From assembly GCA_024280115.1 (NCBI GenBank), contig JAJRQT010000071.1:62001-126000 (forward strand): 64,000 bases of DNA. Direction: 5' to 3'. This document shows, piece after piece, positions 1 through 64,000 of the stretch. Source of the DNA: Bacteroidota bacterium (GTDB lineage Bacteria; Bacteroidota; Bacteroidia; Cytophagales; Cyclobacteriaceae). The translations under genes and the position numbers were made by a program. The notes under the pieces were generated by a model that worked only from the letters and a program-made list of their open reading frames with translations, was not told the origin of the DNA and did no database searches. Position 1 is the first letter of the stretch. The number at the start of each line of letters is the position of its first letter.

Positions 1-2120
1 GAAGCTGAGTTTTGTTTATAATTCAAATTGAAATCCGTAAAATAAATCTCATATGGAAAATCACCTCCATCATTAATGGTCCAAACGCCGAGATTTATGA
101 CCAGTTTATCCAGCGCCAAGTTATTATAACTTTTTTCATGATTGGCTTCATGGTCTCTGGCAAGATTCAGGGAAACATTATGCCATTTTCCCGGCTCATC
201 TGATAAACCTAAATGAATATTTTTGTTGAATTCAGATCGGTTGAATTTGCCACCAATTCCAGAAAATGCAATTCCTGTTGAATATACGAGATTGAGCATT
301 TTAAAAGATCCATTGAATCCTTCGATCCATACATAAGCCCCGCACCATCCTGACAAATCTGACTTTTCATCGATTTTATAATTAAATCCAATGACCGGTT
401 TACAATCACTTTTTAACTGGATGGCCTGGCAAATCCTGTTGATGGTTTGTGGCAACCTGTCTTGCCCCGGCATATCAAATCCTCTTTTACGGGAATAAAG
501 GTATAAAGCGTTTTTTCCCTTTTCATTTCGTGTTTCGCAAATATTGGATGGGTAAGCATCTTCAGTATAAACATACCTTTTAGTCCACCCTGACAGACTG
601 TTTTTGAAGTTTCCATTCTCAATTCTACTGGAAGCTGACAGTTCCCATTTATGATTTAGCCAAAGTTTGTATTTTTCATTGTCAAATTTTGGTAATTGTT
701 TTGGATAAATATATTCCTCTTCAGTCACCGTCCTGAAAATCGCCCTGGATTCAATGCCATTAAATTCCAAAACCAGAATCCCCTGACATGGTCCTCCATT
801 AAAATCCTGCTCGCCAAACGCCCTCGGTCTATAACCTGCAGGAGGCAAATTGATCATGTCTATACCTTTAAAAGTAACTGCGGTTTTGAAGGAAGCCTTG
901 ATAGGAATATGTACATGCCCGCTAAAATTATACTTTACGTTTTCATGCTTTGAAAGTATTTTTAAAAGCAATCTTTTCACATCTACTGACTCCGCATAGT
1001 TGATCAATGGATTGATACCGATTGGATGCGAGGGCACATGTTGAAAGAAGACGGTCGGCCTGTTTTTGTATTTTTCAAGGTCTCTTTCCAACCAATCGAA
1101 ATAGTGTGGATGGGTTTCCCAAAAATTCTCGCGCAGAGGATCCGGCCATATAATGAAGTGCCAACTTCCAAGGTTGAAAGAATATAGTATCAGTTCCAGG
1201 CCATTCATCTTTTGTTGCGCATCGAAGTAATTGTTGAATGCCTCCATGTTGTACCCCGGGGTAAAGACAGATTTGTACTTTGTTTCATGATTTCCAATTG
1301 CATAGAGCATGGGCGATTCAAGCTTTTCAAAGTAGCGGGCCATTTGTATAAAATTTCTCGCTTGCCCTTGCCCATCTACAATATCTCCGAGGATTAGAGT
1401 CGTAGCAGGATTCATGAGATTTGCTTGTTTTATGCTTTCCTCCACCCATGCATTGTGAATTTTCATGCGCGTTGGATGGTTGCCCTCTTCCTCAGGATCT
1501 CCTCCCTGAGGGTCAGCCATCACCACAAATTTGAATTCATCCCCGGGATCTTTTGCGCCAAAGTCTTCAGGCTCAATTTCTGCGATTTCTTTGTCCAACA
1601 GGAAATTTGCTGTTATCTGAGGACGCTCCACTTCCATTCTTGCCTGCCCTGTCCCGCCGCCCTCCTGCTGACGAGGCAGGGATATTTCATGGTTTTTTAC
1701 CAATTCTTCCAACGTAAAGCTTACCTTCCCTTTTTTGTCATTTATTCGAACAATGGTTTTGGGTTTGGCATCTTCTATCCACACGGCAACGATGTCTGAT
1801 TGCTTATTGCTTATAGAAATATCATAATCTCCGCCATCCAGCAGATCTTCCCCTTCCTCAAAAAAATACTCCTTCATCCTGTTTATCTTTCCTTTGGAAA
1901 CTGTAATTTTTCCCTTACCGGCTGAAATAGTCCCTGGTATTTTTGATCTGAATTCCAGCCGGATATTGATCAATCCTTCTTTGGTCATTGCCTGGCCAAG
2001 ACTAGTTATCTGGCCATATGAGTAGTTCGAAGAAATGGCATCTTCGGCGAGTAATTTATCTGTCACTACCACACCGGAACTACCCAAACCAATATTTTTT
2101 AAAAATCGTCTTCTTTTCAT
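1..2120 (-). CDS. Secreted calcineurin-like metallophosphoesterase (3' end cut by window)
   Basis: The reading frame is open from an ATG at 2118-2120 to base 1, over 700 residues, with no stop in the window. The N-terminus (MKRRRFLKNIGLG) looks like a twin-arginine or Sec signal, so export is likely. In the middle lie the ordered metallophosphoesterase motifs MADPQGG, GDIVDG, GNHE and SGHVH, which in this superfamily bind two metal ions and hydrolyse phosphomonoesters or diesters. The part after about residue 480 is probably a carbohydrate-binding-like beta domain. The substrate is unknown. It is divergent from the GH2 glycosidase at 2305. A GC-rich palindromic stretch is inserted in frame at 1641-1681. 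Confidence 0.88.
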   Translation of the reverse strand, partial: MKRRRFLKNIGLGSSGVVVTDKLLAEDAISSNYSYGQITSLGQAMTKEGLINIRLEFRSKIPGTISAGKGKITVSKGKINRMKEYFFEEGEDLLDGGDYDISISNKQSDIVAVWIEDAKPKTIVRINDKKGKVSFTLEELVKNHEISLPRQQEGGGTGQARMEVERPQITANFLLDKEIAEIEPEDFGAKDPGDEFKFVVMADPQGGDPEEEGNHPTRMKIHNAWVEESIKQANLMNPATTLILGDIVDGQGQARNFIQMARYFEKLESPMLYAIGNHETKYKSVFTPGYNMEAFNNYFDAQQKMNGLELILYSFNLGSWHFIIWPDPLRENFWETHPHYFDWLERDLEKYKNRPTVFFQHVPSHPIGINPLINYAESVDVKRLLLKILSKHENVKYNFSGHVHIPIKASFKTAVTFKGIDMINLPPAGYRPRAFGEQDFNGGPCQGILVLEFNGIESRAIFRTVTEEEYIYPKQLPKFDNEKYKLWLNHKWELSASSRIENGNFKNSLSGWTKRYVYTEDAYPSNICETRNEKGKNALYLYSRKRGFDMPGQDRLPQTINRICQAIQLKSDCKPVIGFNYKIDEKSDLSGWCGAYVWIEGFNGSFKMLNLVYSTGIAFSGIGGKFNRSEFNKNIHLGLSDEPGKWHNVSLNLARDHEANHEKSYNNLALDKLVINLGVWTINDGGDFPYEIYFTDFNLNYKQNSA
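1641..1681. repeat. GC-rich palindromic stretch inside a coding region
   Basis: This segment is much richer in G and C than the gene around it and has CTGCC / GGCAG arms. Read on the minus strand it adds LPRQQEGGGTGQAR in frame. It resembles the intergenic CTGCC/GGCAGG repeats elsewhere in the window (for example near 51700). Confidence 0.45.
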
Positions 2121-2164
2121 CGCTTATATTAAAAAAGTATCTTTTTACAATACCAAATTACAAT

Positions 2165-2197
2165 AATGATTGGTTTATGCTGTCACACAGCATCATT
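2165..2197. promoter_or_regulatory. Inverted repeat between divergent genes
   Basis: Perfect arms ATGCTGT / ACAGCAT (2177-2193, 3-base loop) are enclosed by outer arms AATGAT / ATCATT. The element lies in the 184-bp gap between the divergent phosphoesterase and GH2 genes. It could be an operator or simply a hairpin. Function is inferred from position only. Confidence 0.35.
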
Positions 2198-2304
2198 TTA
2201 TATGTAGTGTTTTTAACAATTGAAAGTCCATTTTTATTCGCGTGTTTTCATAATAATAAAATTGAATAACGTATTTTTATCTAACTTTTATAACCCCTAA
2301 AATC

Positions 2305-4524
2305 ATGTTAAAATATTTTTTAAATATCGCAATACTCCTGCTGAGTCTTCAAGTTTCGGCACAGCAGAACATCATCGATCTCAATGGCACCTGGGATTTT
2401 GAGCAAACAGAAAAGGCCTTTCCTCCAAAGAAATTCAAAGGGAAGATTCCTGTACCGGGACTGATACATCTGGCAGAACCGCGAATTGAGGATTATGATA
2501 AATTCTTTAAAAAGCCCGAAAACGTAACTTTAAAGACCTCTCATAGACTATCAGATATTGACTACACACCAAAATATAGCTGGTATAAGAAATCAGTGAT
2601 TATCCCGGAGGATTTGAGTGGGAGAGAAGTGGTTTTAACAATTAGAAAATCGCAATACGTTACCCAGGTATATGTAAATGGCATGGATGCCGGTAGCAGT
2701 ATGGCTTGCTATACACCCATTGATCTGAATGTAACAAATGCAGTAAAGTTCGGTGAATCCAATGATATCCTGATCCGTGTGGGTGACAGGATCTGGCTGC
2801 CAAGTGAGGCCGCCGGAGGTACTGACAAGGAAAAAGAGCACTATCTGCCGGGTATTTGGGATGATGTGTTTTTATCTTTTAGTGATAAACTAAAAATTCA
2901 CAGGCTAATGGTTTTACCATCTTTAAAAGAAGGGAGATTAACTGTAAAAGCTTTGATTAGAAACTTTTATCCGGCGCAGCTTGAATATGGCGATCCGATG
3001 GAAGATAAGGCAACATTGGAAGTAAGCATTACTGAAAAGAAGAGTGGAAAAAAGGTCGCAGTTGGATCAATAGACTTATCTTCCAAAAGAGATCGATTGA
3101 CTGAGGTCAATTTCGATATCGATCTGGAAGATGCTCATGCGTGGTCACCTGATGATCCCTTTTTATACACGGCGCAAAGTTCAATTATTTACAATGAAAA
3201 GGTAAGTGATGTTTTCTCAAAGAATTTCGGGATGCGGGATTTTGAACGAAGGGGTAAGTACTTTTATCTCAACGGGAAAAAGACATTTTTACGTGGCACA
3301 AATATTACTTTACAGCGATTCTTTGAAGATCCCGACTGTGGAAACCTGGCCTGGGATCGCGATTGGGTGAAGAAACTGATCATCGATGACCCTAAAAAAG
3401 TGAACTGGAATGCCATGAGGATTTGTGTGGGGATTGTGCCAGACTTCTGGTACGACCTGGCCGATGAATACGGAATGATGTTTCAGAACGAGTGGCTATA
3501 TTGGCAAAATCATGGCTGGGATGATCAAATTAGAAAAGAATATACCGACTGGGTTTGGAGCGATGCCAATCATCCCAGCATTGTGATTTGGGATGCAATC
3601 AATGAAAATACGGACGCTTATATTGGCAATGAATTGATTCCGGAGCTCATGAAGCTGGATCCTACGCGCATTTGGGATGCCGGTTATATGACTGGTAGTG
3701 AAATGGTAGTTGACGAAATGGACGAACCACATCCTTATGAAGGCCCCAGGCCATGGTCTGACATGACAGATTTTGAAAAAAATCCATATCCGTTGGGTGA
3801 TCTGAATTATAAAAATGACAGGCTGAAAGCGAGCATCGAATCAAGCGCTGCACAATTGGTAAATGAATATGGCTGGATCTGGCTTTGGCGCAACGGAACA
3901 CCTTCCAAGCTGACCGTAGATGTCTATAATTATTATTTAGGAGAAAACTCGACTCCACAGCAGAACAGGGAATTGCAGGCTTACTGGCTTCAATTGGAAA
4001 CTGAATGGCTGAGAAGTGAGCGCACTTTTGCGGGGATATTGGCATTCACGCACCTCACCAACAATTATGGTTATACCGGCGACTGGTATATCGATGATAT
4101 AAAAGACCTTAAACCGGGCCCGACTCTCGATTGGTTTAAGCATGCTTTCGCACCGGCAGCTGTGTTTATCAACCTCACCGATGAGCGATACACAAAACAT
4201 ATAAAATCTCATGAGCCGGGAGGTTCACTGCTTTTTACCTTAAATGCTATTAATGATCTGCATGAAAAAGAGGTTGGAAAACTTAAAATTTCATTATTGA
4301 ATGATGAGGGAAAAAGTATGTGGATCCAGGAACAGCAAATCAGTTTATTACCTTATGAAAATAAAAGCATTCCTGTCTCTATGACCATCCCGGAAGTGGC
4401 TGGAGGGTATGTTTTAGTCACAGAATTTGAAGGAGAACACAATCCTGTGGATAAGCAAATCAGCCGCCGATTTCTAAAAGTGGGACAGTTGGATGAGTAT
4501 AAATACTACGATTTGAAACCTTGA
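2305..4524 (+). CDS. Exported glycoside hydrolase family 2 protein
   Basis: 739 residues with a Sec signal (about 1-20, ending VSAQQ). The order is that of GH2 enzymes (beta-galactosidase, beta-mannosidase, beta-glucuronidase type): sugar-binding jelly roll (about 22-190), Ig-like domain (about 195-310) and TIM barrel. The acid/base is expected at E434 in the INEN motif and the nucleophile at about E521 in NEYGW. The C-terminal ~130 residues form a further beta domain. It probably acts in the periplasm or at the surface on plant or algal polysaccharide fragments. The exact sugar cannot be told. No SusC/D pair is adjacent, so this is not a typical polysaccharide utilisation locus. Confidence 0.9.
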   Translation: MLKYFLNIAILLLSLQVSAQQNIIDLNGTWDFEQTEKAFPPKKFKGKIPVPGLIHLAEPRIEDYDKFFKKPENVTLKTSHRLSDIDYTPKYSWYKKSVIIPEDLSGREVVLTIRKSQYVTQVYVNGMDAGSSMACYTPIDLNVTNAVKFGESNDILIRVGDRIWLPSEAAGGTDKEKEHYLPGIWDDVFLSFSDKLKIHRLMVLPSLKEGRLTVKALIRNFYPAQLEYGDPMEDKATLEVSITEKKSGKKVAVGSIDLSSKRDRLTEVNFDIDLEDAHAWSPDDPFLYTAQSSIIYNEKVSDVFSKNFGMRDFERRGKYFYLNGKKTFLRGTNITLQRFFEDPDCGNLAWDRDWVKKLIIDDPKKVNWNAMRICVGIVPDFWYDLADEYGMMFQNEWLYWQNHGWDDQIRKEYTDWVWSDANHPSIVIWDAINENTDAYIGNELIPELMKLDPTRIWDAGYMTGSEMVVDEMDEPHPYEGPRPWSDMTDFEKNPYPLGDLNYKNDRLKASIESSAAQLVNEYGWIWLWRNGTPSKLTVDVYNYYLGENSTPQQNRELQAYWLQLETEWLRSERTFAGILAFTHLTNNYGYTGDWYIDDIKDLKPGPTLDWFKHAFAPAAVFINLTDERYTKHIKSHEPGGSLLFTLNAINDLHEKEVGKLKISLLNDEGKSMWIQEQQISLLPYENKSIPVSMTIPEVAGGYVLVTEFEGEHNPVDKQISRRFLKVGQLDEYKYYDLKP

Positions 4525-4872
4525 AAGGATGAGTATATGATAGTTTTACCCAGGTGAGGATGAATGTGAAAATATAGTGGGATGATCCCATATTGCCTTT
4601 GTTGGTCTTGTGACCAACAAAATGAACAACCAAATATACTTTTAAAATAGCTTCATGGTAAATACTTTATGACAACACTTTGGGGGCTGAGATCAATTTT
4701 CTGAACAATAGCCCTATAGAAAGTTGATGCCGGTACCTTGTTCATGTGTCGTTTTTTGGTCCGAGCGAGACGCTCAGACCAGTCCACAGGAACTGGCGCG
4801 AGCGTCTCGCTCGTGCCCTCATTGTTGTTTGATCCAAGTAGCTCATACCAGTGAATCCCTAACCATAATATT
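4525..4872. repeat. Intergenic region with three palindromic repeats
   Basis: The stretch between the GH2 gene and metF has no convincing gene. It holds a TGGGAT/ATCCCA dyad (4577-4589), a TTTGTTGGTC / GACCAACAAA hairpin (4598-4621), and a perfect 13-bp inverted repeat CGAGCGAGACGCT (4762-4774) / AGCGTCTCGCTCG (4801-4813) with a second CCAGT/ACTGG stem inside. The first two could act as terminators for the converging genes. All look like dispersed REP-like elements. Confidence 0.6.
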
Positions 4873-5733
4873 CTACTTTATCGAAGCAAAAATATCTACG
4901 GTGGCCCTGGATTTATTAAGGGTATAAAAATGTAAGCCCGGCGCTCCTTTATCCAGTAATTCCCTGCACTGATCAATTGCAAAATCTACTCCGATATCAT
5001 AAGTTTTTTTAAAATCATCATGGTGAGCTTCCAGTTTTTGAACCAACAGATCTGGAATTTTGGCGCCGCACATTTGGGTAAACTTTTTTATCTGCTTAAA
5101 ATTTGTGATGGGCATGATGCCCGGCACAATCGGTATATTGATCCCTGCATTTCTTGCCCGCTCTACGAAATCAAAATAGTAGCTGTTGTCAAAAAAGAGT
5201 TGGGTGACTACAAAATCCACTCCTTTAGCAACCTTGTATTTTAGATATTCGATATCCTTATCAAATGTTTCGGATTCAGGATGCGCCTCAGGATAACCTG
5301 CTGCAGCAATACAAAAGTCCCCCTGCTTTGCTACAAAATCTATTAAGTCACTCGCGTGTTGAAAATCGCCTCCACCATTATTGAATTTTGTCTCTCCTTT
5401 CGGAGGATCTCCTCGTAGAAGAATCAGATTTTCAATGTTTTTCTCATGAAAAAAATCTATATCCCGCAAAACTTTTTCCTTCGTAGCATTCACACACGTA
5501 TAGTGTGCCATGGTTACAAGTCCGATTTTGTTATTGATATAATCGATCATGCTGAATGATGTTTCCTGGGTAGATCCGCCGGCTCCGTAGGTTACAGAAA
5601 TATAGGATGGCGAAAGTTTCATTAATTGACCAATATTAATGCCCAGCTCCAGGATGGAAGAATAATTTTTTGGCGGGAAAAATTCAAACGAAAATGTCTT
5701 TTCTCTACTATCTAGTATGTCTTTTATTTTCAC
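4873..5733 (-). CDS. metF: Methylenetetrahydrofolate reductase
   Basis: 286 residues, full length for MetF. It reduces 5,10-methylene-THF to 5-methyl-THF with FAD, feeding methionine synthesis. Visible family features are FEFFPPK near the N-terminus, SVTYGAGGST, the LLRGDPP loop, AAGYPEAHP and QLFFD, together making the FAD- and folate-binding barrel. The start is GTG at 5731-5733. A TAATTTTG -7 element lies 33 bp upstream. The gene stands alone, with a TPR gene behind it. Confidence 0.95.
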   Translation of the reverse strand: MKIKDILDSREKTFSFEFFPPKNYSSILELGINIGQLMKLSPSYISVTYGAGGSTQETSFSMIDYINNKIGLVTMAHYTCVNATKEKVLRDIDFFHEKNIENLILLRGDPPKGETKFNNGGGDFQHASDLIDFVAKQGDFCIAAAGYPEAHPESETFDKDIEYLKYKVAKGVDFVVTQLFFDNSYYFDFVERARNAGINIPIVPGIMPITNFKQIKKFTQMCGAKIPDLLVQKLEAHHDDFKKTYDIGVDFAIDQCRELLDKGAPGLHFYTLNKSRATVDIFASIK

Positions 5734-5765
5734 AGTTAATGTTTTTGCAGGTGTGTAAATTAATA

Positions 5766-5773
5766 CAAAATTA
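5766..5773 (-). promoter_or_regulatory. Putative -7 element of metF
   Basis: TAATTTTG on the minus strand matches the Bacteroidota -7 consensus TAnnTTTG, 33 bp before the metF start. No clear TTTG -33 element is seen at the usual distance. Confidence 0.35.
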
Positions 5774-5809
5774 GCATAAGGCTAAAGATTTTTAGGAGTG
5801 TGGTTAAAA

Positions 5810-6946
5810 TTATTTCTTTAATAACTGTTGTGCATCCTTTCGATAGGAAATAAACTCTGCTGACTTGATTGCTTTTTTGAAGTAGGAATGAGCAAGGTCT
5901 TCCTTCCCTTCCCTTCGGTAGATTCTCCCCATTCCACAATATAGAATGCTGTCAAAATGAGGCCCCCTGATGTCCTTGTGATTTCCCAATTCATCTGCAA
6001 TCTGATAATGACTCATGGCATCATTATAATCAAAAACAGATTTCTCAAGATATATTCCATAATATATTTCACCGAGATAATTGTAAAAATCATTGTCACT
6101 GTTTTGCAACCTCTCAATATATGGCAACAGATCACTAAAGTCGTTTAGACGGACCGAGTTTTCAATGAAATTCTGAATATAATACAGGTTGTTTGGATAT
6201 AAATCTTTGAGTTTCCTGGCATAGTATATCGAAGTAAGAGGCTTATCCTCATATCTCAAATTGATATGAAACAGGTAGGTAAGGCATTCTGCTTTCGTAA
6301 AAACAGCTTTATCGAATCCTTTCTTTAACATTTTAAGGCCCTCAGGTTTATCCCCACTACGGAAAACCCATACTAACGATTTGAAGAAAGGATATTCTTC
6401 AGGGTATTTTTCAATATAGTAATTGTATATGCCGCTTGAGAAATAGAATTCAGGATTTTCATTTATCTGATCAAACCCAATTTTTATGTATTTATAAGCG
6501 TCTTTGGCTTGACCCATAGCTTTGAAATTTTGACCATTATCTACATATAATTCGGCCAAGAATCCATGGCTTGCAAGGAGAAAGAAATTGCCTTCTACAT
6601 CATTTTCGTCCTTTTCAATCATTTTATTGCTTTCCTCAATCGTTTTGTATAAGTACTTCTCATATTGTTCAAAAGCTTCGTGTTCTTTTTTTATAGGTCT
6701 GTATTTCCAACTCATATAAAATGCCTTGAGCAATAATACTCCCGGATAATCGCCCAATTTTCTTTCTAAATCTGCAATCATAATATCAGCGGCCTTAAAA
6801 TTGAGATTGTATATACTATCGATCGTTTGATGAACTTCCTCTATAGCATCGTGGTCTTCAAGAATTTTATACTGACTATTGGCGGGGAAATTTAGTCCGA
6901 AAAGTAGAAGAAAAACGAAATTAAATTTTACGAGATATCTATTCAA
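5810..6946 (-). CDS. Exported tetratricopeptide-repeat protein, function unknown
   Basis: 378 residues starting with TTG, chosen because it gives a good Sec signal (FNFVFLLLFGLNFPANSQ). The rest is alpha-helical with degenerate TPR-like hairpins, clearest at the C-terminus (GMGRIYRREGKEDLAHSYFKKAI). Such proteins are common as periplasmic or outer-membrane scaffolds in Bacteroidota. I do not recognise a specific family. It is upstream of metF on the same strand, 77 bp apart, and may be a separate unit. Confidence 0.75.
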   Translation of the reverse strand: MNRYLVKFNFVFLLLFGLNFPANSQYKILEDHDAIEEVHQTIDSIYNLNFKAADIMIADLERKLGDYPGVLLLKAFYMSWKYRPIKKEHEAFEQYEKYLYKTIEESNKMIEKDENDVEGNFFLLASHGFLAELYVDNGQNFKAMGQAKDAYKYIKIGFDQINENPEFYFSSGIYNYYIEKYPEEYPFFKSLVWVFRSGDKPEGLKMLKKGFDKAVFTKAECLTYLFHINLRYEDKPLTSIYYARKLKDLYPNNLYYIQNFIENSVRLNDFSDLLPYIERLQNSDNDFYNYLGEIYYGIYLEKSVFDYNDAMSHYQIADELGNHKDIRGPHFDSILYCGMGRIYRREGKEDLAHSYFKKAIKSAEFISYRKDAQQLLKK

Positions 6947-7041
6947 TTGATGTTGTATAATTACCTGAAAATGGGAATTGTTTTATATATAATCGGAAAA
7001 ACCTGTTTTTAGTTTCAAAATTTTCTCAATTTGTTTTTGAA

Positions 7042-7404
7042 ATGCTTAAACTATTTGACGTTGTTTTTTTGTGGTTGCACATCGTTGTTATTCTTTTCAA
7101 CCTGTTTGGATGGCTTTGGATCAGAACAAGAAAAATTCATTTGATAGTTTTGGCCGGCACACTTTTTTCATGGCTGATTTTAGGATTGAAGTATGGATTG
7201 GGCTATTGTTTTCTGACCGATTGGCATTGGGATGTTAAAATGAAGTTGGGCGAGACCAACCTTCCCAACTCGTTTATAAAATATTTTTTAGATCAATATA
7301 CTTTTATAAATCTTTCTGCAGAAACCGTTGACCTGATAACCGCTGTCAGTTTTATTTTGGTCATAGTAATTGCAATCTATTTGAATTTTATTAGAAAAGA
7401 TTAG
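7042..7404 (+). CDS. DUF2784-like small membrane protein
   Basis: 120 residues with three to four hydrophobic segments (about 5-27, 33-52, 95-116). The motif GYCFLTDWHW and the following N-SFI-Y pattern match the DUF2784 family of bacterial inner-membrane proteins, which has no assigned function. It is divergent from the TPR gene, with about 95 bp between starts. Confidence 0.7.
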   Translation: MLKLFDVVFLWLHIVVILFNLFGWLWIRTRKIHLIVLAGTLFSWLILGLKYGLGYCFLTDWHWDVKMKLGETNLPNSFIKYFLDQYTFINLSAETVDLITAVSFILVIVIAIYLNFIRKD

Positions 7405-7690
7405 ATTTCAACCAATACAATATAACGACGCTCATAGTTTTTAACGGATCAGGTCAAATGAAGCACCGATTGTTGTCATTCGAATGGAGCGAGAAACTAT
7501 AAAAGCTCAATTATCCATGACGATATTGCTTAAATATCGTACGGATTAAAATGCTTTTCCATTTCGTATTGAACAAAGGCACACCGAATTTGAATTTGCA
7601 AATCATTGCGAGTTTTTCAAGTGCTGCCAACTTTCCACCACCATAAAGTCGCATGCATTTTTAACCAACGTTGTGGTATTGTTATTTATT

Positions 7691-8440
7691 TTAGTCTTTA
7701 AATCTTATATAATTCTCAATACCATATCCACTCTCAATTACCAACGAATCGGTAGTCAGTTTAATGATTCTTGATGTATCAATAATTCTATCAAAATATC
7801 GAATTAAAGTATCTGATATTAAGTCGAATTTAATCAGATCGTTAGCATCAACATAAATCATAGAATCTTCGTAAAACGCAATTGAAGCATTTTCGGTTTC
7901 ATTGTCTGTCCAAGCACCAATAATTAATAAATTGTCAGAATTATTTGCAAGTGTATCAAAAGCTTGACTTGAACATACCTTTTCAATATTATCTGTTGAA
8001 ATATTAGCTTTAGAATCAAGCGTAAAAAAATTATAAATGAAAATCCCAACTACAATAGTTGTCGAAATAATAGAGTAGAGAGAATATCTTGTGGTTTTAT
8101 TGATACTTAATCCATTTTTCTCAATTTCTTCACTTGTCTTTTTAGTGATTTCCGATTCAAATCTACTTTTTTCCATCATTCGATATTCAATAATCAAAAG
8201 TAATCCTAAATTTAATAGTGGGACGATAATTCCGTATATGGAGAAAGATTCAAAAAACTGAGACAATGCAAAGTAGCCAGCAATCAAGATGTTGTTAAAC
8301 ATAAATAGTTTATCGTGAATCCTGTCAAAATACTTTAAAATATTCTGAATCCCTTCACGCTCAGTTCTCTGGAAATTTTGAAAAATTTCTTTATCGGATT
8401 TTAATCCTTTTTCATCAATATTTTCTCCGTCATCTATCAT
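7691..8440 (-). CDS. Hypothetical membrane protein with C-terminal extracytoplasmic domain
   Basis: 249 residues, not recognised. An acidic soluble N-terminus (1-45) is followed by two close hydrophobic helices (about 49-85), a charged linker and a third helix (about 120-142). The last ~100 residues look like a small beta domain (FYEDSMIYVDANDLIKFDL). It lies between DUF2784 and murF as a single AT-rich gene. The 286 bp behind its stop hold no gene but include an AACCAACGTTG sequence resembling fragments of integron-type recombination sites, so recent acquisition is possible but unproven. Confidence 0.6.
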   Translation of the reverse strand: MIDDGENIDEKGLKSDKEIFQNFQRTEREGIQNILKYFDRIHDKLFMFNNILIAGYFALSQFFESFSIYGIIVPLLNLGLLLIIEYRMMEKSRFESEITKKTSEEIEKNGLSINKTTRYSLYSIISTTIVVGIFIYNFFTLDSKANISTDNIEKVCSSQAFDTLANNSDNLLIIGAWTDNETENASIAFYEDSMIYVDANDLIKFDLISDTLIRYFDRIIDTSRIIKLTTDSLVIESGYGIENYIRFKD

Positions 8441-8468
8441 GTAGTATGCTGTTTATAATGCATTACAA

Positions 8469-9752
8469 CTATTGAATATAATCCACAATATATTCCAGGG
8501 CCATACCCCTCGATGCTTTGATGAGTATTGTTGAATTTGAATATTTATGATTTCTCAAATACTCAGTTAATACATCCCTGGATTTTGCATAAAATCCTCT
8601 TCCAAAAGCATTGTAAGCGTGTTTCATAGCTTCACCGCAAAATATAGCTTCATCAACATCCAGACTTTTTAAGGTCGCCCCGACTTGCCGGTGTTCTTTC
8701 TCAGAGTCATCGCCAAGCTCAAACATATCTCCTACAATGGCTATTTTATATGTTGCCTTCATTTGTGCCAGATTTTCCAGCGCCTTTTCCATGGATGAGG
8801 GATTGGCGTTGTACGCATCCAGAATTATGGTATTATTGCCTTTTTTTATTATCTGAGACCTGTTGTTTTCCGGAGTGTAGCTCGCAATCGCCTCATTGGC
8901 CTTTTCCTCCGGCACATTGAAGAACTTTCCTATACATAGAGCTGTGGCAATATTGTCAAAGTTGTATCCGCCGATTATCCCTGTATTTATTATATCCCCA
9001 TTCTCGGCTTCAATCCTTACAAATGGATCGGCATCTAAATATTCGCAATGATAATAGCTGCCCTCGCCCGGATAGAAAAACGCATTTTTGATCCGTTTAC
9101 TCATATTCATGAGAATAGGCTGCTGTTGATTTATAAAAACTGTACCATCGTTTTTTATTAGAAAATCATACAATTCGCTCTTTGCCCGGATAACACCTTC
9201 AAACCCTCCGAATAAACCTGTATGGGCCTTTCCAATATTTGTTATTAAACCGTGTGTTGGCCTTGCAATGGATGACAGATGCGCGATTTCACCAATGTGA
9301 TTGGCTCCCATTTCAATGATGGCCAATTCATGCTTTTTAGTAATAGAAAGCAGGCTCAGAGGTACTCCTATATGATTGTTTAGATTTCCTTTTGTTGCAA
9401 AAGTTTTGAAAGAGGCACTCAAGACACCATGAATAAGCTCTTTCGTGGTGGTTTTTCCATTCGATCCTGTGATACCAATAATTGGAATTTTGATATTATT
9501 CCTGTGAACCTGTGCCAGGTCCTGAAGCGCATTGAGACCGTTTTCCACAAAGATTGTCTTGCTGGGAATTTCATAGTTTTTATCGTCAATGATGGCGCCA
9601 ATGGCTCCGGACTCGATGGCTTTTGCTGCAAATTTATTGGCATTGAAATTCGGGCCTTTCAGAGCAAGGAATAAATTTCCCTTGGTGATATTCCTTGTAT
9701 CGGTGCAAATACCATTACTTTCAAGAAACAATTGATAAATATCTTCAGCCAT
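8469..9752 (-). CDS. murF: UDP-N-acetylmuramoyl-tripeptide--D-alanyl-D-alanine ligase
   Basis: 427 residues. MurF adds D-Ala-D-Ala to the UDP-MurNAc tripeptide in the cytoplasm, completing the peptidoglycan precursor. The Mur ligase layout is complete: N-terminal UDP-binding domain, ATP-binding loop GITGSNGKTTT (about 93-103), central EMGANHIGEI motif, and C-terminal domain with LDAYNANPSSM, which separates MurF from MurC/D/E. Here the gene sits alone rather than in a dcw cluster, which is usual in many Bacteroidota. Confidence 0.95.
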   Translation of the reverse strand: MAEDIYQLFLESNGICTDTRNITKGNLFLALKGPNFNANKFAAKAIESGAIGAIIDDKNYEIPSKTIFVENGLNALQDLAQVHRNNIKIPIIGITGSNGKTTTKELIHGVLSASFKTFATKGNLNNHIGVPLSLLSITKKHELAIIEMGANHIGEIAHLSSIARPTHGLITNIGKAHTGLFGGFEGVIRAKSELYDFLIKNDGTVFINQQQPILMNMSKRIKNAFFYPGEGSYYHCEYLDADPFVRIEAENGDIINTGIIGGYNFDNIATALCIGKFFNVPEEKANEAIASYTPENNRSQIIKKGNNTIILDAYNANPSSMEKALENLAQMKATYKIAIVGDMFELGDDSEKEHRQVGATLKSLDVDEAIFCGEAMKHAYNAFGRGFYAKSRDVLTEYLRNHKYSNSTILIKASRGMALEYIVDYIQ

Positions 9753-9861
9753 AGATTTTTATTTAAAAAAATTCGTTTACTTTTTAATCATTATGGATCG
9801 AATCCTGAATATAATTTGTTTAGATATTAAAATATAAGTCCGGCAATTTTTTTATTAGCTT

Positions 9862-12087
9862 ATGTGTACATTTTTAAGAGAAATTATTAGAATAGTCATT
9901 TTTTTTCTCCCATTTGTGAGTTTTTCTCAGGTTGTATTTCAGCAAAAATTTGATATTGATGTAACGGGTACTGAGAAAAATTATAATCTTCCATGGGTTG
10001 GGGGATTAAATTCTAGTCAGTACAGTAAGGCTGATATTGATAATGATGGCAAAGAGGAATTGATCCTGTACGATCGAAGTGCCAATATTTACCAGATCTT
10101 CAGGATTGAAGATAATGAGCTGATACCGGCAAATGACTTGCTCGTATTACTTCCTGATGTCCCTGCTGGATGGGTATTGTTTGTGGATTATAATTTTGAT
10201 GGGAAAAAAGATATTTTTTCCAATGGAGAGAGAGGAATTATTGTGTATGAGAATATTTCTGAAACCGGTCAGGTTTCTACCTGGAAAAAAGTTGCAGATC
10301 CCCTCAGGACGACTGGATTTTCGGGAAAGATAAATTTAATAGCAAATGCATCGGATGTTCCTGCAATAACAGATGTAGATTCTGATGGGGATTTGGATAT
10401 CCTGGTTTATAATTTCGCCATTGGTGGATATATTCGGTTTAATAAAAATTTGAGCCAGGAGCTTTTTTCAAATCCTGACTCATTGGAATATGAAATCAAT
10501 ACCCGACGCTGGGGAGAATTTGAAGAATGTGACTGCAATTCATTTACTTTTAACGGTCAAACATGCGCTGATCTTTCCAATGGACGGGTGATGCACCCCG
10601 GAGGAAAAGCACTTCTTGCCATTGATACAGATGGAGATGGAGATAAGGATCTGCTTGCGGGACATGAACAATGCGAAGAATTATACTTTTATGAAAATAT
10701 GGGAGATAAGGACAGCGCTTATATGATCGATTATTCAAATTTGTTTCCCAACGATGTTAATCCTGCCAATTTCCATGTTTTCCCAGCCGGATATTTCGAA
10801 GACCTGGATTTTGATGGAGTGAAAGACCTGGTTGTTACGCCTAGTTTTGAAGATAACTACCAATTTAAGATAGATTTTGCTCATTCTAATTGGTTCTATA
10901 AAAATGAAGGTTCTGACACTAATCCGAATTTTGTATATCAAAAGAGTGATAAATTCCAGGGACGAATGATGGATTTTGGAGAAAATTCCGTCCCGGCTAT
11001 TGCAGATCTTGACGGCGATGGCGACATGGATTTTTTACTGGCAGCCAATGGTCATTGGAACGGAGATGTTTTTACAGGATATATCATTGAATTTGATAAT
11101 AATGGAACCATCGAAAACCCATCATTCAAAATCAGTACCAAAGACTATATTAATATTGCATCCCTAAACCTGATCAACCCAAAAATCAACCTGGTGGATT
11201 ACGATGGTGACAGCGCTGTAGATTTAATCTATACCGGGATGGATTTACAAAGCTTTAAACCTGTTTCATGGTTGTTGTTAAATCAGGCAAACGCCGGTGA
11301 ACCTTTGGCCTTCAGCCTGGATAATAAGCAAAATATTCAACTGCCATCTACAATGACCATTGGTGACAGCCCAACATTTTTTGATGTAGATATGGACGGG
11401 AATATTGACCTGTTGATCGGTAAAAAGAATGGAGCATTAGAGCATCACCGAAATGACGGAAATGGAAATTTCAGCCTGGTAGATCCTGAGTTTTTGGGGA
11501 TAAGCCGTGATTTTTCATTGGAAAGAATTAACCTTGTCTCTTCGATAGGAGATATTGATTCGAATGGGAAGGCAGATATAATAACAACTGATTACAGCAG
11601 CACTGGCAGAATTTATTTTGATTTCCAAAGCCACTTAGGTGCCGAGCCTGATCCGATTGACATTTCCTATAAAAATAAGCTTACGGGGATGGACGAATCT
11701 TTAAGATTCGATCTGCAATCATGGGTTGCTAGTGCAGATTTTTTTAATCAGGGCACCGAAAGTTTATTAATTGGTGGGGTCCGTGGGGGATTGCAGTTTT
11801 ATCAAAATTTATCAACTGGCGATCCGGGTGGTGATGAAAATAAAATCGAAGTCAAAATATATCCCAATCCGATTTTCAATACATCGGGGTTAAATATCAA
11901 ATCAAACCAGGATGTGACGATTGAACTCGTGTCTGTTTTAGGTCAAATAGTCAAAGAGCCATTCGACGTAAAGAAGTTCACTGCCTACAATATTGATGTC
12001 GCTCATTTGCGAAACGGGGCATACATTTTAAAATCAAAAAACAACGGTGGAGCTGTGAATTCGCAATTGCTTTTCATCCTCAGATAA
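9862..12087 (+). CDS. FG-GAP/VCBS-repeat protein with type IX secretion sorting domain
   Basis: 741 residues with a signal peptide (FFLPFVSFSQ). It has many FG-GAP/VCBS-type blades with DxDxDGxxD calcium-binding loops, for example DIDNDGKEE, DVDSDGDLD, DTDGDGDKD, DLDGDGDMD and DVDMDGNID, predicting an integrin-like beta-propeller. The last ~80 residues begin with IYPNP and end KSQLLF-type, the type A T9SS sorting domain. I expect secretion across the outer membrane and attachment or release at the surface. The ligand is unknown. Confidence 0.88.
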   Translation: MCTFLREIIRIVIFFLPFVSFSQVVFQQKFDIDVTGTEKNYNLPWVGGLNSSQYSKADIDNDGKEELILYDRSANIYQIFRIEDNELIPANDLLVLLPDVPAGWVLFVDYNFDGKKDIFSNGERGIIVYENISETGQVSTWKKVADPLRTTGFSGKINLIANASDVPAITDVDSDGDLDILVYNFAIGGYIRFNKNLSQELFSNPDSLEYEINTRRWGEFEECDCNSFTFNGQTCADLSNGRVMHPGGKALLAIDTDGDGDKDLLAGHEQCEELYFYENMGDKDSAYMIDYSNLFPNDVNPANFHVFPAGYFEDLDFDGVKDLVVTPSFEDNYQFKIDFAHSNWFYKNEGSDTNPNFVYQKSDKFQGRMMDFGENSVPAIADLDGDGDMDFLLAANGHWNGDVFTGYIIEFDNNGTIENPSFKISTKDYINIASLNLINPKINLVDYDGDSAVDLIYTGMDLQSFKPVSWLLLNQANAGEPLAFSLDNKQNIQLPSTMTIGDSPTFFDVDMDGNIDLLIGKKNGALEHHRNDGNGNFSLVDPEFLGISRDFSLERINLVSSIGDIDSNGKADIITTDYSSTGRIYFDFQSHLGAEPDPIDISYKNKLTGMDESLRFDLQSWVASADFFNQGTESLLIGGVRGGLQFYQNLSTGDPGGDENKIEVKIYPNPIFNTSGLNIKSNQDVTIELVSVLGQIVKEPFDVKKFTAYNIDVAHLRNGAYILKSKNNGGAVNSQLLFILR

Positions 12088-12111
12088 CTATTTTATGACA
12101 ATGGTCAGTCT

Positions 12112-12144
12112 TTTGTCAATTAGCAAATGGGCTTCTTACTTTTG
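12112..12144 (+). promoter_or_regulatory. Bacteroidota-type promoter for the phosphofructokinase gene
   Basis: TTTG (12112-12115) and TACTTTTG (12137-12144) are separated by 21 bp, fitting the TTTG-N17-23-TAnnTTTG consensus. A second TATTTTTG lies at 12159-12166 and a TAATTTTG at 12323-12330, just before the start codon. The first would give a leader of about 190 nt. Confidence 0.5.
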
Positions 12145-12336
12145 CGAATTAAATTAATTATTTTTGCGACTCATTTTAAAAAAAGGAAATGAATAATGGG
12201 TTATTAAACCTTTAAATTCTGGCAATTCCTTGAACCATATAAAACATAATTACAATGGTTTCTCTGTTACAAAAACCTTTTTTTTAAATGAATTATTAAT
12301 ACTTCTTATAAAAGTTAAACTATAATTTTGATAAAT

Positions 12337-13566
12337 ATGAAAGATGCAGTAGCAATTTGTTGCGGTGGCGGACCAGCGCCGGGAATGAACACAGTCGTTG
12401 GAAGTGTTGCCAAAATTTTCTTGAGACATGGCTGGAGGGTAATCGGATTACATGGCGGTTATTCGGGACTATTTTCAAAGGAACCAAAAATGGTGGACAT
12501 TGATTTTTTATATGCTGATAATATATTCAATCGCGGTGGTTCAGCATTGAAAATGAGCAGGTTTAAACCAAAAGAGTCAGATTTTAAAGGCAACTTTAAC
12601 CTTGATCTCTTCAAAGACAACAACATAAAACTTTTAGTAACTGTGGGGGGTGACGATACTGCATCCACAGCCAACCGAATTGCTAAATTCATCAAAGAAA
12701 AGGGGTACGACATGAAAAATATTCATGTGCCTAAGACTATTGATAATGATTTACCATTGCCGGATAATACACCAACTTTTGGTTATCAAAGCGCCAAAGA
12801 GGCTGGAGTGGCTATTTGCAATACTGTTTATGAAGATGCCAGAACAAGTGAAAACTGGTTTATTGTATCTGCAATGGGCAGATCAGCAGGCCATCTTGCT
12901 GCCGGTATAGGTGGTGCGTGCCATTATCCAATGTTGGTAATCCCGGAAATGTTCAATAAAACCGAAATCACCATAGAAAAGATTGTAAATCTGGTAGTTT
13001 CCTCAATGGTAAAAAGAAAGATTCTGGGCGTTCCGTATGGAGCTGCTATAGTTTCTGAGGGTGTTTTTCACGCGTTAAGTGAAAAGGAAATTAAAAACTC
13101 AGGTATTAATTTTTCATATGATGATCACGGACATCCGGAATTGGGAAAAGTATCTAAAGCCCATATATTCAATGAAATGATTGAGCATAAAGTGAATAAG
13201 CTTGGACTTGATATAAAGAGCAGACCAGTTGAGGTGGGGTACGAAGTAAGATGTGTGAGGCCAATTGGTTATGATCTTATTTATTGCTCACTATTGGGAA
13301 TTGGAGTGTATGAACTTTATAACCAGGGAGCATCTGGCTGTATGGTATATGTTGGTCCTTCAGGACAAGCCAAGCCTTTATATCTGGAAGATCTTCAGGG
13401 CCCTGATGGTAAAATTCCTCCGAGACTGGTTGATATTGAAGGATATGGAGCCACAACTCTGATAAAAAATAATCTTCAGTTTATTGAGCCGGCTGATTAT
13501 GAAGCCGCAAAGGAATTTGTTGAGAATCCCGAAGAATTGGATTTCTATAAAATTCTCAACTGGTAG
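12337..13566 (+). CDS. 6-phosphofructokinase, PPi-type active-site signature
   Basis: 409 residues from the ATG at 12337; an upstream TTG would add only three residues. The PFK fold is shown by CCGGGPAPGMN at the N-terminus, GGDDT (104-108), PKTIDNDLP (132-140) and MGRSAGH. In the family, Asp after GGD and Lys in PKTID favour pyrophosphate as phosphoryl donor over ATP. The enzyme phosphorylates fructose 6-phosphate, reversibly if PPi-dependent. It has its own promoter and is followed by a strong terminator, so it is monocistronic. Confidence 0.88.
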   Translation: MKDAVAICCGGGPAPGMNTVVGSVAKIFLRHGWRVIGLHGGYSGLFSKEPKMVDIDFLYADNIFNRGGSALKMSRFKPKESDFKGNFNLDLFKDNNIKLLVTVGGDDTASTANRIAKFIKEKGYDMKNIHVPKTIDNDLPLPDNTPTFGYQSAKEAGVAICNTVYEDARTSENWFIVSAMGRSAGHLAAGIGGACHYPMLVIPEMFNKTEITIEKIVNLVVSSMVKRKILGVPYGAAIVSEGVFHALSEKEIKNSGINFSYDDHGHPELGKVSKAHIFNEMIEHKVNKLGLDIKSRPVEVGYEVRCVRPIGYDLIYCSLLGIGVYELYNQGASGCMVYVGPSGQAKPLYLEDLQGPDGKIPPRLVDIEGYGATTLIKNNLQFIEPADYEAAKEFVENPEELDFYKILNW

Positions 13567-13590
13567 TTTGAAATATAATATTCAAAATAG

Positions 13591-13622
13591 AATGCGTGCC
13601 TATATAGCCACGCATTTTTTTT
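13591..13622 (+). terminator. Rho-independent terminator of the phosphofructokinase gene
   Basis: An 8-bp stem AATGCGTG / CACGCATT is followed directly by eight T residues, 25 bp after the stop codon. Confidence 0.85.
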
Positions 13623-13705
13623 GCATTCAATCCAAATCCTTGATAGCTTGATGATTGATTTTTAATGTGATCAATTATTTATCTCTATTATTATAACAGC
13701 ACCAA

Positions 13706-14563
13706 TTGAACAGGCTTATTTATTTTTTCAAAAATCTTCTCAGTCTGTCTTACTATGAAGCCAGGGGGTTTCTCGCATTGCTGATTATATCGGTGATTAC
13801 TTTGGTAATATTATTTTCTCCAAAGATGTTTTTTAATAAAAACCACGAAGTTGATCAGTCTGAAAAAATAATCCTCGATAGTCTCGCAGCCCTTTTTGAT
13901 GACAAAAACACCGTAGATATTTCACTTTTTTTATTCGATCCAAACAATATATCTCTCGATAGCCTCATGCTTTTGGGTATTCCTGAAAAGGTGGGGAGAA
14001 GATTGATAAATTACAGAAACAAAGGCGGGCGATTTTATGTGAAAGAAGATGTTAAAAAAATATACGGGTTGGAAGTTACTTTGTGGGAAAAAATTAGTGA
14101 TTATATAACCTTACCGGATAGTAGCTCCTTTAAAAAGAATGAGTTGAAAATTCGCGCTTTTGATATCAATATCGTAAATTCAGATGGATTGAAATCGGTA
14201 AATATGATTGGAGTAGTATTGTCCGACAGGATCATTAAATTCAGACAAAAATTAGGTGGTTTTGTTTCTATCGAGCAATTGGATGAAATTTATGGTTTGT
14301 CCGATCCGGCTTTGAAAAACCTAAAGTCAATCGCCTTTGTAAAAAAAGGCTTCAGACCGCATCAATTAAAAATAAATTACGATGATTTTGAGACACTTCG
14401 TCAACATCCTTACATATCTGATAAATTAGCTGAGGATATCATTAGATTTAGAGAAATAAATTCTAAAATTGAATCAGATAAAGTATTACAGAATTTTAAA
14501 TCAATTGATAAAAGTAATTTTGAAAGATTGATTTTATATCTTGACTTTCAACAATCAAATTAG
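13706..14563 (+). CDS. Membrane-anchored helix-hairpin-helix protein (ComEA-like)
   Basis: 285 residues from a TTG start, which keeps the expected N-terminal pattern of a short cytoplasmic segment and one transmembrane helix (about 20-40). The rest contains repeated ComEA-type HhH DNA-binding motifs, for example SLMLLGIPEKVGRRLINYR, FVSIEQLDEIYGL and HPYISDKLAEDIIRFR. ComEA-like proteins bind DNA at the membrane during uptake. This larger form is widespread in Bacteroidota without a tested function. It ends four bases before the large helicase gene, so the two are probably co-translated. Confidence 0.8.
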   Translation: MNRLIYFFKNLLSLSYYEARGFLALLIISVITLVILFSPKMFFNKNHEVDQSEKIILDSLAALFDDKNTVDISLFLFDPNNISLDSLMLLGIPEKVGRRLINYRNKGGRFYVKEDVKKIYGLEVTLWEKISDYITLPDSSSFKKNELKIRAFDINIVNSDGLKSVNMIGVVLSDRIIKFRQKLGGFVSIEQLDEIYGLSDPALKNLKSIAFVKKGFRPHQLKINYDDFETLRQHPYISDKLAEDIIRFREINSKIESDKVLQNFKSIDKSNFERLILYLDFQQSN

Positions 14564-14567
14564 ATGA

Positions 14568-17500
14568 ATGAAGCAAATCCTTCGATCATATCTCCGGCGA
14601 CTTACCAATCTTACAGCAAATAATAAATCATTATTACTTCTAAGGTTAACAGCAGGTCAATTTATTGATGTGCACAATTTCAATTTTCTTAAAAAGAAAT
14701 CGTCATTTGAAGTCATAAGTGACCTGATAGCTAAAAAATCGAGAATCAATGTTTGCAGTTTTGCTGACAGCAGGGACGAGGCGAGCAATCTGATGAGCCG
14801 AAAGTTGAAAAGGATTTACAGGATTGAAAGATACATATTTAATGAACGTGGCTCTAAGGATTTGTATGTTGGATGGCCATTTGTAAAAGGGAAATTTTCT
14901 GATGGTACTCTTGTGAGGTGCCCGTTAATATTTTTTCCGGTTACTTTGATTCGCGAAGGGAACGAATGGAATCTCCATATAAGGAAAGATGTTAGCATCA
15001 CTTTCAATAAATCATTTTTACTGGCATATTCTTATTATAATGAAATAAAGATTCCTGAAGATTTTATTGAGCAAACCCTGGATGACCTGGAAAAAGACAG
15101 CACAGTTTTCCGGACGAATATTTATAAAATGCTGAAGGAAAGTCTCATTGAGCTCAATTTTAACCAGGAGACTTTTATTGATGAGCTAAAGCCATTTGAG
15201 GAATACAAGAAGGCAGATTATGAGAAAAAGAAACAAAATGGAGTTTTAAAGCTATATCCGGAGGCGGTTCTGGGTATTTTTCCACAGGCGGGCTCCTACC
15301 TGGTGCCGGATTATCAGCACATTATTGATGAAGATAAGTATGATGATTTAGAAGAGTTTTTTGCCTCAAGATCCAAGGAGGAACAATTGAACATTAATAA
15401 ACACAGTGCCGATTATTTTCATTTTATCAATCGGGTCAAGGAAGAAGATACATTTACTCCTTTTAAATTAGATGCCTACCAGGAGAATGCAATAAAAGCT
15501 GTTAAACAGGGAAATTCCCTTGTTGTCCAGGGCCCTCCGGGAACAGGAAAATCGCAATTAATCTGCAATTTGATCAGTGATTTTATCGCAAGAGGAAAAC
15601 GTGTATTGTTGGTTTGCCAAAAACGGGCAGCCCTCGATGTGGTTCATGAGAGACTGGAAAAGAGCGGCCTTTCAGATTTTACCGCTTTGGTTCATGATTT
15701 TAAAAATGATCGAAAAGCCATATTTAACCAGATCAATACTCATATCGAAAAATTGTATGATTATCGCATAAAAAATGGCAGCCTCGATACTATTCAACTG
15801 GAACGCAAATTTTTACAGTCAAGCCGGAAAATAGACCAAATAACCGAAGAATTTGAGGAATTTAAAGAGGCCTTGTTTGATGAAAATGAGGCGGGTGTTT
15901 CGATAAAGGAATTATATCTGAGTAGTGACAGAAAAGCACCAATTATAAATATAAAGCAAGAATACCGCAATTTAACACATGAAGAGCTACCTGTTTTTGA
16001 AGATAAATTAAAAACCTTTTATGCCTACCATAAAAAATTTAACAGGGAAGTTTATACCTGGAGAGACAGGAAAAGATTTACAGGATATGGAATAGAAGAC
16101 CTCAATAAGATGAAGGCCATTCTTGAGGATATCCCTCTTTATCAGGATGAGATATTTAAAAAGACTGAAGATCTTTTGGGTTCTGGAATGGATCTGAAAA
16201 TTGCGGAGAAAATCTATGACAGACGAGAGCACCTTAAGGAGATGCTTCGTTATTTAAAAGATGAGCATACTTACAATATGTTTCGGCATATTGTGAAAAC
16301 TGGTGAAAACATTGCCGGGAGTTATCCCGATTTGTTATGGCTATCGACTACCAGGCGTAATTTGATGGGATGTTTTGAATCACCCGGACCAGAGATCAGT
16401 ACTGACGCCCGACTTCTTGGAACTTTTCAGGATGCACTGGGGAGAAAGATGAAGGCAAGAAAAAATATTTTTGCAAATATAAAATGGCATTTATATTCCA
16501 AAGATAAAGCATGGATAAATCAGGTACTCAACTCCAACCATCTTCGAAGAAAGGGAAAGGATTACAGAACCCTTGAAAAAATGGTCGATTACAGGCTAAA
16601 TCTCGAGCATAGTCTCACAAAGCTAAAAGCAACAAAATGGTTAACCAATATACCTGAATTTTACCTGAAAGATGTATTTGACAATTGGTTTGAGGTTGAA
16701 AAGAATGCGGTAGCAGCATTCCTTATATTTGATAGTTTCAGGAATTTTAAAGAGTATTTTAAAACGGGGAGCATGACCCGTGAGGAATTCATTGAAAATA
16801 TAAATGAATTGTACATGGTCGTTGCGGATATCCCGGCTAAAATGGCTCAATGGAAGGTTTATCTTAGAGATGCGCGCATAGAGGTGATATTGGCAGACAC
16901 CAAGCTCAACAGGAAAATGATATCGACCTTGATGGATGATTTTGATGGGATTTGTGATTTTGATAATCTTAAAAATGAGCTTAAAGAATATGAAAGGGTA
17001 GTTATAGACAGACTTATAGAAATGAAGGAAATTACTTCTGAAACGACATTATTGGAAGTATTTCACAATAGTTTAAGAATCGCATGGATAGACCATATCG
17101 AAACAAAGTATCCTATTCTCCGGTCTATTAACTCACTAAAGTTCGATAGGTTACAGTTAGAACTTCAGAATAGTGTGAAAGAGAAACTGAATATGAGCAA
17201 GGACATCACCCTGCTGAAAACCAGGGAGCGGACCTATGAAAATGTAGAGTTTAACCGCCTGAATAATATGATTACCTATCGGGAATTGTCTCATCAGGTC
17301 ACTAAGAAAAGACAAATATGGCCAATCAGAAAAGTTTTGCAACAATTTGAAGATGAGATTTTTGACCTGCTCCCATGTTGGATGGCAAGCCCGGAAGCTG
17401 TATCGGCAATCTTTCCCATGGAACAAATATTTGATCTGGTCATATTCGATGAAGCTTCACAATGTTTTTCTGAGCAGGGGATTCCTGCGATGTACCGGGG

Positions 17501-18611
17501 TAAACAAGTAATGGTTACCGGAGATAAAATGCAGTTAAGCCCGTTCGATTTATATAAAATCCGTTGGGAAGAAGAAATTGAAGATGCTGATGCTGAACTG
17601 GAAGTTGATTCCTTGCTCGATTTAGCTGCTCAACATCTAATGAATGTACAATTGCGAGGTCATTACAGAAGCCAGTCCCTGGATCTGATTGACTTTTCCA
17701 ATCAACATTTTTATAATGGTAACCTGACATTGTTGCCTGACAGGAAAATTTTGGATCTGAAACAACCGGCGATAGATTATGTGAAAGTCAACGGCGTATG
17801 GAATAAGCAAATCAATGAGAAAGAAGCGGATAAGGTGGTGGAAATTGTAGAACAATTATTGGAAAGCCAACCTGATAAAGAAATCGGTATCGTGTCATTC
17901 AATGCAAGACAACAAGACTATATATTGGATAGATTGGAAATCATGTCGTTGAAGAATGATTTTGGAGTTCCTGACAGCTTGTTTGTGAAAAATATTGAAA
18001 ATGTGCAGGGAGATGAACGAGATATTATCATTTTTTCAATAGGATACGCACCAGATGAAAAAGGGCGTATGAATCATCATTTTGGCAGTCTCAATATTCA
18101 AAAGGGAGAGAACAGGCTCAACGTTGCGATAACCAGGGCGAAGGAGAAGATCATTGTTGTTACGAGCATTTTACCAAAGCAATTAAAAATAGAAGATACT
18201 AAGAACGAGGGACCCAAGCTTTTTAAAAGTTATCTTCAATATGCACTGGATGTTTCCAAGGGCAAATTTATACCAGCTAAAAAGGCGAACAACGATCATA
18301 GAATTGATTGGTATCTGAAAAAGAAGTTGCAGACAATGGAATTTGATGAAAAGCTAGACATTCGGATAGATGAGGAAATGCCATTTGCGGATTTAACTGT
18401 AAAATCGGGGGATAACTATTTGGGTCTTGTGATTACAGACGACGATATTTATCATCAAAGTATCTCTATTAAGGATATGCATATTTATACCCCGTTCACA
18501 CTTTCTGCAAAAAACTGGAAATTTATCGGACTATTCAGTCGTGAATATTGGCATGATAAAGAAGCTATTAAGGAGCGATTGATGAGGTTATTATCTTCAA
18601 AAGAGCCATAA
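14568..18611 (+). CDS. Very large superfamily 1 DNA/RNA helicase
   Basis: 1347 residues. It has Walker A QGPPGTGKSQ (about 319-328), Walker B IFDEASQCF (about 959-967), TGDKMQLSPFD, NVQGDERDIIIFS and motif VI LNVAITRAKEK (about 1183-1193), the Dna2/UPF1-like SF1 arrangement. About 600 residues, charged and largely helical, separate Walker A and B. The N-terminal ~280 residues resemble the DUF4011-type region of stand-alone bacterial SF1 helicases. Such proteins occur in repair and in defence systems. Role not certain. The neighbouring HhH gene may be its partner. Confidence 0.85.
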   Translation: MKQILRSYLRRLTNLTANNKSLLLLRLTAGQFIDVHNFNFLKKKSSFEVISDLIAKKSRINVCSFADSRDEASNLMSRKLKRIYRIERYIFNERGSKDLYVGWPFVKGKFSDGTLVRCPLIFFPVTLIREGNEWNLHIRKDVSITFNKSFLLAYSYYNEIKIPEDFIEQTLDDLEKDSTVFRTNIYKMLKESLIELNFNQETFIDELKPFEEYKKADYEKKKQNGVLKLYPEAVLGIFPQAGSYLVPDYQHIIDEDKYDDLEEFFASRSKEEQLNINKHSADYFHFINRVKEEDTFTPFKLDAYQENAIKAVKQGNSLVVQGPPGTGKSQLICNLISDFIARGKRVLLVCQKRAALDVVHERLEKSGLSDFTALVHDFKNDRKAIFNQINTHIEKLYDYRIKNGSLDTIQLERKFLQSSRKIDQITEEFEEFKEALFDENEAGVSIKELYLSSDRKAPIINIKQEYRNLTHEELPVFEDKLKTFYAYHKKFNREVYTWRDRKRFTGYGIEDLNKMKAILEDIPLYQDEIFKKTEDLLGSGMDLKIAEKIYDRREHLKEMLRYLKDEHTYNMFRHIVKTGENIAGSYPDLLWLSTTRRNLMGCFESPGPEISTDARLLGTFQDALGRKMKARKNIFANIKWHLYSKDKAWINQVLNSNHLRRKGKDYRTLEKMVDYRLNLEHSLTKLKATKWLTNIPEFYLKDVFDNWFEVEKNAVAAFLIFDSFRNFKEYFKTGSMTREEFIENINELYMVVADIPAKMAQWKVYLRDARIEVILADTKLNRKMISTLMDDFDGICDFDNLKNELKEYERVVIDRLIEMKEITSETTLLEVFHNSLRIAWIDHIETKYPILRSINSLKFDRLQLELQNSVKEKLNMSKDITLLKTRERTYENVEFNRLNNMITYRELSHQVTKKRQIWPIRKVLQQFEDEIFDLLPCWMASPEAVSAIFPMEQIFDLVIFDEASQCFSEQGIPAMYRGKQVMVTGDKMQLSPFDLYKIRWEEEIEDADAELEVDSLLDLAAQHLMNVQLRGHYRSQSLDLIDFSNQHFYNGNLTLLPDRKILDLKQPAIDYVKVNGVWNKQINEKEADKVVEIVEQLLESQPDKEIGIVSFNARQQDYILDRLEIMSLKNDFGVPDSLFVKNIENVQGDERDIIIFSIGYAPDEKGRMNHHFGSLNIQKGENRLNVAITRAKEKIIVVTSILPKQLKIEDTKNEGPKLFKSYLQYALDVSKGKFIPAKKANNDHRIDWYLKKKLQTMEFDEKLDIRIDEEMPFADLTVKSGDNYLGLVITDDDIYHQSISIKDMHIYTPFTLSAKNWKFIGLFSREYWHDKEAIKERLMRLLSSKEP

Positions 18612-18612
18612 A

Positions 18613-19086
18613 TTACTCAGCATACTCAACTCTTAGGCCTACTGAAGAAATTTCCGGTAGGCTATCCTGCCTCATAAATTGATCAATCCTTAAATTGTAC
18701 TTCCCTTTAGAAGGAAAGCTGTAATGTTCCAGAAAAATTCTTTCGATGTCATAATAATCTCCAATGCCTTTGCCAAGCGGGATACCCGTTTTTGAGTTAA
18801 AAAGCTGGATATTTTTTAATTCTTTTGAAAGTAGCCTTCCGGTGGAATCTTCGAGATAATACTGCAGATAAATATTCTGATATTGATATTTTGCGGTATT
18901 CCTGATGTTGAAAAGTAAATTGTACTTTTTATCAGCATCCACTATTGCAAACTCAAATTCTGCCGGATTATTAAACGCCCAGTACATTTCCGGGAAATTC
19001 TTTTTTTCTACAAAAACTCCTTTTGAATCACAACTGACAACTGTAAAAAGTAAACTCAAAAGAATCCAGCCAATTATTCCCTTCAT
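18613..19086 (-). CDS. gldH: Gliding motility lipoprotein GldH
   Basis: 157 residues from the ATG at 19084-19086. This start gives a lipoprotein signal with lipobox ending VVSC; upstream in-frame extension would overlap ricT. Family features include the conserved MYWAFNNPAEF and NLLFNIRNT stretches. GldH is an outer-membrane-linked lipoprotein required for gliding in Flavobacterium and is found widely in Bacteroidota. It starts four bases after the ricT stop, the usual ricT-gldH order in this phylum. Confidence 0.88.
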   Translation of the reverse strand: MKGIIGWILLSLLFTVVSCDSKGVFVEKKNFPEMYWAFNNPAEFEFAIVDADKKYNLLFNIRNTAKYQYQNIYLQYYLEDSTGRLLSKELKNIQLFNSKTGIPLGKGIGDYYDIERIFLEHYSFPSKGKYNLRIDQFMRQDSLPEISSVGLRVEYAE

Positions 19087-19090
19087 TTTA

Positions 19091-20230
19091 TTAATTCGGT
19101 TTTCTGTTTCTATTTCTTCGATTTCTTTTCCTTCTTTTATTGAATTTGGCCTTTCTATTGAATTTTTTATCAAGTCGCTCTAAATCACTGTTGAGAGCTT
19201 CCGAAGCCTCATCCCGAATATCAATTGTATCTTCCTTTAAAGTAGCAGGTCTCTCGCCTGATTCATTTAATTTCAATATTTCCTTTACCCTATCTGTAGG
19301 GATGGATATCCATGCACTTTCACCTTGATAGCCAAACCACATGATCTTTTTGAAAATGTCTGTTTTCTGTAATCTTGCTTCACCTTTGCTTGTTAATATT
19401 GGACCCTTCAATTCCGGGATATCCTCTAGAGCAGCCATATATGTCTCCAATTCATAGTTGAGGCAACACTTTAAGCGTCCACATTGCCCGGAAAGTTTAC
19501 TCGGGTTTAAAGACAAATTTTGATAGCGAGCGGAAGCTGTAGTCACACTTTTAAAATCCGTTAGCCATGTTGAGCAGCACAATTCCCTTCCGCAGGAACC
19601 TATACCTCCAAGCCTGCTGGCTTCTTGCCTCAGGCTTATCTGCCTCATTTCTATACGTATCCTGAATTCGGAGGCCAGGGCTTTAATCAACTCCCTGAAG
19701 TCAACACGATCATCAGCAGAATAGTAAAACGTAGCCTTTGTGCCATCCGCCTGGTATTCTACATCAGTAAGCTTCATACTCAGTTTTTTATCTGAGATGA
19801 TCTCTCTGGACCTGTTCAGAGTAGGAAGTTCTTTTTTAGAAGCTTCTTCAAACCTTTCGATATCCTTAGTAGTAGCAAGACGATAAATTGATCTGATCTG
19901 ACTATTATTTTCCGTATTCTTTTTGCTCATCTGAAGGCGGACCAGCTCTCCCTGTAATGATACATAACCTAAATGATGGCCATTGGGAACATCTACAATT
20001 ATAGGATCTCCATTATTTAATGAGAACTTATTGACATTTCTGAAAAAATCTTTTTTGCCGTTTTTAAACCTGACCTCAACGACATCAAACCGCTCACCTA
20101 TCGGTAAATCCATGTCGGTGAGCCAATCAAATGTATTAAGCTTATTGCAGCCGTTGGTGCCACAATTACCGTTATTTTTACAACCCTTTACTCCAGGTTT
20201 ATCACTTCCACATGAAACGCACCCCGACAT
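19091..20230 (-). CDS. ricT: PSP1-domain protein, RicT/YaaT family
   Basis: 379 residues. The PSP1 C-terminal domain is clear from GSCGRELCCSTWL and SGQCGRLKCCLNYE (about 190-240). The N-terminus has an extra Cys-rich stretch (CVSCGSDKPGVKGCKNNGNCG), and the C-terminus is a Lys/Arg/Asn tail. In Bacillus RicT forms an Fe-S complex affecting RNA processing and phosphorelay. In Bacteroidota the role is untested, but the gene is linked to gldH. The clustered cysteines suggest Fe-S binding here too. Confidence 0.85.
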   Translation of the reverse strand: MSGCVSCGSDKPGVKGCKNNGNCGTNGCNKLNTFDWLTDMDLPIGERFDVVEVRFKNGKKDFFRNVNKFSLNNGDPIIVDVPNGHHLGYVSLQGELVRLQMSKKNTENNSQIRSIYRLATTKDIERFEEASKKELPTLNRSREIISDKKLSMKLTDVEYQADGTKATFYYSADDRVDFRELIKALASEFRIRIEMRQISLRQEASRLGGIGSCGRELCCSTWLTDFKSVTTASARYQNLSLNPSKLSGQCGRLKCCLNYELETYMAALEDIPELKGPILTSKGEARLQKTDIFKKIMWFGYQGESAWISIPTDRVKEILKLNESGERPATLKEDTIDIRDEASEALNSDLERLDKKFNRKAKFNKRRKRNRRNRNRKPN

Positions 20231-20307
20231 TTAATATATTTTTAGTTAGTTAATGATGTAAAAATCGGTTTTTAAATTAATACTTTAAGGTGATATTTAA
20301 AAAAGAT

Positions 20308-21594
20308 TTATTCAAGTAGCATTAAGTCATGACCAATATCCTTTCGGAAATAGACATCATCCCAATGGATTTTCGATACTAATTCATATGAATTATCCAG
20401 TGCTTCACTCATATTATCCCCAAGCCCAGTAATCGCTAATACCCGTCCGCCATTCGTGACAATTCCCTCATCAACCATCTTTGTACCCGCATGAAAAATG
20501 ATGGTATTTTCCTGCTTTATTTCGAGGCCATTTATTTTATCTCCTTTTTCGTAATCCTCAGGATACCCACCTGCCACCATCACGACAGTGGAAGCTGTTT
20601 TTCCATCAATCTTCAATTCAATTTCCGATAAAGTCCGGTCAGCAGTGGCAGCCATCAATTCAACCAAATCGGATTTTATTCTGGGTATTACTACCTCCGA
20701 TTCCGGATCGCCCATCCTTACATTATATTCAATCACGTATGGATCACCTTTTACATTCATTAAACCAATAAATATAAATCCCTGATAATCGATATTATCC
20801 GATTTTAGTCCGTTGACTGTTGGGACGATAATTCTTTCCTCTACCTTTTTTAGGAAATCTCCCTGCGCAAAATTCACAGGTGAGACACTCCCCATACCAC
20901 CTGTATTTGGCCCGGTATTATTCTCTCCAATCGGTTTGTAGTCTTTGGCTTCAGGTAGAATCTTATATGAAATACCATCTGTCAGCACAAAAACAGAAAG
21001 TTCGATCCCCGCTAGAAACTCTTCTATGACAACCTTGTCACTCGCTGCACCAAACATACCTTTACCCAACATTTTGTCCAGGGTTTTAGTGGCAATGTTG
21101 AGTTTCGGACAGATAATAACCCCCTTGCCTGCTGCAAGGCCATCAGCTTTTAAGACTATTGGCATTTTCACAGTTTTCAGATATTTTTTTGCCCCAGCCA
21201 ATTCATCTTTTGAGAAGGTCCTTGATTCCGCAGTAGGAATGCCGTGTTTTATCATAAATTGTTTAGCATAATCTTTACTGCCTTCCAATTGAGCGCCTTC
21301 TTTTCCGGGGCCGACAATCCTTAAATTCTCAAGCTCATCATCGCTTTGAAGATATTCTCTGATGCCGTCAACCAAAGGCGCCTCTGGCCCGACAACGACT
21401 AATTCTATGTCTTTTTCTTTTATAAAATTTCTAATTTTTTCGAAATCTCCAACGCCAATATCCACGTTTTGTGCAATACCGGCTGTTCCGGCATTACCGG
21501 GAGCAACATAAAGATTTGAGCAACTAATACTTTGATTTAATTTCCAGGCAAGCGTATGTTCCCGCCCACCTGATCCAATAACGAGTATGTTCAT
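20308..21594 (-). CDS. purD: Phosphoribosylamine--glycine ligase
   Basis: 428 residues, full length. PurD joins glycine to phosphoribosylamine using ATP in purine synthesis. The N-terminal GSGGREHTLAWKL, the ATP-grasp core (LKADGLAAGKGVI, about 145-157), and the GPNTGGMGSVSP and EYNVRMGDPE motifs are all present. The gene follows ricT-gldH in the opposite order and is 27 bp from recQ, so recQ-purD may be co-transcribed. Confidence 0.96.
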   Translation of the reverse strand: MNILVIGSGGREHTLAWKLNQSISCSNLYVAPGNAGTAGIAQNVDIGVGDFEKIRNFIKEKDIELVVVGPEAPLVDGIREYLQSDDELENLRIVGPGKEGAQLEGSKDYAKQFMIKHGIPTAESRTFSKDELAGAKKYLKTVKMPIVLKADGLAAGKGVIICPKLNIATKTLDKMLGKGMFGAASDKVVIEEFLAGIELSVFVLTDGISYKILPEAKDYKPIGENNTGPNTGGMGSVSPVNFAQGDFLKKVEERIIVPTVNGLKSDNIDYQGFIFIGLMNVKGDPYVIEYNVRMGDPESEVVIPRIKSDLVELMAATADRTLSEIELKIDGKTASTVVMVAGGYPEDYEKGDKINGLEIKQENTIIFHAGTKMVDEGIVTNGGRVLAITGLGDNMSEALDNSYELVSKIHWDDVYFRKDIGHDLMLLE

Positions 21595-21621
21595 TTAATG
21601 AGAAGTTAAAAAATATAATAA

Positions 21622-23796
21622 TTAATTAGCATGGTCTGATAAAAATTTAATCCGAAGAAGTCTGATATCTTCTTCATCATAATCTTCTTCTCCAAGTTCA
21701 TCCAGGGCGTCAGTTATTTTATCCGAAGGCGCCGTCATAAAATAGTCGAAAACTTCATCCTGTCTATCAGGATCAAGCATATTTTCAATATAGTAGTCCA
21801 GGTTTAGTTTCGTGCCCGAATAGCAAATATTTTCGATTTCGTCAATAAGTTCTGGATAAGATAGTCCCTTTGCATCAGCAATTTCCTGAAGGTCAATTTT
21901 TCTATCAATTTGTTGAATGATAAATATTTTTGTTTTTGATTTATTTACCGCCGACTTGATCACCACATCAGAAGCTGTAATGATATCATTTTCTTCTACA
22001 TATTCTTGAATAAACTCAATGAATGGCTTACCAAACTTGATTATTTTCCCTTTTCCAACGCCAGTGATTTTAGCCATTTCTTCTTCGCTAGTCGGGTAAA
22101 CAGTGGCCATCTCTTCCAGTGAAGGGTCCTGAAATACAACATACGGAGGAAGATTTTTTCTTCTGGCGACATCTTTTCGAAGTTTTTTCAACAATTCAAA
22201 TAGCACCTCATCATAAGACTTGGACATAAATGGTTGCTCGTCATCCTCCTGCTCTATCAGGCTTTCAAAATCTTTATCTTTTACTAGTGTGATGGGTTGA
22301 GGGTTTACAAGAAATTCTCTACCGAGATCCGTAAGCTTTAAGACACCAATAATATCAAGATCTTTCTCAAGATAATGATGTAAAAGAGTTTGCCTGACAA
22401 CCGAATTCCAGAATTCTTCCTTATCCTCCTTTCCTTGCCCGAAGACGGGTAGCTCGTTGTGCTTATAGCTTTTCACATACTGATTTTCAACACCTCTTAT
22501 CACATCGACCAGGTGCTTTAATCCAAATCTTTCTTCAGTCTTTTCAGCGGTTTCAAGGACGAGACTCACGTATTCTTTTCCCTCAAATTTTTCAGGAGGA
22601 TATTTGCAGATGTCACACCACATGGTCTTTCCGCAACTAGACTCATCGTATTTCTCTCCAAAATAATGTAACAATTGCTTTCTTCTGCACACAGAAGATT
22701 CGGAATACATCGACATCTCATCAAGCAGTAGCTTTGCATTTTCCCGTTCCGTTACAGTTTTATCCTTTTGAAATTTTTCAAGTTTCAGAATATCCTTGTA
22801 TCGATAAAATAGAATACAATTACCTTCCAGTCCGTCGCGACCACTCCTTCCTGTCTCCTGGTAGTACCCTTCAAGTGACTTTGGTGTATCATAGTGAATC
22901 ACAAACCTCACATCAGGTTTATCGATACCCATACCAAATGCAATGGTAGCTACGATTACATCAATTTCTTCATTAAGAAAATCGTCCTGATTTTTTGCGC
23001 GAATAGATGGCTCAAGCCCCGCATGATATGGCGCCGCTTTTATATCATTAACCTGTAAAAGCCCTGCGATCTCTTCGACTTTTTTTCTGCTCAGACAATA
23101 GATAATACCAGATTTTCCCTTGTTATCCTTAATGAATTTTATCAACTGTTTTTTTACATGAACCTTTGGTCTTACCTCATAATAAAGATTTCCACGGTTG
23201 AAGGACGAAAGAAAGATATCAGCCTCATCCATTCCAAGGTTTTTCTTAATATCGAGTTGTACCTTCGGGGTTGCTGTGGCTGTAAGCGCGATAAGTGGAA
23301 GATCTCCTATTTCTTCAAGAATGCCTTTTATCTTTCTATATTCTGGTCTGAAATCATGACCCCATTCAGAAATACAGTGCGCTTCATCAACAGCGGCAAA
23401 TGATATTTTCGCCTGTTTTAAAAATTTAATATTTTCTTCCTTGGTAAGAGATTCCGGTGCAACGTATAAAAGTTTTAATTCGCCAGACAAAGTTTCTTTT
23501 TTTACCTTGGTCATCTCACCTTTAGTGAGGGTTGAGTTTAGAAACTTTGCATTTATCCCAAAAGCGTTAAGCTGATCTACCTGGTTTTTCATCAAGGCGA
23601 TCAGTGGTGATATCACAATAGCAGTACCTTCTTGCATCAAGGCAGGTAGTTGGTAACAGAGTGATTTACCTGCGCCTGTTGGCATAATTACAAAAGTATT
23701 TTTCCTTGCCAATATATTTTTTATAACTGGGCCTTGATTTCCTCGAAACTGAGTAAAACCGAATACCTCTTTTAATTTTTCTCTTAATTTATCCAA
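21622..23796 (-). CDS. recQ: ATP-dependent DNA helicase RecQ
   Basis: 724 residues. The helicase core has MPTGAGKSLCYQLP (about 38-51) and DEAHCISEWGHDFRPEY (about 138-154). The RQC zinc-binding part is seen in CRRKQLLHYFGE...CDICKYP (about 375-405), and an HRDC-like domain follows (about 530-600). An extra acidic C-terminal ~110 residues is common in Bacteroidota RecQ. The enzyme unwinds DNA 3' to 5' in recombination and fork repair. Confidence 0.95.
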   Translation of the reverse strand: MDKLREKLKEVFGFTQFRGNQGPVIKNILARKNTFVIMPTGAGKSLCYQLPALMQEGTAIVISPLIALMKNQVDQLNAFGINAKFLNSTLTKGEMTKVKKETLSGELKLLYVAPESLTKEENIKFLKQAKISFAAVDEAHCISEWGHDFRPEYRKIKGILEEIGDLPLIALTATATPKVQLDIKKNLGMDEADIFLSSFNRGNLYYEVRPKVHVKKQLIKFIKDNKGKSGIIYCLSRKKVEEIAGLLQVNDIKAAPYHAGLEPSIRAKNQDDFLNEEIDVIVATIAFGMGIDKPDVRFVIHYDTPKSLEGYYQETGRSGRDGLEGNCILFYRYKDILKLEKFQKDKTVTERENAKLLLDEMSMYSESSVCRRKQLLHYFGEKYDESSCGKTMWCDICKYPPEKFEGKEYVSLVLETAEKTEERFGLKHLVDVIRGVENQYVKSYKHNELPVFGQGKEDKEEFWNSVVRQTLLHHYLEKDLDIIGVLKLTDLGREFLVNPQPITLVKDKDFESLIEQEDDEQPFMSKSYDEVLFELLKKLRKDVARRKNLPPYVVFQDPSLEEMATVYPTSEEEMAKITGVGKGKIIKFGKPFIEFIQEYVEENDIITASDVVIKSAVNKSKTKIFIIQQIDRKIDLQEIADAKGLSYPELIDEIENICYSGTKLNLDYYIENMLDPDRQDEVFDYFMTAPSDKITDALDELGEEDYDEEDIRLLRIKFLSDHAN

Positions 23797-24156
23797 TTTC
23801 TATTCTACTTAATTAAAGTAATCAAACCATTCAGGGTTTAATTGAATGGAGTACTAAAAATTAACAGATATTTTTGACTTTTAAAAAAAATATTGCCTCT
23901 GATTTTTAAATTTCTCTTCTTTCACCAGTAGCAGATCCGTAAATTTCTATCAGAGTATTTACTTTATTCTATAATTATACCACTTAAAATGACCATTTTT
24001 ATTGGTATGCGTTAAAATAAATAAAGCCATTTTCTGAAATGGCTCGGTAAAAATAAACTCTTTTTTTTGAATAATACAGGCATAATTCAATAATTTGCCT
24101 TCAAGTTAGTTAAGAATTTTTCATCAAAATTTTTTAGTAATAAATACTTAGAAAAT
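23797..24156. other. Divergent intergenic region with hairpin
   Basis: 360 bp between recQ and the guanylyltransferase gene, no gene seen. A perfect 8-bp stem AGCCATTT / AAATGGCT lies at 24025-24044, with an eight-T run 17 bases later, too far for a standard terminator. It may be a leader hairpin of the downstream gene. TATTTTTG at 23869-23876 fits a plus-strand -7 element, without a clear -33 box. Confidence 0.4.
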
Positions 24157-25239
24157 ATGAAAGCAAACCAAAACACATTCGTAATAATAATGGCGGGAGG
24201 CGTTGGTAGTAGATTTTGGCCTTATAGCCGGAGATCTCATCCAAAGCAATTTTTAGATGTGCTCGGTGTAGGTAAATCGTTATTGCAGCTTACTTACCAC
24301 AGATTCCTCAATTTATGCCCAAAAGAGCATATTTATATTGTTTCGAATGACGCATATTATGATCTGATCAAAGAACAACTTCCTGACATGACAGATGATC
24401 AGATATTATTAGAGCCAAACCGCAGGAATACTGCACCGTGCATAGCATATGCATGCTATAAAATTGCCAGCAAATATCCTGATGCAACTACACTTGTAAC
24501 ACCGGCCGATCACGCGATTTTCATGGAAGATGAATTTACCAGAACATGCCAGGTGGCCATTGATTTTGTGGAAAATGATGACAAACTCGTAACAATTGGG
24601 ATAAAGCCCAGTCGCCCTGAAACAGGATATGGTTACATACAATACAAACAGGGGTCTGAAGGTGAGGTTAAAAAGGTGAAAACTTTTACAGAAAAACCAC
24701 AATTAGAATTGGCCAAAACATTTTTTGAAAGTGGTGATTTTGTCTGGAATGCCGGTATTTTTATTTGGAAAGCGAAGAGCATTAAAAAGTCATTTGAAAA
24801 TTATTTGCCGGAAATATCAGAAACCTTTAGCTCGATTTCAGATCAGTATTACACAGAAAGTGAAAAAGAAAGAATTGCATGGGCTTATGCCAGAACTAAA
24901 GCGATCTCGATAGACTATGGGGTAATGGAAAAAGCGGAGAATGTTTACGTTGTACCGGGGGAATTTGGTTGGTCCGATTTAGGATCCTGGAGTTCCCTGC
25001 ATGAATACCATGATAAGGATGATAACGGAAATGTAATTGATGGTCTGGCGATGACTTATAGCAGCAAGGATTGCATTGTCAGATCTCCAAGTGACAAACT
25101 TGTAGTTATTCAGGGACTGGAAGGCTATCTGGTTGCAGATTGCGAAGATGTATTGATGATCTGTAAAAAAGATGATGAAAAGAAAATCCGGAGTATTGTC
25201 AATGATGTGAAGAGCGAAAAAGGAGAAAAGTATATTTAG
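24157..25239 (+). CDS. manC: Mannose-1-phosphate guanylyltransferase
   Basis: 360 residues, a single nucleotidyltransferase domain without the C-terminal isomerase fused in ManC/AlgA of Proteobacteria. It makes GDP-mannose from GTP and mannose 1-phosphate for surface glycans. Signature IMAGGVGSRFWPYSRRSHPKQ is at the N-terminus (about 11-30), with LEPNRRNTAPC, VTPADHAI, TFTEKP and GEFGWSDLGSW following. It is probably monocistronic, since the gene behind converges on it across repeats. Confidence 0.92.
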   Translation: MKANQNTFVIIMAGGVGSRFWPYSRRSHPKQFLDVLGVGKSLLQLTYHRFLNLCPKEHIYIVSNDAYYDLIKEQLPDMTDDQILLEPNRRNTAPCIAYACYKIASKYPDATTLVTPADHAIFMEDEFTRTCQVAIDFVENDDKLVTIGIKPSRPETGYGYIQYKQGSEGEVKKVKTFTEKPQLELAKTFFESGDFVWNAGIFIWKAKSIKKSFENYLPEISETFSSISDQYYTESEKERIAWAYARTKAISIDYGVMEKAENVYVVPGEFGWSDLGSWSSLHEYHDKDDNGNVIDGLAMTYSSKDCIVRSPSDKLVVIQGLEGYLVADCEDVLMICKKDDEKKIRSIVNDVKSEKGEKYI

Positions 25240-25372
25240 CCTGTCTGAAATCATTTTGTTCGCCTTGGGCTGTGTCTTCACTGCCCATACCAGGGCTAAA
25301 TAAAGGTTTGTGAAGACCTGTCTGCTGAACAGGCCAGTCAATAAGATAAGAAATTTTCTTCGTCATTGCGCC

Positions 25373-25425
25373 TCGGTCTGTGTCCTCACAGACCGAAATA
25401 TATGGTTTGTGAGGACACAAACCAT
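25373..25425. repeat. Paired GGTYTGTG hairpins between convergent genes
   Basis: Two perfect stems lie five bases apart: TCGGTCTGTG / CACAGACCGA (25373-25396, loop TCCT) and ATGGTTTGTG / CACAAACCAT (25402-25425, loop AGGA). They are inverted relatives of one another. They belong to a family seen again at 47170-47192 and 56408-56430. Their place between the manC and rlmB stops would suit a bidirectional terminator. Confidence 0.7.
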
Positions 25426-25501
25426 GGCTAATAGGTACATTGACTCTTAACTTATTGACATGAGCCGAACAGGCAGGCACAAACCTTGACAGAGGGGAGT
25501 C

Positions 25502-26266
25502 CTATTTGCTGTTTGTTCGTTGCCTTAAAGCTTCATATAAGATAATACCGGTAGATACAGAAACATTGAGCGATTCTATTTTACCATTTATTGGGATCTT
25601 TGCAAAGCTATCACAAAGCTTTAAATATTCCTGAGAAATTCCGTCTTCTTCCGATCCCATAATTATGGCGATGGGGCCGCTTAAATCTGCGTCGTAAATC
25701 AATTGATCAGTTTTTTCAGTGCAGCCTATAATTCTGATTCCCTGGGCTTTGAGGCTTTTAAGTGTCTCTTTTAGGTTTTCTTCTCTACATACGGGCAAAA
25801 TATTCAATGCGCCTGAAGATGTTTTCATAGCATCTCCACCAACTAATGCATTGCCTTTGCTCTGTAAAACCAAAGCATCGGCCCCTGCACACTCCATGGT
25901 CCTGGCAACTGCACCAAAGTTCCGGACATCTGTTATTCTATCCAATATCACTAAAAAGGGATCTTTCCCCTTGGAATATGATGTTTCTATCACATTGCCC
26001 AGGGAGGAATAATGAATTGGAGAAATGTAACATATCGCACCCTGGTGGTTTTTCCTGGTAAGCCTGTTCAGTTTTTCCTGGGGCACCTGGCTGAACGGGA
26101 TTTTAAGGCCTTTCATTTTGGAAATAAGACCCTTGATCAATTCGTTTTTCAGGCCCTTTTGAATGAGTACCTTTTCAATTTCCTTGCCAGCTTCTATGGC
26201 TTCAAGAATGGCCCTAGTGCCAAAAATAAAATTATTTCCCTGTAGTTCATTTTTAGAATTATTCAT
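25502..26266 (-). CDS. rlmB: SpoU-type 2'-O-ribose methyltransferase, RlmB-like
   Basis: 254 residues. The N-terminal RNA-binding domain (about 10-85) includes IFGTRAILEAI. The SPOUT methyltransferase domain has the SAM-knot motifs RNFGAVARTMEC, IMGSEEDGIS and NVSVSTGIILYEA. This fits 23S rRNA Gm2251 methylation by RlmB, though TrmH-family members modify different RNAs. It begins three bases after the GWxTD gene, so these two are probably one transcript. Confidence 0.88.
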   Translation of the reverse strand: MNNSKNELQGNNFIFGTRAILEAIEAGKEIEKVLIQKGLKNELIKGLISKMKGLKIPFSQVPQEKLNRLTRKNHQGAICYISPIHYSSLGNVIETSYSKGKDPFLVILDRITDVRNFGAVARTMECAGADALVLQSKGNALVGGDAMKTSSGALNILPVCREENLKETLKSLKAQGIRIIGCTEKTDQLIYDADLSGPIAIIMGSEEDGISQEYLKLCDSFAKIPINGKIESLNVSVSTGIILYEALRQRTNSK

Positions 26267-26269
26267 AAC

Positions 26270-27493
26270 TTATTTTTTCCCATTCCTCCATAGTTCTACC
26301 GATTTAAACCAGTTTTTATCATAATTTTTCTTTCTCAGCAATGAATAGTGATCTTCTGTAAAAACATTTTTTACCTTATAAAAAGAAAACCGAACTGTAG
26401 GCATTGTCAGATCTCGATTATAGACCCAATCAATTATTTCTTCTGATTTATAAACATCATTTGGTGGCCCGTAGATAATATATATTAAGCCCATATCACT
26501 TTTCCAGCCCTCTTTAAAATTTGTAAACAGATAATTAGCGGCTTCTACCCTTTCGTAATATTTTTGTACCGCACTAGTGGCCAGCGACGGAATTTTCACG
26601 AGTTTTATCCAATACTCTTCAAAGGCTTTTTTTGGGTCAGGGGCATTTCTTATAGCATTTGTCTCATCCCTGGTAGAAATATAAATCAGTGGTTCCAGCA
26701 CTTTATCAAATGTTTTGACCAGTGGAAAATATGGATCCTGAACCCTGATCCCAATACCGTCAGCCGAGCTGCTGTCTTTTTGAAAGAAATATAATCCCTC
26801 CTTTCTAAGGTTGAATTGTTGATCGAGTTCTACGGTAAATACCGAATCGATTTTCAATTCTTTTGAGGCCCGATTATCTTTTATAACCATCGGAGGAACA
26901 GCTTCATCGAAGTCCTCAGCATAATAATAAACATAAATTAAATCGCTATAATCGTTTATGCTTTTCACTAAAATTGGTTGATCCTTATTTATAAAACTTT
27001 TCAGGATGGGCGTAGTACCATCTTCTTCAAAAAAGACCAACCCATCTGTTGAAAAATTGTAATTTTCCATAAATGGAATATCATAGGTGAAGTCTATCCC
27101 ATTTTTTTTATTAATCGCTTTTATAACCGCAAGCTCAATTTTTTCTTTTCGGGGAAGTATAAAGTATGCAAAAATTTTCCCGGATTTTATGGCAATAATA
27201 TGATCCTGAATATTGATGGTATCTGCCTGATCAATATCGAGTTTATGATAGCTTTCGTGGTATTCGATCACATACTGGAAATCGTCAAACAGCTTGTCGT
27301 TAAAGTCGATTTCGAGGTATAAATATGCAGAATCACCTTCGAAGAATATATTGTGATTCATGTGTACATCGTTATTCACATTGTACCAATAGCTTATATT
27401 TTCATCGATAAATACCTTTTGCCCATAACCAATACTTATGGCAGCAAAGATTATTAGAAATGAGGTAAATAATGTCTTAATATATGATATCAT
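26270..27493 (-). CDS. GWxTD-domain exported protein
   Basis: 407 residues with a Sec signal ending ISIGYGQ. The N-terminal two thirds is beta-rich, and the C-terminal part carries the GWxTD domain core FKEGWKSDMGLIYIIYGPP (about 335-355), then the typical W-Y motif. GWxTD proteins are found in Bacteroidota and Acidobacteria, are exported, and have no established function. Operon with rlmB. Confidence 0.85.
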   Translation of the reverse strand: MISYIKTLFTSFLIIFAAISIGYGQKVFIDENISYWYNVNNDVHMNHNIFFEGDSAYLYLEIDFNDKLFDDFQYVIEYHESYHKLDIDQADTINIQDHIIAIKSGKIFAYFILPRKEKIELAVIKAINKKNGIDFTYDIPFMENYNFSTDGLVFFEEDGTTPILKSFINKDQPILVKSINDYSDLIYVYYYAEDFDEAVPPMVIKDNRASKELKIDSVFTVELDQQFNLRKEGLYFFQKDSSSADGIGIRVQDPYFPLVKTFDKVLEPLIYISTRDETNAIRNAPDPKKAFEEYWIKLVKIPSLATSAVQKYYERVEAANYLFTNFKEGWKSDMGLIYIIYGPPNDVYKSEEIIDWVYNRDLTMPTVRFSFYKVKNVFTEDHYSLLRKKNYDKNWFKSVELWRNGKK

Positions 27494-27588
27494 AAATTTA
27501 TTTATGGCATTGCCAAATTGAAGCGAATATTATCATCAGCAATTAAATTAATTTATTTTACTTTACAATGTTTTAAAAAACGTAATAA

Positions 27589-28362
27589 ATGTCAGTTTAT
27601 ACAACAGAAATTGCTTCTGATGTTATTGCATCAGATAATCCAATTCATCAACGTCTATTAAAGGCCTATTATTTGAGTCAGCAATATATTTATGGTAAAG
27701 TGCTTGAAATTGGCTGTGGTGAAGGCCGGGGAGTTGAATTGATCGCCCCCAAAGCTGATACTTTTACAGGAGTTGATAAAATCCCGCAGGTTATCCAAAA
27801 CTTAAAAGCTAAACATCCTGAAGGTGATTTCCGACAAATGGTCATTCCTCCTTTAGCCGAATTAAAGGATAATACATATGATGTTGTAGTGAGCTTTCAG
27901 GTGATTGAACACATTAGAAAGGATTTAAATTATTTAGAGGAAATATTTAGAGTACTTAAGCCGGGAGGAAAGGCGCTGATCACAACACCAAATATAAAAA
28001 TGTCTCTTTCCCGAAATCCCTGGCATATCAGGGAATATACAGCAAACGAACTGAAAGAGTTGGCACAAAAGGTGTTTTCAAAGGTAGAAATGCTGGGGAT
28101 TGGCGGAAATGAAAAAGTGATGACCTATTATAATGAAAACAAAAAATCTGTAAATAAAATAATGAAATGGGATGTACTCAAGCTTCAATATCGATTGCCT
28201 GCATTCATCCTTAAAATCCCATACGAAATTTTAAACAGAATGAATAGAAATAAGCTGAATTCAGGAGATTCCGGTTTAGTAAGTGAAATTCATCATTCGG
28301 ATTACATACTGACCAAAGAACCGGATACAAGTCTGGATTTGTTTTGTGTGATGGAGAAATAG
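27589..28362 (+). CDS. Class I SAM-dependent methyltransferase
   Basis: 257 residues. The Rossmann methyltransferase signature is LEIGCGEGRGVELIAP (about 40-55), followed by an acidic residue in TGVDK and the post-motif VVSFQVIEHI and LKPGGKALITTPN, as in UbiE/Methyltransf_11 proteins. The C-terminal ~90 residues are specific. The substrate is unknown; proteins of this type often act on lipids or glycans. It is divergent from the GWxTD-rlmB unit with 95 bp between starts. Confidence 0.85.
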   Translation: MSVYTTEIASDVIASDNPIHQRLLKAYYLSQQYIYGKVLEIGCGEGRGVELIAPKADTFTGVDKIPQVIQNLKAKHPEGDFRQMVIPPLAELKDNTYDVVVSFQVIEHIRKDLNYLEEIFRVLKPGGKALITTPNIKMSLSRNPWHIREYTANELKELAQKVFSKVEMLGIGGNEKVMTYYNENKKSVNKIMKWDVLKLQYRLPAFILKIPYEILNRMNRNKLNSGDSGLVSEIHHSDYILTKEPDTSLDLFCVMEK

Positions 28363-28450
28363 TCTTCTACTTTGATCTTATTGATCGTCCTGGGTCTCGA
28401 TTGAATCTTTGCCACTTCTCATTTCAGAAAATCAAAAATTATAAAATTGT

Positions 28451-29578
28451 TTAAATTTTCATCCCCAATATAGCTTTACCAGCAATTTTCAAGGTGCCAA
28501 CGACTCCGAATCGGTCAATCATTATTTTCTTATACATGTCCATCCCGTTTTTTGGAGGAATCGTTTCACTATCTTTTTTAATCAGCTTTACAGCTTTTGG
28601 CTTGCAGGTGGGAATACAAAGTCCACAACCAATACAACACTCCAGGTTGATTTCTGCATGATTTATGACCTTTTCAATCGCATCCATCTGGCACCTATCC
28701 ATACATTTCCAACATCCATCACACTGGGTCTCGCTAATTTCGGCATAGAAATTTGAGTGAAGGAATTCCGCAGGTTTATCATAATGCTTGGCGGCAGTCA
28801 GCACACCACAACAACAACCGCAGCAACAACAAATAAAATTGGGATGCTGTGTATTTTCCGGTTCCAAAACCAAACCGGCTTTTTTGGCGAGTGTAAGAAT
28901 TTTGAAAACTTCCTTTTTTGAAATAAGCCTTCCGGCGTTCAGGTTCATCCCGAATTCAACAGCATCTTCAATCATTATGCAGGTTTCTCTCAAATCTGTT
29001 TGCTTGCATGGGCTGCCCTGTGCCTCCCTGGCCTGGCGACAGACACAATTCATCACAGCAAATGGACCCGGTGAGTAATCAATTATTTTCCTGATGTCAT
29101 CATAATTGCCTACCTGATATTCCGGTTCAATTTTCACGTTGATTGGAATGGTTCGCATCTGATTTGTGGTTTTACCAATCACTTCATCAGCAAAAGCTTC
29201 TTTTTCATAGGTGTAAAAGTCATCCGCAAATTCCTTAGTGATCTGATTTACCTGGGCCTCAAACATACCGATAGCTAAAGGCATTTTTCCATATTTCTTC
29301 TTTCCCGCTTTGTTGGTCTTTTTTCTTATTGCTCCTCTTATAACCAGGCGTTCAAGTATCTCTTCAATTTCATCAATGTTGAATTTTTGATTTTTTATCC
29401 TATTATAGATCTTCTCAACAGGTTCTGGAATTGCGCTTAAACAAAGAGAAATTTCAGCTTCCAATGGTGAAAAAAGATACTTTAACAACCTCAACTCCAC
29501 GCCAGATTCCGTTTCAGGAAAGGGAATGGGCATTTGATCAATATGCCTTTGCAACTGTCTGTATATATCTTGCTCCAT
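28451..29578 (-). CDS. 4Fe-4S ferredoxin-type protein with winged-helix-like N-terminus
   Basis: 375 residues from the ATG at 29576-29578; a longer frame adds 20 residues with no support. Two canonical C-terminal 4Fe-4S motifs are seen, CDGCWKCMDRCQ and CCIGCGLCIPTC (about 288-325). Before them lie CVCRQAREAQGSPC and an unusual CCCCGCCCG run (about 258-266), likely to hold further metal centres. The N-terminal ~110 residues resemble a winged helix. No membrane segment, so it is probably a cytoplasmic redox protein. Partner unknown. Confidence 0.8.
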   Translation of the reverse strand: MEQDIYRQLQRHIDQMPIPFPETESGVELRLLKYLFSPLEAEISLCLSAIPEPVEKIYNRIKNQKFNIDEIEEILERLVIRGAIRKKTNKAGKKKYGKMPLAIGMFEAQVNQITKEFADDFYTYEKEAFADEVIGKTTNQMRTIPINVKIEPEYQVGNYDDIRKIIDYSPGPFAVMNCVCRQAREAQGSPCKQTDLRETCIMIEDAVEFGMNLNAGRLISKKEVFKILTLAKKAGLVLEPENTQHPNFICCCCGCCCGVLTAAKHYDKPAEFLHSNFYAEISETQCDGCWKCMDRCQMDAIEKVINHAEINLECCIGCGLCIPTCKPKAVKLIKKDSETIPPKNGMDMYKKIMIDRFGVVGTLKIAGKAILGMKI

Positions 29579-29728
29579 GATATGATGGTGTGCCAAATAA
29601 AAATTCCTAAGGAGTAGCAAATTAGGGAATAATGGCATTAATAACCCTGATTTAAATCATAACAGAGCTTTCTAATATCAACCTTAAATGTGAATTACTC
29701 TTGCTGAAAACAGTGGTAGCACACATAC

Positions 29729-30682
29729 TCAATTGGTATCTTTCTTCATCCATGTCGGTTGTAAGGTTGGTTTATGAGGTTGGCTCAAAATGTCACTGTA
29801 CAATTCAGGCCTTCTGGCATTTCTATAGCGAAAACCACCGGCCAGCGTTAATTTATCTTCTGTCAGCGTCGAAATTGTAATATCATCTTCGAAGTTTTTA
29901 ATTTCAGATAATACTTCTCCGTACGGGTCGATAATCATGGAATTCCCATTTTTCAAATGATCACCATCAAATCCGATTGGATTGCTGAATACGTAATAAA
30001 CCGCATTGTCATAAGCTCTTGCCGGGAGCCATCGCATCAACCAGCCTCTCCCTTTCGGGCTGTCAAATTCCCGTCTTAGTGACTCCGGATCTTCATGCCT
30101 GTTTTGCCAATAAGCTGCATCCACATATCCTCTTCCTGGCATCGCAGATGGTGTGCAGCCCGTAACATGGGGTGCAAAAATAACCTCCGCCCCAAGCAAA
30201 GTTGTGGCCCTGACATTTTCTATAATATTGTTATCGTAACATATAAGAATGCTGCATTTCCAGCCATGAAGATCGAACACAACATACTCATTCCCGGGTG
30301 ACATGTAGGGGCTAATAAATGGATGCAGTTTCCTGAATTTAGCCATCAGTCCATTTTTATCCACACAGATATAGGTGTTAAAAAGCTGACTATCTTCTAC
30401 TTCCGGCAATCCTGCCAATATGGAAATATCATACTTTTTCGCCAGCGAGATCAATTTTTTAGTACTATCTCCGTGAGGCACTTGCTCCGCTAAATCAAAG
30501 GCATCTTTTTCATTTAGATTTTTATAGAATGTATAAGCTGTAATGCTCATTTCGTGGAAACTAACAACTTCTGCTCCCTTCTCTTTTGCTTTTTCAGACA
30601 AAGACTCAATTACTGATAAATTATAATTTTTATCACTGTCTTTGGGCTGGAATTGTGCTATGGCGACTTTAAGCTTTTTCAT
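29729..30682 (-). CDS. Carbon-nitrogen hydrolase (nitrilase superfamily)
   Basis: 317 residues. The catalytic triad of the superfamily is visible as E44 (FHEMS), K118 (FRKLHP) and C148 (ICYDN). Enzymes of this fold cleave amides, nitriles or carbamoyl groups. The insert after C148 (PSAMPGRGYVDAAYW... and GRGWLMRWLPARAYDN) is typical of a subgroup of uncharacterised or N-carbamoyl-amine-like enzymes. Substrate cannot be assigned. It is upstream of the ferredoxin gene on the same strand, 150 bp apart. Confidence 0.88.
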   Translation of the reverse strand: MKKLKVAIAQFQPKDSDKNYNLSVIESLSEKAKEKGAEVVSFHEMSITAYTFYKNLNEKDAFDLAEQVPHGDSTKKLISLAKKYDISILAGLPEVEDSQLFNTYICVDKNGLMAKFRKLHPFISPYMSPGNEYVVFDLHGWKCSILICYDNNIIENVRATTLLGAEVIFAPHVTGCTPSAMPGRGYVDAAYWQNRHEDPESLRREFDSPKGRGWLMRWLPARAYDNAVYYVFSNPIGFDGDHLKNGNSMIIDPYGEVLSEIKNFEDDITISTLTEDKLTLAGGFRYRNARRPELYSDILSQPHKPTLQPTWMKKDTN

Positions 30683-31136
30683 TAAAATTAGTAGCTATAC
30701 GATTTTCTATTTGTAAAACTGATTGATGAGCAATTTAAATTAAAGAATGGAAATCTCATGATTCTCAATCGCAAAATCAATTATAAAACCACTATAAATT
30801 ATTTCTGGCGTTCTGTTAAATCCCCCTTGGAGAAGGGGGGGCAGGGGGATTGATATTGAATATCAATAAGTTATGATTAATTTCAATACTACTTTCAAAG
30901 AGGAAATTCTTGTTGAGGTCTAGTTAAATCGTACATATACGCTTTAAAAAACGCCTTTCTCCTGTGAATATAACTTTCCTCGGACGCCAGTAATAAATTA
31001 TTACCAATAACTGCATAATGTTCAAACCGGAAATTGAATACTCAAAAAGAACCGCTCTTCAAACCTCTGGTTGAAAACATACAAATTCGGCCTTCGTTTA
31101 TATTAATACGAAACGAATGAATTAAATTATAAATCA
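30683..31136. repeat. Intergenic region with CCCCC/GGGGG repeat
   Basis: 454 bp without a recognisable gene. At 30819-30851 is an AATCCCCC...GGGGGATT hairpin with an internal GGGGGGG run, a kind of element dispersed in Bacteroidota genomes. Nothing else is seen. Confidence 0.6.
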
Positions 31137-31496
31137 ATGAAGCCAACTATCGAAGCAAACGATGCGGGAAGAATCACTATTAATAAGCAGCAAATTAGTT
31201 ATGATATATCTATCAATCTTGAAGGAGAGGTGAATAAGAGGATGCAAGATTTTCCGAATAATTTATCATCCTCGCAGGAGCTTACTCTTGAAGAAGCAAA
31301 TAGCTTATATGACCCCCATGCAAATGAAATTATTATTGGTTCCGGGGATAAGGCACCATTGAGACTTTCCTATGAAGCCACAGATTTTTTTGAAGAAAAA
31401 AAATGTAAAATCAAATTGCTCCCGACTCCAGAGGCAATCATATACTGGAATAGATATGAGGGCCATGCCATAGGATTATTTCATTTAATCAAATAG
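31137..31496 (+). CDS. Mth938-like domain protein (DUF498 family)
   Basis: 119 residues. The pattern RITINKQQISYD at the N-terminus, EIIIGSGDKAPLRLSYEATDFFEEKKCKI-type core and PTPEAIIYWNRYEGHAIGLFHL at the end fit the Mth938/AAMDC/NDUFAF3-like fold. The family is small, cytoplasmic and of uncertain function; eukaryotic members assist complex I assembly. It precedes a HAD hydrolase gene by about 100 bp, perhaps one transcript. Confidence 0.72.
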   Translation: MKPTIEANDAGRITINKQQISYDISINLEGEVNKRMQDFPNNLSSSQELTLEEANSLYDPHANEIIIGSGDKAPLRLSYEATDFFEEKKCKIKLLPTPEAIIYWNRYEGHAIGLFHLIK

Positions 31497-31593
31497 GGCT
31501 GTTTCTTTGAAGTGAATTCCTCAATCCCGGACAAAAATTCACTTAAAGTTCACTTTTATTTAATCCAGTATTTATTTCAACTATTTTTAGCGT

Positions 31594-32247
31594 ATGATCA
31601 AGACAATAATTTTTGATATGGATGGAGTTATTATCAATAGTGAACCCGTTCATCAGCAATTGGAAACTGAAATTTTTAAAGAGTTGGGACTCAATATTAC
31701 TGCAGAGGAACGTGCAACCTTTATAGGCACCTCTGCGGTAGATATGTGGACAATAATTGGGAAAAGGCATCGACTTTTAAAAAGTCCGGAAGAAATGCTT
31801 CGTTATGGACGGGAGAAGTATTGGAAAGACCTGGAAGATGGTAAGGTATCACTAATGCATGGCGCATTAGATTTAATAAAGTACGTTCACGAAAATAAAT
31901 TTACTGTGCAGGTAGCATCTTCAGCAACCCGTCCCACTGTAGATAAGGTGCTGGAGCATTTTCATTTGGAAAAATATTTTAAGTACAGGATTGGTGGAGA
32001 TGAGGTTTCCAAATCAAAACCTGAACCTGAAATATTTATAAAAGCTGCACAACAATCCGGATCTGATATGAAAAAATGCCTCGTCATAGAAGATTCTTCA
32101 AATGGTGTAATAGCAGCAAAAGCTGCTGGGATGTTTTGTGTGGGCTATGCGAGCTCCCACACCGGAATTCAGGATCTCAGCATGGCTGATTTGGTAGTCC
32201 AAAACCTGTATGAAATTACACCGGAAGCGATCTCTTTACTTTCTTGA
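31594..32247 (+). CDS. HAD-superfamily hydrolase, beta-phosphoglucomutase-like
   Basis: 217 residues. HAD motif I is FDMDGVI with the Asp nucleophile at D8 and acid/base D10. Motif II is ASSATR, motif III has the SKSKPEPEIF lysine, and motif IV is IEDSSNG. The helical cap between motifs I and II fits the beta-phosphoglucomutase/phosphatase group (subclass I). It may dephosphorylate or mutate a sugar phosphate; which one is not clear. Confidence 0.88.
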   Translation: MIKTIIFDMDGVIINSEPVHQQLETEIFKELGLNITAEERATFIGTSAVDMWTIIGKRHRLLKSPEEMLRYGREKYWKDLEDGKVSLMHGALDLIKYVHENKFTVQVASSATRPTVDKVLEHFHLEKYFKYRIGGDEVSKSKPEPEIFIKAAQQSGSDMKKCLVIEDSSNGVIAAKAAGMFCVGYASSHTGIQDLSMADLVVQNLYEITPEAISLLS

Positions 32248-32289
32248 GTTTCATTAGACAGAATAACGGATATTTGTGAAATGGATTTT

Positions 32290-32532
32290 TTATTTTTTGG
32301 CTGAAATCATCAATGTCAGCTTATAAATGATGAGTCCGATAAGCAAGAACCATGGGGCTCCGTGCATGATGAAATCAAACCAATCCATGGTTTTCATTCC
32401 AACAGCGCCACCCAATATCCACTGGACTTTCCCAAAAATATGTGGCTCAGGAAAAAAGGGAGCCAATCCCAGTGTTAAGCTACCAAGTACCGCCGACCTC
32501 AGCAGGGAATTGATCTTTTGTGTGTTTTCCAT
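32290..32532 (-). CDS. Small two-helix membrane protein
   Basis: 80 residues. A hydrophobic helix near the N-terminus contains LAPFFPEPHIFGK, and a second lies at about 58-75. The pattern AP-F-PEPH and ...D-FD--MH--P resembles short proteins often labelled as RND-transporter-associated in databases, without experimental basis. It converges on the HAD gene. Confidence 0.6.
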   Translation of the reverse strand: MENTQKINSLLRSAVLGSLTLGLAPFFPEPHIFGKVQWILGGAVGMKTMDWFDFIMHGAPWFLLIGLIIYKLTLMISAKK

Positions 32533-32763
32533 TAAAATTTTTTAAGCGAATCACAAAGATTGTACAATTCAATTTCTCTGAAGGTGATGATAGTTACAGC
32601 AGGTTGGTTATAAAGGATCTATGTACCATTTTAATTCATATTAATCTCCCCCATCTATATAAAATCACTAATTTTAACAATTGATTAATTTCCAAAGTAA
32701 ATGGATTCATAGATAACCTTATTCATTTTTTAATATTTTTTAAATCATTTTAATTATTTATTC

Positions 32764-33441
32764 ATGTTTGAAAGCTTGCTGGAACAATCATTTTATGAAT
32801 TTCCTTCGTTTAAAGTCGCTATTTTTTCATTGCTGCTGGCGTTTGCATTAAGTACAATCATCGCATTTACATACAAGCTTACTTATAGGGGGATCTCCTA
32901 TTCGGGCAATTTTTTTCAATCCATGGTATTGGCATCATCAGTTACATCCATGGTAATTATGGCGGTCGGAAATAATGTTGCCGCCGGTTTTGGAATCATC
33001 GGAGCCATTGCCATTATCAGGTTTCGTACAAGAATCAATGACCCTCGAAATATAATGTTCATTTTTGCCAGTTTGTCTGTTGGAATTGCTACCGGAGTTT
33101 ATGGGTATTCCATTGCAATAGCAGGTACTTTGATATTTTGTTCTGTAGCGTTTATGCTTTATTTTTCTCCGCATGGGAAATCATCACTGTATATGTATTC
33201 ATTGACATTTAATTTACAACATGAAGAAGGAATTGAAGCGGTCACACAATTTTTGGATAAATGGTGTGATAGCCAGTTCTTGATGAGTATTGGTGAGGGC
33301 AAGATGGAAGATGAGAGATACGAATATCAGATTTCATTAAAAAACGATGTAGATCATAAAGACCTTTATAGAAATTTTACCATGCTTGAGGGTGTTTACA
33401 ATGTGAAACTCAACAGGCGTAACAACACAGAAAGACTTTAG
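32764..33441 (+). CDS. DUF4956 inner-membrane protein
   Basis: 225 residues with four hydrophobic helices (about 16-36, 47-75, 95-112, 115-135) and a soluble C-terminal domain of ~80 residues. The segment AAGFGIIGAIAIIRFRT is the hallmark of DUF4956, also seen in MgtC-like proteins. In other bacteria DUF4956 is often next to VTC-type polyphosphate polymerase or CotH genes, but here it begins an operon with an HlyD-like and a TolC-like gene, two bases before the next start. Confidence 0.82.
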   Translation: MFESLLEQSFYEFPSFKVAIFSLLLAFALSTIIAFTYKLTYRGISYSGNFFQSMVLASSVTSMVIMAVGNNVAAGFGIIGAIAIIRFRTRINDPRNIMFIFASLSVGIATGVYGYSIAIAGTLIFCSVAFMLYFSPHGKSSLYMYSLTFNLQHEEGIEAVTQFLDKWCDSQFLMSIGEGKMEDERYEYQISLKNDVDHKDLYRNFTMLEGVYNVKLNRRNNTERL

Positions 33442-33443
33442 CG

Positions 33444-34451
33444 ATGATAAAAAAGCGTCTTTTCATTATTTTTTGGTTATGTATAATAGTTGTTCTATTC
33501 ATGTTTTCATTTCTGTTTCAGGACACGAAAACCGCAATTGTCGCACAGGTAGAACCAATGAAAAAAGCAATAAGTTATCATAAAGCCATCCGGATAAAAG
33601 AGATATTTGTAATCCCCGGTCAGATGGTGAAACCCGGCGATATGCTGGTGAGGGTTGAAAGGCCGGACCTGGTATTGGATGTTGAGAAAAAGAATAATGA
33701 GATCGAAAGAATTGATATTGAGCAGTCGTTGAAAGCAGCGAGAAATAGTGATAAACTGCATCAATTAAGGGCTCAAAAAGAATCACGCATCAGAAAATTG
33801 GATGGAGAAATTGCCCAACTCAAAGTAATAGTTGAAAACAATAACCAACTCTCCAGACAGTTTGGAAGCTTGACAGGATATGCCGATTCTACAATTCAAT
33901 CGGGCCCTGACTACTACGAAATTCAGTTGGATGGTTTAAACAAGGAGAAAGAATTTGTATTGCAGCAGTATGATTTGGAAATAAATTCTGAAAAAAAGAT
34001 TTACGAGCAGGAGACCAAATCATTTAATATACTTAAATCACAGCTGGAAAAGGAATTGGCCGTACTAATGGACGAAGAACAGGGATTGATAAGAAAAGCA
34101 GAAATCCATGGCACCATCGGCAATGTAAATGCCCAGGTTGGTGAGTTACTTTCGCCATACACCACCATATTGTCCATATATGAGTCGAAGCCAACCATTA
34201 TAAAAGCAATTATGAATGAGGGATTCAAATATTCTATGGAGGTAGGCAAAGTGGTAGAAGTAGAATCTTCCAACAGACAATACAGCATTGAAGGAAGAGT
34301 ATCTGAAATCGGTGCACGAATTATAGAATACCCAAACAGGCTTAAAACAAATCAAAATATACCAATGTGGGGACAGGAAGTATTTATTAAAATTCCGGAC
34401 GACAATAAATTCCTGAATGGAGAACGTGTGTTTGTTGTCATTAAAAAATAG
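33444..34451 (+). CDS. HlyD-like membrane fusion protein
   Basis: 335 residues with an N-terminal transmembrane helix (about 5-26). It has the split biotinyl-lipoyl domain (IFVIPGQMVKPGDMLVRV, and IHGTIGNVNAQVGELL at about 212-228), a long coiled coil between (about 75-205), and a beta-barrel domain with IKAIMNEGFKYSMEVG. This is a periplasmic adaptor linking inner- and outer-membrane parts of an export pump. Normally it pairs with an ABC or RND pump, here only with DUF4956. Confidence 0.87.
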   Translation: MIKKRLFIIFWLCIIVVLFMFSFLFQDTKTAIVAQVEPMKKAISYHKAIRIKEIFVIPGQMVKPGDMLVRVERPDLVLDVEKKNNEIERIDIEQSLKAARNSDKLHQLRAQKESRIRKLDGEIAQLKVIVENNNQLSRQFGSLTGYADSTIQSGPDYYEIQLDGLNKEKEFVLQQYDLEINSEKKIYEQETKSFNILKSQLEKELAVLMDEEQGLIRKAEIHGTIGNVNAQVGELLSPYTTILSIYESKPTIIKAIMNEGFKYSMEVGKVVEVESSNRQYSIEGRVSEIGARIIEYPNRLKTNQNIPMWGQEVFIKIPDDNKFLNGERVFVVIKK

Positions 34452-34458
34452 AATCATC

Positions 34459-35703
34459 ATGAGAAGGTATATTTTCCTTTTGATCATTTCTCTTATAATT
34501 CCGGTAATAAACGGGTATTGCCAGTTTGATATGGAAGGATTTCTCTCAACGGCCAAAAGCGATATCTCATTGAACCCTTCCCAGGCTAAGCTCGATTTTC
34601 TCGATGAAAATAACTTCAATGGTCCGTGGATCAGCAGAGTGGAATTCAGGACACGATCCAACAATGCAGACTTTAGCCAGGAAGATTTCAGATTGAGGTT
34701 TACGCCAGCTAATCCCGCTGAGTTGAAAGCCAATAAACGGTACCATTCCAAACAACTTGAACTACTAAATCTCGAACAGCATGAAAAATTTAACGATGCG
34801 CTGAAGCAGAGATATCTCATAATTGTCAATCACCTTTTTGAGTTTGAGAAAATTGCTTACCTGGAAAATCAGCTAAAAATTAATAGACAGCTAATTATAA
34901 TAATGAATAAGAGCAGTGGTGCTTACAGCATGGATTTGGGAGATTTAATCGATACGGAATCCAATGAGCTCGATATGACACTTTCAATTGAAAACTCAAA
35001 AATAGAGCTGGATGAAATTGAGTTTCTGATAAGAGATGTCTATCAATATGAAGGTGAAATTGACTGGACAGAAGAGGAAGTGATAGAAGTGCAGGATATT
35101 CTCAACTTATTTGCCGAATTTAAAGATCATCCTACCGGTCAAAATATCTACCTTACTAAACTGGATCAGAGGAATACGCTGAAAGCAGAGCGGTTTAATA
35201 TTGAAAAATCGGAATCATTGAGAAATATAGGTTATTTCCAGGCGGAGTATGATACAGATCGCGGGAATGAAACATCGGAGCATTTTGGCTACCAGATTGG
35301 CATTAGGATTCCAATTGTAAATCCTGATAAGCCGGATTTGAACAGAAAAAAGCTGGCGCTTATGGATGATGAAGCTGTTCTGGAAGAAAAAAAAGACGAT
35401 TATAAAAGAGCATTGGAGCTTTCCGTATTGAGGATGGATCATTTTGCCAATCAATATAAAGAAATCGATGAAAAGCTGGTTGCAGTCAGCAAGCAAAATC
35501 TGATAGGGTTGCATAGTCCCGGAAAATCTATTAAAATTTCAGATCTGATTAAAATGAATGAATTTTTAATAGATCTCCAGGCAAAGAAAAACACTGTTAA
35601 AAAGAAAATATATGAAACCTATCTCAAGTATCTCGATCTGAATGGAAAGCTTTCAGAAGCCCCACTAAGAAATTATCTCTCAAAAAACCTTACGGAGTTT
35701 TAA
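34459..35703 (+). CDS. TolC-like outer-membrane efflux protein
   Basis: 414 residues from the ATG at 34459, giving a Sec signal ending INGYCQF; a start upstream would overlap the HlyD-like gene. The mature part is alpha-helical with heptad-rich stretches (about 90-170, 310-390) and a FQAEYDTDRG...GIRIPI beta-strand pair, as in TolC/OEP proteins. The similarity is structural rather than by clear motif. Its last ~48 bp are duplicated 187 bp downstream. Confidence 0.7.
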   Translation: MRRYIFLLIISLIIPVINGYCQFDMEGFLSTAKSDISLNPSQAKLDFLDENNFNGPWISRVEFRTRSNNADFSQEDFRLRFTPANPAELKANKRYHSKQLELLNLEQHEKFNDALKQRYLIIVNHLFEFEKIAYLENQLKINRQLIIIMNKSSGAYSMDLGDLIDTESNELDMTLSIENSKIELDEIEFLIRDVYQYEGEIDWTEEEVIEVQDILNLFAEFKDHPTGQNIYLTKLDQRNTLKAERFNIEKSESLRNIGYFQAEYDTDRGNETSEHFGYQIGIRIPIVNPDKPDLNRKKLALMDDEAVLEEKKDDYKRALELSVLRMDHFANQYKEIDEKLVAVSKQNLIGLHSPGKSIKISDLIKMNEFLIDLQAKKNTVKKKIYETYLKYLDLNGKLSEAPLRNYLSKNLTEF

Positions 35704-35889
35704 TTTTTGGCTCTACTATTATTTTAATGTCCTCTATTTCCGAACTCAACTCTTGTTGGTGTTGTCCCCAACAAAAACCTGAATCTATACAAATTTCAAT
35801 TTGGCACCTTATATTTGTTGGTCACAAGACCAACAAAGGTAAGAAGCTCCACTAAGAAATTATCTCTCAAAAAACCTTACGAAGTTTTA
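35655..35889. repeat. 48-bp direct repeat flanking palindromic elements
   Basis: The 3' end of the TolC-like gene (35655-35702) recurs at 35842-35889 with two mismatches. Between the copies are two hairpins, TTGTTGG / CCAACAA (about 35752-35773) and TTTGTTGGTC / GACCAACAAA (35814-35837). The latter is the exact reverse complement of the element at 4598-4621. This looks like a duplication that accompanied acquisition of repeats. Confidence 0.75.
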
Positions 35890-35948
35890 GGGCCGGTAGA
35901 TTAATTCAATGAAATTCTAGGTTCTTCATTCGTTTGATATGAACCTTT

Positions 35949-37640
35949 TTAATAACCTTTAGGCTTATGGTTTTTACCATGACAAGTAAGATAGCAGCGC
36001 CCTCTGAAGTTACCCAAATCTTCAAATCTCAATCTACCCATCTGATCCGGAGAAACAACATTCAGATCAAAGTTTATCAAATGTGTGTTATTCGTATTAT
36101 TGCCTTGTGTATTACTTATTCCATGAGAATCATGACAGACACTACAAGGCGTGTCTTCTCCTCTGATATGTTTATCATGATCATCAAAAGACTGATCTCC
36201 AAGAATAGAGTTACGGTCATGACAACTATAGCAAAGTTCATAATTTGTTGCCGACTCTTGAGTAAAGTCAGTTGTCTCATAGCGGTATTTTAATATCTGT
36301 GGATAAATAGAACCATGTGGGCCGGCTGGGGAGGCTCCATCACTTGCATGGCAATCGGTACAATATATAACACTGGACTCGGTGAGGGGAGCTATTAAAC
36401 TTGGGACATCATTATTTACTCCTGCCCCTTCTACCGGATGAAATGAAGGATTAGCAAGGTCAAATTCCAAACGAACATTATTTTGTTCTATTTGCCGGGT
36501 GATGACACTAGCTGGTTTTGCCGGGCTATCGGCATGACATCGAAAACATACCTCATAAGAATTTGTTATCGGATTCACGTTATTACCTCCCTGGTCTATA
36601 CCTCGTACCTCAGCTAAAAACCCATTTACAGCCGGAGCGCTGGCAGTAGTACTGTTAACAGCATGCGGATTATGACAATCCTGACATTCAACATGCTGTG
36701 TGGCTGACATTGTTGGCTCAGTGGGATCATGTATCTGATTATAACCATATACATTATGAGTATAAGGTTTGAGTGTCTCTGTCTGGATATCAGTAGTTGC
36801 AACATTCCCGTTATGGCAATCTAGACAGTTACTTTCCTCGGCAGCTGCTTTTAATAATCTTAGTTTACCTCCAGAGTTATGCGGGTCATGGCAATTCTCA
36901 CATGCGTTTTCCGCTACTGTCGGATATGGAGATTCTATATGTTGCCAGGGATTGGTGCCCGAACCATTCCATGTGGCATTTGATAAGCTGTGGCTTGAAG
37001 TTGACCAAAAACTTCGGTCATGACAACTAAAGCAAAGTTCTGAATTTTGCTTTGTGGTAACCAAAAACTTTGAATAAGTATTTTCATGAGGATCGTGACA
37101 GGAAGTGCATTGTACCTTTCCATTTTCCAACTGCACAGGTAAAGTAATATTCGAAGGATCTTTTAACTGTCCATCAGTAGCTGCCAGGGTGGGCGTATAA
37201 TTAAAAGAAACAGGATGATCATCACTTAAGTCAGTAGTAAGATTACTTCTACCCGATGGCATGGTAGTGATGCCACCACTAAAATCTATATCCGTAGTAC
37301 GGCTAACGATATTTCCCAGAGCTATTGTGCCATCATGACAAGAAAGACATAGAATAGCAGACCCATCAGGTTGCCCGGGAGTAGCTTGTAAAGTTGAGCT
37401 ACTGTACAACGTATAAGTTGAGCCGGGATCATCTTTATTCCATAGAGGCGCTACGGGACGGCTCGCGTGTGGCGTATGACAAAATATACATACCTCTGAT
37501 TCAGAAGTGGCCTTAACTGTACCGGGCCCTCCGGCTGAAAGATTATGCATGGTACTTACCACTGATTGACCCTGTATAAAGCCCGGTAAAACAAGGCTGA
37601 AAAAGAGCGCAAAAAATCCAATCCTGTACCTTCTATTCAT
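35949..37640 (-). CDS. Dodecahaem cytochrome c, doubled CXXCH type
   Basis: 563 residues with a Sec signal (ending GFIQGQ). Eleven CXXCH motifs are present (CIFCH, CLSCH, CTSCH, CFSCH, CENCH, CLDCH, CQDCH, CFRCH, CTDCH, CYSCH, CSVCH) plus a C-terminal CYLTCH, a CX3CH variant. The first ~200 residues share the layout of the small cytochromes at 38652, 45139 and 50547 (CHTPH...PLW...TLYSSST...CLSCHDGT...DLSDDHPVSF...CTSCHD), so this is that module extended. It is the last gene of the seven-gene operon and overlaps the NHL gene by eight bases. Expected to be a periplasmic or surface electron carrier. Confidence 0.92.
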   Translation of the reverse strand: MNRRYRIGFFALFFSLVLPGFIQGQSVVSTMHNLSAGGPGTVKATSESEVCIFCHTPHASRPVAPLWNKDDPGSTYTLYSSSTLQATPGQPDGSAILCLSCHDGTIALGNIVSRTTDIDFSGGITTMPSGRSNLTTDLSDDHPVSFNYTPTLAATDGQLKDPSNITLPVQLENGKVQCTSCHDPHENTYSKFLVTTKQNSELCFSCHDRSFWSTSSHSLSNATWNGSGTNPWQHIESPYPTVAENACENCHDPHNSGGKLRLLKAAAEESNCLDCHNGNVATTDIQTETLKPYTHNVYGYNQIHDPTEPTMSATQHVECQDCHNPHAVNSTTASAPAVNGFLAEVRGIDQGGNNVNPITNSYEVCFRCHADSPAKPASVITRQIEQNNVRLEFDLANPSFHPVEGAGVNNDVPSLIAPLTESSVIYCTDCHASDGASPAGPHGSIYPQILKYRYETTDFTQESATNYELCYSCHDRNSILGDQSFDDHDKHIRGEDTPCSVCHDSHGISNTQGNNTNNTHLINFDLNVVSPDQMGRLRFEDLGNFRGRCYLTCHGKNHKPKGY

Positions 37641-38655
37641 GATTAATAAGTTGAAAAATCTGTACTCGCGAATTATAACTATCAGCTATAAAAATATAAT
37701 CATCGTTATCTATATAAATACCAAGTGGCATCCAAAAGTCACCACTTTTGTGCCCCTGATTTCCAAAATTGTATAACAATTGCCCTTCTCGATTAAATAT
37801 CTGAACTGTATGAAATAAGGCGTCAACCACATAAATGTTACCTTTAGAATCGACAGCTATGCCCTTTGGCCTCGCAAAATATCCAGTGGCGTCTCCGACC
37901 TGACCAAACATAGAAACCCACTCACCATCATTATTAAAAATCTGTACCCTGAAATTCATTGAATCTACAATGTAAACAAACCCCTGATGATCAATCCAAA
38001 TATGAGTCGGGAAATTAAATTCCCCCGGACCATTCCCCCTACTACCAATCGTTCTCAAAAGCGCTCCATTTGAATTGAGTATTGCAATCCTGTGAGCCTT
38101 AGTCTCTAAAACCCATATCTCATCTTTACTTCCTGAATATGCTATACCTGTAGGCTGTTGCAACTTAAGTGATTCCTTGAATACTGTGACCTTTTTCCCT
38201 CCGTTGGTAAGCAAGAAAATTTCATTTAACCTTGAATCAGTTATCAGCATGTTCTTATTGGGAAGTTCACAAATACCTACCAGTGAATTAAAGGATTGAT
38301 CATCCTTTGATTTTGGATTGAGTGTGGCGCCTTTCTGATGCTCTATTAATGCGATGGAATTATTTTTTTGATCCAATACCCAAAACAATTCCGGGCTTTG
38401 CGCCAGCACAGCAACCGGCTTTATAAGTACAGCCGGTTTTTTACCAAAGACAAATTCTCCAATACGATCAAACAGACCTTTTTTACCGGAGTTTTTTTGC
38501 TCAGAAGGAAATTCGCCAACCCAACGGATATGCACCACATCTGCCTTAATGGCACTATCTGGTAATATAGTATCCTGTGCCATTGATCCGCTTAGGGCAG
38601 ACGCCATCAGGAATATGAAGGATAGGGCAAAGCGTATGTTGACTGGAATTTTCAT
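37633..38655 (-). CDS. Exported NHL-repeat beta-propeller protein (second in operon)
   Basis: 340 residues with a Sec signal ending SGSMAQ. About six NHL blades follow residue 85, with typical repeats such as FNFPTHIWIDHQGFVYIVDSMNFRVQIF and FARPKGIAVDSKGNIYVVD. It is a paralogue of the lipoprotein at 43576. Propellers of this kind are known beside porin and cytochrome genes in several metal-reducing bacteria, where they may organise the complex. It overlaps both neighbours (four and eight bases), implying translational coupling. Confidence 0.88.
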   Translation of the reverse strand: MKIPVNIRFALSFIFLMASALSGSMAQDTILPDSAIKADVVHIRWVGEFPSEQKNSGKKGLFDRIGEFVFGKKPAVLIKPVAVLAQSPELFWVLDQKNNSIALIEHQKGATLNPKSKDDQSFNSLVGICELPNKNMLITDSRLNEIFLLTNGGKKVTVFKESLKLQQPTGIAYSGSKDEIWVLETKAHRIAILNSNGALLRTIGSRGNGPGEFNFPTHIWIDHQGFVYIVDSMNFRVQIFNNDGEWVSMFGQVGDATGYFARPKGIAVDSKGNIYVVDALFHTVQIFNREGQLLYNFGNQGHKSGDFWMPLGIYIDNDDYIFIADSYNSRVQIFQLINHE

Positions 38656-39284
38656 AGATTATGACAGGTTAAACATAATGCGCTTTTTCTGTTTGTCTTC
38701 CACAATGATGAAAAACCATTGATTTCCATCTGCCGCGGAGTAACCGGAGGGCATGTACTACAGGCTATCAATTCCATGGAAAAATGTGCATCGTGGCACG
38801 ATGTGCATTCAATCCTTCCGTTTCTAAGCATATCTTCCGATATGGTATTTCCCATCCCAGATAAAGTAGTATTTGGGTTGAAGAGCCTGGTCTTTCCCAT
38901 ATTTCCTTCTGAATATTTCACTGAAACCGGATGACTAAAATGAATACCGGTATTTTGTGCTTCTGCCTGGGAAAGTCTGGTATTTTGGCCGGATACGGCA
39001 ACTGCTCCATCATGACAGTTTAAGCATAATTTTGACACGCTCGATATATACACAGAATCTTTGGCTGTCAAGGAATCACTTTCGTAAGAAACAAAATAAC
39101 CATCGGAAGAAGTGGCCTTAGCCTCGGGATTGTAGATGTGGCATGGGTTACAACGTTGATCAAAATCCCAATTATTTTTATCAAATTTATGGGGATTATT
39201 TATGAAACCTTGTCCATAAGCACCAAGGTTTCCCAAAAGGAATAATCCTGCTAAAACGAAATGAAAAAATTTAAAAGTCCGCAT
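38652..39284 (-). CDS. Small multiheme cytochrome c, four haems plus one degenerate site
   Basis: 210 residues with signal ending GAYGQ. Intact motifs are CNPCH, CLNCH, CTSCH and the C-terminal CLTCH. At the position where the paralogue at 50547 has CTGCH, this protein has CSTCP: the axial His is replaced by Pro, explicable by one base change (CAT to CCT). The haem site is probably lost. The gene has the NHL gene overlapping its end by four bases. Confidence 0.9.
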   Translation of the reverse strand: MRTFKFFHFVLAGLFLLGNLGAYGQGFINNPHKFDKNNWDFDQRCNPCHIYNPEAKATSSDGYFVSYESDSLTAKDSVYISSVSKLCLNCHDGAVAVSGQNTRLSQAEAQNTGIHFSHPVSVKYSEGNMGKTRLFNPNTTLSGMGNTISEDMLRNGRIECTSCHDAHFSMELIACSTCPPVTPRQMEINGFSSLWKTNRKSALCLTCHNL

Positions 39285-39303
39285 AAAAAAAAATGTTCAA
39301 TTT

Positions 39304-40746
39304 CTACTCGCTTAATTTCAATGAATCCGGTAAAACCACGATGCGTTCATAACTGTATTTGTCATGACAGCCGGTTAAACAAGACCCTCCCTTATCTGTG
39401 TGTTCAAATTCTATCGGCATTAGCCAGTTTCCATATTGTGTGCTTTCTTTGATTAAATATTTATTCTCAGCGCCATGTACATCATGACATAAATTGCAGT
39501 TGCGCCCTTTTTCTCCATGAATATGTACATAGTGCAGATTTTGATCCATGTTTCTGAAATTGGTCGCTGTCTTAGTGACAGGAGCTTCAAAAAGCTGTTG
39601 ATCATGACAACTGAAACAAAGATCGAAATTTTCAACTGTTGCCTCTGTATATTTCTCAACAGGGAAAGCCATGGAAAGTAACGTGTGTTCCTCGGAAGCA
39701 TGTGCTTTGTGACAAACCGTACACCCTTCCTCTATAATTGCACCATGAATAGTGTTTCCCTCTTTTAGTTGTGGGCCTATAGCCTTAACGCTGCTGGAAT
39801 CAGAGGTTATGCGAGTATCATGACAGCTTAAGCACACTTCTTTTTCTGCTGCTTTTAGAATATTTTTTTCTGTAGAAGCATGAGGGGAATGGCATTTCAG
39901 GCAGGATTCGGTTTCATTCATTACCCCATGCACAACACTTGCGTTTTGAATACTGTCGCGAGTCTCTTCATGGCAACTAAAGCATAGCTCCTTAGTTGGA
40001 AGCTCAGTTAGGTGTGCTTCTTTGGAGCTGTGACCACTATGGCAGCTAAAGCACTCCTTTTTAAAGGGTTTGTGCAAATATTCTTTTTTAAGTTGTTTTC
40101 GGATGTCCTTGTGACAACTTCTACATAAACGCCCCAGGTTACTTGATTTCATAAATGATTTGTTGTCAGCCTGATGTGGATTGTGGCACCCGATACATTC
40201 TCCATCAGATACAGCGCCATGCACCATATTATTCTCCGGAATTTCCAATTCATGACATTCATAGCAAAGGGTCGAAACCGGATCCGATTTTACAAGGTAT
40301 AGATTAGGTGAATTATGGATGTCATGACAAGTTAAACACTCCCCCTTTTGGGTTGGGTCATGCACAAATTCTTCTTCATTTTTAGGATCATGGCATTCAT
40401 AGCACAGATCAGGAACCTCCGCCTTCAACGTAAAATCTTCAATATTTTCCCTGGGATGTTCATCCCCTACAGAAATATGACAACGCTGACAATCCTTCTT
40501 GGCAGGCGAATGAACATTCTCATCATCGAGCAGGTCGTCATGGCATTCAGCGCATGATTTAGCAGAATCAATTTGAGTGATGAATCCATAGTTATCTAAA
40601 TGATCATCAAAAGAAACCGTCAAAACAGTTTGTTTACTGGCGGCATTAATATGATTGCCGCTGGCATCCTTGTCAAACTGGTTTAGTTTAAAAAGGCTAT
40701 TGAGGCCAAGAATACTAATCCATATTAATATCATTAATTTGCCCAT
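39304..40746 (-). CDS. Large multiheme cytochrome c, 15 haem motifs
   Basis: 480 residues with a short N-terminal hydrophobic segment (about 4-18) serving as signal or anchor. There are fourteen CXXCH motifs spaced 20-45 residues apart, many followed by PH, GH or VH giving the doubled-CXXCH pattern, and a final CLTGCH (CX3CH). High haem density suggests a nanowire-like or porin-inserted electron conduit. It is placed directly after the beta-barrel gene (13 bp), as MtrA-like partners are beside MtrB. Confidence 0.93.
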   Translation of the reverse strand: MGKLMILIWISILGLNSLFKLNQFDKDASGNHINAASKQTVLTVSFDDHLDNYGFITQIDSAKSCAECHDDLLDDENVHSPAKKDCQRCHISVGDEHPRENIEDFTLKAEVPDLCYECHDPKNEEEFVHDPTQKGECLTCHDIHNSPNLYLVKSDPVSTLCYECHELEIPENNMVHGAVSDGECIGCHNPHQADNKSFMKSSNLGRLCRSCHKDIRKQLKKEYLHKPFKKECFSCHSGHSSKEAHLTELPTKELCFSCHEETRDSIQNASVVHGVMNETESCLKCHSPHASTEKNILKAAEKEVCLSCHDTRITSDSSSVKAIGPQLKEGNTIHGAIIEEGCTVCHKAHASEEHTLLSMAFPVEKYTEATVENFDLCFSCHDQQLFEAPVTKTATNFRNMDQNLHYVHIHGEKGRNCNLCHDVHGAENKYLIKESTQYGNWLMPIEFEHTDKGGSCLTGCHDKYSYERIVVLPDSLKLSE

Positions 40747-40759
40747 TTCCTATCTCATT

Positions 40760-42721
40760 TTAAAATTTTCTGTCTATCTGAAAATACACCCCGCCAAAAT
40801 TGATCTGTTCTCCTACATAATCTCGCCTATAGACTTCTAACCCGACCTTTATATACAGCGTCCGGTAAATTGTATTATATTCTAACCTTGAAGTAATCAA
40901 ATCAAGATCTATCTGCTCGCCAACCTGCTTTCGATAACCTAAATCAAAATTAAGTTTAGATTGTGGCTTGATTTGATAGATTACCTTACCGAAAATATTT
41001 GAATAAAGCTGATCGGTATTCGTTTCAGTTAACGTAAGATCGGTCAGTTCACCGTTGAGTGAGAGCCGGATTTTTTTACCAATTTGCCCATTCATTTGCA
41101 TGTAATACCGCATTTTTATATAGGGCACTATAGTACTTCGATAATCATCCATCTCCACACCTCCGCTAAAAAATCCAATTCGTAACCGCCCACCATAAAT
41201 ATTTCGTGTATAATAGTTGAGGGTAAGTAATTCGGCTGATTGCAAATTGTTGTAGTCCTGATTAGCAAATGTGTAATAAAATTCCAGTAGCCGTTTAAAA
41301 AGCGTTACCCGGATAGAAAAAGATTGCGTGTCCGCATTGAAATTATAGGAGCCGGTCTGCTCGGCCACATAGTCCACCAGAATGGCGCTATTATTGGCAA
41401 TCTGCCCACCGGGTATCCTTTGAATTTCTACAAATTCATTCCTTTCAATTAAAAGATAATCGAAATTTTCCTGGTAAATAAATGATCCGGTAAGGTCTTT
41501 AACCAACACACTGGCCAGATTTACATATGGGCGGTTAAGTAATACAATCTCACCATCAGAGAGCACGTGATCTTCATCTATTACTACCAAAAGTGAGTCG
41601 GGATTGCTGACTACATTTTGATTTTGCCTGCGAAAGCTGTAGATGAGGTTCAGGGTGCCATTAGCAGGAATTTTCTTTAAATAATTCAGAGTCCCTCCAA
41701 ACCGTGTATTGGTTTCTTTGAATGCCGAATAATCAGATTTAAAATATTCGTAGAACACCCCAGTTCTCAGACTTGAAAACAGTTGGTGGTCAAGGCCGGC
41801 CCTGATCCTGCTTTGCTTATATTGTTGAGTCTCCTGCCGTACACCAGTGAAGTCATAGTTACCACTGAACCTAAATTTATATGGTAATCTGAAATTTAAT
41901 GTTTCAAAAACCTGTAATCTTTTTTGCGTAATATTACCGCGTTGATCAAGGTTGGTGATCGATGACCTGAACATATACTTCCTTTTGTTATCAAAGTAGA
42001 AAAGGTTGTTCAATATCAGATTATCGTACAAGTTGTTGATTTGTACCAAGTTTTGATCTTCCCGGAAATACCTGTAACGTGAATATCTCAGCTCATGATC
42101 ATCTCCTTTGTCAGTAAAAGATCTTCTGACCCGGGCTTGCAATTCCCCTTGCCTGAAACGAAAAGTACGTCCTGTTTCTGTCTCCAGTTGATTCCACTTC
42201 CTGTCGGTATATGTCACTGTTAATGGCAATATATTGTTTCTGTAATTATAATTTAGTCCCCACTGCCTGGAGTTGGTTTTCAGACTGGTAACATATTCCC
42301 GGTTAACAAAATTTTGGCCGATGTTATAATGAGCACCAAAACTCATTGGTTTTTGACTGAAGAGGGTTGCCCTGATATCCAGCTTTTTGAGTGTTAAAAC
42401 CTCCGATCGGTCTGGACTTACCGTATATGTTTGACTGTTGGCCCCGGGATTGTATTCGCCCCCGATATCCAATACCAATAAATTGGGATGAACAATATAG
42501 TTTTTGGTATAGAGACTAAATCTTCCATAGATAAAGGGATATTTTGAATAATCGACAACGTTGTTGAGCGTCCTTTCCTGTTCGCGATAGAAGCCTTTTA
42601 CCCCAACGTTTCCCGAATATGAAACAAGACGCCAAATTTTAAAATCAGAAGATTTACTCTGGGCAAAACATTGACCTGCAAGTATATAAAGAATAAATAT
42701 GAGCAGTTTCGATTTTAACAC
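40760..42721 (-). CDS. Outer-membrane beta-barrel of the cytochrome conduit
   Basis: 653 residues with a Sec signal (ending GQCFAQ). The whole mature chain is made of alternating aromatic/polar amphipathic strands (for example RQWGLNYNYRN, FRFSGNYDFTG, MRYYMQMNGQIG), and it ends in FQIDRKF with a terminal Phe, the usual barrel-assembly signal. No plug or TonB box is seen. Size and position between cytochrome genes match MtrB/PioB/OmbB-type porins, though there is no visible sequence motif linking it to those families. Confidence 0.85.
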   Translation of the reverse strand: MLKSKLLIFILYILAGQCFAQSKSSDFKIWRLVSYSGNVGVKGFYREQERTLNNVVDYSKYPFIYGRFSLYTKNYIVHPNLLVLDIGGEYNPGANSQTYTVSPDRSEVLTLKKLDIRATLFSQKPMSFGAHYNIGQNFVNREYVTSLKTNSRQWGLNYNYRNNILPLTVTYTDRKWNQLETETGRTFRFRQGELQARVRRSFTDKGDDHELRYSRYRYFREDQNLVQINNLYDNLILNNLFYFDNKRKYMFRSSITNLDQRGNITQKRLQVFETLNFRLPYKFRFSGNYDFTGVRQETQQYKQSRIRAGLDHQLFSSLRTGVFYEYFKSDYSAFKETNTRFGGTLNYLKKIPANGTLNLIYSFRRQNQNVVSNPDSLLVVIDEDHVLSDGEIVLLNRPYVNLASVLVKDLTGSFIYQENFDYLLIERNEFVEIQRIPGGQIANNSAILVDYVAEQTGSYNFNADTQSFSIRVTLFKRLLEFYYTFANQDYNNLQSAELLTLNYYTRNIYGGRLRIGFFSGGVEMDDYRSTIVPYIKMRYYMQMNGQIGKKIRLSLNGELTDLTLTETNTDQLYSNIFGKVIYQIKPQSKLNFDLGYRKQVGEQIDLDLITSRLEYNTIYRTLYIKVGLEVYRRDYVGEQINFGGVYFQIDRKF

Positions 42722-42732
42722 CGTCTTTTACT

Positions 42733-43575
42733 TCAATTTAGCATAAATTCATTTTCACCCCCGTGCGGATTATGGCATTGAGTACAAACTTCATTTTCCG
42801 TTCCCTGATGTTCTACATTCCTGAATACATCTGAAGAATCATGACAATTCAGACAAAGGTCTTGCCCTGATTGTACCAGTAAATTTTCATTACCCGATGT
42901 GTGAGGTCCGTGGCAGGTCGAGCAATAGTCACCTGAAACAGGGCCATGTAAAAAGCTGTAATCACTGGTGGTGTCTTCATGGCATTTGTAACATGCGTCC
43001 TTTTGCAATACAAACCGGTTTTCACTGCTATGCGGATTATGACAATCCAGGCAATTATCCTTTTTGATATTATCATGAATGCTGTTTTCTGTGACCACTT
43101 TACGATCATGACAATTGTAACAAAATTCTTCTCCCTCATTCAATAACAAATGTTTGGTTTCGGCTACATGTGGTCTGTGGCATGAAGTACAATAACCGGC
43201 GCCGGCAGGGCCATGTTTAAAACTATGTTTTTCATTATTACTGCTATGACATTGGTAACATAATTGTGGTTCTTCTACGACCAGCTTTCCCATCTGCTCT
43301 TTAATGTGGCAGCTCGCACAATCTTTTTCTCTGTAAGGTTCATGTATGTAGTTATACACGGGCGCTAAAACAGCTTTTGATACAGCCAATATCCTGGCGC
43401 TGTCAAGCTGTCCCAGGGTATCCCCAACAACAAGGGCATTGTGTTCTACAGGAGTAGGCACACCATCGAAAATGGTACTCAGAATACCATATCTAACTTT
43501 TGGCGCACATGCCACTGCCACAACTGTCAGACTCACCAACAGGATAACAATATGTTTCCCGCTTATACCTGGCAT
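42733..43575 (-). CDS. Nonahaem cytochrome c lipoprotein
   Basis: 280 residues. The N-terminus ends VAVAC, a good lipobox, so it is probably anchored to a membrane by lipid. Nine CXXCH motifs (CASCH, CYQCH, CTSCH, CYNCH, CLDCH, CYKCH, CSTCH, CLNCH, CTQCH) are regularly spaced by about 20-28 residues, most followed by PH or a second His. The start directly abuts the NHL lipoprotein stop. Probably the surface-exposed or periplasmic entry cytochrome of the conduit. Confidence 0.92.
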   Translation of the reverse strand: MPGISGKHIVILLVSLTVVAVACAPKVRYGILSTIFDGVPTPVEHNALVVGDTLGQLDSARILAVSKAVLAPVYNYIHEPYREKDCASCHIKEQMGKLVVEEPQLCYQCHSSNNEKHSFKHGPAGAGYCTSCHRPHVAETKHLLLNEGEEFCYNCHDRKVVTENSIHDNIKKDNCLDCHNPHSSENRFVLQKDACYKCHEDTTSDYSFLHGPVSGDYCSTCHGPHTSGNENLLVQSGQDLCLNCHDSSDVFRNVEHQGTENEVCTQCHNPHGGENEFMLN

Positions 43576-44643
43576 CTATTTATTTGCTATCGCTTTTTCT
43601 TCCACATATCCATAAACATTTACTTTGTCAGGTCCGAAGTTATTGGTTACTAAAATAATGTATTGAAGAATATAGCGATCATCTACATATTCCTGAAAAT
43701 TTTCCAGATGATCATAGCTTATAGCCACCTTTGCCGGCAGCCACATATCTCCCGGCCCCTTGTAACTACCGCCAAAAAACATCAGAAGCTGGCCTTCCTT
43801 ATTGAATATTTGTACATTTTCAAATGCGGCATCCACAACATATAGTTTGTCTTCCCTGTCAACAGCAATACCCTTTGGCCGTACAAATTGGCCCAGGCTT
43901 TTACCATAGCTACCGATCGAGTTGAGATATTTACCCTTGTGGTCATATATTTTAATTTTGAACTCGCCAAAATCACTGACATAGACCTTGTCCCCGGTTA
44001 TAAAAAGGTTTGTTGGTTGATATAATTTACCTTCACCCTGTTTCTCCTCAGGAATGGAGTATAGAAATTGATAGGTGCTGTCATTCTTGTAAACATCTAT
44101 ACTCCCATTCGTTACATCGGCTATCCAAATTTTATTATTTTTCACAAAAACATCCGTAGGCTTAAAATTTTCATCAGCTCCAATAGCGGTAACATATTCA
44201 TGGTTTTCATTATATATTACTACCTGTTGTCTTTTGGCATCTGCCACAAAAAGGTAACCAAGTGAATCGACAAAACAGTTAATGGGCAGTTTTAGTTGTC
44301 CCAGGCCTTTTGGTACAAAATATTCAAAACTCCGGGCTTTCATATCCATAATTTCCAGACCTTCCAGATCAAGGTCACATAGATAAATTTTATCACCTTG
44401 TATTGCTACGCCATAAGGCTTTATTATAGGTTTTGGCGCTTCTTCACCGGCTACAAATTTGCCAAATCCAGATTTATTCCCTTCGACGTCTTGTGAGGTG
44501 CTGAAGCTGGTCAGGTATTGAATACGTGCCTTTTCAGGTGGCGCCGGATAAACAATCACTTCGGCGGTGGTTTGTAGCTTTGGCGAACAAGCTAGGGCAG
44601 CAAGTAAAAAGTACCCAACTAAAAAATTAATTAACAATTTCAT
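43576..44643 (-). CDS. NHL-repeat lipoprotein (first gene of the cytochrome operon)
   Basis: 355 residues from the ATG at 44641-44643, which gives a lipoprotein signal ending LLAALAC; a longer frame would move the signal inward. About six NHL blades follow (YVDSLGYLFVADAKRQQVVIY, FVRPKGIAVDREDKLYVVDA). It is similar throughout to the NHL protein at 37633, suggesting duplication within the operon. The operon promoter with its Crp/Fnr dyad lies about 170 bp upstream. Confidence 0.88.
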   Translation of the reverse strand: MKLLINFLVGYFLLAALACSPKLQTTAEVIVYPAPPEKARIQYLTSFSTSQDVEGNKSGFGKFVAGEEAPKPIIKPYGVAIQGDKIYLCDLDLEGLEIMDMKARSFEYFVPKGLGQLKLPINCFVDSLGYLFVADAKRQQVVIYNENHEYVTAIGADENFKPTDVFVKNNKIWIADVTNGSIDVYKNDSTYQFLYSIPEEKQGEGKLYQPTNLFITGDKVYVSDFGEFKIKIYDHKGKYLNSIGSYGKSLGQFVRPKGIAVDREDKLYVVDAAFENVQIFNKEGQLLMFFGGSYKGPGDMWLPAKVAISYDHLENFQEYVDDRYILQYIILVTNNFGPDKVNVYGYVEEKAIANK

Positions 44644-44811
44644 AAAAATAGTTTTATCTGATATACCCAATCCTGCCATTTTAACAGGATGCTTTGTGAA
44701 AAATCCGATTCGTTGTCACAGACCTAATAAGACCTGACAAGTTTCCAAAACCTGTCAGGTCTGCCAGTATTTAGCTAACCCGAAAACGCCTTAAAAAATA
44801 ACACTCCTATA

Positions 44812-44871
44812 CAAATATGATCAATTAAATAATTTTAAAATATGATTTGTATCAGTTGTGATGTCAATGTA
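44812..44871 (-). promoter_or_regulatory. Crp/Fnr-type promoter of the conduit operon
   Basis: On the minus strand a TGAT-ACAA-ATCA dyad (44842-44855) precedes CATATTTG (44812-44819), with the dyad centre 36.5 bp from the final G. This is identical in spacing to the promoters at 47009 and 55019. A TTGTGATG sequence (44856-44863) on the plus strand marks a second weaker dyad just upstream. The position fits an activator overlapping the -41 region (class II). Confidence 0.55.
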
Positions 44872-45085
44872 ATTTTTCATTGATTTTTATCGCCAATATA
44901 ATTATCTATATCCGGGCCGATGGTAATTTAACCGACTAACTAAAAACTCCCTTTGTCCATGCGGGATCTCTTGAAAAGGACCCCGCATATGTCAAAAATC
45001 AACTGACCGAAGAACCCGCTATGACCCAAAGTGTCTGACCATAGCGTAATTAATTTCTTAGTTAATACACTATAGCCGAAATAAT

Positions 45086-45112
45086 AAAAAAGGCGGTAAA
45101 ACCGCCTTTTTT
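45086..45112 (-). terminator. Terminator of the tetrahaem cytochrome gene
   Basis: AGGCGGT / ACCGCCT stem flanked by A and T runs on both sides, 27 bp past the stop codon at 45139. The symmetry would allow termination in both directions. Confidence 0.85.
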
Positions 45113-45138
45113 ATTATTACAAAATGAGAAAATTAAAT

Positions 45139-45762
45139 TTATTTAGCATGACATGTCAGACATAAAGCACTAGCAGCATTGGACAACCTTAAGAGATCAG
45201 AAAGACCAGCTCCATTATGTACATCATGGCAGGAAGCGCATTGTACCTGACCGCCTAAAAGCAAATCATCATTAATTGTGCCTCCCAAACCTGAGCTAGT
45301 AGTGGTTGGATCAAATAACCCTGGGTCTAAAGCAACCAAGGCAGCATCATAGGTAAAGGAAATAGGATGGTCATCAGATAAATCCGTTCCCAAATTTTTC
45401 TTACCTGTAAGAAAATCACTACCATTTGTCCTACCACCAAAATTATCAACAGCTACAGTACCATCGTGGCAACTCAAGCACAGTTTGGAACTTGCTGCCG
45501 GTTGTCCGAGATCAGTTGCATCAAAGGTTGGAGATGAGTAAAGAGTAAAGTTTGCTGTTGTTACTTCGTGATTCCACAACGGAGCTTCACCAACTGTAAT
45601 ATCCGCATTGTGAGGTGTATGACATACGATACAAATCTCGCCGGTGTTATTCCAGTTATCACCACTAAAGTCGTGAGCTGACCCAACAATAGTCTGTGCA
45701 TAAATATACTGCCCCATGAGCATTACAAATGCAAGTGTAAAAAGTTTTTTAAGTGTTTTCAT
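45139..45762 (-). CDS. Small tetrahaem cytochrome c
   Basis: 207 residues with signal ending YIYAQ. Four CXXCH motifs: CIVCHTPH, CLSCHDG, CASCHDVH and CLTCHAK as the last residues. It is a close paralogue of the proteins at 50547 (five haems) and 38652, with the conserved TDLSDDHPISF stretch between motifs two and three. The gene is monocistronic, ends at a strong terminator, and has three phased Crp/Fnr-type dyads upstream. Probably a periplasmic or surface carrier. Confidence 0.93.
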   Translation of the reverse strand: MKTLKKLFTLAFVMLMGQYIYAQTIVGSAHDFSGDNWNNTGEICIVCHTPHNADITVGEAPLWNHEVTTANFTLYSSPTFDATDLGQPAASSKLCLSCHDGTVAVDNFGGRTNGSDFLTGKKNLGTDLSDDHPISFTYDAALVALDPGLFDPTTTSSGLGGTINDDLLLGGQVQCASCHDVHNGAGLSDLLRLSNAASALCLTCHAK

Positions 45763-45814
45763 TGTAAAAAAGTTTTAGTTTAAATTCAATTAGTTCTATT
45801 TTTTCTTAAAGGTA

Positions 45815-45924
45815 CAAAATCACATAGCTCCATATCAAGAATACAAAGGGAAACTCCTCAATGAGGAATTGATTTATATCTATGAATAATTGATATATAT
45901 CAATTATTAAGTGATATATATCAC
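45815..45924 (-). promoter_or_regulatory. Promoter with three phased Crp/Fnr-type dyads
   Basis: Three 14-bp dyads start at 45869 (TTGATTTATATCTA, imperfect), 45890 (TTGATATATATCAA, exact FNR consensus) and 45911 (GTGATATATATCAC). Each is 21 bp from the next, two helical turns, so all face one side of DNA. Downstream on the minus strand are TTTG (45844-45847) and TGATTTTG (45815-45822) with a 21-bp spacer. A TCCTCA-T-TGAGGA palindrome lies at 45855-45867. Regulator identity is inferred. Confidence 0.65.
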
Positions 45925-45967
45925 GTAGTGGTTTTTTGTAAAATGCGGCAGGTTCTTCCCCAGTCTG

Positions 45968-46256
45968 GGTGTAGAATTTTTTTACAGGCTGCCATAATTA
46001 ATCCCAGTCGGAAATGATGTTAAAGTCTGGATTTTTATTGATATAGTTAAGGTGTAGTTGCAAACTACACCTAGTGGAGTATAGTGATGGCCTTGCTGCG
46101 AATGTCAAGGGTTCATCCCTGATTTGTGCCTGCCTGTAGGCAGGTCCTCCGTCTGAGTGTAGTATTTTTCTACACCCTTCTATCGCCGATCACGAGTTAA
46201 ATAGGATTTGAAGTTTTATTAACATAGCAAGGTGTAGTTGCAAACTACACCTAGAA
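45968..46256. repeat. Cluster of GTGTAG...CTACAC hairpin repeats
   Basis: Two roughly 105-bp units each have a left hairpin (GTGTAG/CTACAC, clear at 46157-46175, decayed near 45968) and a right hairpin AGGTGTAGT / ACTACACCT (46050-46072 and 46230-46252) with similar spacers. A third right hairpin is at 47821-47843. These are REP-like elements between cytochrome genes. Confidence 0.75.
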
Positions 46257-46269
46257 TGGAGGGTTGATT

Positions 46270-46983
46270 TTACTGATTTACATCAATCACTTTTCCTTCC
46301 TCCATGATGATTTTATAGAAGTATCCAAATCCAAAATCCTTATCCAACGTAATTTTTCCTTCAATTGTCACTATTTCGCCTTGTTTTGCTTCCATATCTG
46401 AGGTAATAGTAATATCATATTCACCGGAATGTTCAGTGCCATCCTGCAGGTGTATCCAGTTTTTACCCATTATATTAGCGCTGAATTTTGTGACTTTTCC
46501 CCTCAACTTCACAATTTTATTTGCATAGCTTTCTTTATTGCCCAACAGTTCGGCAACAGAAATTCCACCGTCTGCCGGATCAATTTTTATTTCGAGTTTC
46601 TCTGAAACGGGTTCAGATTCCTGGGGTATTGTTTTTTGGGTTTCTTGCGATAAACCGGATCCACCCTGGATAACTTCAGCACTTTGGACTCCTTGAATAA
46701 ATATCACCGATTCAAAGGTTCTGTCCAACTCAGAACTTTTAAAATCTCTCATTTCCATGCCTCCCTGATAGTAATATGTCTCTCCGATGGAGGCTTCTAT
46801 TTTTGGCAGCGCCAGCCATTGTGATTGTCCATTTTCTTTGGCGAGTAAATAGGTATATGATGTTGTTTGCAATACCTGCTCCACTACGATTTCATGAATG
46901 TTCGATTGAGAGTGGGTAGGATTTTGAGCCCGGCCAATTGATATGGTGAGTGCTATGGCGATAACGGTATGTATAAGTTTCAT
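46270..46983 (-). CDS. Exported OB-fold-like protein linked to the cytochrome regulon
   Basis: 237 residues with a Sec signal (ending SIGRAQ). The C-terminal ~100 residues (VKLRGKVTKFSANIMGKNWIHLQDGTE...ITSD...GEIVTIEGKIT) have the pattern of exported OB-fold domains. The N-terminal half resembles a second small beta domain, and a Gln/Glu-rich linker joins them. Homologues of this type occur near cytochrome c genes, but the function is not known to me. Its promoter contains a Crp/Fnr-type dyad matching those of the conduit and ccsBA. Confidence 0.7.
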   Translation of the reverse strand: MKLIHTVIAIALTISIGRAQNPTHSQSNIHEIVVEQVLQTTSYTYLLAKENGQSQWLALPKIEASIGETYYYQGGMEMRDFKSSELDRTFESVIFIQGVQSAEVIQGGSGLSQETQKTIPQESEPVSEKLEIKIDPADGGISVAELLGNKESYANKIVKLRGKVTKFSANIMGKNWIHLQDGTEHSGEYDITITSDMEAKQGEIVTIEGKITLDKDFGFGYFYKIIMEEGKVIDVNQ

Positions 46984-47008
46984 ATGATCTTTTTTCAGTC
47001 CAAAGACC

Positions 47009-47052
47009 CAAAATAAATCAACATGCTTTAATTAAACTATGATATATATCAT
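47009..47052 (-). promoter_or_regulatory. Crp/Fnr-type promoter of the OB-fold gene
   Basis: The perfect palindrome ATGATATATATCAT (47039-47052) has its centre 36.5 bp from the last G of TTATTTTG (47009-47016, minus strand), 26 bp before the start codon. The plus-strand runs CAAAATAAATCAA and AAACTATGATA occur at the same offsets upstream of ccsBA. Confidence 0.65.
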
Positions 47053-47942
47053 TAACCTTATTTGCTGGATCATCCTGTAAATTACGCGGGACCTACGTGT
47101 GATAATAATCTATTGTGTCGGGGTTAAATATCCCGAGGGCAATCGGATTTAAAATAAATAAAAAAAACCATGGTCTGTGGCGCACAGACCATTCGAAAAT
47201 CCAAAATCTCGGTCTGTGAAGACCTGCCTACGGCCAAGCAGGCGCAAACCATGGCGAACAGATATAAACATAGTTTTCCAAGATCCCGTCCGGATGTAGA
47301 AAAATTCTACTCCCTTCTAGGCTAAATCCTATTTTGAGGTGTTGAGAATCTAAATGTGTTTTAGTATAATCCTGAAAGGATTAAAGGTATTAGCTGTGGG
47401 CGAAGTAAAACAAAGCCGGAGTATTCAAGTTACACTTATTGAAGGGCTGTAAGTCCGAAAGATAATCAACGACAAAAATAGGTCTCAGAGGTTTATAAGG
47501 AATATATATCGTAAATTCTAATGTATTAATAAGTGTCACCCTTTCAGGGTTTACTCAATACGAATTATTTGACTCAGAGCTTCGTTTCACTTCGCACTGA
47601 ACTTTTACATAACAGGTCGTTGCCCTTTAGAAGTTATTCAATATCTCAAAATAAGATTTAGCCCCCTTCTATCACTGAACTTTTGCTGGATGGGTTTCCT
47701 AAATCGTCGGCAGGCGGATGTAAACCGGGTAAAACCAGTTTTTCGGTCTGTGAAGACTTGACTACCAGGCAGGCACAGACTGAGGCACTAAAAAATCCAT
47801 AATTTTTGGTTGATATAGCAAGGTGTAGTTGCAAACTACACCTAGTGACTGTGGTTATCACAAGTACGGAGTACCTGCGATAGAGCGAGATAGTGAGATT
47901 GTGATATAACCTTTTAATCCTGTGATTATCCTATAAATGTAA
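47053..47942. repeat. Repeat-rich intergenic region
   Basis: No gene is seen. It contains an ATGGTCTGTG / CACAGACCAT hairpin (47170-47192), decayed GGTCTGTGAAGAC copies (near 47210 and 47742), a GTAGAA/TTCTAC stem (47296-47310), a ~97-bp repeat (47368-47464) whose inverted copy is at 51257-51353, and the GTGTAGTT hairpin (47821-47843). Confidence 0.7.
47368..47464 (+). repeat. Long inverted repeat, left copy
   Basis: Begins AATCCTGAAAGGATT, runs through GGTATTAGCTGTGGGCGAAG and GGAGTATTCAA, and ends near GTCCGAAAGATA. The same blocks occur in reverse at 51257-51353, with the PQQ propeller and pentahaem cytochrome genes between. Confidence 0.7.
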
Positions 47943-50078
47943 TTACTGAAGTCTGTATATTGCCGGGCTCGACCAAACCCAATTTTCAGTTTTAAATTTC
48001 CAGGATTCTCTACCGGTAGTTACATCTACACTATACAAGAAACCGTCATTGGAACCAAAAAACACCTTGCCATCCGATACTGCGGGACGAGAAGCTATCG
48101 AACCCCCGGTTTTAAATTTCCAGATTGTATTCCCGTTAGCGATATCAAGACAATACAGATAATCATCCCAACTGCCAAATATTACCTTGCCTTTAAATAC
48201 AATTGAGCCCGAGGAAACAATACCTCCTGTTTTAAAATTCCATACCTCCTTGCCTGTATTGATATTGACGCAATACAAGTACTGGTCAGCGGAGCCAAAT
48301 AAAATAAGATCATCGGATATTGCAGGTTGTGAAGATATCAAATAATTAGTTTTAAATTTCCAATCCAGTTCACCGGTTTTAATATCCAAACAATAAAGGT
48401 TGCCATCCTTTGATCCAAAAAATACTTTGCCCTTAGAAACAGAGGGGCTCGATGATATGCGATCATCAGTTTTGAATTTCCATATTTGTTCCCCGGAATT
48501 GAGATTGACACAATACAAATGATTATCCTTTGACCCAAAAAATACTTTCCCGTCTGTTATAGAAGGACTGGAACTCACCCAATCCTCCGTTTTAAATTTC
48601 CATAGTTCCAACCCTGTACCTATATCCAAACAATATAGATAATGGTCAGTTGAACCAAATACTACTTTATTACCAAATGCAGATGGGCTGGAATGTATAC
48701 CTCCTCCTGATTTAAATTTCCAAAGCTGCTTTCCACTCACAATATCAATACAATACATGTAATTGTCCCTTGACCCAAAAAGAAGCTTTTTGTTCGATAT
48801 ATATGGATTGGACGAGACAGCTCCACCAGTTTTAAAACTCCAAAGATGTCGACCGGAATTGTTATCCACACAATACAATTGATTGTCCCAACTGCCGAAG
48901 AATATTTTGTCATTTACTATCAGTGCTTTAGAAGACACTTCAGCGGCTGCTTTATATTCCCATATTATCTTACCATCCCGGATGTCAGCACAATACAGTT
49001 TTCGATCTGCCGACCCAAAAAATACTTTCCCATTAGCTATCTCCGGAGATGAGCGGACCCAACCTTCTGTTCTCAATTTCCATATCTCAGCGCCTGTTTT
49101 AATATCTAAACAATACAAATGTTTATCTTTTGATCCAAAAAAAACACGTCCGTCAGACACGGTGGGACTTGACCAAACCCATCCCAATGTTCTGAATTTC
49201 CATATTTGTCCACCGGTTTTGATATCGAGGCAATACATGTATTCATCCTTTGACCCAAAAAATACTTTTCCATCAGAGATGTATGGGGACGAATAAATCC
49301 AGCCACCTGTCTTAAATTTCCATAATTGACTGCCGGAGTTTACATCCACGCAATATAGATGGTCATCCTTTGAGCCCATGAAGACCTTTCCGTCAGATAC
49401 GGAAAGACTTGAATGAACCCAATCTAATGTTTTTAATTTCCAAATTTCTTTACCAGTGTCTATGTTCAGACAGTATAAGTTCTCGTCTTTTGATGTAAAA
49501 AATACCTTCTCTCCAGCTATTACCGGATTCGAATACACCCACCCTTCAGTTTTAAAATTCCATAACTCACGACCTGTGGCGAGGTCCAAACAATACAAAA
49601 ATTCGTCTTTAGAACCAATGAATACCTTGCCATCATGTATTGACGGGCTGGAATAAACCCAATCTCCTGTTTTGAACTTCCATATTTCGGAGCCATTATT
49701 GATGTCAATACAATAAAGAAAATTGTCAGAGGAGCCAAAAACGACTTTGCCATTAAATATGGCCGGAGTGGAGTTGATCCATCCACCCGTCTTAAATCTC
49801 CAAATTTCCATGCCTGAGGTGATATTCACGGAATGGAAAAATTTGTCGTATGACCCGAACAATATCTGACCTTCATTTAATGATTGTGGTGTTTCATCGC
49901 TATAATTTTTTTGATTTAGCCGGTCCTGTTGCGATAACAAAGAATCTGTAAGACTAAACTCTACGATTTGGTTGTAGCTATCAAAACCAAGGTTTAGATG
50001 ATTTGAAATTGATAAACACCCAATCGAGATAAAAAAATAGATTAATTTTATGTAACAAATTACTCCAAAGAATAACAT
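47943..50078 (-). CDS. PQQ-type beta-propeller protein with 16 exact 40-residue blades
   Basis: 711 residues from the first ATG (50076-50078); an upstream TTG would add ten residues. After an N-terminal hydrophobic segment (about 1-22) it is made almost wholly of sixteen 40-residue repeats of the form GKVFFGSKDxxLYCLDxxTGxxxWKFKTxxW, the PQQ_2/YncE-like blade. Real quinoprotein enzymes have catalytic insertions that are absent, so a structural or binding role is likelier. Sixteen blades could make two eight-bladed propellers. It may be a lipoprotein (SIGC), but the lipobox is weak. Confidence 0.85.
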   Translation of the reverse strand: MLFFGVICYIKLIYFFISIGCLSISNHLNLGFDSYNQIVEFSLTDSLLSQQDRLNQKNYSDETPQSLNEGQILFGSYDKFFHSVNITSGMEIWRFKTGGWINSTPAIFNGKVVFGSSDNFLYCIDINNGSEIWKFKTGDWVYSSPSIHDGKVFIGSKDEFLYCLDLATGRELWNFKTEGWVYSNPVIAGEKVFFTSKDENLYCLNIDTGKEIWKLKTLDWVHSSLSVSDGKVFMGSKDDHLYCVDVNSGSQLWKFKTGGWIYSSPYISDGKVFFGSKDEYMYCLDIKTGGQIWKFRTLGWVWSSPTVSDGRVFFGSKDKHLYCLDIKTGAEIWKLRTEGWVRSSPEIANGKVFFGSADRKLYCADIRDGKIIWEYKAAAEVSSKALIVNDKIFFGSWDNQLYCVDNNSGRHLWSFKTGGAVSSNPYISNKKLLFGSRDNYMYCIDIVSGKQLWKFKSGGGIHSSPSAFGNKVVFGSTDHYLYCLDIGTGLELWKFKTEDWVSSSPSITDGKVFFGSKDNHLYCVNLNSGEQIWKFKTDDRISSSPSVSKGKVFFGSKDGNLYCLDIKTGELDWKFKTNYLISSQPAISDDLILFGSADQYLYCVNINTGKEVWNFKTGGIVSSGSIVFKGKVIFGSWDDYLYCLDIANGNTIWKFKTGGSIASRPAVSDGKVFFGSNDGFLYSVDVTTGRESWKFKTENWVWSSPAIYRLQ
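47953..49872. repeat. Sixteen tandem 120-bp coding repeats
   Basis: The period is exactly 120 bp with no insertion or deletion through 1,920 bp. The DNA copies diverge at many synonymous sites while motifs such as FGS-D and YC-D and WKF-T remain, showing selection on the protein rather than recent slippage. Confidence 0.9.
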
Positions 50079-50546
50079 TTCAATTATTGTTAATGTAATC
50101 AATAACAATTAGCACCAGGTGGCAATCATTAAGTAATGTTTATGAAAATCACGATTTCCCTATCACAAAAGTAAAGTGCATTTCCCTCCATAAAAAATAA
50201 CTTTTTTATTTTTCACTTTGCAGCTTTCCTTATCAATTGAATAATTTAGCCGTGGCATTATACTCCCTCTAAATAAATACAATCTGAGAACATCATTGTG
50301 TAATCATGAGAATAGCCAATACATTGTAATTCTACCGCAGCAGAATTAAAATATACTCATATTATTCCTTGGAAAATTATACATTGATAACGAACTTAGC
50401 TTAACCAAATATAAAAACAAATCATGGTGTATTATACTGAATTTCAACTTAACTGATTTTTTTTGTTTAATCGAATTTCAACATTGTATTATTTATTTGG
50501 TTATACTTAATTATTATATTTTTTATTAATCTTTTCAGCCAGCCTT
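50079..50546. other. Divergent intergenic region
   Basis: 468 AT-rich bases between the propeller and pentahaem cytochrome genes. A TACTTTTG -7-like element lies at 50166-50173 on the minus strand, 88 bp before the propeller start, without a clear -33 box. No Crp/Fnr dyad and no repeat were seen. Confidence 0.4.
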
Positions 50547-51215
50547 ATGAAAGTTTTTAAATATTTTTTTACTGTCCCGCTGTTAGCTTTCTTTTCTTTA
50601 AACACGTATGGTCAGGGTTTATCGAATAGCCACCACGATTTTACAGGAGCTGCCTGGAGTGGAAATGAAGCTTGCAAACCGTGTCACACACCTCATAATG
50701 CCAATATGGAGGTGCCAAACTCTCCCTTGTGGAACCATCAAGTTACGAATGCCTCTTTTCAGGTTTATTCAAGTTCAACGCTAAATAGCTTTCCCAGTCA
50801 GCCGGCTGGTCATTCAAAACTATGTTTTTCATGTCATGACGGAACCGTTGCTGTCGAAAACCATAGTGGTAATACAGATGGAACCCGTTATGTTTCATTT
50901 GGTAATCTAACGACTGATTTGAGAGATGATCATCCTATATCTTTTGAATACAGTACAACACTTGCTACGGTTGATGGAGGCCTGCATGATCCAAAAATTA
51001 CGCCATCTGGACTGGGAGGGACCATTGAAGAAGACCTTCTTGAAAATGGATACATGCAATGCACCTCCTGCCATGATGTTCATATTGGTAGAAATACACA
51101 GGGGTGCACCGGTTGTCATCAGGTTGGTGGGGGCGGCGGTATGACCACCGTTTCACTTTCAATATGGAAGTCAAACCAGGGAAGCGCATTATGCTTAACA
51201 TGTCATAATAAATGA
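50547..51215 (+). CDS. Small pentahaem cytochrome c
   Basis: 222 residues with signal ending LNTYGQ. Motifs CKPCHTPH, CFSCHDG, CTSCHDVH, CTGCHQ and CLTCHNK. It is the same family as the proteins at 45139 and 38652 and carries an extra Gly-rich segment (VGGGGGM) after motif four, the site that is CSTCP in the 38652 protein. It is divergent from the PQQ propeller gene. The only plus-strand cytochrome in the cluster. Confidence 0.93.
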   Translation: MKVFKYFFTVPLLAFFSLNTYGQGLSNSHHDFTGAAWSGNEACKPCHTPHNANMEVPNSPLWNHQVTNASFQVYSSSTLNSFPSQPAGHSKLCFSCHDGTVAVENHSGNTDGTRYVSFGNLTTDLRDDHPISFEYSTTLATVDGGLHDPKITPSGLGGTIEEDLLENGYMQCTSCHDVHIGRNTQGCTGCHQVGGGGGMTTVSLSIWKSNQGSALCLTCHNK

Positions 51216-51821
51216 CAGTTGATCGAAGATATTTTTATATGGGTACAATGTCTTTATATTTCGGACTTTCAGCCCTTACATTAAATTTAATTTGAATACT
51301 CCGGGCTTCGATTCTCTTCGCCCGCAGCTAATACCTTTAATCCTTTCAGGATTTAAAAAATAGTTCCAAAACTCAGAATAAGATTAAGGGATCAACCTTA
51401 AAACCTAGGGGAAACAACATAAGATATTACCATTGAATCATGTCCAACTATTCCTGGATGTTGATTTATTAAAGATCAATTTTAATATAAACGGCGGGCG
51501 GGTATTTCCAAAATCAGTGTGGGGCAGGACAGGAAGTGGGTAGGCCGGCATTTAAAATGTTCGTTCAATTAGCCATATCCTTTCGAATTTCCTAGTACAG
51601 AACATTTTATGAAGGGCTGGATTGTGCGTCCTGTGCGTGTCCTGACCTTTGATTTTGGTGTCTTTTCTTTTTCGTTCTTTTTCTTTGGACCTGCCTTTGC
51701 AGGCAGGCAAGCAAAGAAAAAGGACAATACCAATCAAAAACCAATGTCAATATATCTTCCCCCCAGAAGTACCGGTTGATCCAGATTAAGCCCTTAATAA
51801 GCTAACACGCTATTCAATAAA
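51216..51821. repeat. Intergenic region with the right copy of the long inverted repeat
   Basis: 51257-51353 is the inverted partner of 47368-47464. At about 51660-51722 is a CTTTG...CTGCC...GGCAG...CAAAG element with A/T-rich ends, a widespread Bacteroidota repeat. No gene is supported. Confidence 0.7.
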
Positions 51822-54800
51822 TTATTCTTCAATTTCATCCAATACAGGAGTCTGATCTTTTACTTTATAGTCATTATACGCAGCTAAAGCACTGATTATG
51901 GCCATAATAGCCAATGCGTAGTACACAAAATCCGGTACCGGTATCGGGTCTCCTGAAGCATAAGAATGCAGTCCCGATAAATAATAATTCACGCCAAAGT
52001 AAGTCATTAAGACAGAGCTGAATCCAAACATAGACAGGAAATTAAATGAAAATGTACTCCTTAAACCGGGAACAAGTCTCATATGTAAAATAAATGAATA
52101 TACAATAATTGTGACCAGCGACCAGGTTTCTTTCGGGTCCCAGCCCCAATACCTGCCCCACGATTCATTGGCCCATATACCACCGAGAAAATTGCCGATG
52201 ATCAAAAGAATCAACCCCACTGTCAAAGACAACTCAATGATGAGTGATAGTTCCTTAAGAGTGAGATTAACGCGCTCCATATTACTTTTATTTCTAAATA
52301 TCATAATTCCCAGATTTAGAAATCCGGTCATACCACCAAGCGCTAAAAATCCATAGCTGGCAGTAATGGTGGCCACGTGAATGGTCAACCAGTAGGATTT
52401 CAGCACCGGAACAAGATTTGTGATTTCGGGATTGAGCCAACTCATATGAGCGGTAAGCAAAGTCACACCGGTTAACAATGCTGTTATGGAAAGAATTATT
52501 GGAGATTTTTTCATAAACATAAATCCGGCCAACATGGTGGCCCAGGAAATATATATCATGGATTCATAGCCATTACTCCATGGCGCATGACCGGCAACAT
52601 ACCATCGCAGCCCCAAACCAAAAGTCTGAGCTACAAAGGCAAATATCAATATGCCAATCAGCACATTTATTATGAGTTTAAATTGCAATGCAGGTTTGAA
52701 TATTTGGGCGAAGAAAAATCCAAATAACACCATGCCCAGCAACATATATACAGGAAATAATTTTTTAAAAATATTAATGTTATTATAAAAAACCTCCATG
52801 TTTACTTTAGTTTCAGAGGGGATTATTGCCGCACCTTCTTTTTTCTGATAATTTTTTATTACGTCCAGGGCTTGATTGGCTTCAGTATAGTTATTTGATT
52901 GAATTCCCTCCTTAAGTTTCACAAGATATTGCTCGAACATGGAGAGTATTAAATCTGCATCGGCCTTGTCAATCGATTTTTTATGATCTGCCGGAGAGAT
53001 CCACTTATTTTCGGGGTGATTTTGCAATGGGAAAAATTTCAGCAATGAGCCACTAAATGCCATATAGCTTACGTTTACCCTTTCATCTACATAGATCAAT
53101 TCCTTGTCAAACATATTACGCAATGCAGGTTTTTTTGCATAAGCATCGTTGATTCGGGTTTTCAATGTGTATTGTCCTTTTTCATCGAAAAAATCACTGA
53201 TGCTGGCATATTTACCAGTGATTCCCAGCATACTCTGTAATGCGGGATCGTCAACTTTGATCATTGGTTTTTTCTGCCATGTTTGCGGATCTACGATCAT
53301 ACTCAGAATCACCTGTTCCGCCGTCAAACCATGATAACTGCTTTTCTTATAAATTTTCACAAGGGTTTCATTCGCAATAGTATTCATTGGTATGATTCTC
53401 CCCTCACTTTTTTGAACAAGGAGTTTTCCAAATCGTGCGGCATGTTCTTTACTGACTACATTTGCATCCTGTGCGATCACACTCTGTCCACCAAGAAATG
53501 TGATTAAAAGTAATACCACAGAAACAAGTAATTTTTTTCGTTGATCATGAGTTTCTTTGATCTGTTGAGAAACTCTGCTGAATCTGGTTTTTTTAGTAAA
53601 AAAGGAAACAAGCAAACTCCCAAAAAGTAAAAAATATCCAAAATAAGTCACCAACGTCCCCCAATAATCATGATTTACAGATAATATGGTCCCCTTCTCA
53701 TCCTGGTCATAGGAAGACTGATAGAATCGATATCCTTTATATTCCAAAATATTATTCATGAAAATTCTGAATGGTCTTTCCACATTATTTTCCTTATCAA
53801 TAAGTGTGATTTCACTGGCAAATGAAGAAGGACTCATCGAACCGGGATAACGGTCAAGCTGAAACTCATTAAGCTTTAGAGAAAACGGAAGTACCCAATT
53901 CTGATATCCAAATTTAATTGAAGCATCAATGCCATCTATGTTAACCCGTTCCCATTTACTCCATTTCAGAAAGATATTTTTTGAAATATTCTCACCTACT
54001 ATGTTAAGTTTAGCTACTCTAATCCCATGTTGATGCCCATCATCATTCGGGTCAGGCACATAAGTTAAGGATGCTTTTTCTGAAAAATCTTTAATCATCA
54101 TATTCACCGCTGGAAATTTATATACTTGATTTTTTGCTGCAACAGAAAACTCACTGACAATCATAGATGAATCATTGACACTTTCTGATTCCATTGAACT
54201 TCTGGAAAATTTGACCGGAGATTTCATGAATAATTGTCCCTTTTTAATAATAAACCAGATGTTCTCCCGATTGGTGGTATCACCAAAACTCACCCCAAGG
54301 CCATTTAAAACAGATGATTCTCCATATTTGAGAATGGTATCATCTCGTCCTTTTTCCCCGGAAGTCACAATACTTAACATACCAACGCCCTGCTCATCTG
54401 TAACGAAGGTTTCAACTGCATTGGGCATATAGCGATCAATAGAGATACGGAATGAAGAATTATTGAAGTCGATGTTTTCATTAAACAGTTCTTTTTGTAC
54501 CGGAGATAACCATATCCTCTTACTTATATTTTCCTTCTCTGTTCCATCCTCAAGACGAATGTTAATGTAGGTATCTGAGGATAAATATAAATCAGTTGTC
54601 TGTCCCTGCCTGATGTGCATCTGCCCCTCAAATCCAATATAACGGGTTAGAGCAGCTCCGATAATTATAATCACCAAAGAAACATGAATAACCAATATGT
54701 TCAACTTACTTTTTCTGTACAATTGCCTTGTAAAAATCATGCCTGAAAAGTTGACTATCATCAACAACATAAGCGCTTCAAACCATCTTGCATTATAAAT

Positions 54801-54926
54801 GAGCATTTTGGCAGTTGTAGCATCAAAGTCGTTTTCAATAAAAGTGGCATAACCAATGGAAATTGCAAATACGACCATTAAAAGTCCCATAAAGGTTCCT
54901 GAGAATAAAAACTTAAAAAATTTCAT
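51822..54926 (-). CDS. ccsBA: Fused CcsBA cytochrome c synthetase (system II)
   Basis: 1034 residues. The N-terminal part is ResB/CcsB-like with several membrane helices and a large periplasmic domain. The C-terminal third is CcsA, with the haem-handling WWD-type motif around SWGRYWGWDPKET (about 915-927), and conserved His residues in HAPWSNGYESM and TIHVATITASYG. It brings haem across the inner membrane and ligates it to CXXCH motifs. The gene stands at the edge of the cytochrome cluster with a matching Crp/Fnr-type promoter, suggesting that haem ligation is co-regulated with its substrates. Confidence 0.93.
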   Translation of the reverse strand: MKFFKFLFSGTFMGLLMVVFAISIGYATFIENDFDATTAKMLIYNARWFEALMLLMIVNFSGMIFTRQLYRKSKLNILVIHVSLVIIIIGAALTRYIGFEGQMHIRQGQTTDLYLSSDTYINIRLEDGTEKENISKRIWLSPVQKELFNENIDFNNSSFRISIDRYMPNAVETFVTDEQGVGMLSIVTSGEKGRDDTILKYGESSVLNGLGVSFGDTTNRENIWFIIKKGQLFMKSPVKFSRSSMESESVNDSSMIVSEFSVAAKNQVYKFPAVNMMIKDFSEKASLTYVPDPNDDGHQHGIRVAKLNIVGENISKNIFLKWSKWERVNIDGIDASIKFGYQNWVLPFSLKLNEFQLDRYPGSMSPSSFASEITLIDKENNVERPFRIFMNNILEYKGYRFYQSSYDQDEKGTILSVNHDYWGTLVTYFGYFLLFGSLLVSFFTKKTRFSRVSQQIKETHDQRKKLLVSVVLLLITFLGGQSVIAQDANVVSKEHAARFGKLLVQKSEGRIIPMNTIANETLVKIYKKSSYHGLTAEQVILSMIVDPQTWQKKPMIKVDDPALQSMLGITGKYASISDFFDEKGQYTLKTRINDAYAKKPALRNMFDKELIYVDERVNVSYMAFSGSLLKFFPLQNHPENKWISPADHKKSIDKADADLILSMFEQYLVKLKEGIQSNNYTEANQALDVIKNYQKKEGAAIIPSETKVNMEVFYNNINIFKKLFPVYMLLGMVLFGFFFAQIFKPALQFKLIINVLIGILIFAFVAQTFGLGLRWYVAGHAPWSNGYESMIYISWATMLAGFMFMKKSPIILSITALLTGVTLLTAHMSWLNPEITNLVPVLKSYWLTIHVATITASYGFLALGGMTGFLNLGIMIFRNKSNMERVNLTLKELSLIIELSLTVGLILLIIGNFLGGIWANESWGRYWGWDPKETWSLVTIIVYSFILHMRLVPGLRSTFSFNFLSMFGFSSVLMTYFGVNYYLSGLHSYASGDPIPVPDFVYYALAIMAIISALAAYNDYKVKDQTPVLDEIEE

Positions 54927-55018
54927 ACTGTTAAAATTTGTTTAAAATGTTGATTCTTTACACTAGTTTGAAAAAAGTTCCAGATACTATTATTTCTTAC
55001 AATTTGAGGTTGATGAGG

Positions 55019-55079
55019 CAAAATAAATCAAATTAATTTAACAAAACTATGATAAATGTTAGATTGTGATGAATGTTAC
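55019..55079 (-). promoter_or_regulatory. Crp/Fnr-type promoter of ccsBA
   Basis: TGATAAATGTTA (55050-55061) is an imperfect TGAT-N4-ATCA dyad, centre 36.5 bp from the final G of TTATTTTG (55019-55026, minus strand). A second, CRP-like TGTGATGAATGTTACA sequence follows at 55065-55080. The blocks CAAAATAAATCAA and AAACTATGATA match the OB-fold gene promoter at the same offsets. Confidence 0.6.
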
Positions 55080-55308
55080 ATATTGAATATGGAATTTTTG
55101 ATTTTTTTTAATTTGAACGGTTAATCTAAAAGGTTAATACCAGTTATTTCATCCTTTTATAACTATTATAATTTCAACCCTACAGAACTATTTTGAATTC
55201 CACAAATTTTATCGACAAATATGTTATTATTTATTTATAAAAGAGTCGCTACACATCATATGCTTGTTAGAAACTAAAAAGTATAAATTATAAGAAAAGA
55301 TTTATAAA

Positions 55309-55464
55309 AGAGGTTGTCCCAAATGTCTTTTAATTATCTCAAAGTATTTCTAAGTTATTTTATTTCTTCTATAACTGAATCCCCAAGCTTCTCAAAAAGG
55401 GCACAAACACATAAAGAATTGCTTACTTCAAATCGCTTATTATTAGACATTTGAGGCAAACTCT
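55309..55464. mobile_element. Possible MITE or IS remnant with 20-bp inverted ends
   Basis: The ends 55309-55328 (AGAGGTTGTCCCAAATGTCT) and 55445-55464 are inverted repeats with 17 of 20 matches. The GAGGTTGTCCCAAA start resembles the termini of some IS1182-type elements. No transposase and no clear target duplication were found. Confidence 0.4.
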
Positions 55465-55508
55465 CACCTACTGAAATTAAAAAATATTCAAGGCTCTGGC
55501 CCTCAATG

Positions 55509-55892
55509 TTAAGATGACTTTTTAAAGCTTAGTCTATATAACACCTCCTTTAGACTCCGGCATGCTCTGAATCGGATCACGGACCTGGTGATATTTTTAG
55601 AATTCACATCATCCGGCGAGAGATTTCCTTCACTATTAAGCGTCATATAAAAAATGCCCAGATCGCCAATATTTAGTGAACGCCCTTCCTGTATATTTTT
55701 TTTTATAAGATAGCTCAATGTTTGTAATACATTGTAAGTGTCTCCAATACTTACTGTACTAATGTCCGTAATCTCTTTCAATAATTGATTGTAATTAATC
55801 TCATAACGATCGGTGATTTCAGCATAATACTTAACTGGCAGGTTTGAATCCCTTGGATCTTTTCGCTGCACTACATGATATTTAACAGCCAT
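55509..55892 (-). CDS. HU-related DNA-binding protein (Bacteroidota type)
   Basis: 127 residues from the ATG at 55890-55892; the longer frame adds an unlikely 32-residue extension. The sequence VKYHVVQRKDPRD...VKYYA and NIGDLGIFYMTLNSEG...ITRSVIRFRA fits the HU-related histone-like family (TIGR01201) common in this phylum. HU folds bind and bend DNA; many copies exist per genome and roles differ. It is unrelated by visible operon structure to the cytochrome genes beside it. Confidence 0.82.
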   Translation of the reverse strand: MAVKYHVVQRKDPRDSNLPVKYYAEITDRYEINYNQLLKEITDISTVSIGDTYNVLQTLSYLIKKNIQEGRSLNIGDLGIFYMTLNSEGNLSPDDVNSKNITRSVIRFRACRSLKEVLYRLSFKKSS

Positions 55893-56623
55893 TTTGATAT
55901 ATTTTTTAGTAATACAAAAGATTAATTGCTTCAAAGCAGATACTAAAGGAATTCCAATTATTGTCGTGGCAATTATTTTGCCAAACAATAAGCTGAAATG
56001 TTAAAAAATATTAATTAGGCTATTAATTGTTGATATGACATTAACCAGATTATTCATTTGAACAGGCCAAATAATTCCAGCAAATAAATTTCTTCAATAA
56101 ATCATAACTCAAACCCCAAGCCATATGGTGATAACTAAAAAGTAACATTGGTCAGAACCATATTGAGAAATCGGTCAGAATCTAAGTGATTGTTTGGTCA
56201 TGACCATTACAATTGTCAGAACCTAAGCTGTTACAGTCTGTGGTCTGGTCCAGCAAGCTAGTACGAACAGGACCTCATATATTGTGCGGTATGGTCCGGA
56301 AAGGAGCTTCAAACCATACCAGTAGAGCAATATGGTCAGTAGTATAATATTAGTAAACATCAGACCAAACCACTTAAAATAAACTGCCAAAAATAATGTT
56401 TGGATTAATGGTCTGTGCGACACAGTCCATGGGTTTAATATGCTTTTTGTCAGTGTTTGGTTATAGGTGGGGGCGATTAACTCCAATTCAAGCCTGTAAT
56501 AGTGAGTCTTCCTGAATTTATTTCAGCATTATCCATGACCAAAATGAGCCGTTTTATTGTTGGAGTTTAAAATGAGGCATATCATAGATTTATCATATGC
56601 CTCAATAAAATTTGCCCCAATTA
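55893..56623. repeat. Intergenic region with GGTCTGTG hairpin and short repeats
   Basis: 731 bp. ATGGTCTGTG / CACAGTCCAT (56408-56430, one mismatch) belongs to the 25373 and 47170 hairpin family. Short repeats TCAGAAYCTAAG occur twice near 56175 and 56216. An 87-codon minus-strand frame (56223-56486) runs through the hairpin and is rejected as a gene. Confidence 0.6.
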
Positions 56624-57043
56624 TTACTCTTTCAGTGATCGTAAAAAAGTAATGACCATCCAACGTTCCTCCTCATCCTTAATCTTTTTTTCGAATGAAG
56701 GCATATCATCTCGTCCGTTTGTTGTTTTGTAAAACAATTCACCATCCGACTGCTCTTGAAATTCAGAAGTAGTAAAATCACCGCTTGGTGTGTCAAGTTC
56801 TGCGGCTTTTGGTCCGTCTCCTAATCCGGTTTTCCCGTGGCAGGATTTGCAATGCTTGGCATACAACTCGGCGCCTATTTCCATGGCCTCATCTTCATCA
56901 GTTACCGTGTTTTCCATTTTTTTATACTTATCAGGGACCTCCCAATCATCCTGATAATTTACAATTGGCTTAAATGCAAAAAGTGCAAAGGCCACAAACG
57001 CTATCATAAACAGCGAAACATTAAGGATTTTTCTTTCTTTCAT
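56624..57043 (-). CDS. Membrane-anchored monohaem cytochrome c
   Basis: 139 residues. One N-terminal transmembrane helix (about 8-26) serves as anchor. The single CKSCH motif (about 65-69) and the distal Met in RDDMPSF (about 111-117) are the two axial ligands of a class I cytochrome c. It is last in the NrfD/ferredoxin operon, 67 bp after the exported anchor protein, a place like that of ActE in alternative complex III. It would pass electrons to or from periplasmic carriers. Confidence 0.9.
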   Translation of the reverse strand: MKERKILNVSLFMIAFVAFALFAFKPIVNYQDDWEVPDKYKKMENTVTDEDEAMEIGAELYAKHCKSCHGKTGLGDGPKAAELDTPSGDFTTSEFQEQSDGELFYKTTNGRDDMPSFEKKIKDEEERWMVITFLRSLKE

Positions 57044-57110
57044 AATTCAAATTTTTTAGTGAAAAATTATTATTAAAATTTATTACCTATACAGTAATTT
57101 TTATACTTAT

Positions 57111-57977
57111 TTATATGCCAATTTTTCTTATTTGGAATAATTTAAAAACGATATAAAATATAACTCCCCAAACGGCCAAAATCAGGGCATTGATGAAAAT
57201 TAATAATGCAATGGGAGCATTTGCACTTGAGGCCCACAAAGATCTTTTAATCGTTTTATCACTGACAAATGTGGGGATTCCCCATTTCATAATCTTCGAA
57301 ACCTCAACCGATCCATATTTCTCATTTTCTACAATCCGAACAAGTATTTTCAGGTTTCCTTCGGTATCTCCGGGCAAGTCATCAGGAAATTCCATGGATA
57401 TATTCCCCTCCTCATCTGTGGTATTATATTCATCACCAACGGGTAAAGGGCTCAATGGTCGCTCAACAAGAAACTTTATTTGGACATCTTCTTGCGGAAT
57501 GTTATTACCAGTAGAATCTATTTCAGACACGTTGACGTAGATTAGTTTTATTGAATCCTCTATCATGAACCGGACATCAAGATTAACATCTTCAACGGAA
57601 ATTGCGGTTTCTTTACCTTTTAGATTTTCATTTTCATGAATAACAGCGAAATATTTAGCAACCTTGGTTTTTTCAGCTGATTCAAATTGAGCCGGGGAAA
57701 AGGTGTATGTGCCCAAACCATTACTGGCAGTCACTATTGTCCCCAACAAATTAGAATCTGTTATTTCCGATGAGTATAAAACAACTTCTACACCTGCCGC
57801 CGGTAGATATCGTTTTTCTGTTTTGGCCAATACCCTTACAGAAAGCTGATGCATTTCAGTATTTCTGAAAGATTCGAGATAGACACGTACAGGTGCCTTA
57901 TCTCCACCCACAGGATAATTTGAACTACTAAACCCCATTAAAATCATGCCTATTAATGTAACTATTATCGCCTTCAT
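57111..57977 (-). CDS. Exported Ig-like protein with C-terminal membrane anchor (module B)
   Basis: 288 residues with a Sec signal (about 1-18) and a C-terminal transmembrane helix (about 256-280). The body resembles two Ig-like/CARDB-type beta domains (DEEGNISMEFPDDLPGDTEG). Paralogue of the protein at 60291, each placed after an NrfD gene. No cofactor-binding motif is seen. Its start overlaps the NrfD stop by four bases (ATGA). Likely an assembly or stabilising subunit. Confidence 0.75.
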   Translation of the reverse strand: MKAIIVTLIGMILMGFSSSNYPVGGDKAPVRVYLESFRNTEMHQLSVRVLAKTEKRYLPAAGVEVVLYSSEITDSNLLGTIVTASNGLGTYTFSPAQFESAEKTKVAKYFAVIHENENLKGKETAISVEDVNLDVRFMIEDSIKLIYVNVSEIDSTGNNIPQEDVQIKFLVERPLSPLPVGDEYNTTDEEGNISMEFPDDLPGDTEGNLKILVRIVENEKYGSVEVSKIMKWGIPTFVSDKTIKRSLWASSANAPIALLIFINALILAVWGVIFYIVFKLFQIRKIGI

Positions 57978-59317
57978 ACCTCCTGTTGTTTAGGTTCATT
58001 CCCTTCTTCTTTTTTCGTTTCCCATATCGGAATTACCGGTAGTAATTTTACAAGAAAGGTGATTATTAATAAACAACCGGCAAAAGAAGCAAAAGTAATT
58101 GCCCACTCTTCCCAACTTGGTATATAGTGCCGATAAGACTCATCAACATCCTGAATAGGTAAATACGGATGCTGAAGTGATGGAATAACGATTAAAAAGC
58201 GTTTAAACCATGCTCCCAATAGCACTAAAATGGATATAATTAACATGGGCAATGGCTTTCTTCCCCAGGCAAAAACCAAAACTACAATTGGCAGAACTAA
58301 TCCGAATACCTGCACCAGCCAATACATACTGGCATACTTGCCAAAAAATAGTTCGATAATATGCTCTCCTTCCACTCCAACCATTTTAAATGCCGGCCCT
58401 AGATACTCATTGATATTAAAATAAAGATAAACTAATGACAACAGCACCAGCAGTTTACCCATATGATCAAAAAGTTTGTCAGTAAGGTACTCTTTAATAT
58501 TTAAAGCATTGCGGATAAAATACATTGCCACTATAATCACAGCAGCGCCTGCCATTAATGCCCCCGACACAAAATAGGGTCCCAGATTCGTACTATCCCA
58601 ACCGGGACGCCAGGTCGTCGAAAACAACCAGGACGTTACCGTATGTATGGCAAAGGCAACTGGTATCACCATTACTGACAACATGAATGATACTTTGTGT
58701 AGTATATTATTTTGCTCCGGTGTTCCATGCCAATTAATAGAAAAGACTTTATAGAACCATTTTTTCCAACCTGGGGCGTCTGTTAATTTATCCCGGCAAA
58801 TAGCCAGATCAGGGATGAGTGATATGTACAGCAATAATACGCTGATAGTTAAATAAGTCGTTATAATTATCACGTCCCAGATAATTGGAGACTGAATCCG
58901 TCCATGAATTAATACATTGATAAAACGATCGGGTCTGCCCATATCAACAATAATGATGACACTGGCGCAAATTATAGCTGCTATAGCGATAATTTCTGAA
59001 ATACGGGTTAATGGCGTTGACCAGGTTGCCTTCGACAATTTGAGAATCGAACTGAAAAGAGAACCAACCAGGCTGATAGCCACTAAAAACACAAAATTTG
59101 AAATGTACACCCCCCAGGAAGTATAATCTCGCATAGAGGTGACAATCAGGCCATATCGTAGCTGCCGATAATAAGCGTATATTCCTACAAGTATGAAGGC
59201 AAGCAATACGAAAATGAAAATATTTCCGACCTTTTTATTGGGTAACAGATGGGCAAGCAAATCCTTTTCAACCTTTTGGTTGAATTGGTCATTTAGAAAA
59301 ATTTTGTCTTTTGCCAT
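57974..59317 (-). CDS. NrfD/PsrC-type quinol-interacting membrane protein (module B)
   Basis: 447 residues with about ten transmembrane helices. The DMGRPDRF...HGRIQSPIIWDV motif (about 125-147) is characteristic of the NrfD/PsrC/ActC/HmeB family, which binds menaquinol and may translocate protons. It pairs with the ferredoxin at 59329, with 11 bp between them, and is closely similar to the NrfD at 61205. Confidence 0.92.
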   Translation of the reverse strand: MAKDKIFLNDQFNQKVEKDLLAHLLPNKKVGNIFIFVLLAFILVGIYAYYRQLRYGLIVTSMRDYTSWGVYISNFVFLVAISLVGSLFSSILKLSKATWSTPLTRISEIIAIAAIICASVIIIVDMGRPDRFINVLIHGRIQSPIIWDVIIITTYLTISVLLLYISLIPDLAICRDKLTDAPGWKKWFYKVFSINWHGTPEQNNILHKVSFMLSVMVIPVAFAIHTVTSWLFSTTWRPGWDSTNLGPYFVSGALMAGAAVIIVAMYFIRNALNIKEYLTDKLFDHMGKLLVLLSLVYLYFNINEYLGPAFKMVGVEGEHIIELFFGKYASMYWLVQVFGLVLPIVVLVFAWGRKPLPMLIISILVLLGAWFKRFLIVIPSLQHPYLPIQDVDESYRHYIPSWEEWAITFASFAGCLLIITFLVKLLPVIPIWETKKEEGNEPKQQEV

Positions 59318-59328
59318 ATCGTTATTCT

Positions 59329-60231
59329 TTAACTTGGTTGTCCTTCCGGCGCTTCTTTAAATGGGAATAACCTGTCAGATGGCGGCAAGTAATAAACATT
59401 TGGTTCAGTACCTAGTTCTTCGTGGTACCGATAAGCCGCTTTGTCACGAAGCAGGGTGCTTAACCTTACCGTTTCACTACCATTAGTCACCGAATCAGCA
59501 ATCTGGTCTCCAAAATATAAGGCTCCATTTGGGCAGGCAGTAATACAGTGAGGTACTTTATCCTGACGTAACATGTCTGGACAAAAATCACATTTTTCTA
59601 CGGTCCCAATTTGACTTGGGACACTTGTTTCAGGAGAGTATGAATGGTCTGTTGATTGAGGTTTAGGTTTTCCCCAATTAAAAACACGAGCGGAATACGG
59701 ACAGGCGGCCATACAAAACCGGCAACCGATGCAACGTTTATTATCGATAAGTACAAGTGCGTCAGATCTTTTATATGTGGCTCCTACCGGACAAACCTTA
59801 ACGCATGGTGGATTGTCACAATGAAAACACTTTTTTGGCATCCAGTAAGGAGAAGACGCCTTATTGTCTTGCATCCGCAATACTTTTATAAATGGGCGAT
59901 CAGGTGTGAGTTGGTGGTGATGATCACATGCCTTTATACATTTTCGGGCATTCCGGCAACGTGACAGATCTACTACCATGACAAAATGCCTTCCCGGTAT
60001 CCCTTTTCGGGCTTCTTTAGGAGAAGCCGGTTGATGTGACATTTTCATCAAATTTGATTGGTTCACTTCGACGAGTGTTCCATCGGTTGTGAGGAGTTTT
60101 ACTTTCTTCTCCTTATCCGGCTCTTTGGAACTACATCTTTGAATGAAAGGCGAGCTAGCAATTGCAGAGACCCCGATATAAACACTTGATTTTAAAAATT
60201 TTCTCCGGTGACCTGCTGCCTTATTTTTCAT
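59329..60231 (-). CDS. Tat-exported four-cluster ferredoxin subunit (module B)
   Basis: 300 residues with a twin-arginine signal (HRRKFLKSSVYIG, about 8-20). Four Fe-S sites are recognised: CRNARKCIKAC, CFHCDNPPCVKVCP, CIGCRFCMAACP and CDFCPDM...CITACP, as in NrfC/PsrB/DmsB. In the first site the second Cys of CxxCxxCxxxC is Ala. It should sit on the periplasmic face, passing electrons between the NrfD subunit and cytochromes. Paralogue of 62562. Confidence 0.92.
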   Translation of the reverse strand: MKNKAAGHRRKFLKSSVYIGVSAIASSPFIQRCSSKEPDKEKKVKLLTTDGTLVEVNQSNLMKMSHQPASPKEARKGIPGRHFVMVVDLSRCRNARKCIKACDHHHQLTPDRPFIKVLRMQDNKASSPYWMPKKCFHCDNPPCVKVCPVGATYKRSDALVLIDNKRCIGCRFCMAACPYSARVFNWGKPKPQSTDHSYSPETSVPSQIGTVEKCDFCPDMLRQDKVPHCITACPNGALYFGDQIADSVTNGSETVRLSTLLRDKAAYRYHEELGTEPNVYYLPPSDRLFPFKEAPEGQPS

Positions 60232-60290
60232 AATTAATCTTGTTAAAATATGACCATATCTAAATTTTCAAATAAATGACTATCAATAAT

Positions 60291-61151
60291 TTATATGTTT
60301 CCATTCACAAGTTTGATTTTGACTATCAGAAAAATAACATATATGTAATGGAACCATACGGCAGATAACAGTATAATTAAGGTGTAAACCATCCACAACG
60401 GGGCATCGGTATCACCAAGACCGCGCTGTTTTTCTTTGACCGGCTCGATTGGTATGCCCCAATTCATTTCTCCCCTGGATTCAATTGTTCCAAATGTTTT
60501 ATTATCTTCGATTTTTGCAACAATGGTTAAAACACCGGTTGTATCTCCCGGCATATCTGTAGGAAAGTCTATGTGAATATTACCATTTTCATCCGTTTTT
60601 TCTTTTCCAAAATTCAGTAAGCTAAAAGTCCCTTGTACATACAACAGAATATTAACGCCCTCAATGGGAATAATTTGATTATTCAAGCCAAATTCTGTTG
60701 CACTAACTTCAATAGATTTTGTGCTATCTTTTTGGAAAAAAGAGACTTCTAAATCACCCCGTTTAATAGCTATTTTTCGCTTAGCGGCATTGACAGAAGA
60801 GTTCCCTTCATATTCAACTTCAAAAGTAAAAAGTCCTGAAGGGTCTTTGATTATTTTTGGGTTATCATCATTAATAATAAATACAGCTTTTCCATCATTA
60901 TCTGTATGAATTTTACTCAGTAACACCCGTGAAGTATCGCTGACGCTATAAAATTGGATGACGCCATTAATTAACGGCACATACCTTTTTTCTTTAACTA
61001 TTAGTGTGGCAACAAGGTGTTCTTCTTTAGTGTAATCCTTAAAATATCCAACCTGAACTCTAGCTGTCTTCTTTTTTTGGGCAAAAATATTGTCGGTAGT
61101 AATTGTTGCAATCAGGCTTATTATTAAAATATGTTTAATCACGCTTTTCAT
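60291..61151 (-). CDS. Exported Ig-like protein with C-terminal membrane anchor (module A)
   Basis: 286 residues from the ATG at 61149-61151, which gives a good signal peptide ending NIFAQ. C-terminal transmembrane helix at about 255-278. It resembles the 57111 protein in the DENGNIHIDFPTDMPGDTTG and MNWGIP stretches. Function unknown. It follows the NrfD gene at 61205 in the same order as in module B. Confidence 0.75.
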   Translation of the reverse strand: MKSVIKHILIISLIATITTDNIFAQKKKTARVQVGYFKDYTKEEHLVATLIVKEKRYVPLINGVIQFYSVSDTSRVLLSKIHTDNDGKAVFIINDDNPKIIKDPSGLFTFEVEYEGNSSVNAAKRKIAIKRGDLEVSFFQKDSTKSIEVSATEFGLNNQIIPIEGVNILLYVQGTFSLLNFGKEKTDENGNIHIDFPTDMPGDTTGVLTIVAKIEDNKTFGTIESRGEMNWGIPIEPVKEKQRGLGDTDAPLWMVYTLIILLSAVWFHYIYVIFLIVKIKLVNGNI

Positions 61152-61204
61152 AAGGCCTCTATTTCTTTGTTGTATCGTTTTAGTCACTTTCCACTTTTCT
61201 TCCT

Positions 61205-62554
61205 TTAAGTTCTTTTTATTATCCGTTGCATTACGGTTTTTCTTAATTCAGCATAGTTTGTCCCCTCTTCACCCTTGACCACAGAAACAATGGGAAGAAA
61301 CTTAGAAAACAAGAAAAACAAAAAGCAAAACATCGCAACACCGGCAAAAGTCAGCAGCCACTCTATAGCTGTCGGAGTATAGTGAATATATTCTGGCCTC
61401 ATGTCTTGTAAGGGTAAAAGGGGAGTTTCCAGAGTTGGGATAATAATGAGATACCTTTTAACCCAAAGGGCGAAGACTGCAATTACTGAGACCGCGGTAA
61501 TACTGTTAATGGATCTAAATTGTGGAATAAGAATGACCAGTATTGGGACAACAACACCAACAATTGCTGCAAAGAAGAACCACCACCAGTATCCATTAGG
61601 ATCAAATAATTTATACAAGACTTCCATTTCCCAGGTTTCGGAGCCATACCAACTGGTTAGGTATTCGCTAAAGGTGAAATAAGCGTATAATGCTCCTAAA
61701 ATCATTAGAATGATACCAAGATAATTGAAATGAATTTTAGTGATATAAGATTCTAAATGATAATATTTACGGAATACCCATAATGCTATGATTAGAACAC
61801 CAGTACCTGAAAAAACAGCAGCAACTACGAAATAAGGAGCGAAAATTGTACTATGCCATCCAGGACGAAGGGTCATGCCGAAGATCCAGGCTAAAACGGA
61901 ATGAACAAGTACTGCCAGGGGGATAATAATAGCTGACATTATATCAAGACCACGTTCCAGGTACCGGTTCTGTTTTGAATTTCCATTGAAATTGACCGCA
62001 AAAAATTTATATAAGGTATGCCTCCACTTGCTTTTGAAAGGATAATCCCTCAAAGCTGCCAAATCACGAATGGTTGCCAGATAAAGAAATATAATGCTGC
62101 CTATTAGGTAAGTACTTATAGCCAGCACATCCCATATTATTGGGGATTGAATTCTGCCATATAAGGCTAAATGATGTAACCTGTCTAAGCGACCCATACA
62201 CAATAGAATATAGGCGGGTCCGATTATGGTAGATATAATAGTAATTATCTCAGCAATACGGATAATAGGGTGCCGCCATTCTACTCTAAGTAGATGAAGA
62301 ATGCCGGAAATTAGAGCTCCAGCATAACTAATACCTATGAAGAAAATAAAATTCGCAATGTATAATCCCCATACCACATTATCACGCATACCCGTAACAA
62401 TGTGCCCATCGACAATCTGTATATAAAGGGCATAAAACCCACCTAGTATAAATAGAACTAAAACAGAGAGCTGTAAAATTCCCGACTTGCTTATTGTCAC
62501 CATTTGGGGGACAAAATAGTTTAATGTTCTGGTAGATTTCTGATCGAGATCCAT
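61205..62554 (-). CDS. NrfD/PsrC-type quinol-interacting membrane protein (module A)
   Basis: 449 residues, about ten transmembrane helices. The family motif is CMGRLDRLHHLALYGRIQSPIIWD; its N-terminal MRDNVVWGLYIANF matches MRDYTSWGVYISNF in module B. It starts seven bases after the ferredoxin at 62562. The first acidic position of the DMGRPDR motif is Cys here (LCMGRLDR), a difference between the two copies that could alter quinone or proton handling. Confidence 0.91.
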   Translation of the reverse strand: MDLDQKSTRTLNYFVPQMVTISKSGILQLSVLVLFILGGFYALYIQIVDGHIVTGMRDNVVWGLYIANFIFFIGISYAGALISGILHLLRVEWRHPIIRIAEIITIISTIIGPAYILLCMGRLDRLHHLALYGRIQSPIIWDVLAISTYLIGSIIFLYLATIRDLAALRDYPFKSKWRHTLYKFFAVNFNGNSKQNRYLERGLDIMSAIIIPLAVLVHSVLAWIFGMTLRPGWHSTIFAPYFVVAAVFSGTGVLIIALWVFRKYYHLESYITKIHFNYLGIILMILGALYAYFTFSEYLTSWYGSETWEMEVLYKLFDPNGYWWWFFFAAIVGVVVPILVILIPQFRSINSITAVSVIAVFALWVKRYLIIIPTLETPLLPLQDMRPEYIHYTPTAIEWLLTFAGVAMFCFLFFLFSKFLPIVSVVKGEEGTNYAELRKTVMQRIIKRT

Positions 62555-62561
62555 AATTAAG

Positions 62562-63509
62562 TTAGTGCTTTTTAACTATTGATTTTTCATAAAATTCTTT
62601 TTGTTCACTAGTCAAAGTTTTGAAACCGGTTTCGTAGTCGAAAAGTCGATCAACCGGTGGTAGATAATAGACATTTGGTTCTGTACCTAACTCAGCCATA
62701 AAATGATATCCTGCCCGTTCATACACTAATTCACTAAAGCGGAATGATTCTGTCCCATTAGTGACAATATCTTCATTTTTATCACCAAAAAAGATTACAC
62801 CATTCGGGCAACCGGTTACGCATGTCGGCAGCTTACCCATACGAGCCATGTCCGGACAAAAATCGCATTTACCAACCGTACCGACTTGATGAGGAACACT
62901 GGTTTCTGGTGAGTAATCGTGGTCAGCCTGGCTCTCATGTACAGGGTCTTTCCATTGAAACACCCTGGATGAATATGGGCACGCCGTCATGCAGAATTTG
63001 CAACCAATGCACCGCTCATTATCCACCAAAACAAGACCATCTGTTCGTTTATAAGTCGCTCCCACCGGACAAACCTTTACGCAAGGTGGTTGATTACAGT
63101 GAAAACATGGTTTGGGAAACCAATAGGGTGCAGTATCATTACTGTCCTGCATTAAAAATACTTTTATCCACTCATCTCCAGGCTCAAGATCGTGCATTTT
63201 TTGACAGTTAGTTACACATTTTCGTGCGTTTCTACATCGCGCAAGATCAATAACCATAACAAATTTTTTGTTAGGTATTCCAGCTCTTGCTTCTTTAACT
63301 TGAGCAGGCATTTTCGCCATCGAAATATTGGCTTTATCTACCTCCACCAGAGTACCATCCGGTGATAAAAGGGATACTGTTTCCCCTTCTTCTACAGGTT
63401 CTTTACAGGATTGGGTAACAATTCCTACCGCACCGATTGTACCTAATGCGGCTGTGGCTGTCTTAAAAAAGAACTTTCTACGCGATTGTTTCTTTTCTTT
63501 ATTTTCCAT
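62562..63509 (-). CDS. Tat-exported four-cluster ferredoxin subunit (module A)
   Basis: 315 residues with a twin-arginine signal (SRRKFFFKTATAALG). Fe-S motifs are CRNARKCVTNC (second Cys replaced by Ala), CFHCNQPPCVKVCP, CIGCKFCMTACP and CDFCPDM...CVTGCP. It is similar to the 59329 protein over its length, including VYYLPPVDRLF near the end. First gene of module A after the multiheme cytochrome, 42 bp downstream. Confidence 0.92.
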   Translation of the reverse strand: MENKEKKQSRRKFFFKTATAALGTIGAVGIVTQSCKEPVEEGETVSLLSPDGTLVEVDKANISMAKMPAQVKEARAGIPNKKFVMVIDLARCRNARKCVTNCQKMHDLEPGDEWIKVFLMQDSNDTAPYWFPKPCFHCNQPPCVKVCPVGATYKRTDGLVLVDNERCIGCKFCMTACPYSSRVFQWKDPVHESQADHDYSPETSVPHQVGTVGKCDFCPDMARMGKLPTCVTGCPNGVIFFGDKNEDIVTNGTESFRFSELVYERAGYHFMAELGTEPNVYYLPPVDRLFDYETGFKTLTSEQKEFYEKSIVKKH

Positions 63510-63551
63510 CTTTCCAAAAGGTCAGGCTATTTAATTCATAAGGATAAATTC

Positions 63552-64000
63552 TTAGTACAAGTATCTATGACATTCAGTACACAGATCCTCTTCCCATCCC
63601 TCTTCAAGTTCTTTGGGATGTACAAAATCCAATGCATCTGCAACCGATGTAAATTGTTCTTCACCGGGTTTTCCCTGAAGAACTATCGTATGGCAAATGT
63701 TACAGTCTTTAGAAATAACTTTACCATCCTCGCTTTTGTGATTGTCATCATGGCACCTGAAACAACCATTATATGTTTTATGCCCGATATGACTATCGTA
63801 TTCATCCCAACTCACCATCATTTCAGGAAAAATGTTTTCTGAAAATTTTTCTGTTATCCCTTCAATGGCTTTATCAATATCCGCTGCTCTTGTCCTGGAA
63901 ATTTCAGGCATATTCTCTGCATAAAATTCCTTAGTATAAGTTTTAATCGTATATATAGCAGTATCCTTGGTGTCATAAGGATCAATAAAAAGATCCATGG
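63552..64000 (-). CDS. Multiheme cytochrome c, C-terminal part (cut by window edge)
   Basis: The frame is open to base 64000 and continues beyond it. The visible ~148 residues hold CFRCHDDNH, CNICH and CTECH near the C-terminus, with many charged residues between. The GHKTYNGCFRCHDDNH pattern resembles the C-terminal part of NapC/NrfH-type or ActA-like cytochromes that receive electrons from quinol. The number of haems upstream cannot be seen. It is the first visible gene of the operon leading to module A. Confidence 0.85.
   Translation of the reverse strand, partial: MDLFIDPYDTKDTAIYTIKTYTKEFYAENMPEISRTRAADIDKAIEGITEKFSENIFPEMMVSWDEYDSHIGHKTYNGCFRCHDDNHKSEDGKVISKDCNICHTIVLQGKPGEEQFTSVADALDFVHPKELEEGWEEDLCTECHRYLY

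Follow-up and report, generated by a model that had tools for sequence, protein, structure and literature searches.

A probable outer-membrane electron conduit encoded together with OmcE-type filament cytochromes in a Cyclobacteriaceae genome

Gene organization of the locus

The window analyzed here is a 64,000-nucleotide stretch of a Bacteroidota genome (GenBank assembly GCA_024280115.1, contig JAJRQT010000071.1, positions 62,001 to 126,000). Seven genes are present on its minus strand at 35949-44679, in the order given by the initial annotation, which had described a porin-multihaem cytochrome operon with two NHL propellers. The successive intergenic distances are 0, 11, 13, 19, -4, and -8 bp, in line with the gap limit of 19 bp and the overlaps reported there. 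The haem counts of 9, 15, 4, and 12 were also borne out, by 9 CxxCH motifs, 14 CxxCH and 1 CX3CH, 4 CxxCH, and 11 CxxCH and 1 CX3CH, respectively, CX3CH being the final haem motif in both MHC15 and MHC12. The haem-site DNA pattern was matched 53 times in the window, compared with 3.7 matches expected from shuffles, and the Pfam NHL and paired-CXXCH domains were detected at E values of 1e-10 or better, except in the 4-haem protein (E = 7e-6). The Bacteroidota host agrees with the genus-mates of the genome, which include a Cyclobacteriaceae MAG. The features of the locus are as follows.

35949..37640, minus strand: MHC12, 12-haem cytochrome whose N-terminal OmcE-type unit (residues 1-208) is fused to a C-terminal region of 8 haems, the last motif being CX3CH; match to 7TFS, E = 2.5e-35
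37633..38655, minus strand: NHL2, second NHL beta-propeller and paralogue of NHL1 (29% identity, E = 1e-34); NHL domain, E = 1.3e-26
38652..39284, minus strand: MHC4, divergent tetrahaem cytochrome belonging to the same OmcE-like family as the protein encoded at 45139-45762 (33% identity, E = 6e-30)
39304..40746, minus strand: MHC15, 15-haem cytochrome with 14 CxxCH and a terminal CX3CH; profile match to MtrA (6r2q_A), E = 2e-19
40760..42721, minus strand: outer-membrane beta-barrel, 653 aa, GTG start; AlphaFold2 pLDDT 88.4, MtrB (6r2q_B) Z 19.4
42733..43575, minus strand: MHC9, 9-haem lipoprotein, lipobox VVAVAC, 9 CxxCH; Paired_CXXCH, E = 1.5e-47; MtrA chain 6r2q_A, E = 2.6e-15
43576..44679, minus strand: NHL1, NHL beta-propeller lipoprotein, likely start 44643, lipobox LAALAC; NHL (PF01436), E = 1.5e-10
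45078..45125, minus strand: strong hairpin separating the operon from the tetrahaem gene, probably a transcription terminator; -21.9 kcal/mol, z -7.0 relative to shuffles
45139..45762, minus strand: OmcE-family (nanowire) tetrahaem cytochrome of 207 aa with a signal peptide and 4 CxxCH; matches to 7TFS and 9YUQ
50547..51215, plus strand: further OmcE-family cytochrome nearby on the opposite strand, 5 CxxCH; 48% identity to the protein encoded at 45139-45762
51822..54926, minus strand: CcsBA-type cytochrome c maturation protein (ResB and CcsA); PF01578, E = 2e-37; PF05140, E = 5e-22

The initial annotation placed the outer end of the first gene at 44643, which is the second in-frame ATG of NHL1 and a plausible lipoprotein start. 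An eighth gene of the set, coding for the tetrahaem cytochrome, lies directly upstream and was absent from that annotation; it is probably a transcription unit of its own. The CcsBA-type protein is a likely helper for haem attachment, and its homologues adjoin the cluster in other loci too.

The barrel and its MtrA-related partners

For the proposed outer-membrane barrel, structure prediction gave a beta-barrel with good confidence (mean pLDDT 88.4, pTM 0.70), about 28 strands, and an inserted domain near residues 388-455. The model aligned with MtrB (6r2q_B) over 435 residues, the longest alignment among the top-ranked solved structures, and a SusC-type barrel tied with MtrB as the best fold match (Z 19.6 and 19.4, respectively). 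No solved relative of the barrel was found by sequence search, and none of the curated barrel families in Pfam and NCBIfam was reached by 38 barrel homologues. A search of the barrel against MtrB/PioB, suggested with the initial annotation, led us to reject membership of that family, as 0 of the 38 homologues matched the Pfam model at E 0.1.

Both MHC9 and MHC15 are sequence relatives of MtrA, which belongs to the same solved structure as MtrB (6r2q). In the TIGR03508 model for MtrA/DmsE-family decahaem cytochromes, MHC15 scored 167 bits and MHC9 100 bits, both below the cut-off of 192, and TIGR03507 (OmcA/MtrC-family decahaem) gave weak matches only, about 20 bits against a cut-off of 209. 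MHC9 carries a conserved FFDGVP-type motif shortly after the lipidated Cys and is replaced by a 5-haem form in most other phyla. In MHC15 the C-terminal 9-haem core is conserved and the N-terminal 6 haems are variable. The barrel gene adjoins a 5- or 9-haem lipoprotein gene in 55 of the 59 loci with upstream sequence, and nearly every locus has NHL1 upstream of the gene for the 5/9-haem protein, while the MHC15 gene is next to the barrel only in Bacteroidota-type loci. Because the 5/9-haem lipoprotein is the constant neighbour of the barrel, the earlier choice of the 15-haem protein to fill it lacks a firm basis. A porin-cytochrome conduit is still the best reading of these genes, given the alignment of the barrel model with MtrB and the MtrA-related 9- and 15-haem proteins, but the barrel stands outside the MtrB/PioB Pfam family and an OmcE-type component had been missed.

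OmcE-type cytochromes and the proposed mechanism

Over residues 36-207 of its 207, the tetrahaem protein matched the OmcE filament of Geobacter sulfurreducens (7TFS, E = 6.8e-27), and over residues 4-207 it matched the entry 9YUQ (E = 2.4e-29). The N-terminal part of MHC12 (residues 11-208) is likewise homologous to 7TFS (E = 2.5e-35), a unit that was also overlooked in the initial annotation. The tetrahaem protein combines homology to OmcE with four CxxCH motifs and four conserved distal His, and neither these motifs nor these residues vary among 27 tetrahaem proteins and the N-domains of 10 MHC12 proteins. Compared with the tetrahaem homologues, MHC4 lacks one of the four distal His. The identity of the tetrahaem protein across phyla is very high (62-72% in many loci). 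MHC12 orthologues, aligned with the exclusion of one out-of-frame row (L072), are 40-79% identical across phyla, and most of the complete sequences, which come from many phyla, retain the 11 CxxCH and 1 CX3CH.

With an OmcE-type nanowire component present, the functional reading changes from that of a conduit alone to that of a conduit plus filament. Alternatively, the cluster might be a plain porin-cytochrome conduit, whose tetrahaem and 12-haem cytochromes remain soluble or at the surface and never polymerize. The barrel with its MtrA-related cytochromes would suit this explanation, and an OmcE-like sequence is no proof of filament formation; however, the nearly full-length match of the tetrahaem protein to two solved entries, one of them the OmcE filament, the strict retention of all ligand His and the 62-72% conservation across phyla make it quite improbable. 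Our results suggest that the cluster probably codes for a conduit that carries electrons across the outer membrane and is built jointly with a cytochrome filament of the OmcE type, with MHC12 as the docking piece.

With respect to cellular location, we infer that the barrel would span the outer membrane, where electrons may be carried through it by an MtrA-related cytochrome: the lipid-anchored MHC9, or MHC15, or both in series. MHC12 would be placed on the outer side, its 8-haem C-terminal region facing the conduit. As its N-terminal unit is a filament subunit judged by sequence and His pattern, MHC12 could join filaments of the tetrahaem protein to the conduit. Scaffolding or assembly may be the task of the two NHL propellers. 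Periplasmic carriers would exchange electrons with an external acceptor or donor such as a mineral, humics, or another cell. The physiological role of cytochrome filaments is disputed (PMC11077965).

As for docking, MHC12 might be a covalently capped nanowire subunit, whose OmcE unit can join one filament end while the fused 8-haem domain stops growth there and attaches to the conduit. It would then form a base plug, conserved across several phyla, that anchors OmcE-type nanowires and feeds them electrically. We put this idea forward tentatively; it rests on sequence, as the AlphaFold2 model of MHC12 failed (mean pLDDT 49) and was not used. The anchoring of nanowires and their electrical joining to the outer membrane are unsolved according to a 2025 review (PMC12307469). 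MHC12 is a concrete, testable anchor candidate: it joins a subunit-like part to an 8-haem domain and is encoded with the barrel, the MtrA-related cytochromes and the filament protein, an association kept across several phyla. The fused OmcE unit suggests a way in which haem-protein wires could be connected to the cell surface, and the cluster would add Cyclobacteriaceae and other Bacteroidota to the groups with extracellular electron transfer coupled to filaments.

Distribution and comparison with described systems

Genome contigs were searched with an alignment of the barrel-adjacent cytochrome as the query. The gene set recurs, nearly unchanged across several other phyla, in Ignavibacteria-type, Calditrichota, Desulfobulbia, Geobacteraceae, Planctomycetota, Acidobacteriota, and Marinimicrobia genomes, and a compact 7-gene operon version is found in a Desulfocapsa MAG (L049). 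A cultured Geomonas strain (L046) is among the carriers. The tetrahaem gene lies upstream of NHL1 in 24 of the 31 loci with at least 3 kb of upstream sequence. Among 295 genomes searched, all five with the barrel fall within the seven with the tetrahaem gene (p ~1e-9 by genome, 2e-5 by genus), and among 59 relatives both genes occur in exactly the same 3. A few genomes (G185, G303) carry the tetrahaem or full MHC12 gene without this barrel, and in another (G065, 91% complete) the barrel is present and no full MHC12 was seen. Plasmids searched for the barrel and MHC12 yielded neither.

MtrCAB, MtoAB, and PioAB resemble the cluster in combining a large barrel with MtrA-related multihaem cytochromes, and MtrB is among the two best folds; here, however, the barrel is outside the MtrB_PioB Pfam, an OmcA/MtrC-family decahaem is absent, and a 5/9-haem lipoprotein partner and NHL proteins are added. 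Compared with the OmcE nanowire, to which the tetrahaem protein and the MHC12 N-terminal part are homologous, the present system differs in the fusion of the OmcE unit of MHC12 to 8 more haems and in its tie to a barrel and MtrA-related cytochromes.

The osc (OmcS companion) operon of Geobacter similarly brings together a filament cytochrome, beta-propellers, a barrel, and large cytochromes. Its filament cytochrome is the hexahaem OmcS, which is without sequence similarity to OmcE (PMC12977616), whereas the one found here is tetrahaem and of the OmcE type; the OscH prolyl isomerase is also absent from the present cluster. The OmcS query with which osc was located is validated only by a 72% full-length match in a Geobacteraceae genome. 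By analogy with OscEFG and OmcS, the barrel and NHL proteins might mainly export and assemble the tetrahaem filament, with the large cytochromes as passengers or chaperoned partners and not as a wire through the membrane. The barrel, NHL1, and tetrahaem genes indeed travel together, and OscE, F, and G were reported to be necessary for OmcS secretion in Geobacter (PMC13194489; PMC12977616). However, the osc barrel (L141/L142) was unmatched by our barrel profile even at E 10, and osc was rejected as the parent system. An OscH (PpiC-type) query, which also served as a stand-in for UetB, found no match in the conduit loci and two remote ORFs, in L062 and L074. In addition, MtrA-related cytochromes flank the barrel in nearly all loci, and such flanking is a hallmark of conduits. 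Such an export machine is unlikely. A six-haem protein of 500 aa adjoining the cluster in L016 was considered as an OmcS-like wire and discarded, as it has no solved relative.

By gene content, the closest described system is Uet, the undecaheme electron transfer complex known from Candidatus Tenderia and Gallionella (Eddie 2022, as described in PMC10734462). Both systems cluster a tetrahaem and an 11/12-haem cytochrome with a barrel and a pair of NHL proteins. Uet also lists the prolyl isomerase UetB and the three trihaem proteins UetDEG, which are not among the operon genes here, whereas the MtrA-related 9- and 15-haem proteins belong to the present cluster. Uet was proposed for electron uptake in cathode-oxidizing Tenderiales (PMC10734462), so the same parts might run inwards here, with Fe(II), minerals, or partner cells as the electron source. 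This would differ from the conduit and filament reading in direction only, and the parallel parts list (tetrahaem UetA, barrel UetC, NHL proteins UetHI, and undecahaem UetJ with 11-12 motifs) speaks for it (PMC10734462). However, the direction is fixed by nothing in the window, and close homologues also occur in Geobacteraceae. Members of this family are best known for metal reduction. We give inward flow a low probability.

Finally, a locus of Geoalkalibacter ferrihydriticus (Ga0056053_02426-02431), for which neither a barrel nor a functional model for the whole set was mentioned, also groups MtoA-like cytochromes with an OmcE homologue and two NHL proteins (PMC12016550).

Composition of the cluster and its nearest relatives

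The cluster is a real and well conserved variant of the porin-cytochrome conduits, with a nanowire component. The initial annotation had proposed a conduit like those of MtrCAB and Geobacter porin-cytochrome complexes; the type of system was upheld as the best reading, the cluster does not qualify as MtrCAB by its barrel, by the cut-offs for decahaem cytochromes or by MtrC, and the nanowire component is an addition. The proposed seven contiguous minus-strand genes were confirmed (gaps of 0, 11, 13 and 19 bp, overlaps of 4 and 8 bp), and the haem numbers were correct once CX3CH motifs were counted (9, 14+1, 4 and 11+1 in MHC9, MHC15, MHC4 and MHC12). The haem-site DNA pattern had 53 matches in the window against 3.7 expected. 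In Pfam, both propellers matched NHL, all four operon cytochromes matched paired-CXXCH domains and the barrel had no match; NCBIfam was concordant. The source assembly comprises 7.2 Mb in 236 contigs, and a Cyclobacteriaceae MAG belongs to the same genus. The tetrahaem gene directly upstream of the seven-gene set had been overlooked:

45139-45762, minus strand: tetrahaem cytochrome of 207 aa, 459 bp upstream of the operon

In gene content, as judged from its published description, the undecaheme electron transfer complex (Uet) comes closest to the cluster among described systems. In that description, Uet contains a tetrahaem UetA, a barrel UetC, NHL proteins UetHI and an undecahaem UetJ with 11-12 motifs, and is proposed for cathode-oxidising Tenderiales and present in Gallionella (PMC10734462). 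Uet also has the isomerase UetB and the trihaems UetDEG, of which no counterparts were found among the operon genes or, for the isomerase, with the PpiC-type OscH as query. Probably of the same kind is a locus in Geoalkalibacter that combines an OmcE homologue with MtoA-like cytochromes and two NHL proteins (PMC12016550). The osc operon of Geobacter, whose sequences were compared, was different.

The barrel was predicted by AlphaFold2 with 38 homologues, and the model (pLDDT 88.4, pTM 0.70) has about 28 strands and a small inserted domain. Foldseek returned MtrB among many barrels, with the top query-normalised TM-score (0.36) among the matches listed, and VIA-align gave Z 19.4 over 435 residues against MtrB, with SusC tied. 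A narrow barrel is disfavoured by the strand number of the model. Assignment to a curated family failed, as none in Pfam or NCBIfam covers the 38 members.

OmcE-type cytochromes and the MHC12 fusion

Among PDB entries, the tetrahaem protein matched 7TFS (E=6.8e-27), which is the filament protein OmcE of Geobacter, and 9YUQ (E=2.4e-29), which has 16 chains and bears no other name than putative multiheme cytochrome c. MHC4 (33% identity) and a cytochrome at 50547-51215 (48%) belong to the same family. A strong hairpin follows the tetrahaem gene (-21.9 kcal/mol, z -7.0), so this gene and the operon are probably separate transcripts.

The 12-haem protein was correctly described, and an OmcE-type unit within it had been missed: residues 11-208 of MHC12 match OmcE (E=2.5e-35), making it a fusion protein. 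Its remaining 8 haems had no clear match among solved structures. When 27 tetrahaem proteins were aligned with 10 MHC12 N-domains, all haem Cys and His were invariant, as were four extra His (H30, H51, H132 and H182 of the window's tetrahaem protein), one of which is absent from MHC4. A bis-His filament subunit requires just such a set, with one distal His for each of the four haems. In OmcE filaments, one interface haem is ligated by a His of the neighbouring subunit (PMC12954529, PMC12307469), which we infer to be the N-terminal His.

The tetrahaem chain stops at haem 4, and that of MHC12 continues from the same point into the 8-haem region, so the filament could grow at one end only. MHC12 would lie outside the cell, where its OmcE unit would connect to a tetrahaem filament and the additional 8 haems would bridge between filament and conduit. 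Three elements are new: the MHC12 fusion as a putative anchor for the filament, the occurrence in Bacteroidota and the breadth of the cluster.

Distribution and synteny

Among relatives the barrel is rare, being present in 3 of 59 and, at class level, in 5 of 295 genomes. All five barrel genomes fall within the 7 tetrahaem genomes of the 295, and of the 59 relatives the 3 with the barrel are also the 3 with the tetrahaem gene. The probability of such overlap by chance is about 1e-9 (295) and 3e-5 (59) if genomes are taken as independent, and 2e-5 by genus. Full MHC12 occurs in four of the five barrel genomes and in one lacking the barrel (G185).

When the barrel-adjacent cytochrome was searched against 84,980 species and the neighbouring genes were mapped, the same gene set was found in Bacteroidales, MAGs labelled Chlorobiota, Calditrichota, Desulfobulbia, Planctomycetota, Acidobacteriota, Marinimicrobia and Geobacterales. 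In L049, a Desulfocapsa MAG, the set forms a compact operon of seven genes (tetrahaem, NHL1, 5-haem, barrel, NHL2, 12-haem, 13+1-haem), and 21 of 48 Geobacteraceae genomes have the barrel, two of them as weak partial matches. Conservation decreases from the tetrahaem protein (62-72% identity to several Calditrichota, Hydrogenedentota and Marinimicrobia loci) through MHC12 to the barrel; outside Bacteroidota, MHC12 retains 40-50% identity in most phyla and the barrel 15-20%.

A 5- or 9-haem gene lies immediately upstream of 55 of the 59 barrels with upstream sequence, these loci not being mutually independent, and its products carry an FFDGVP-type motif shortly past the lipidated Cys; in L023 an 8-haem gene takes this place. 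The 13-15-haem gene is directly 3' of the barrel in Bacteroidota-type loci, whereas in Geobacterales and Planctomycetota it is separated from the barrel by kilobases or lies at another site. Nitrospirota loci in which this barrel family was not seen have the gene too. In L004-L008 and L148-L151, the barrel-downstream cytochrome is a 9-haem core or this core plus 6 N-terminal haems (15), an apparent gain or loss of a haem module. In one Bacteroidota family (L148:5234-7738), the 9-haem lipoprotein is prolonged at its C terminus by a long repetitive stretch of several hundred residues, and in a Bacteroidetes MAG (L016, 8809-18002) a series of very large cytochromes (14, 16, 19 and 6 haems) is encoded directly 3' of the conduit genes.

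Proposed electron path and neighbouring genes

From the observed components, homology, synteny and co-occurrence of the cluster, a path may be proposed. MHC9 and MHC15 are both MtrA relatives, and the 9-haem lipoprotein is the constant barrel partner. Electrons would pass through the barrel via the lipid-anchored 9-haem protein, the 15-haem protein or both, with the NHL pair as possible scaffolds. CcsBA, a fused ResB-CcsA cytochrome c maturation protein for haem attachment, is encoded 6 kb upstream (51822-54926), and its homologues adjoin the same cluster in L011, L014, L017, L023, L028 and L148. It is followed by inner-membrane NrfD/FeS/cytochrome modules running past the window end. These candidate quinone-side partners could supply electrons to the conduit. 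At 56624-63998 and in G000:C117:124000-134000 (L144), the consecutive modules comprise an NrfD-type protein, a 4Fe-4S protein, a protein weakly similar to Ig-like domains, a monohaem cytochrome c and a 6-haem cytochrome, and are similar to alternative-complex-III-like quinone modules.

A 237-aa protein (46270-46983), with no Pfam or NCBIfam match, is possibly an unnamed helper; many loci of Bacteroidota encode a homologue of it close to the cluster (L012, L016-L020, L023, L028, L148, L151). A 721-aa protein (47943-50108) consists of many near-identical PQQ/BamB-type propeller repeats and is 59% conserved in L010/L147.
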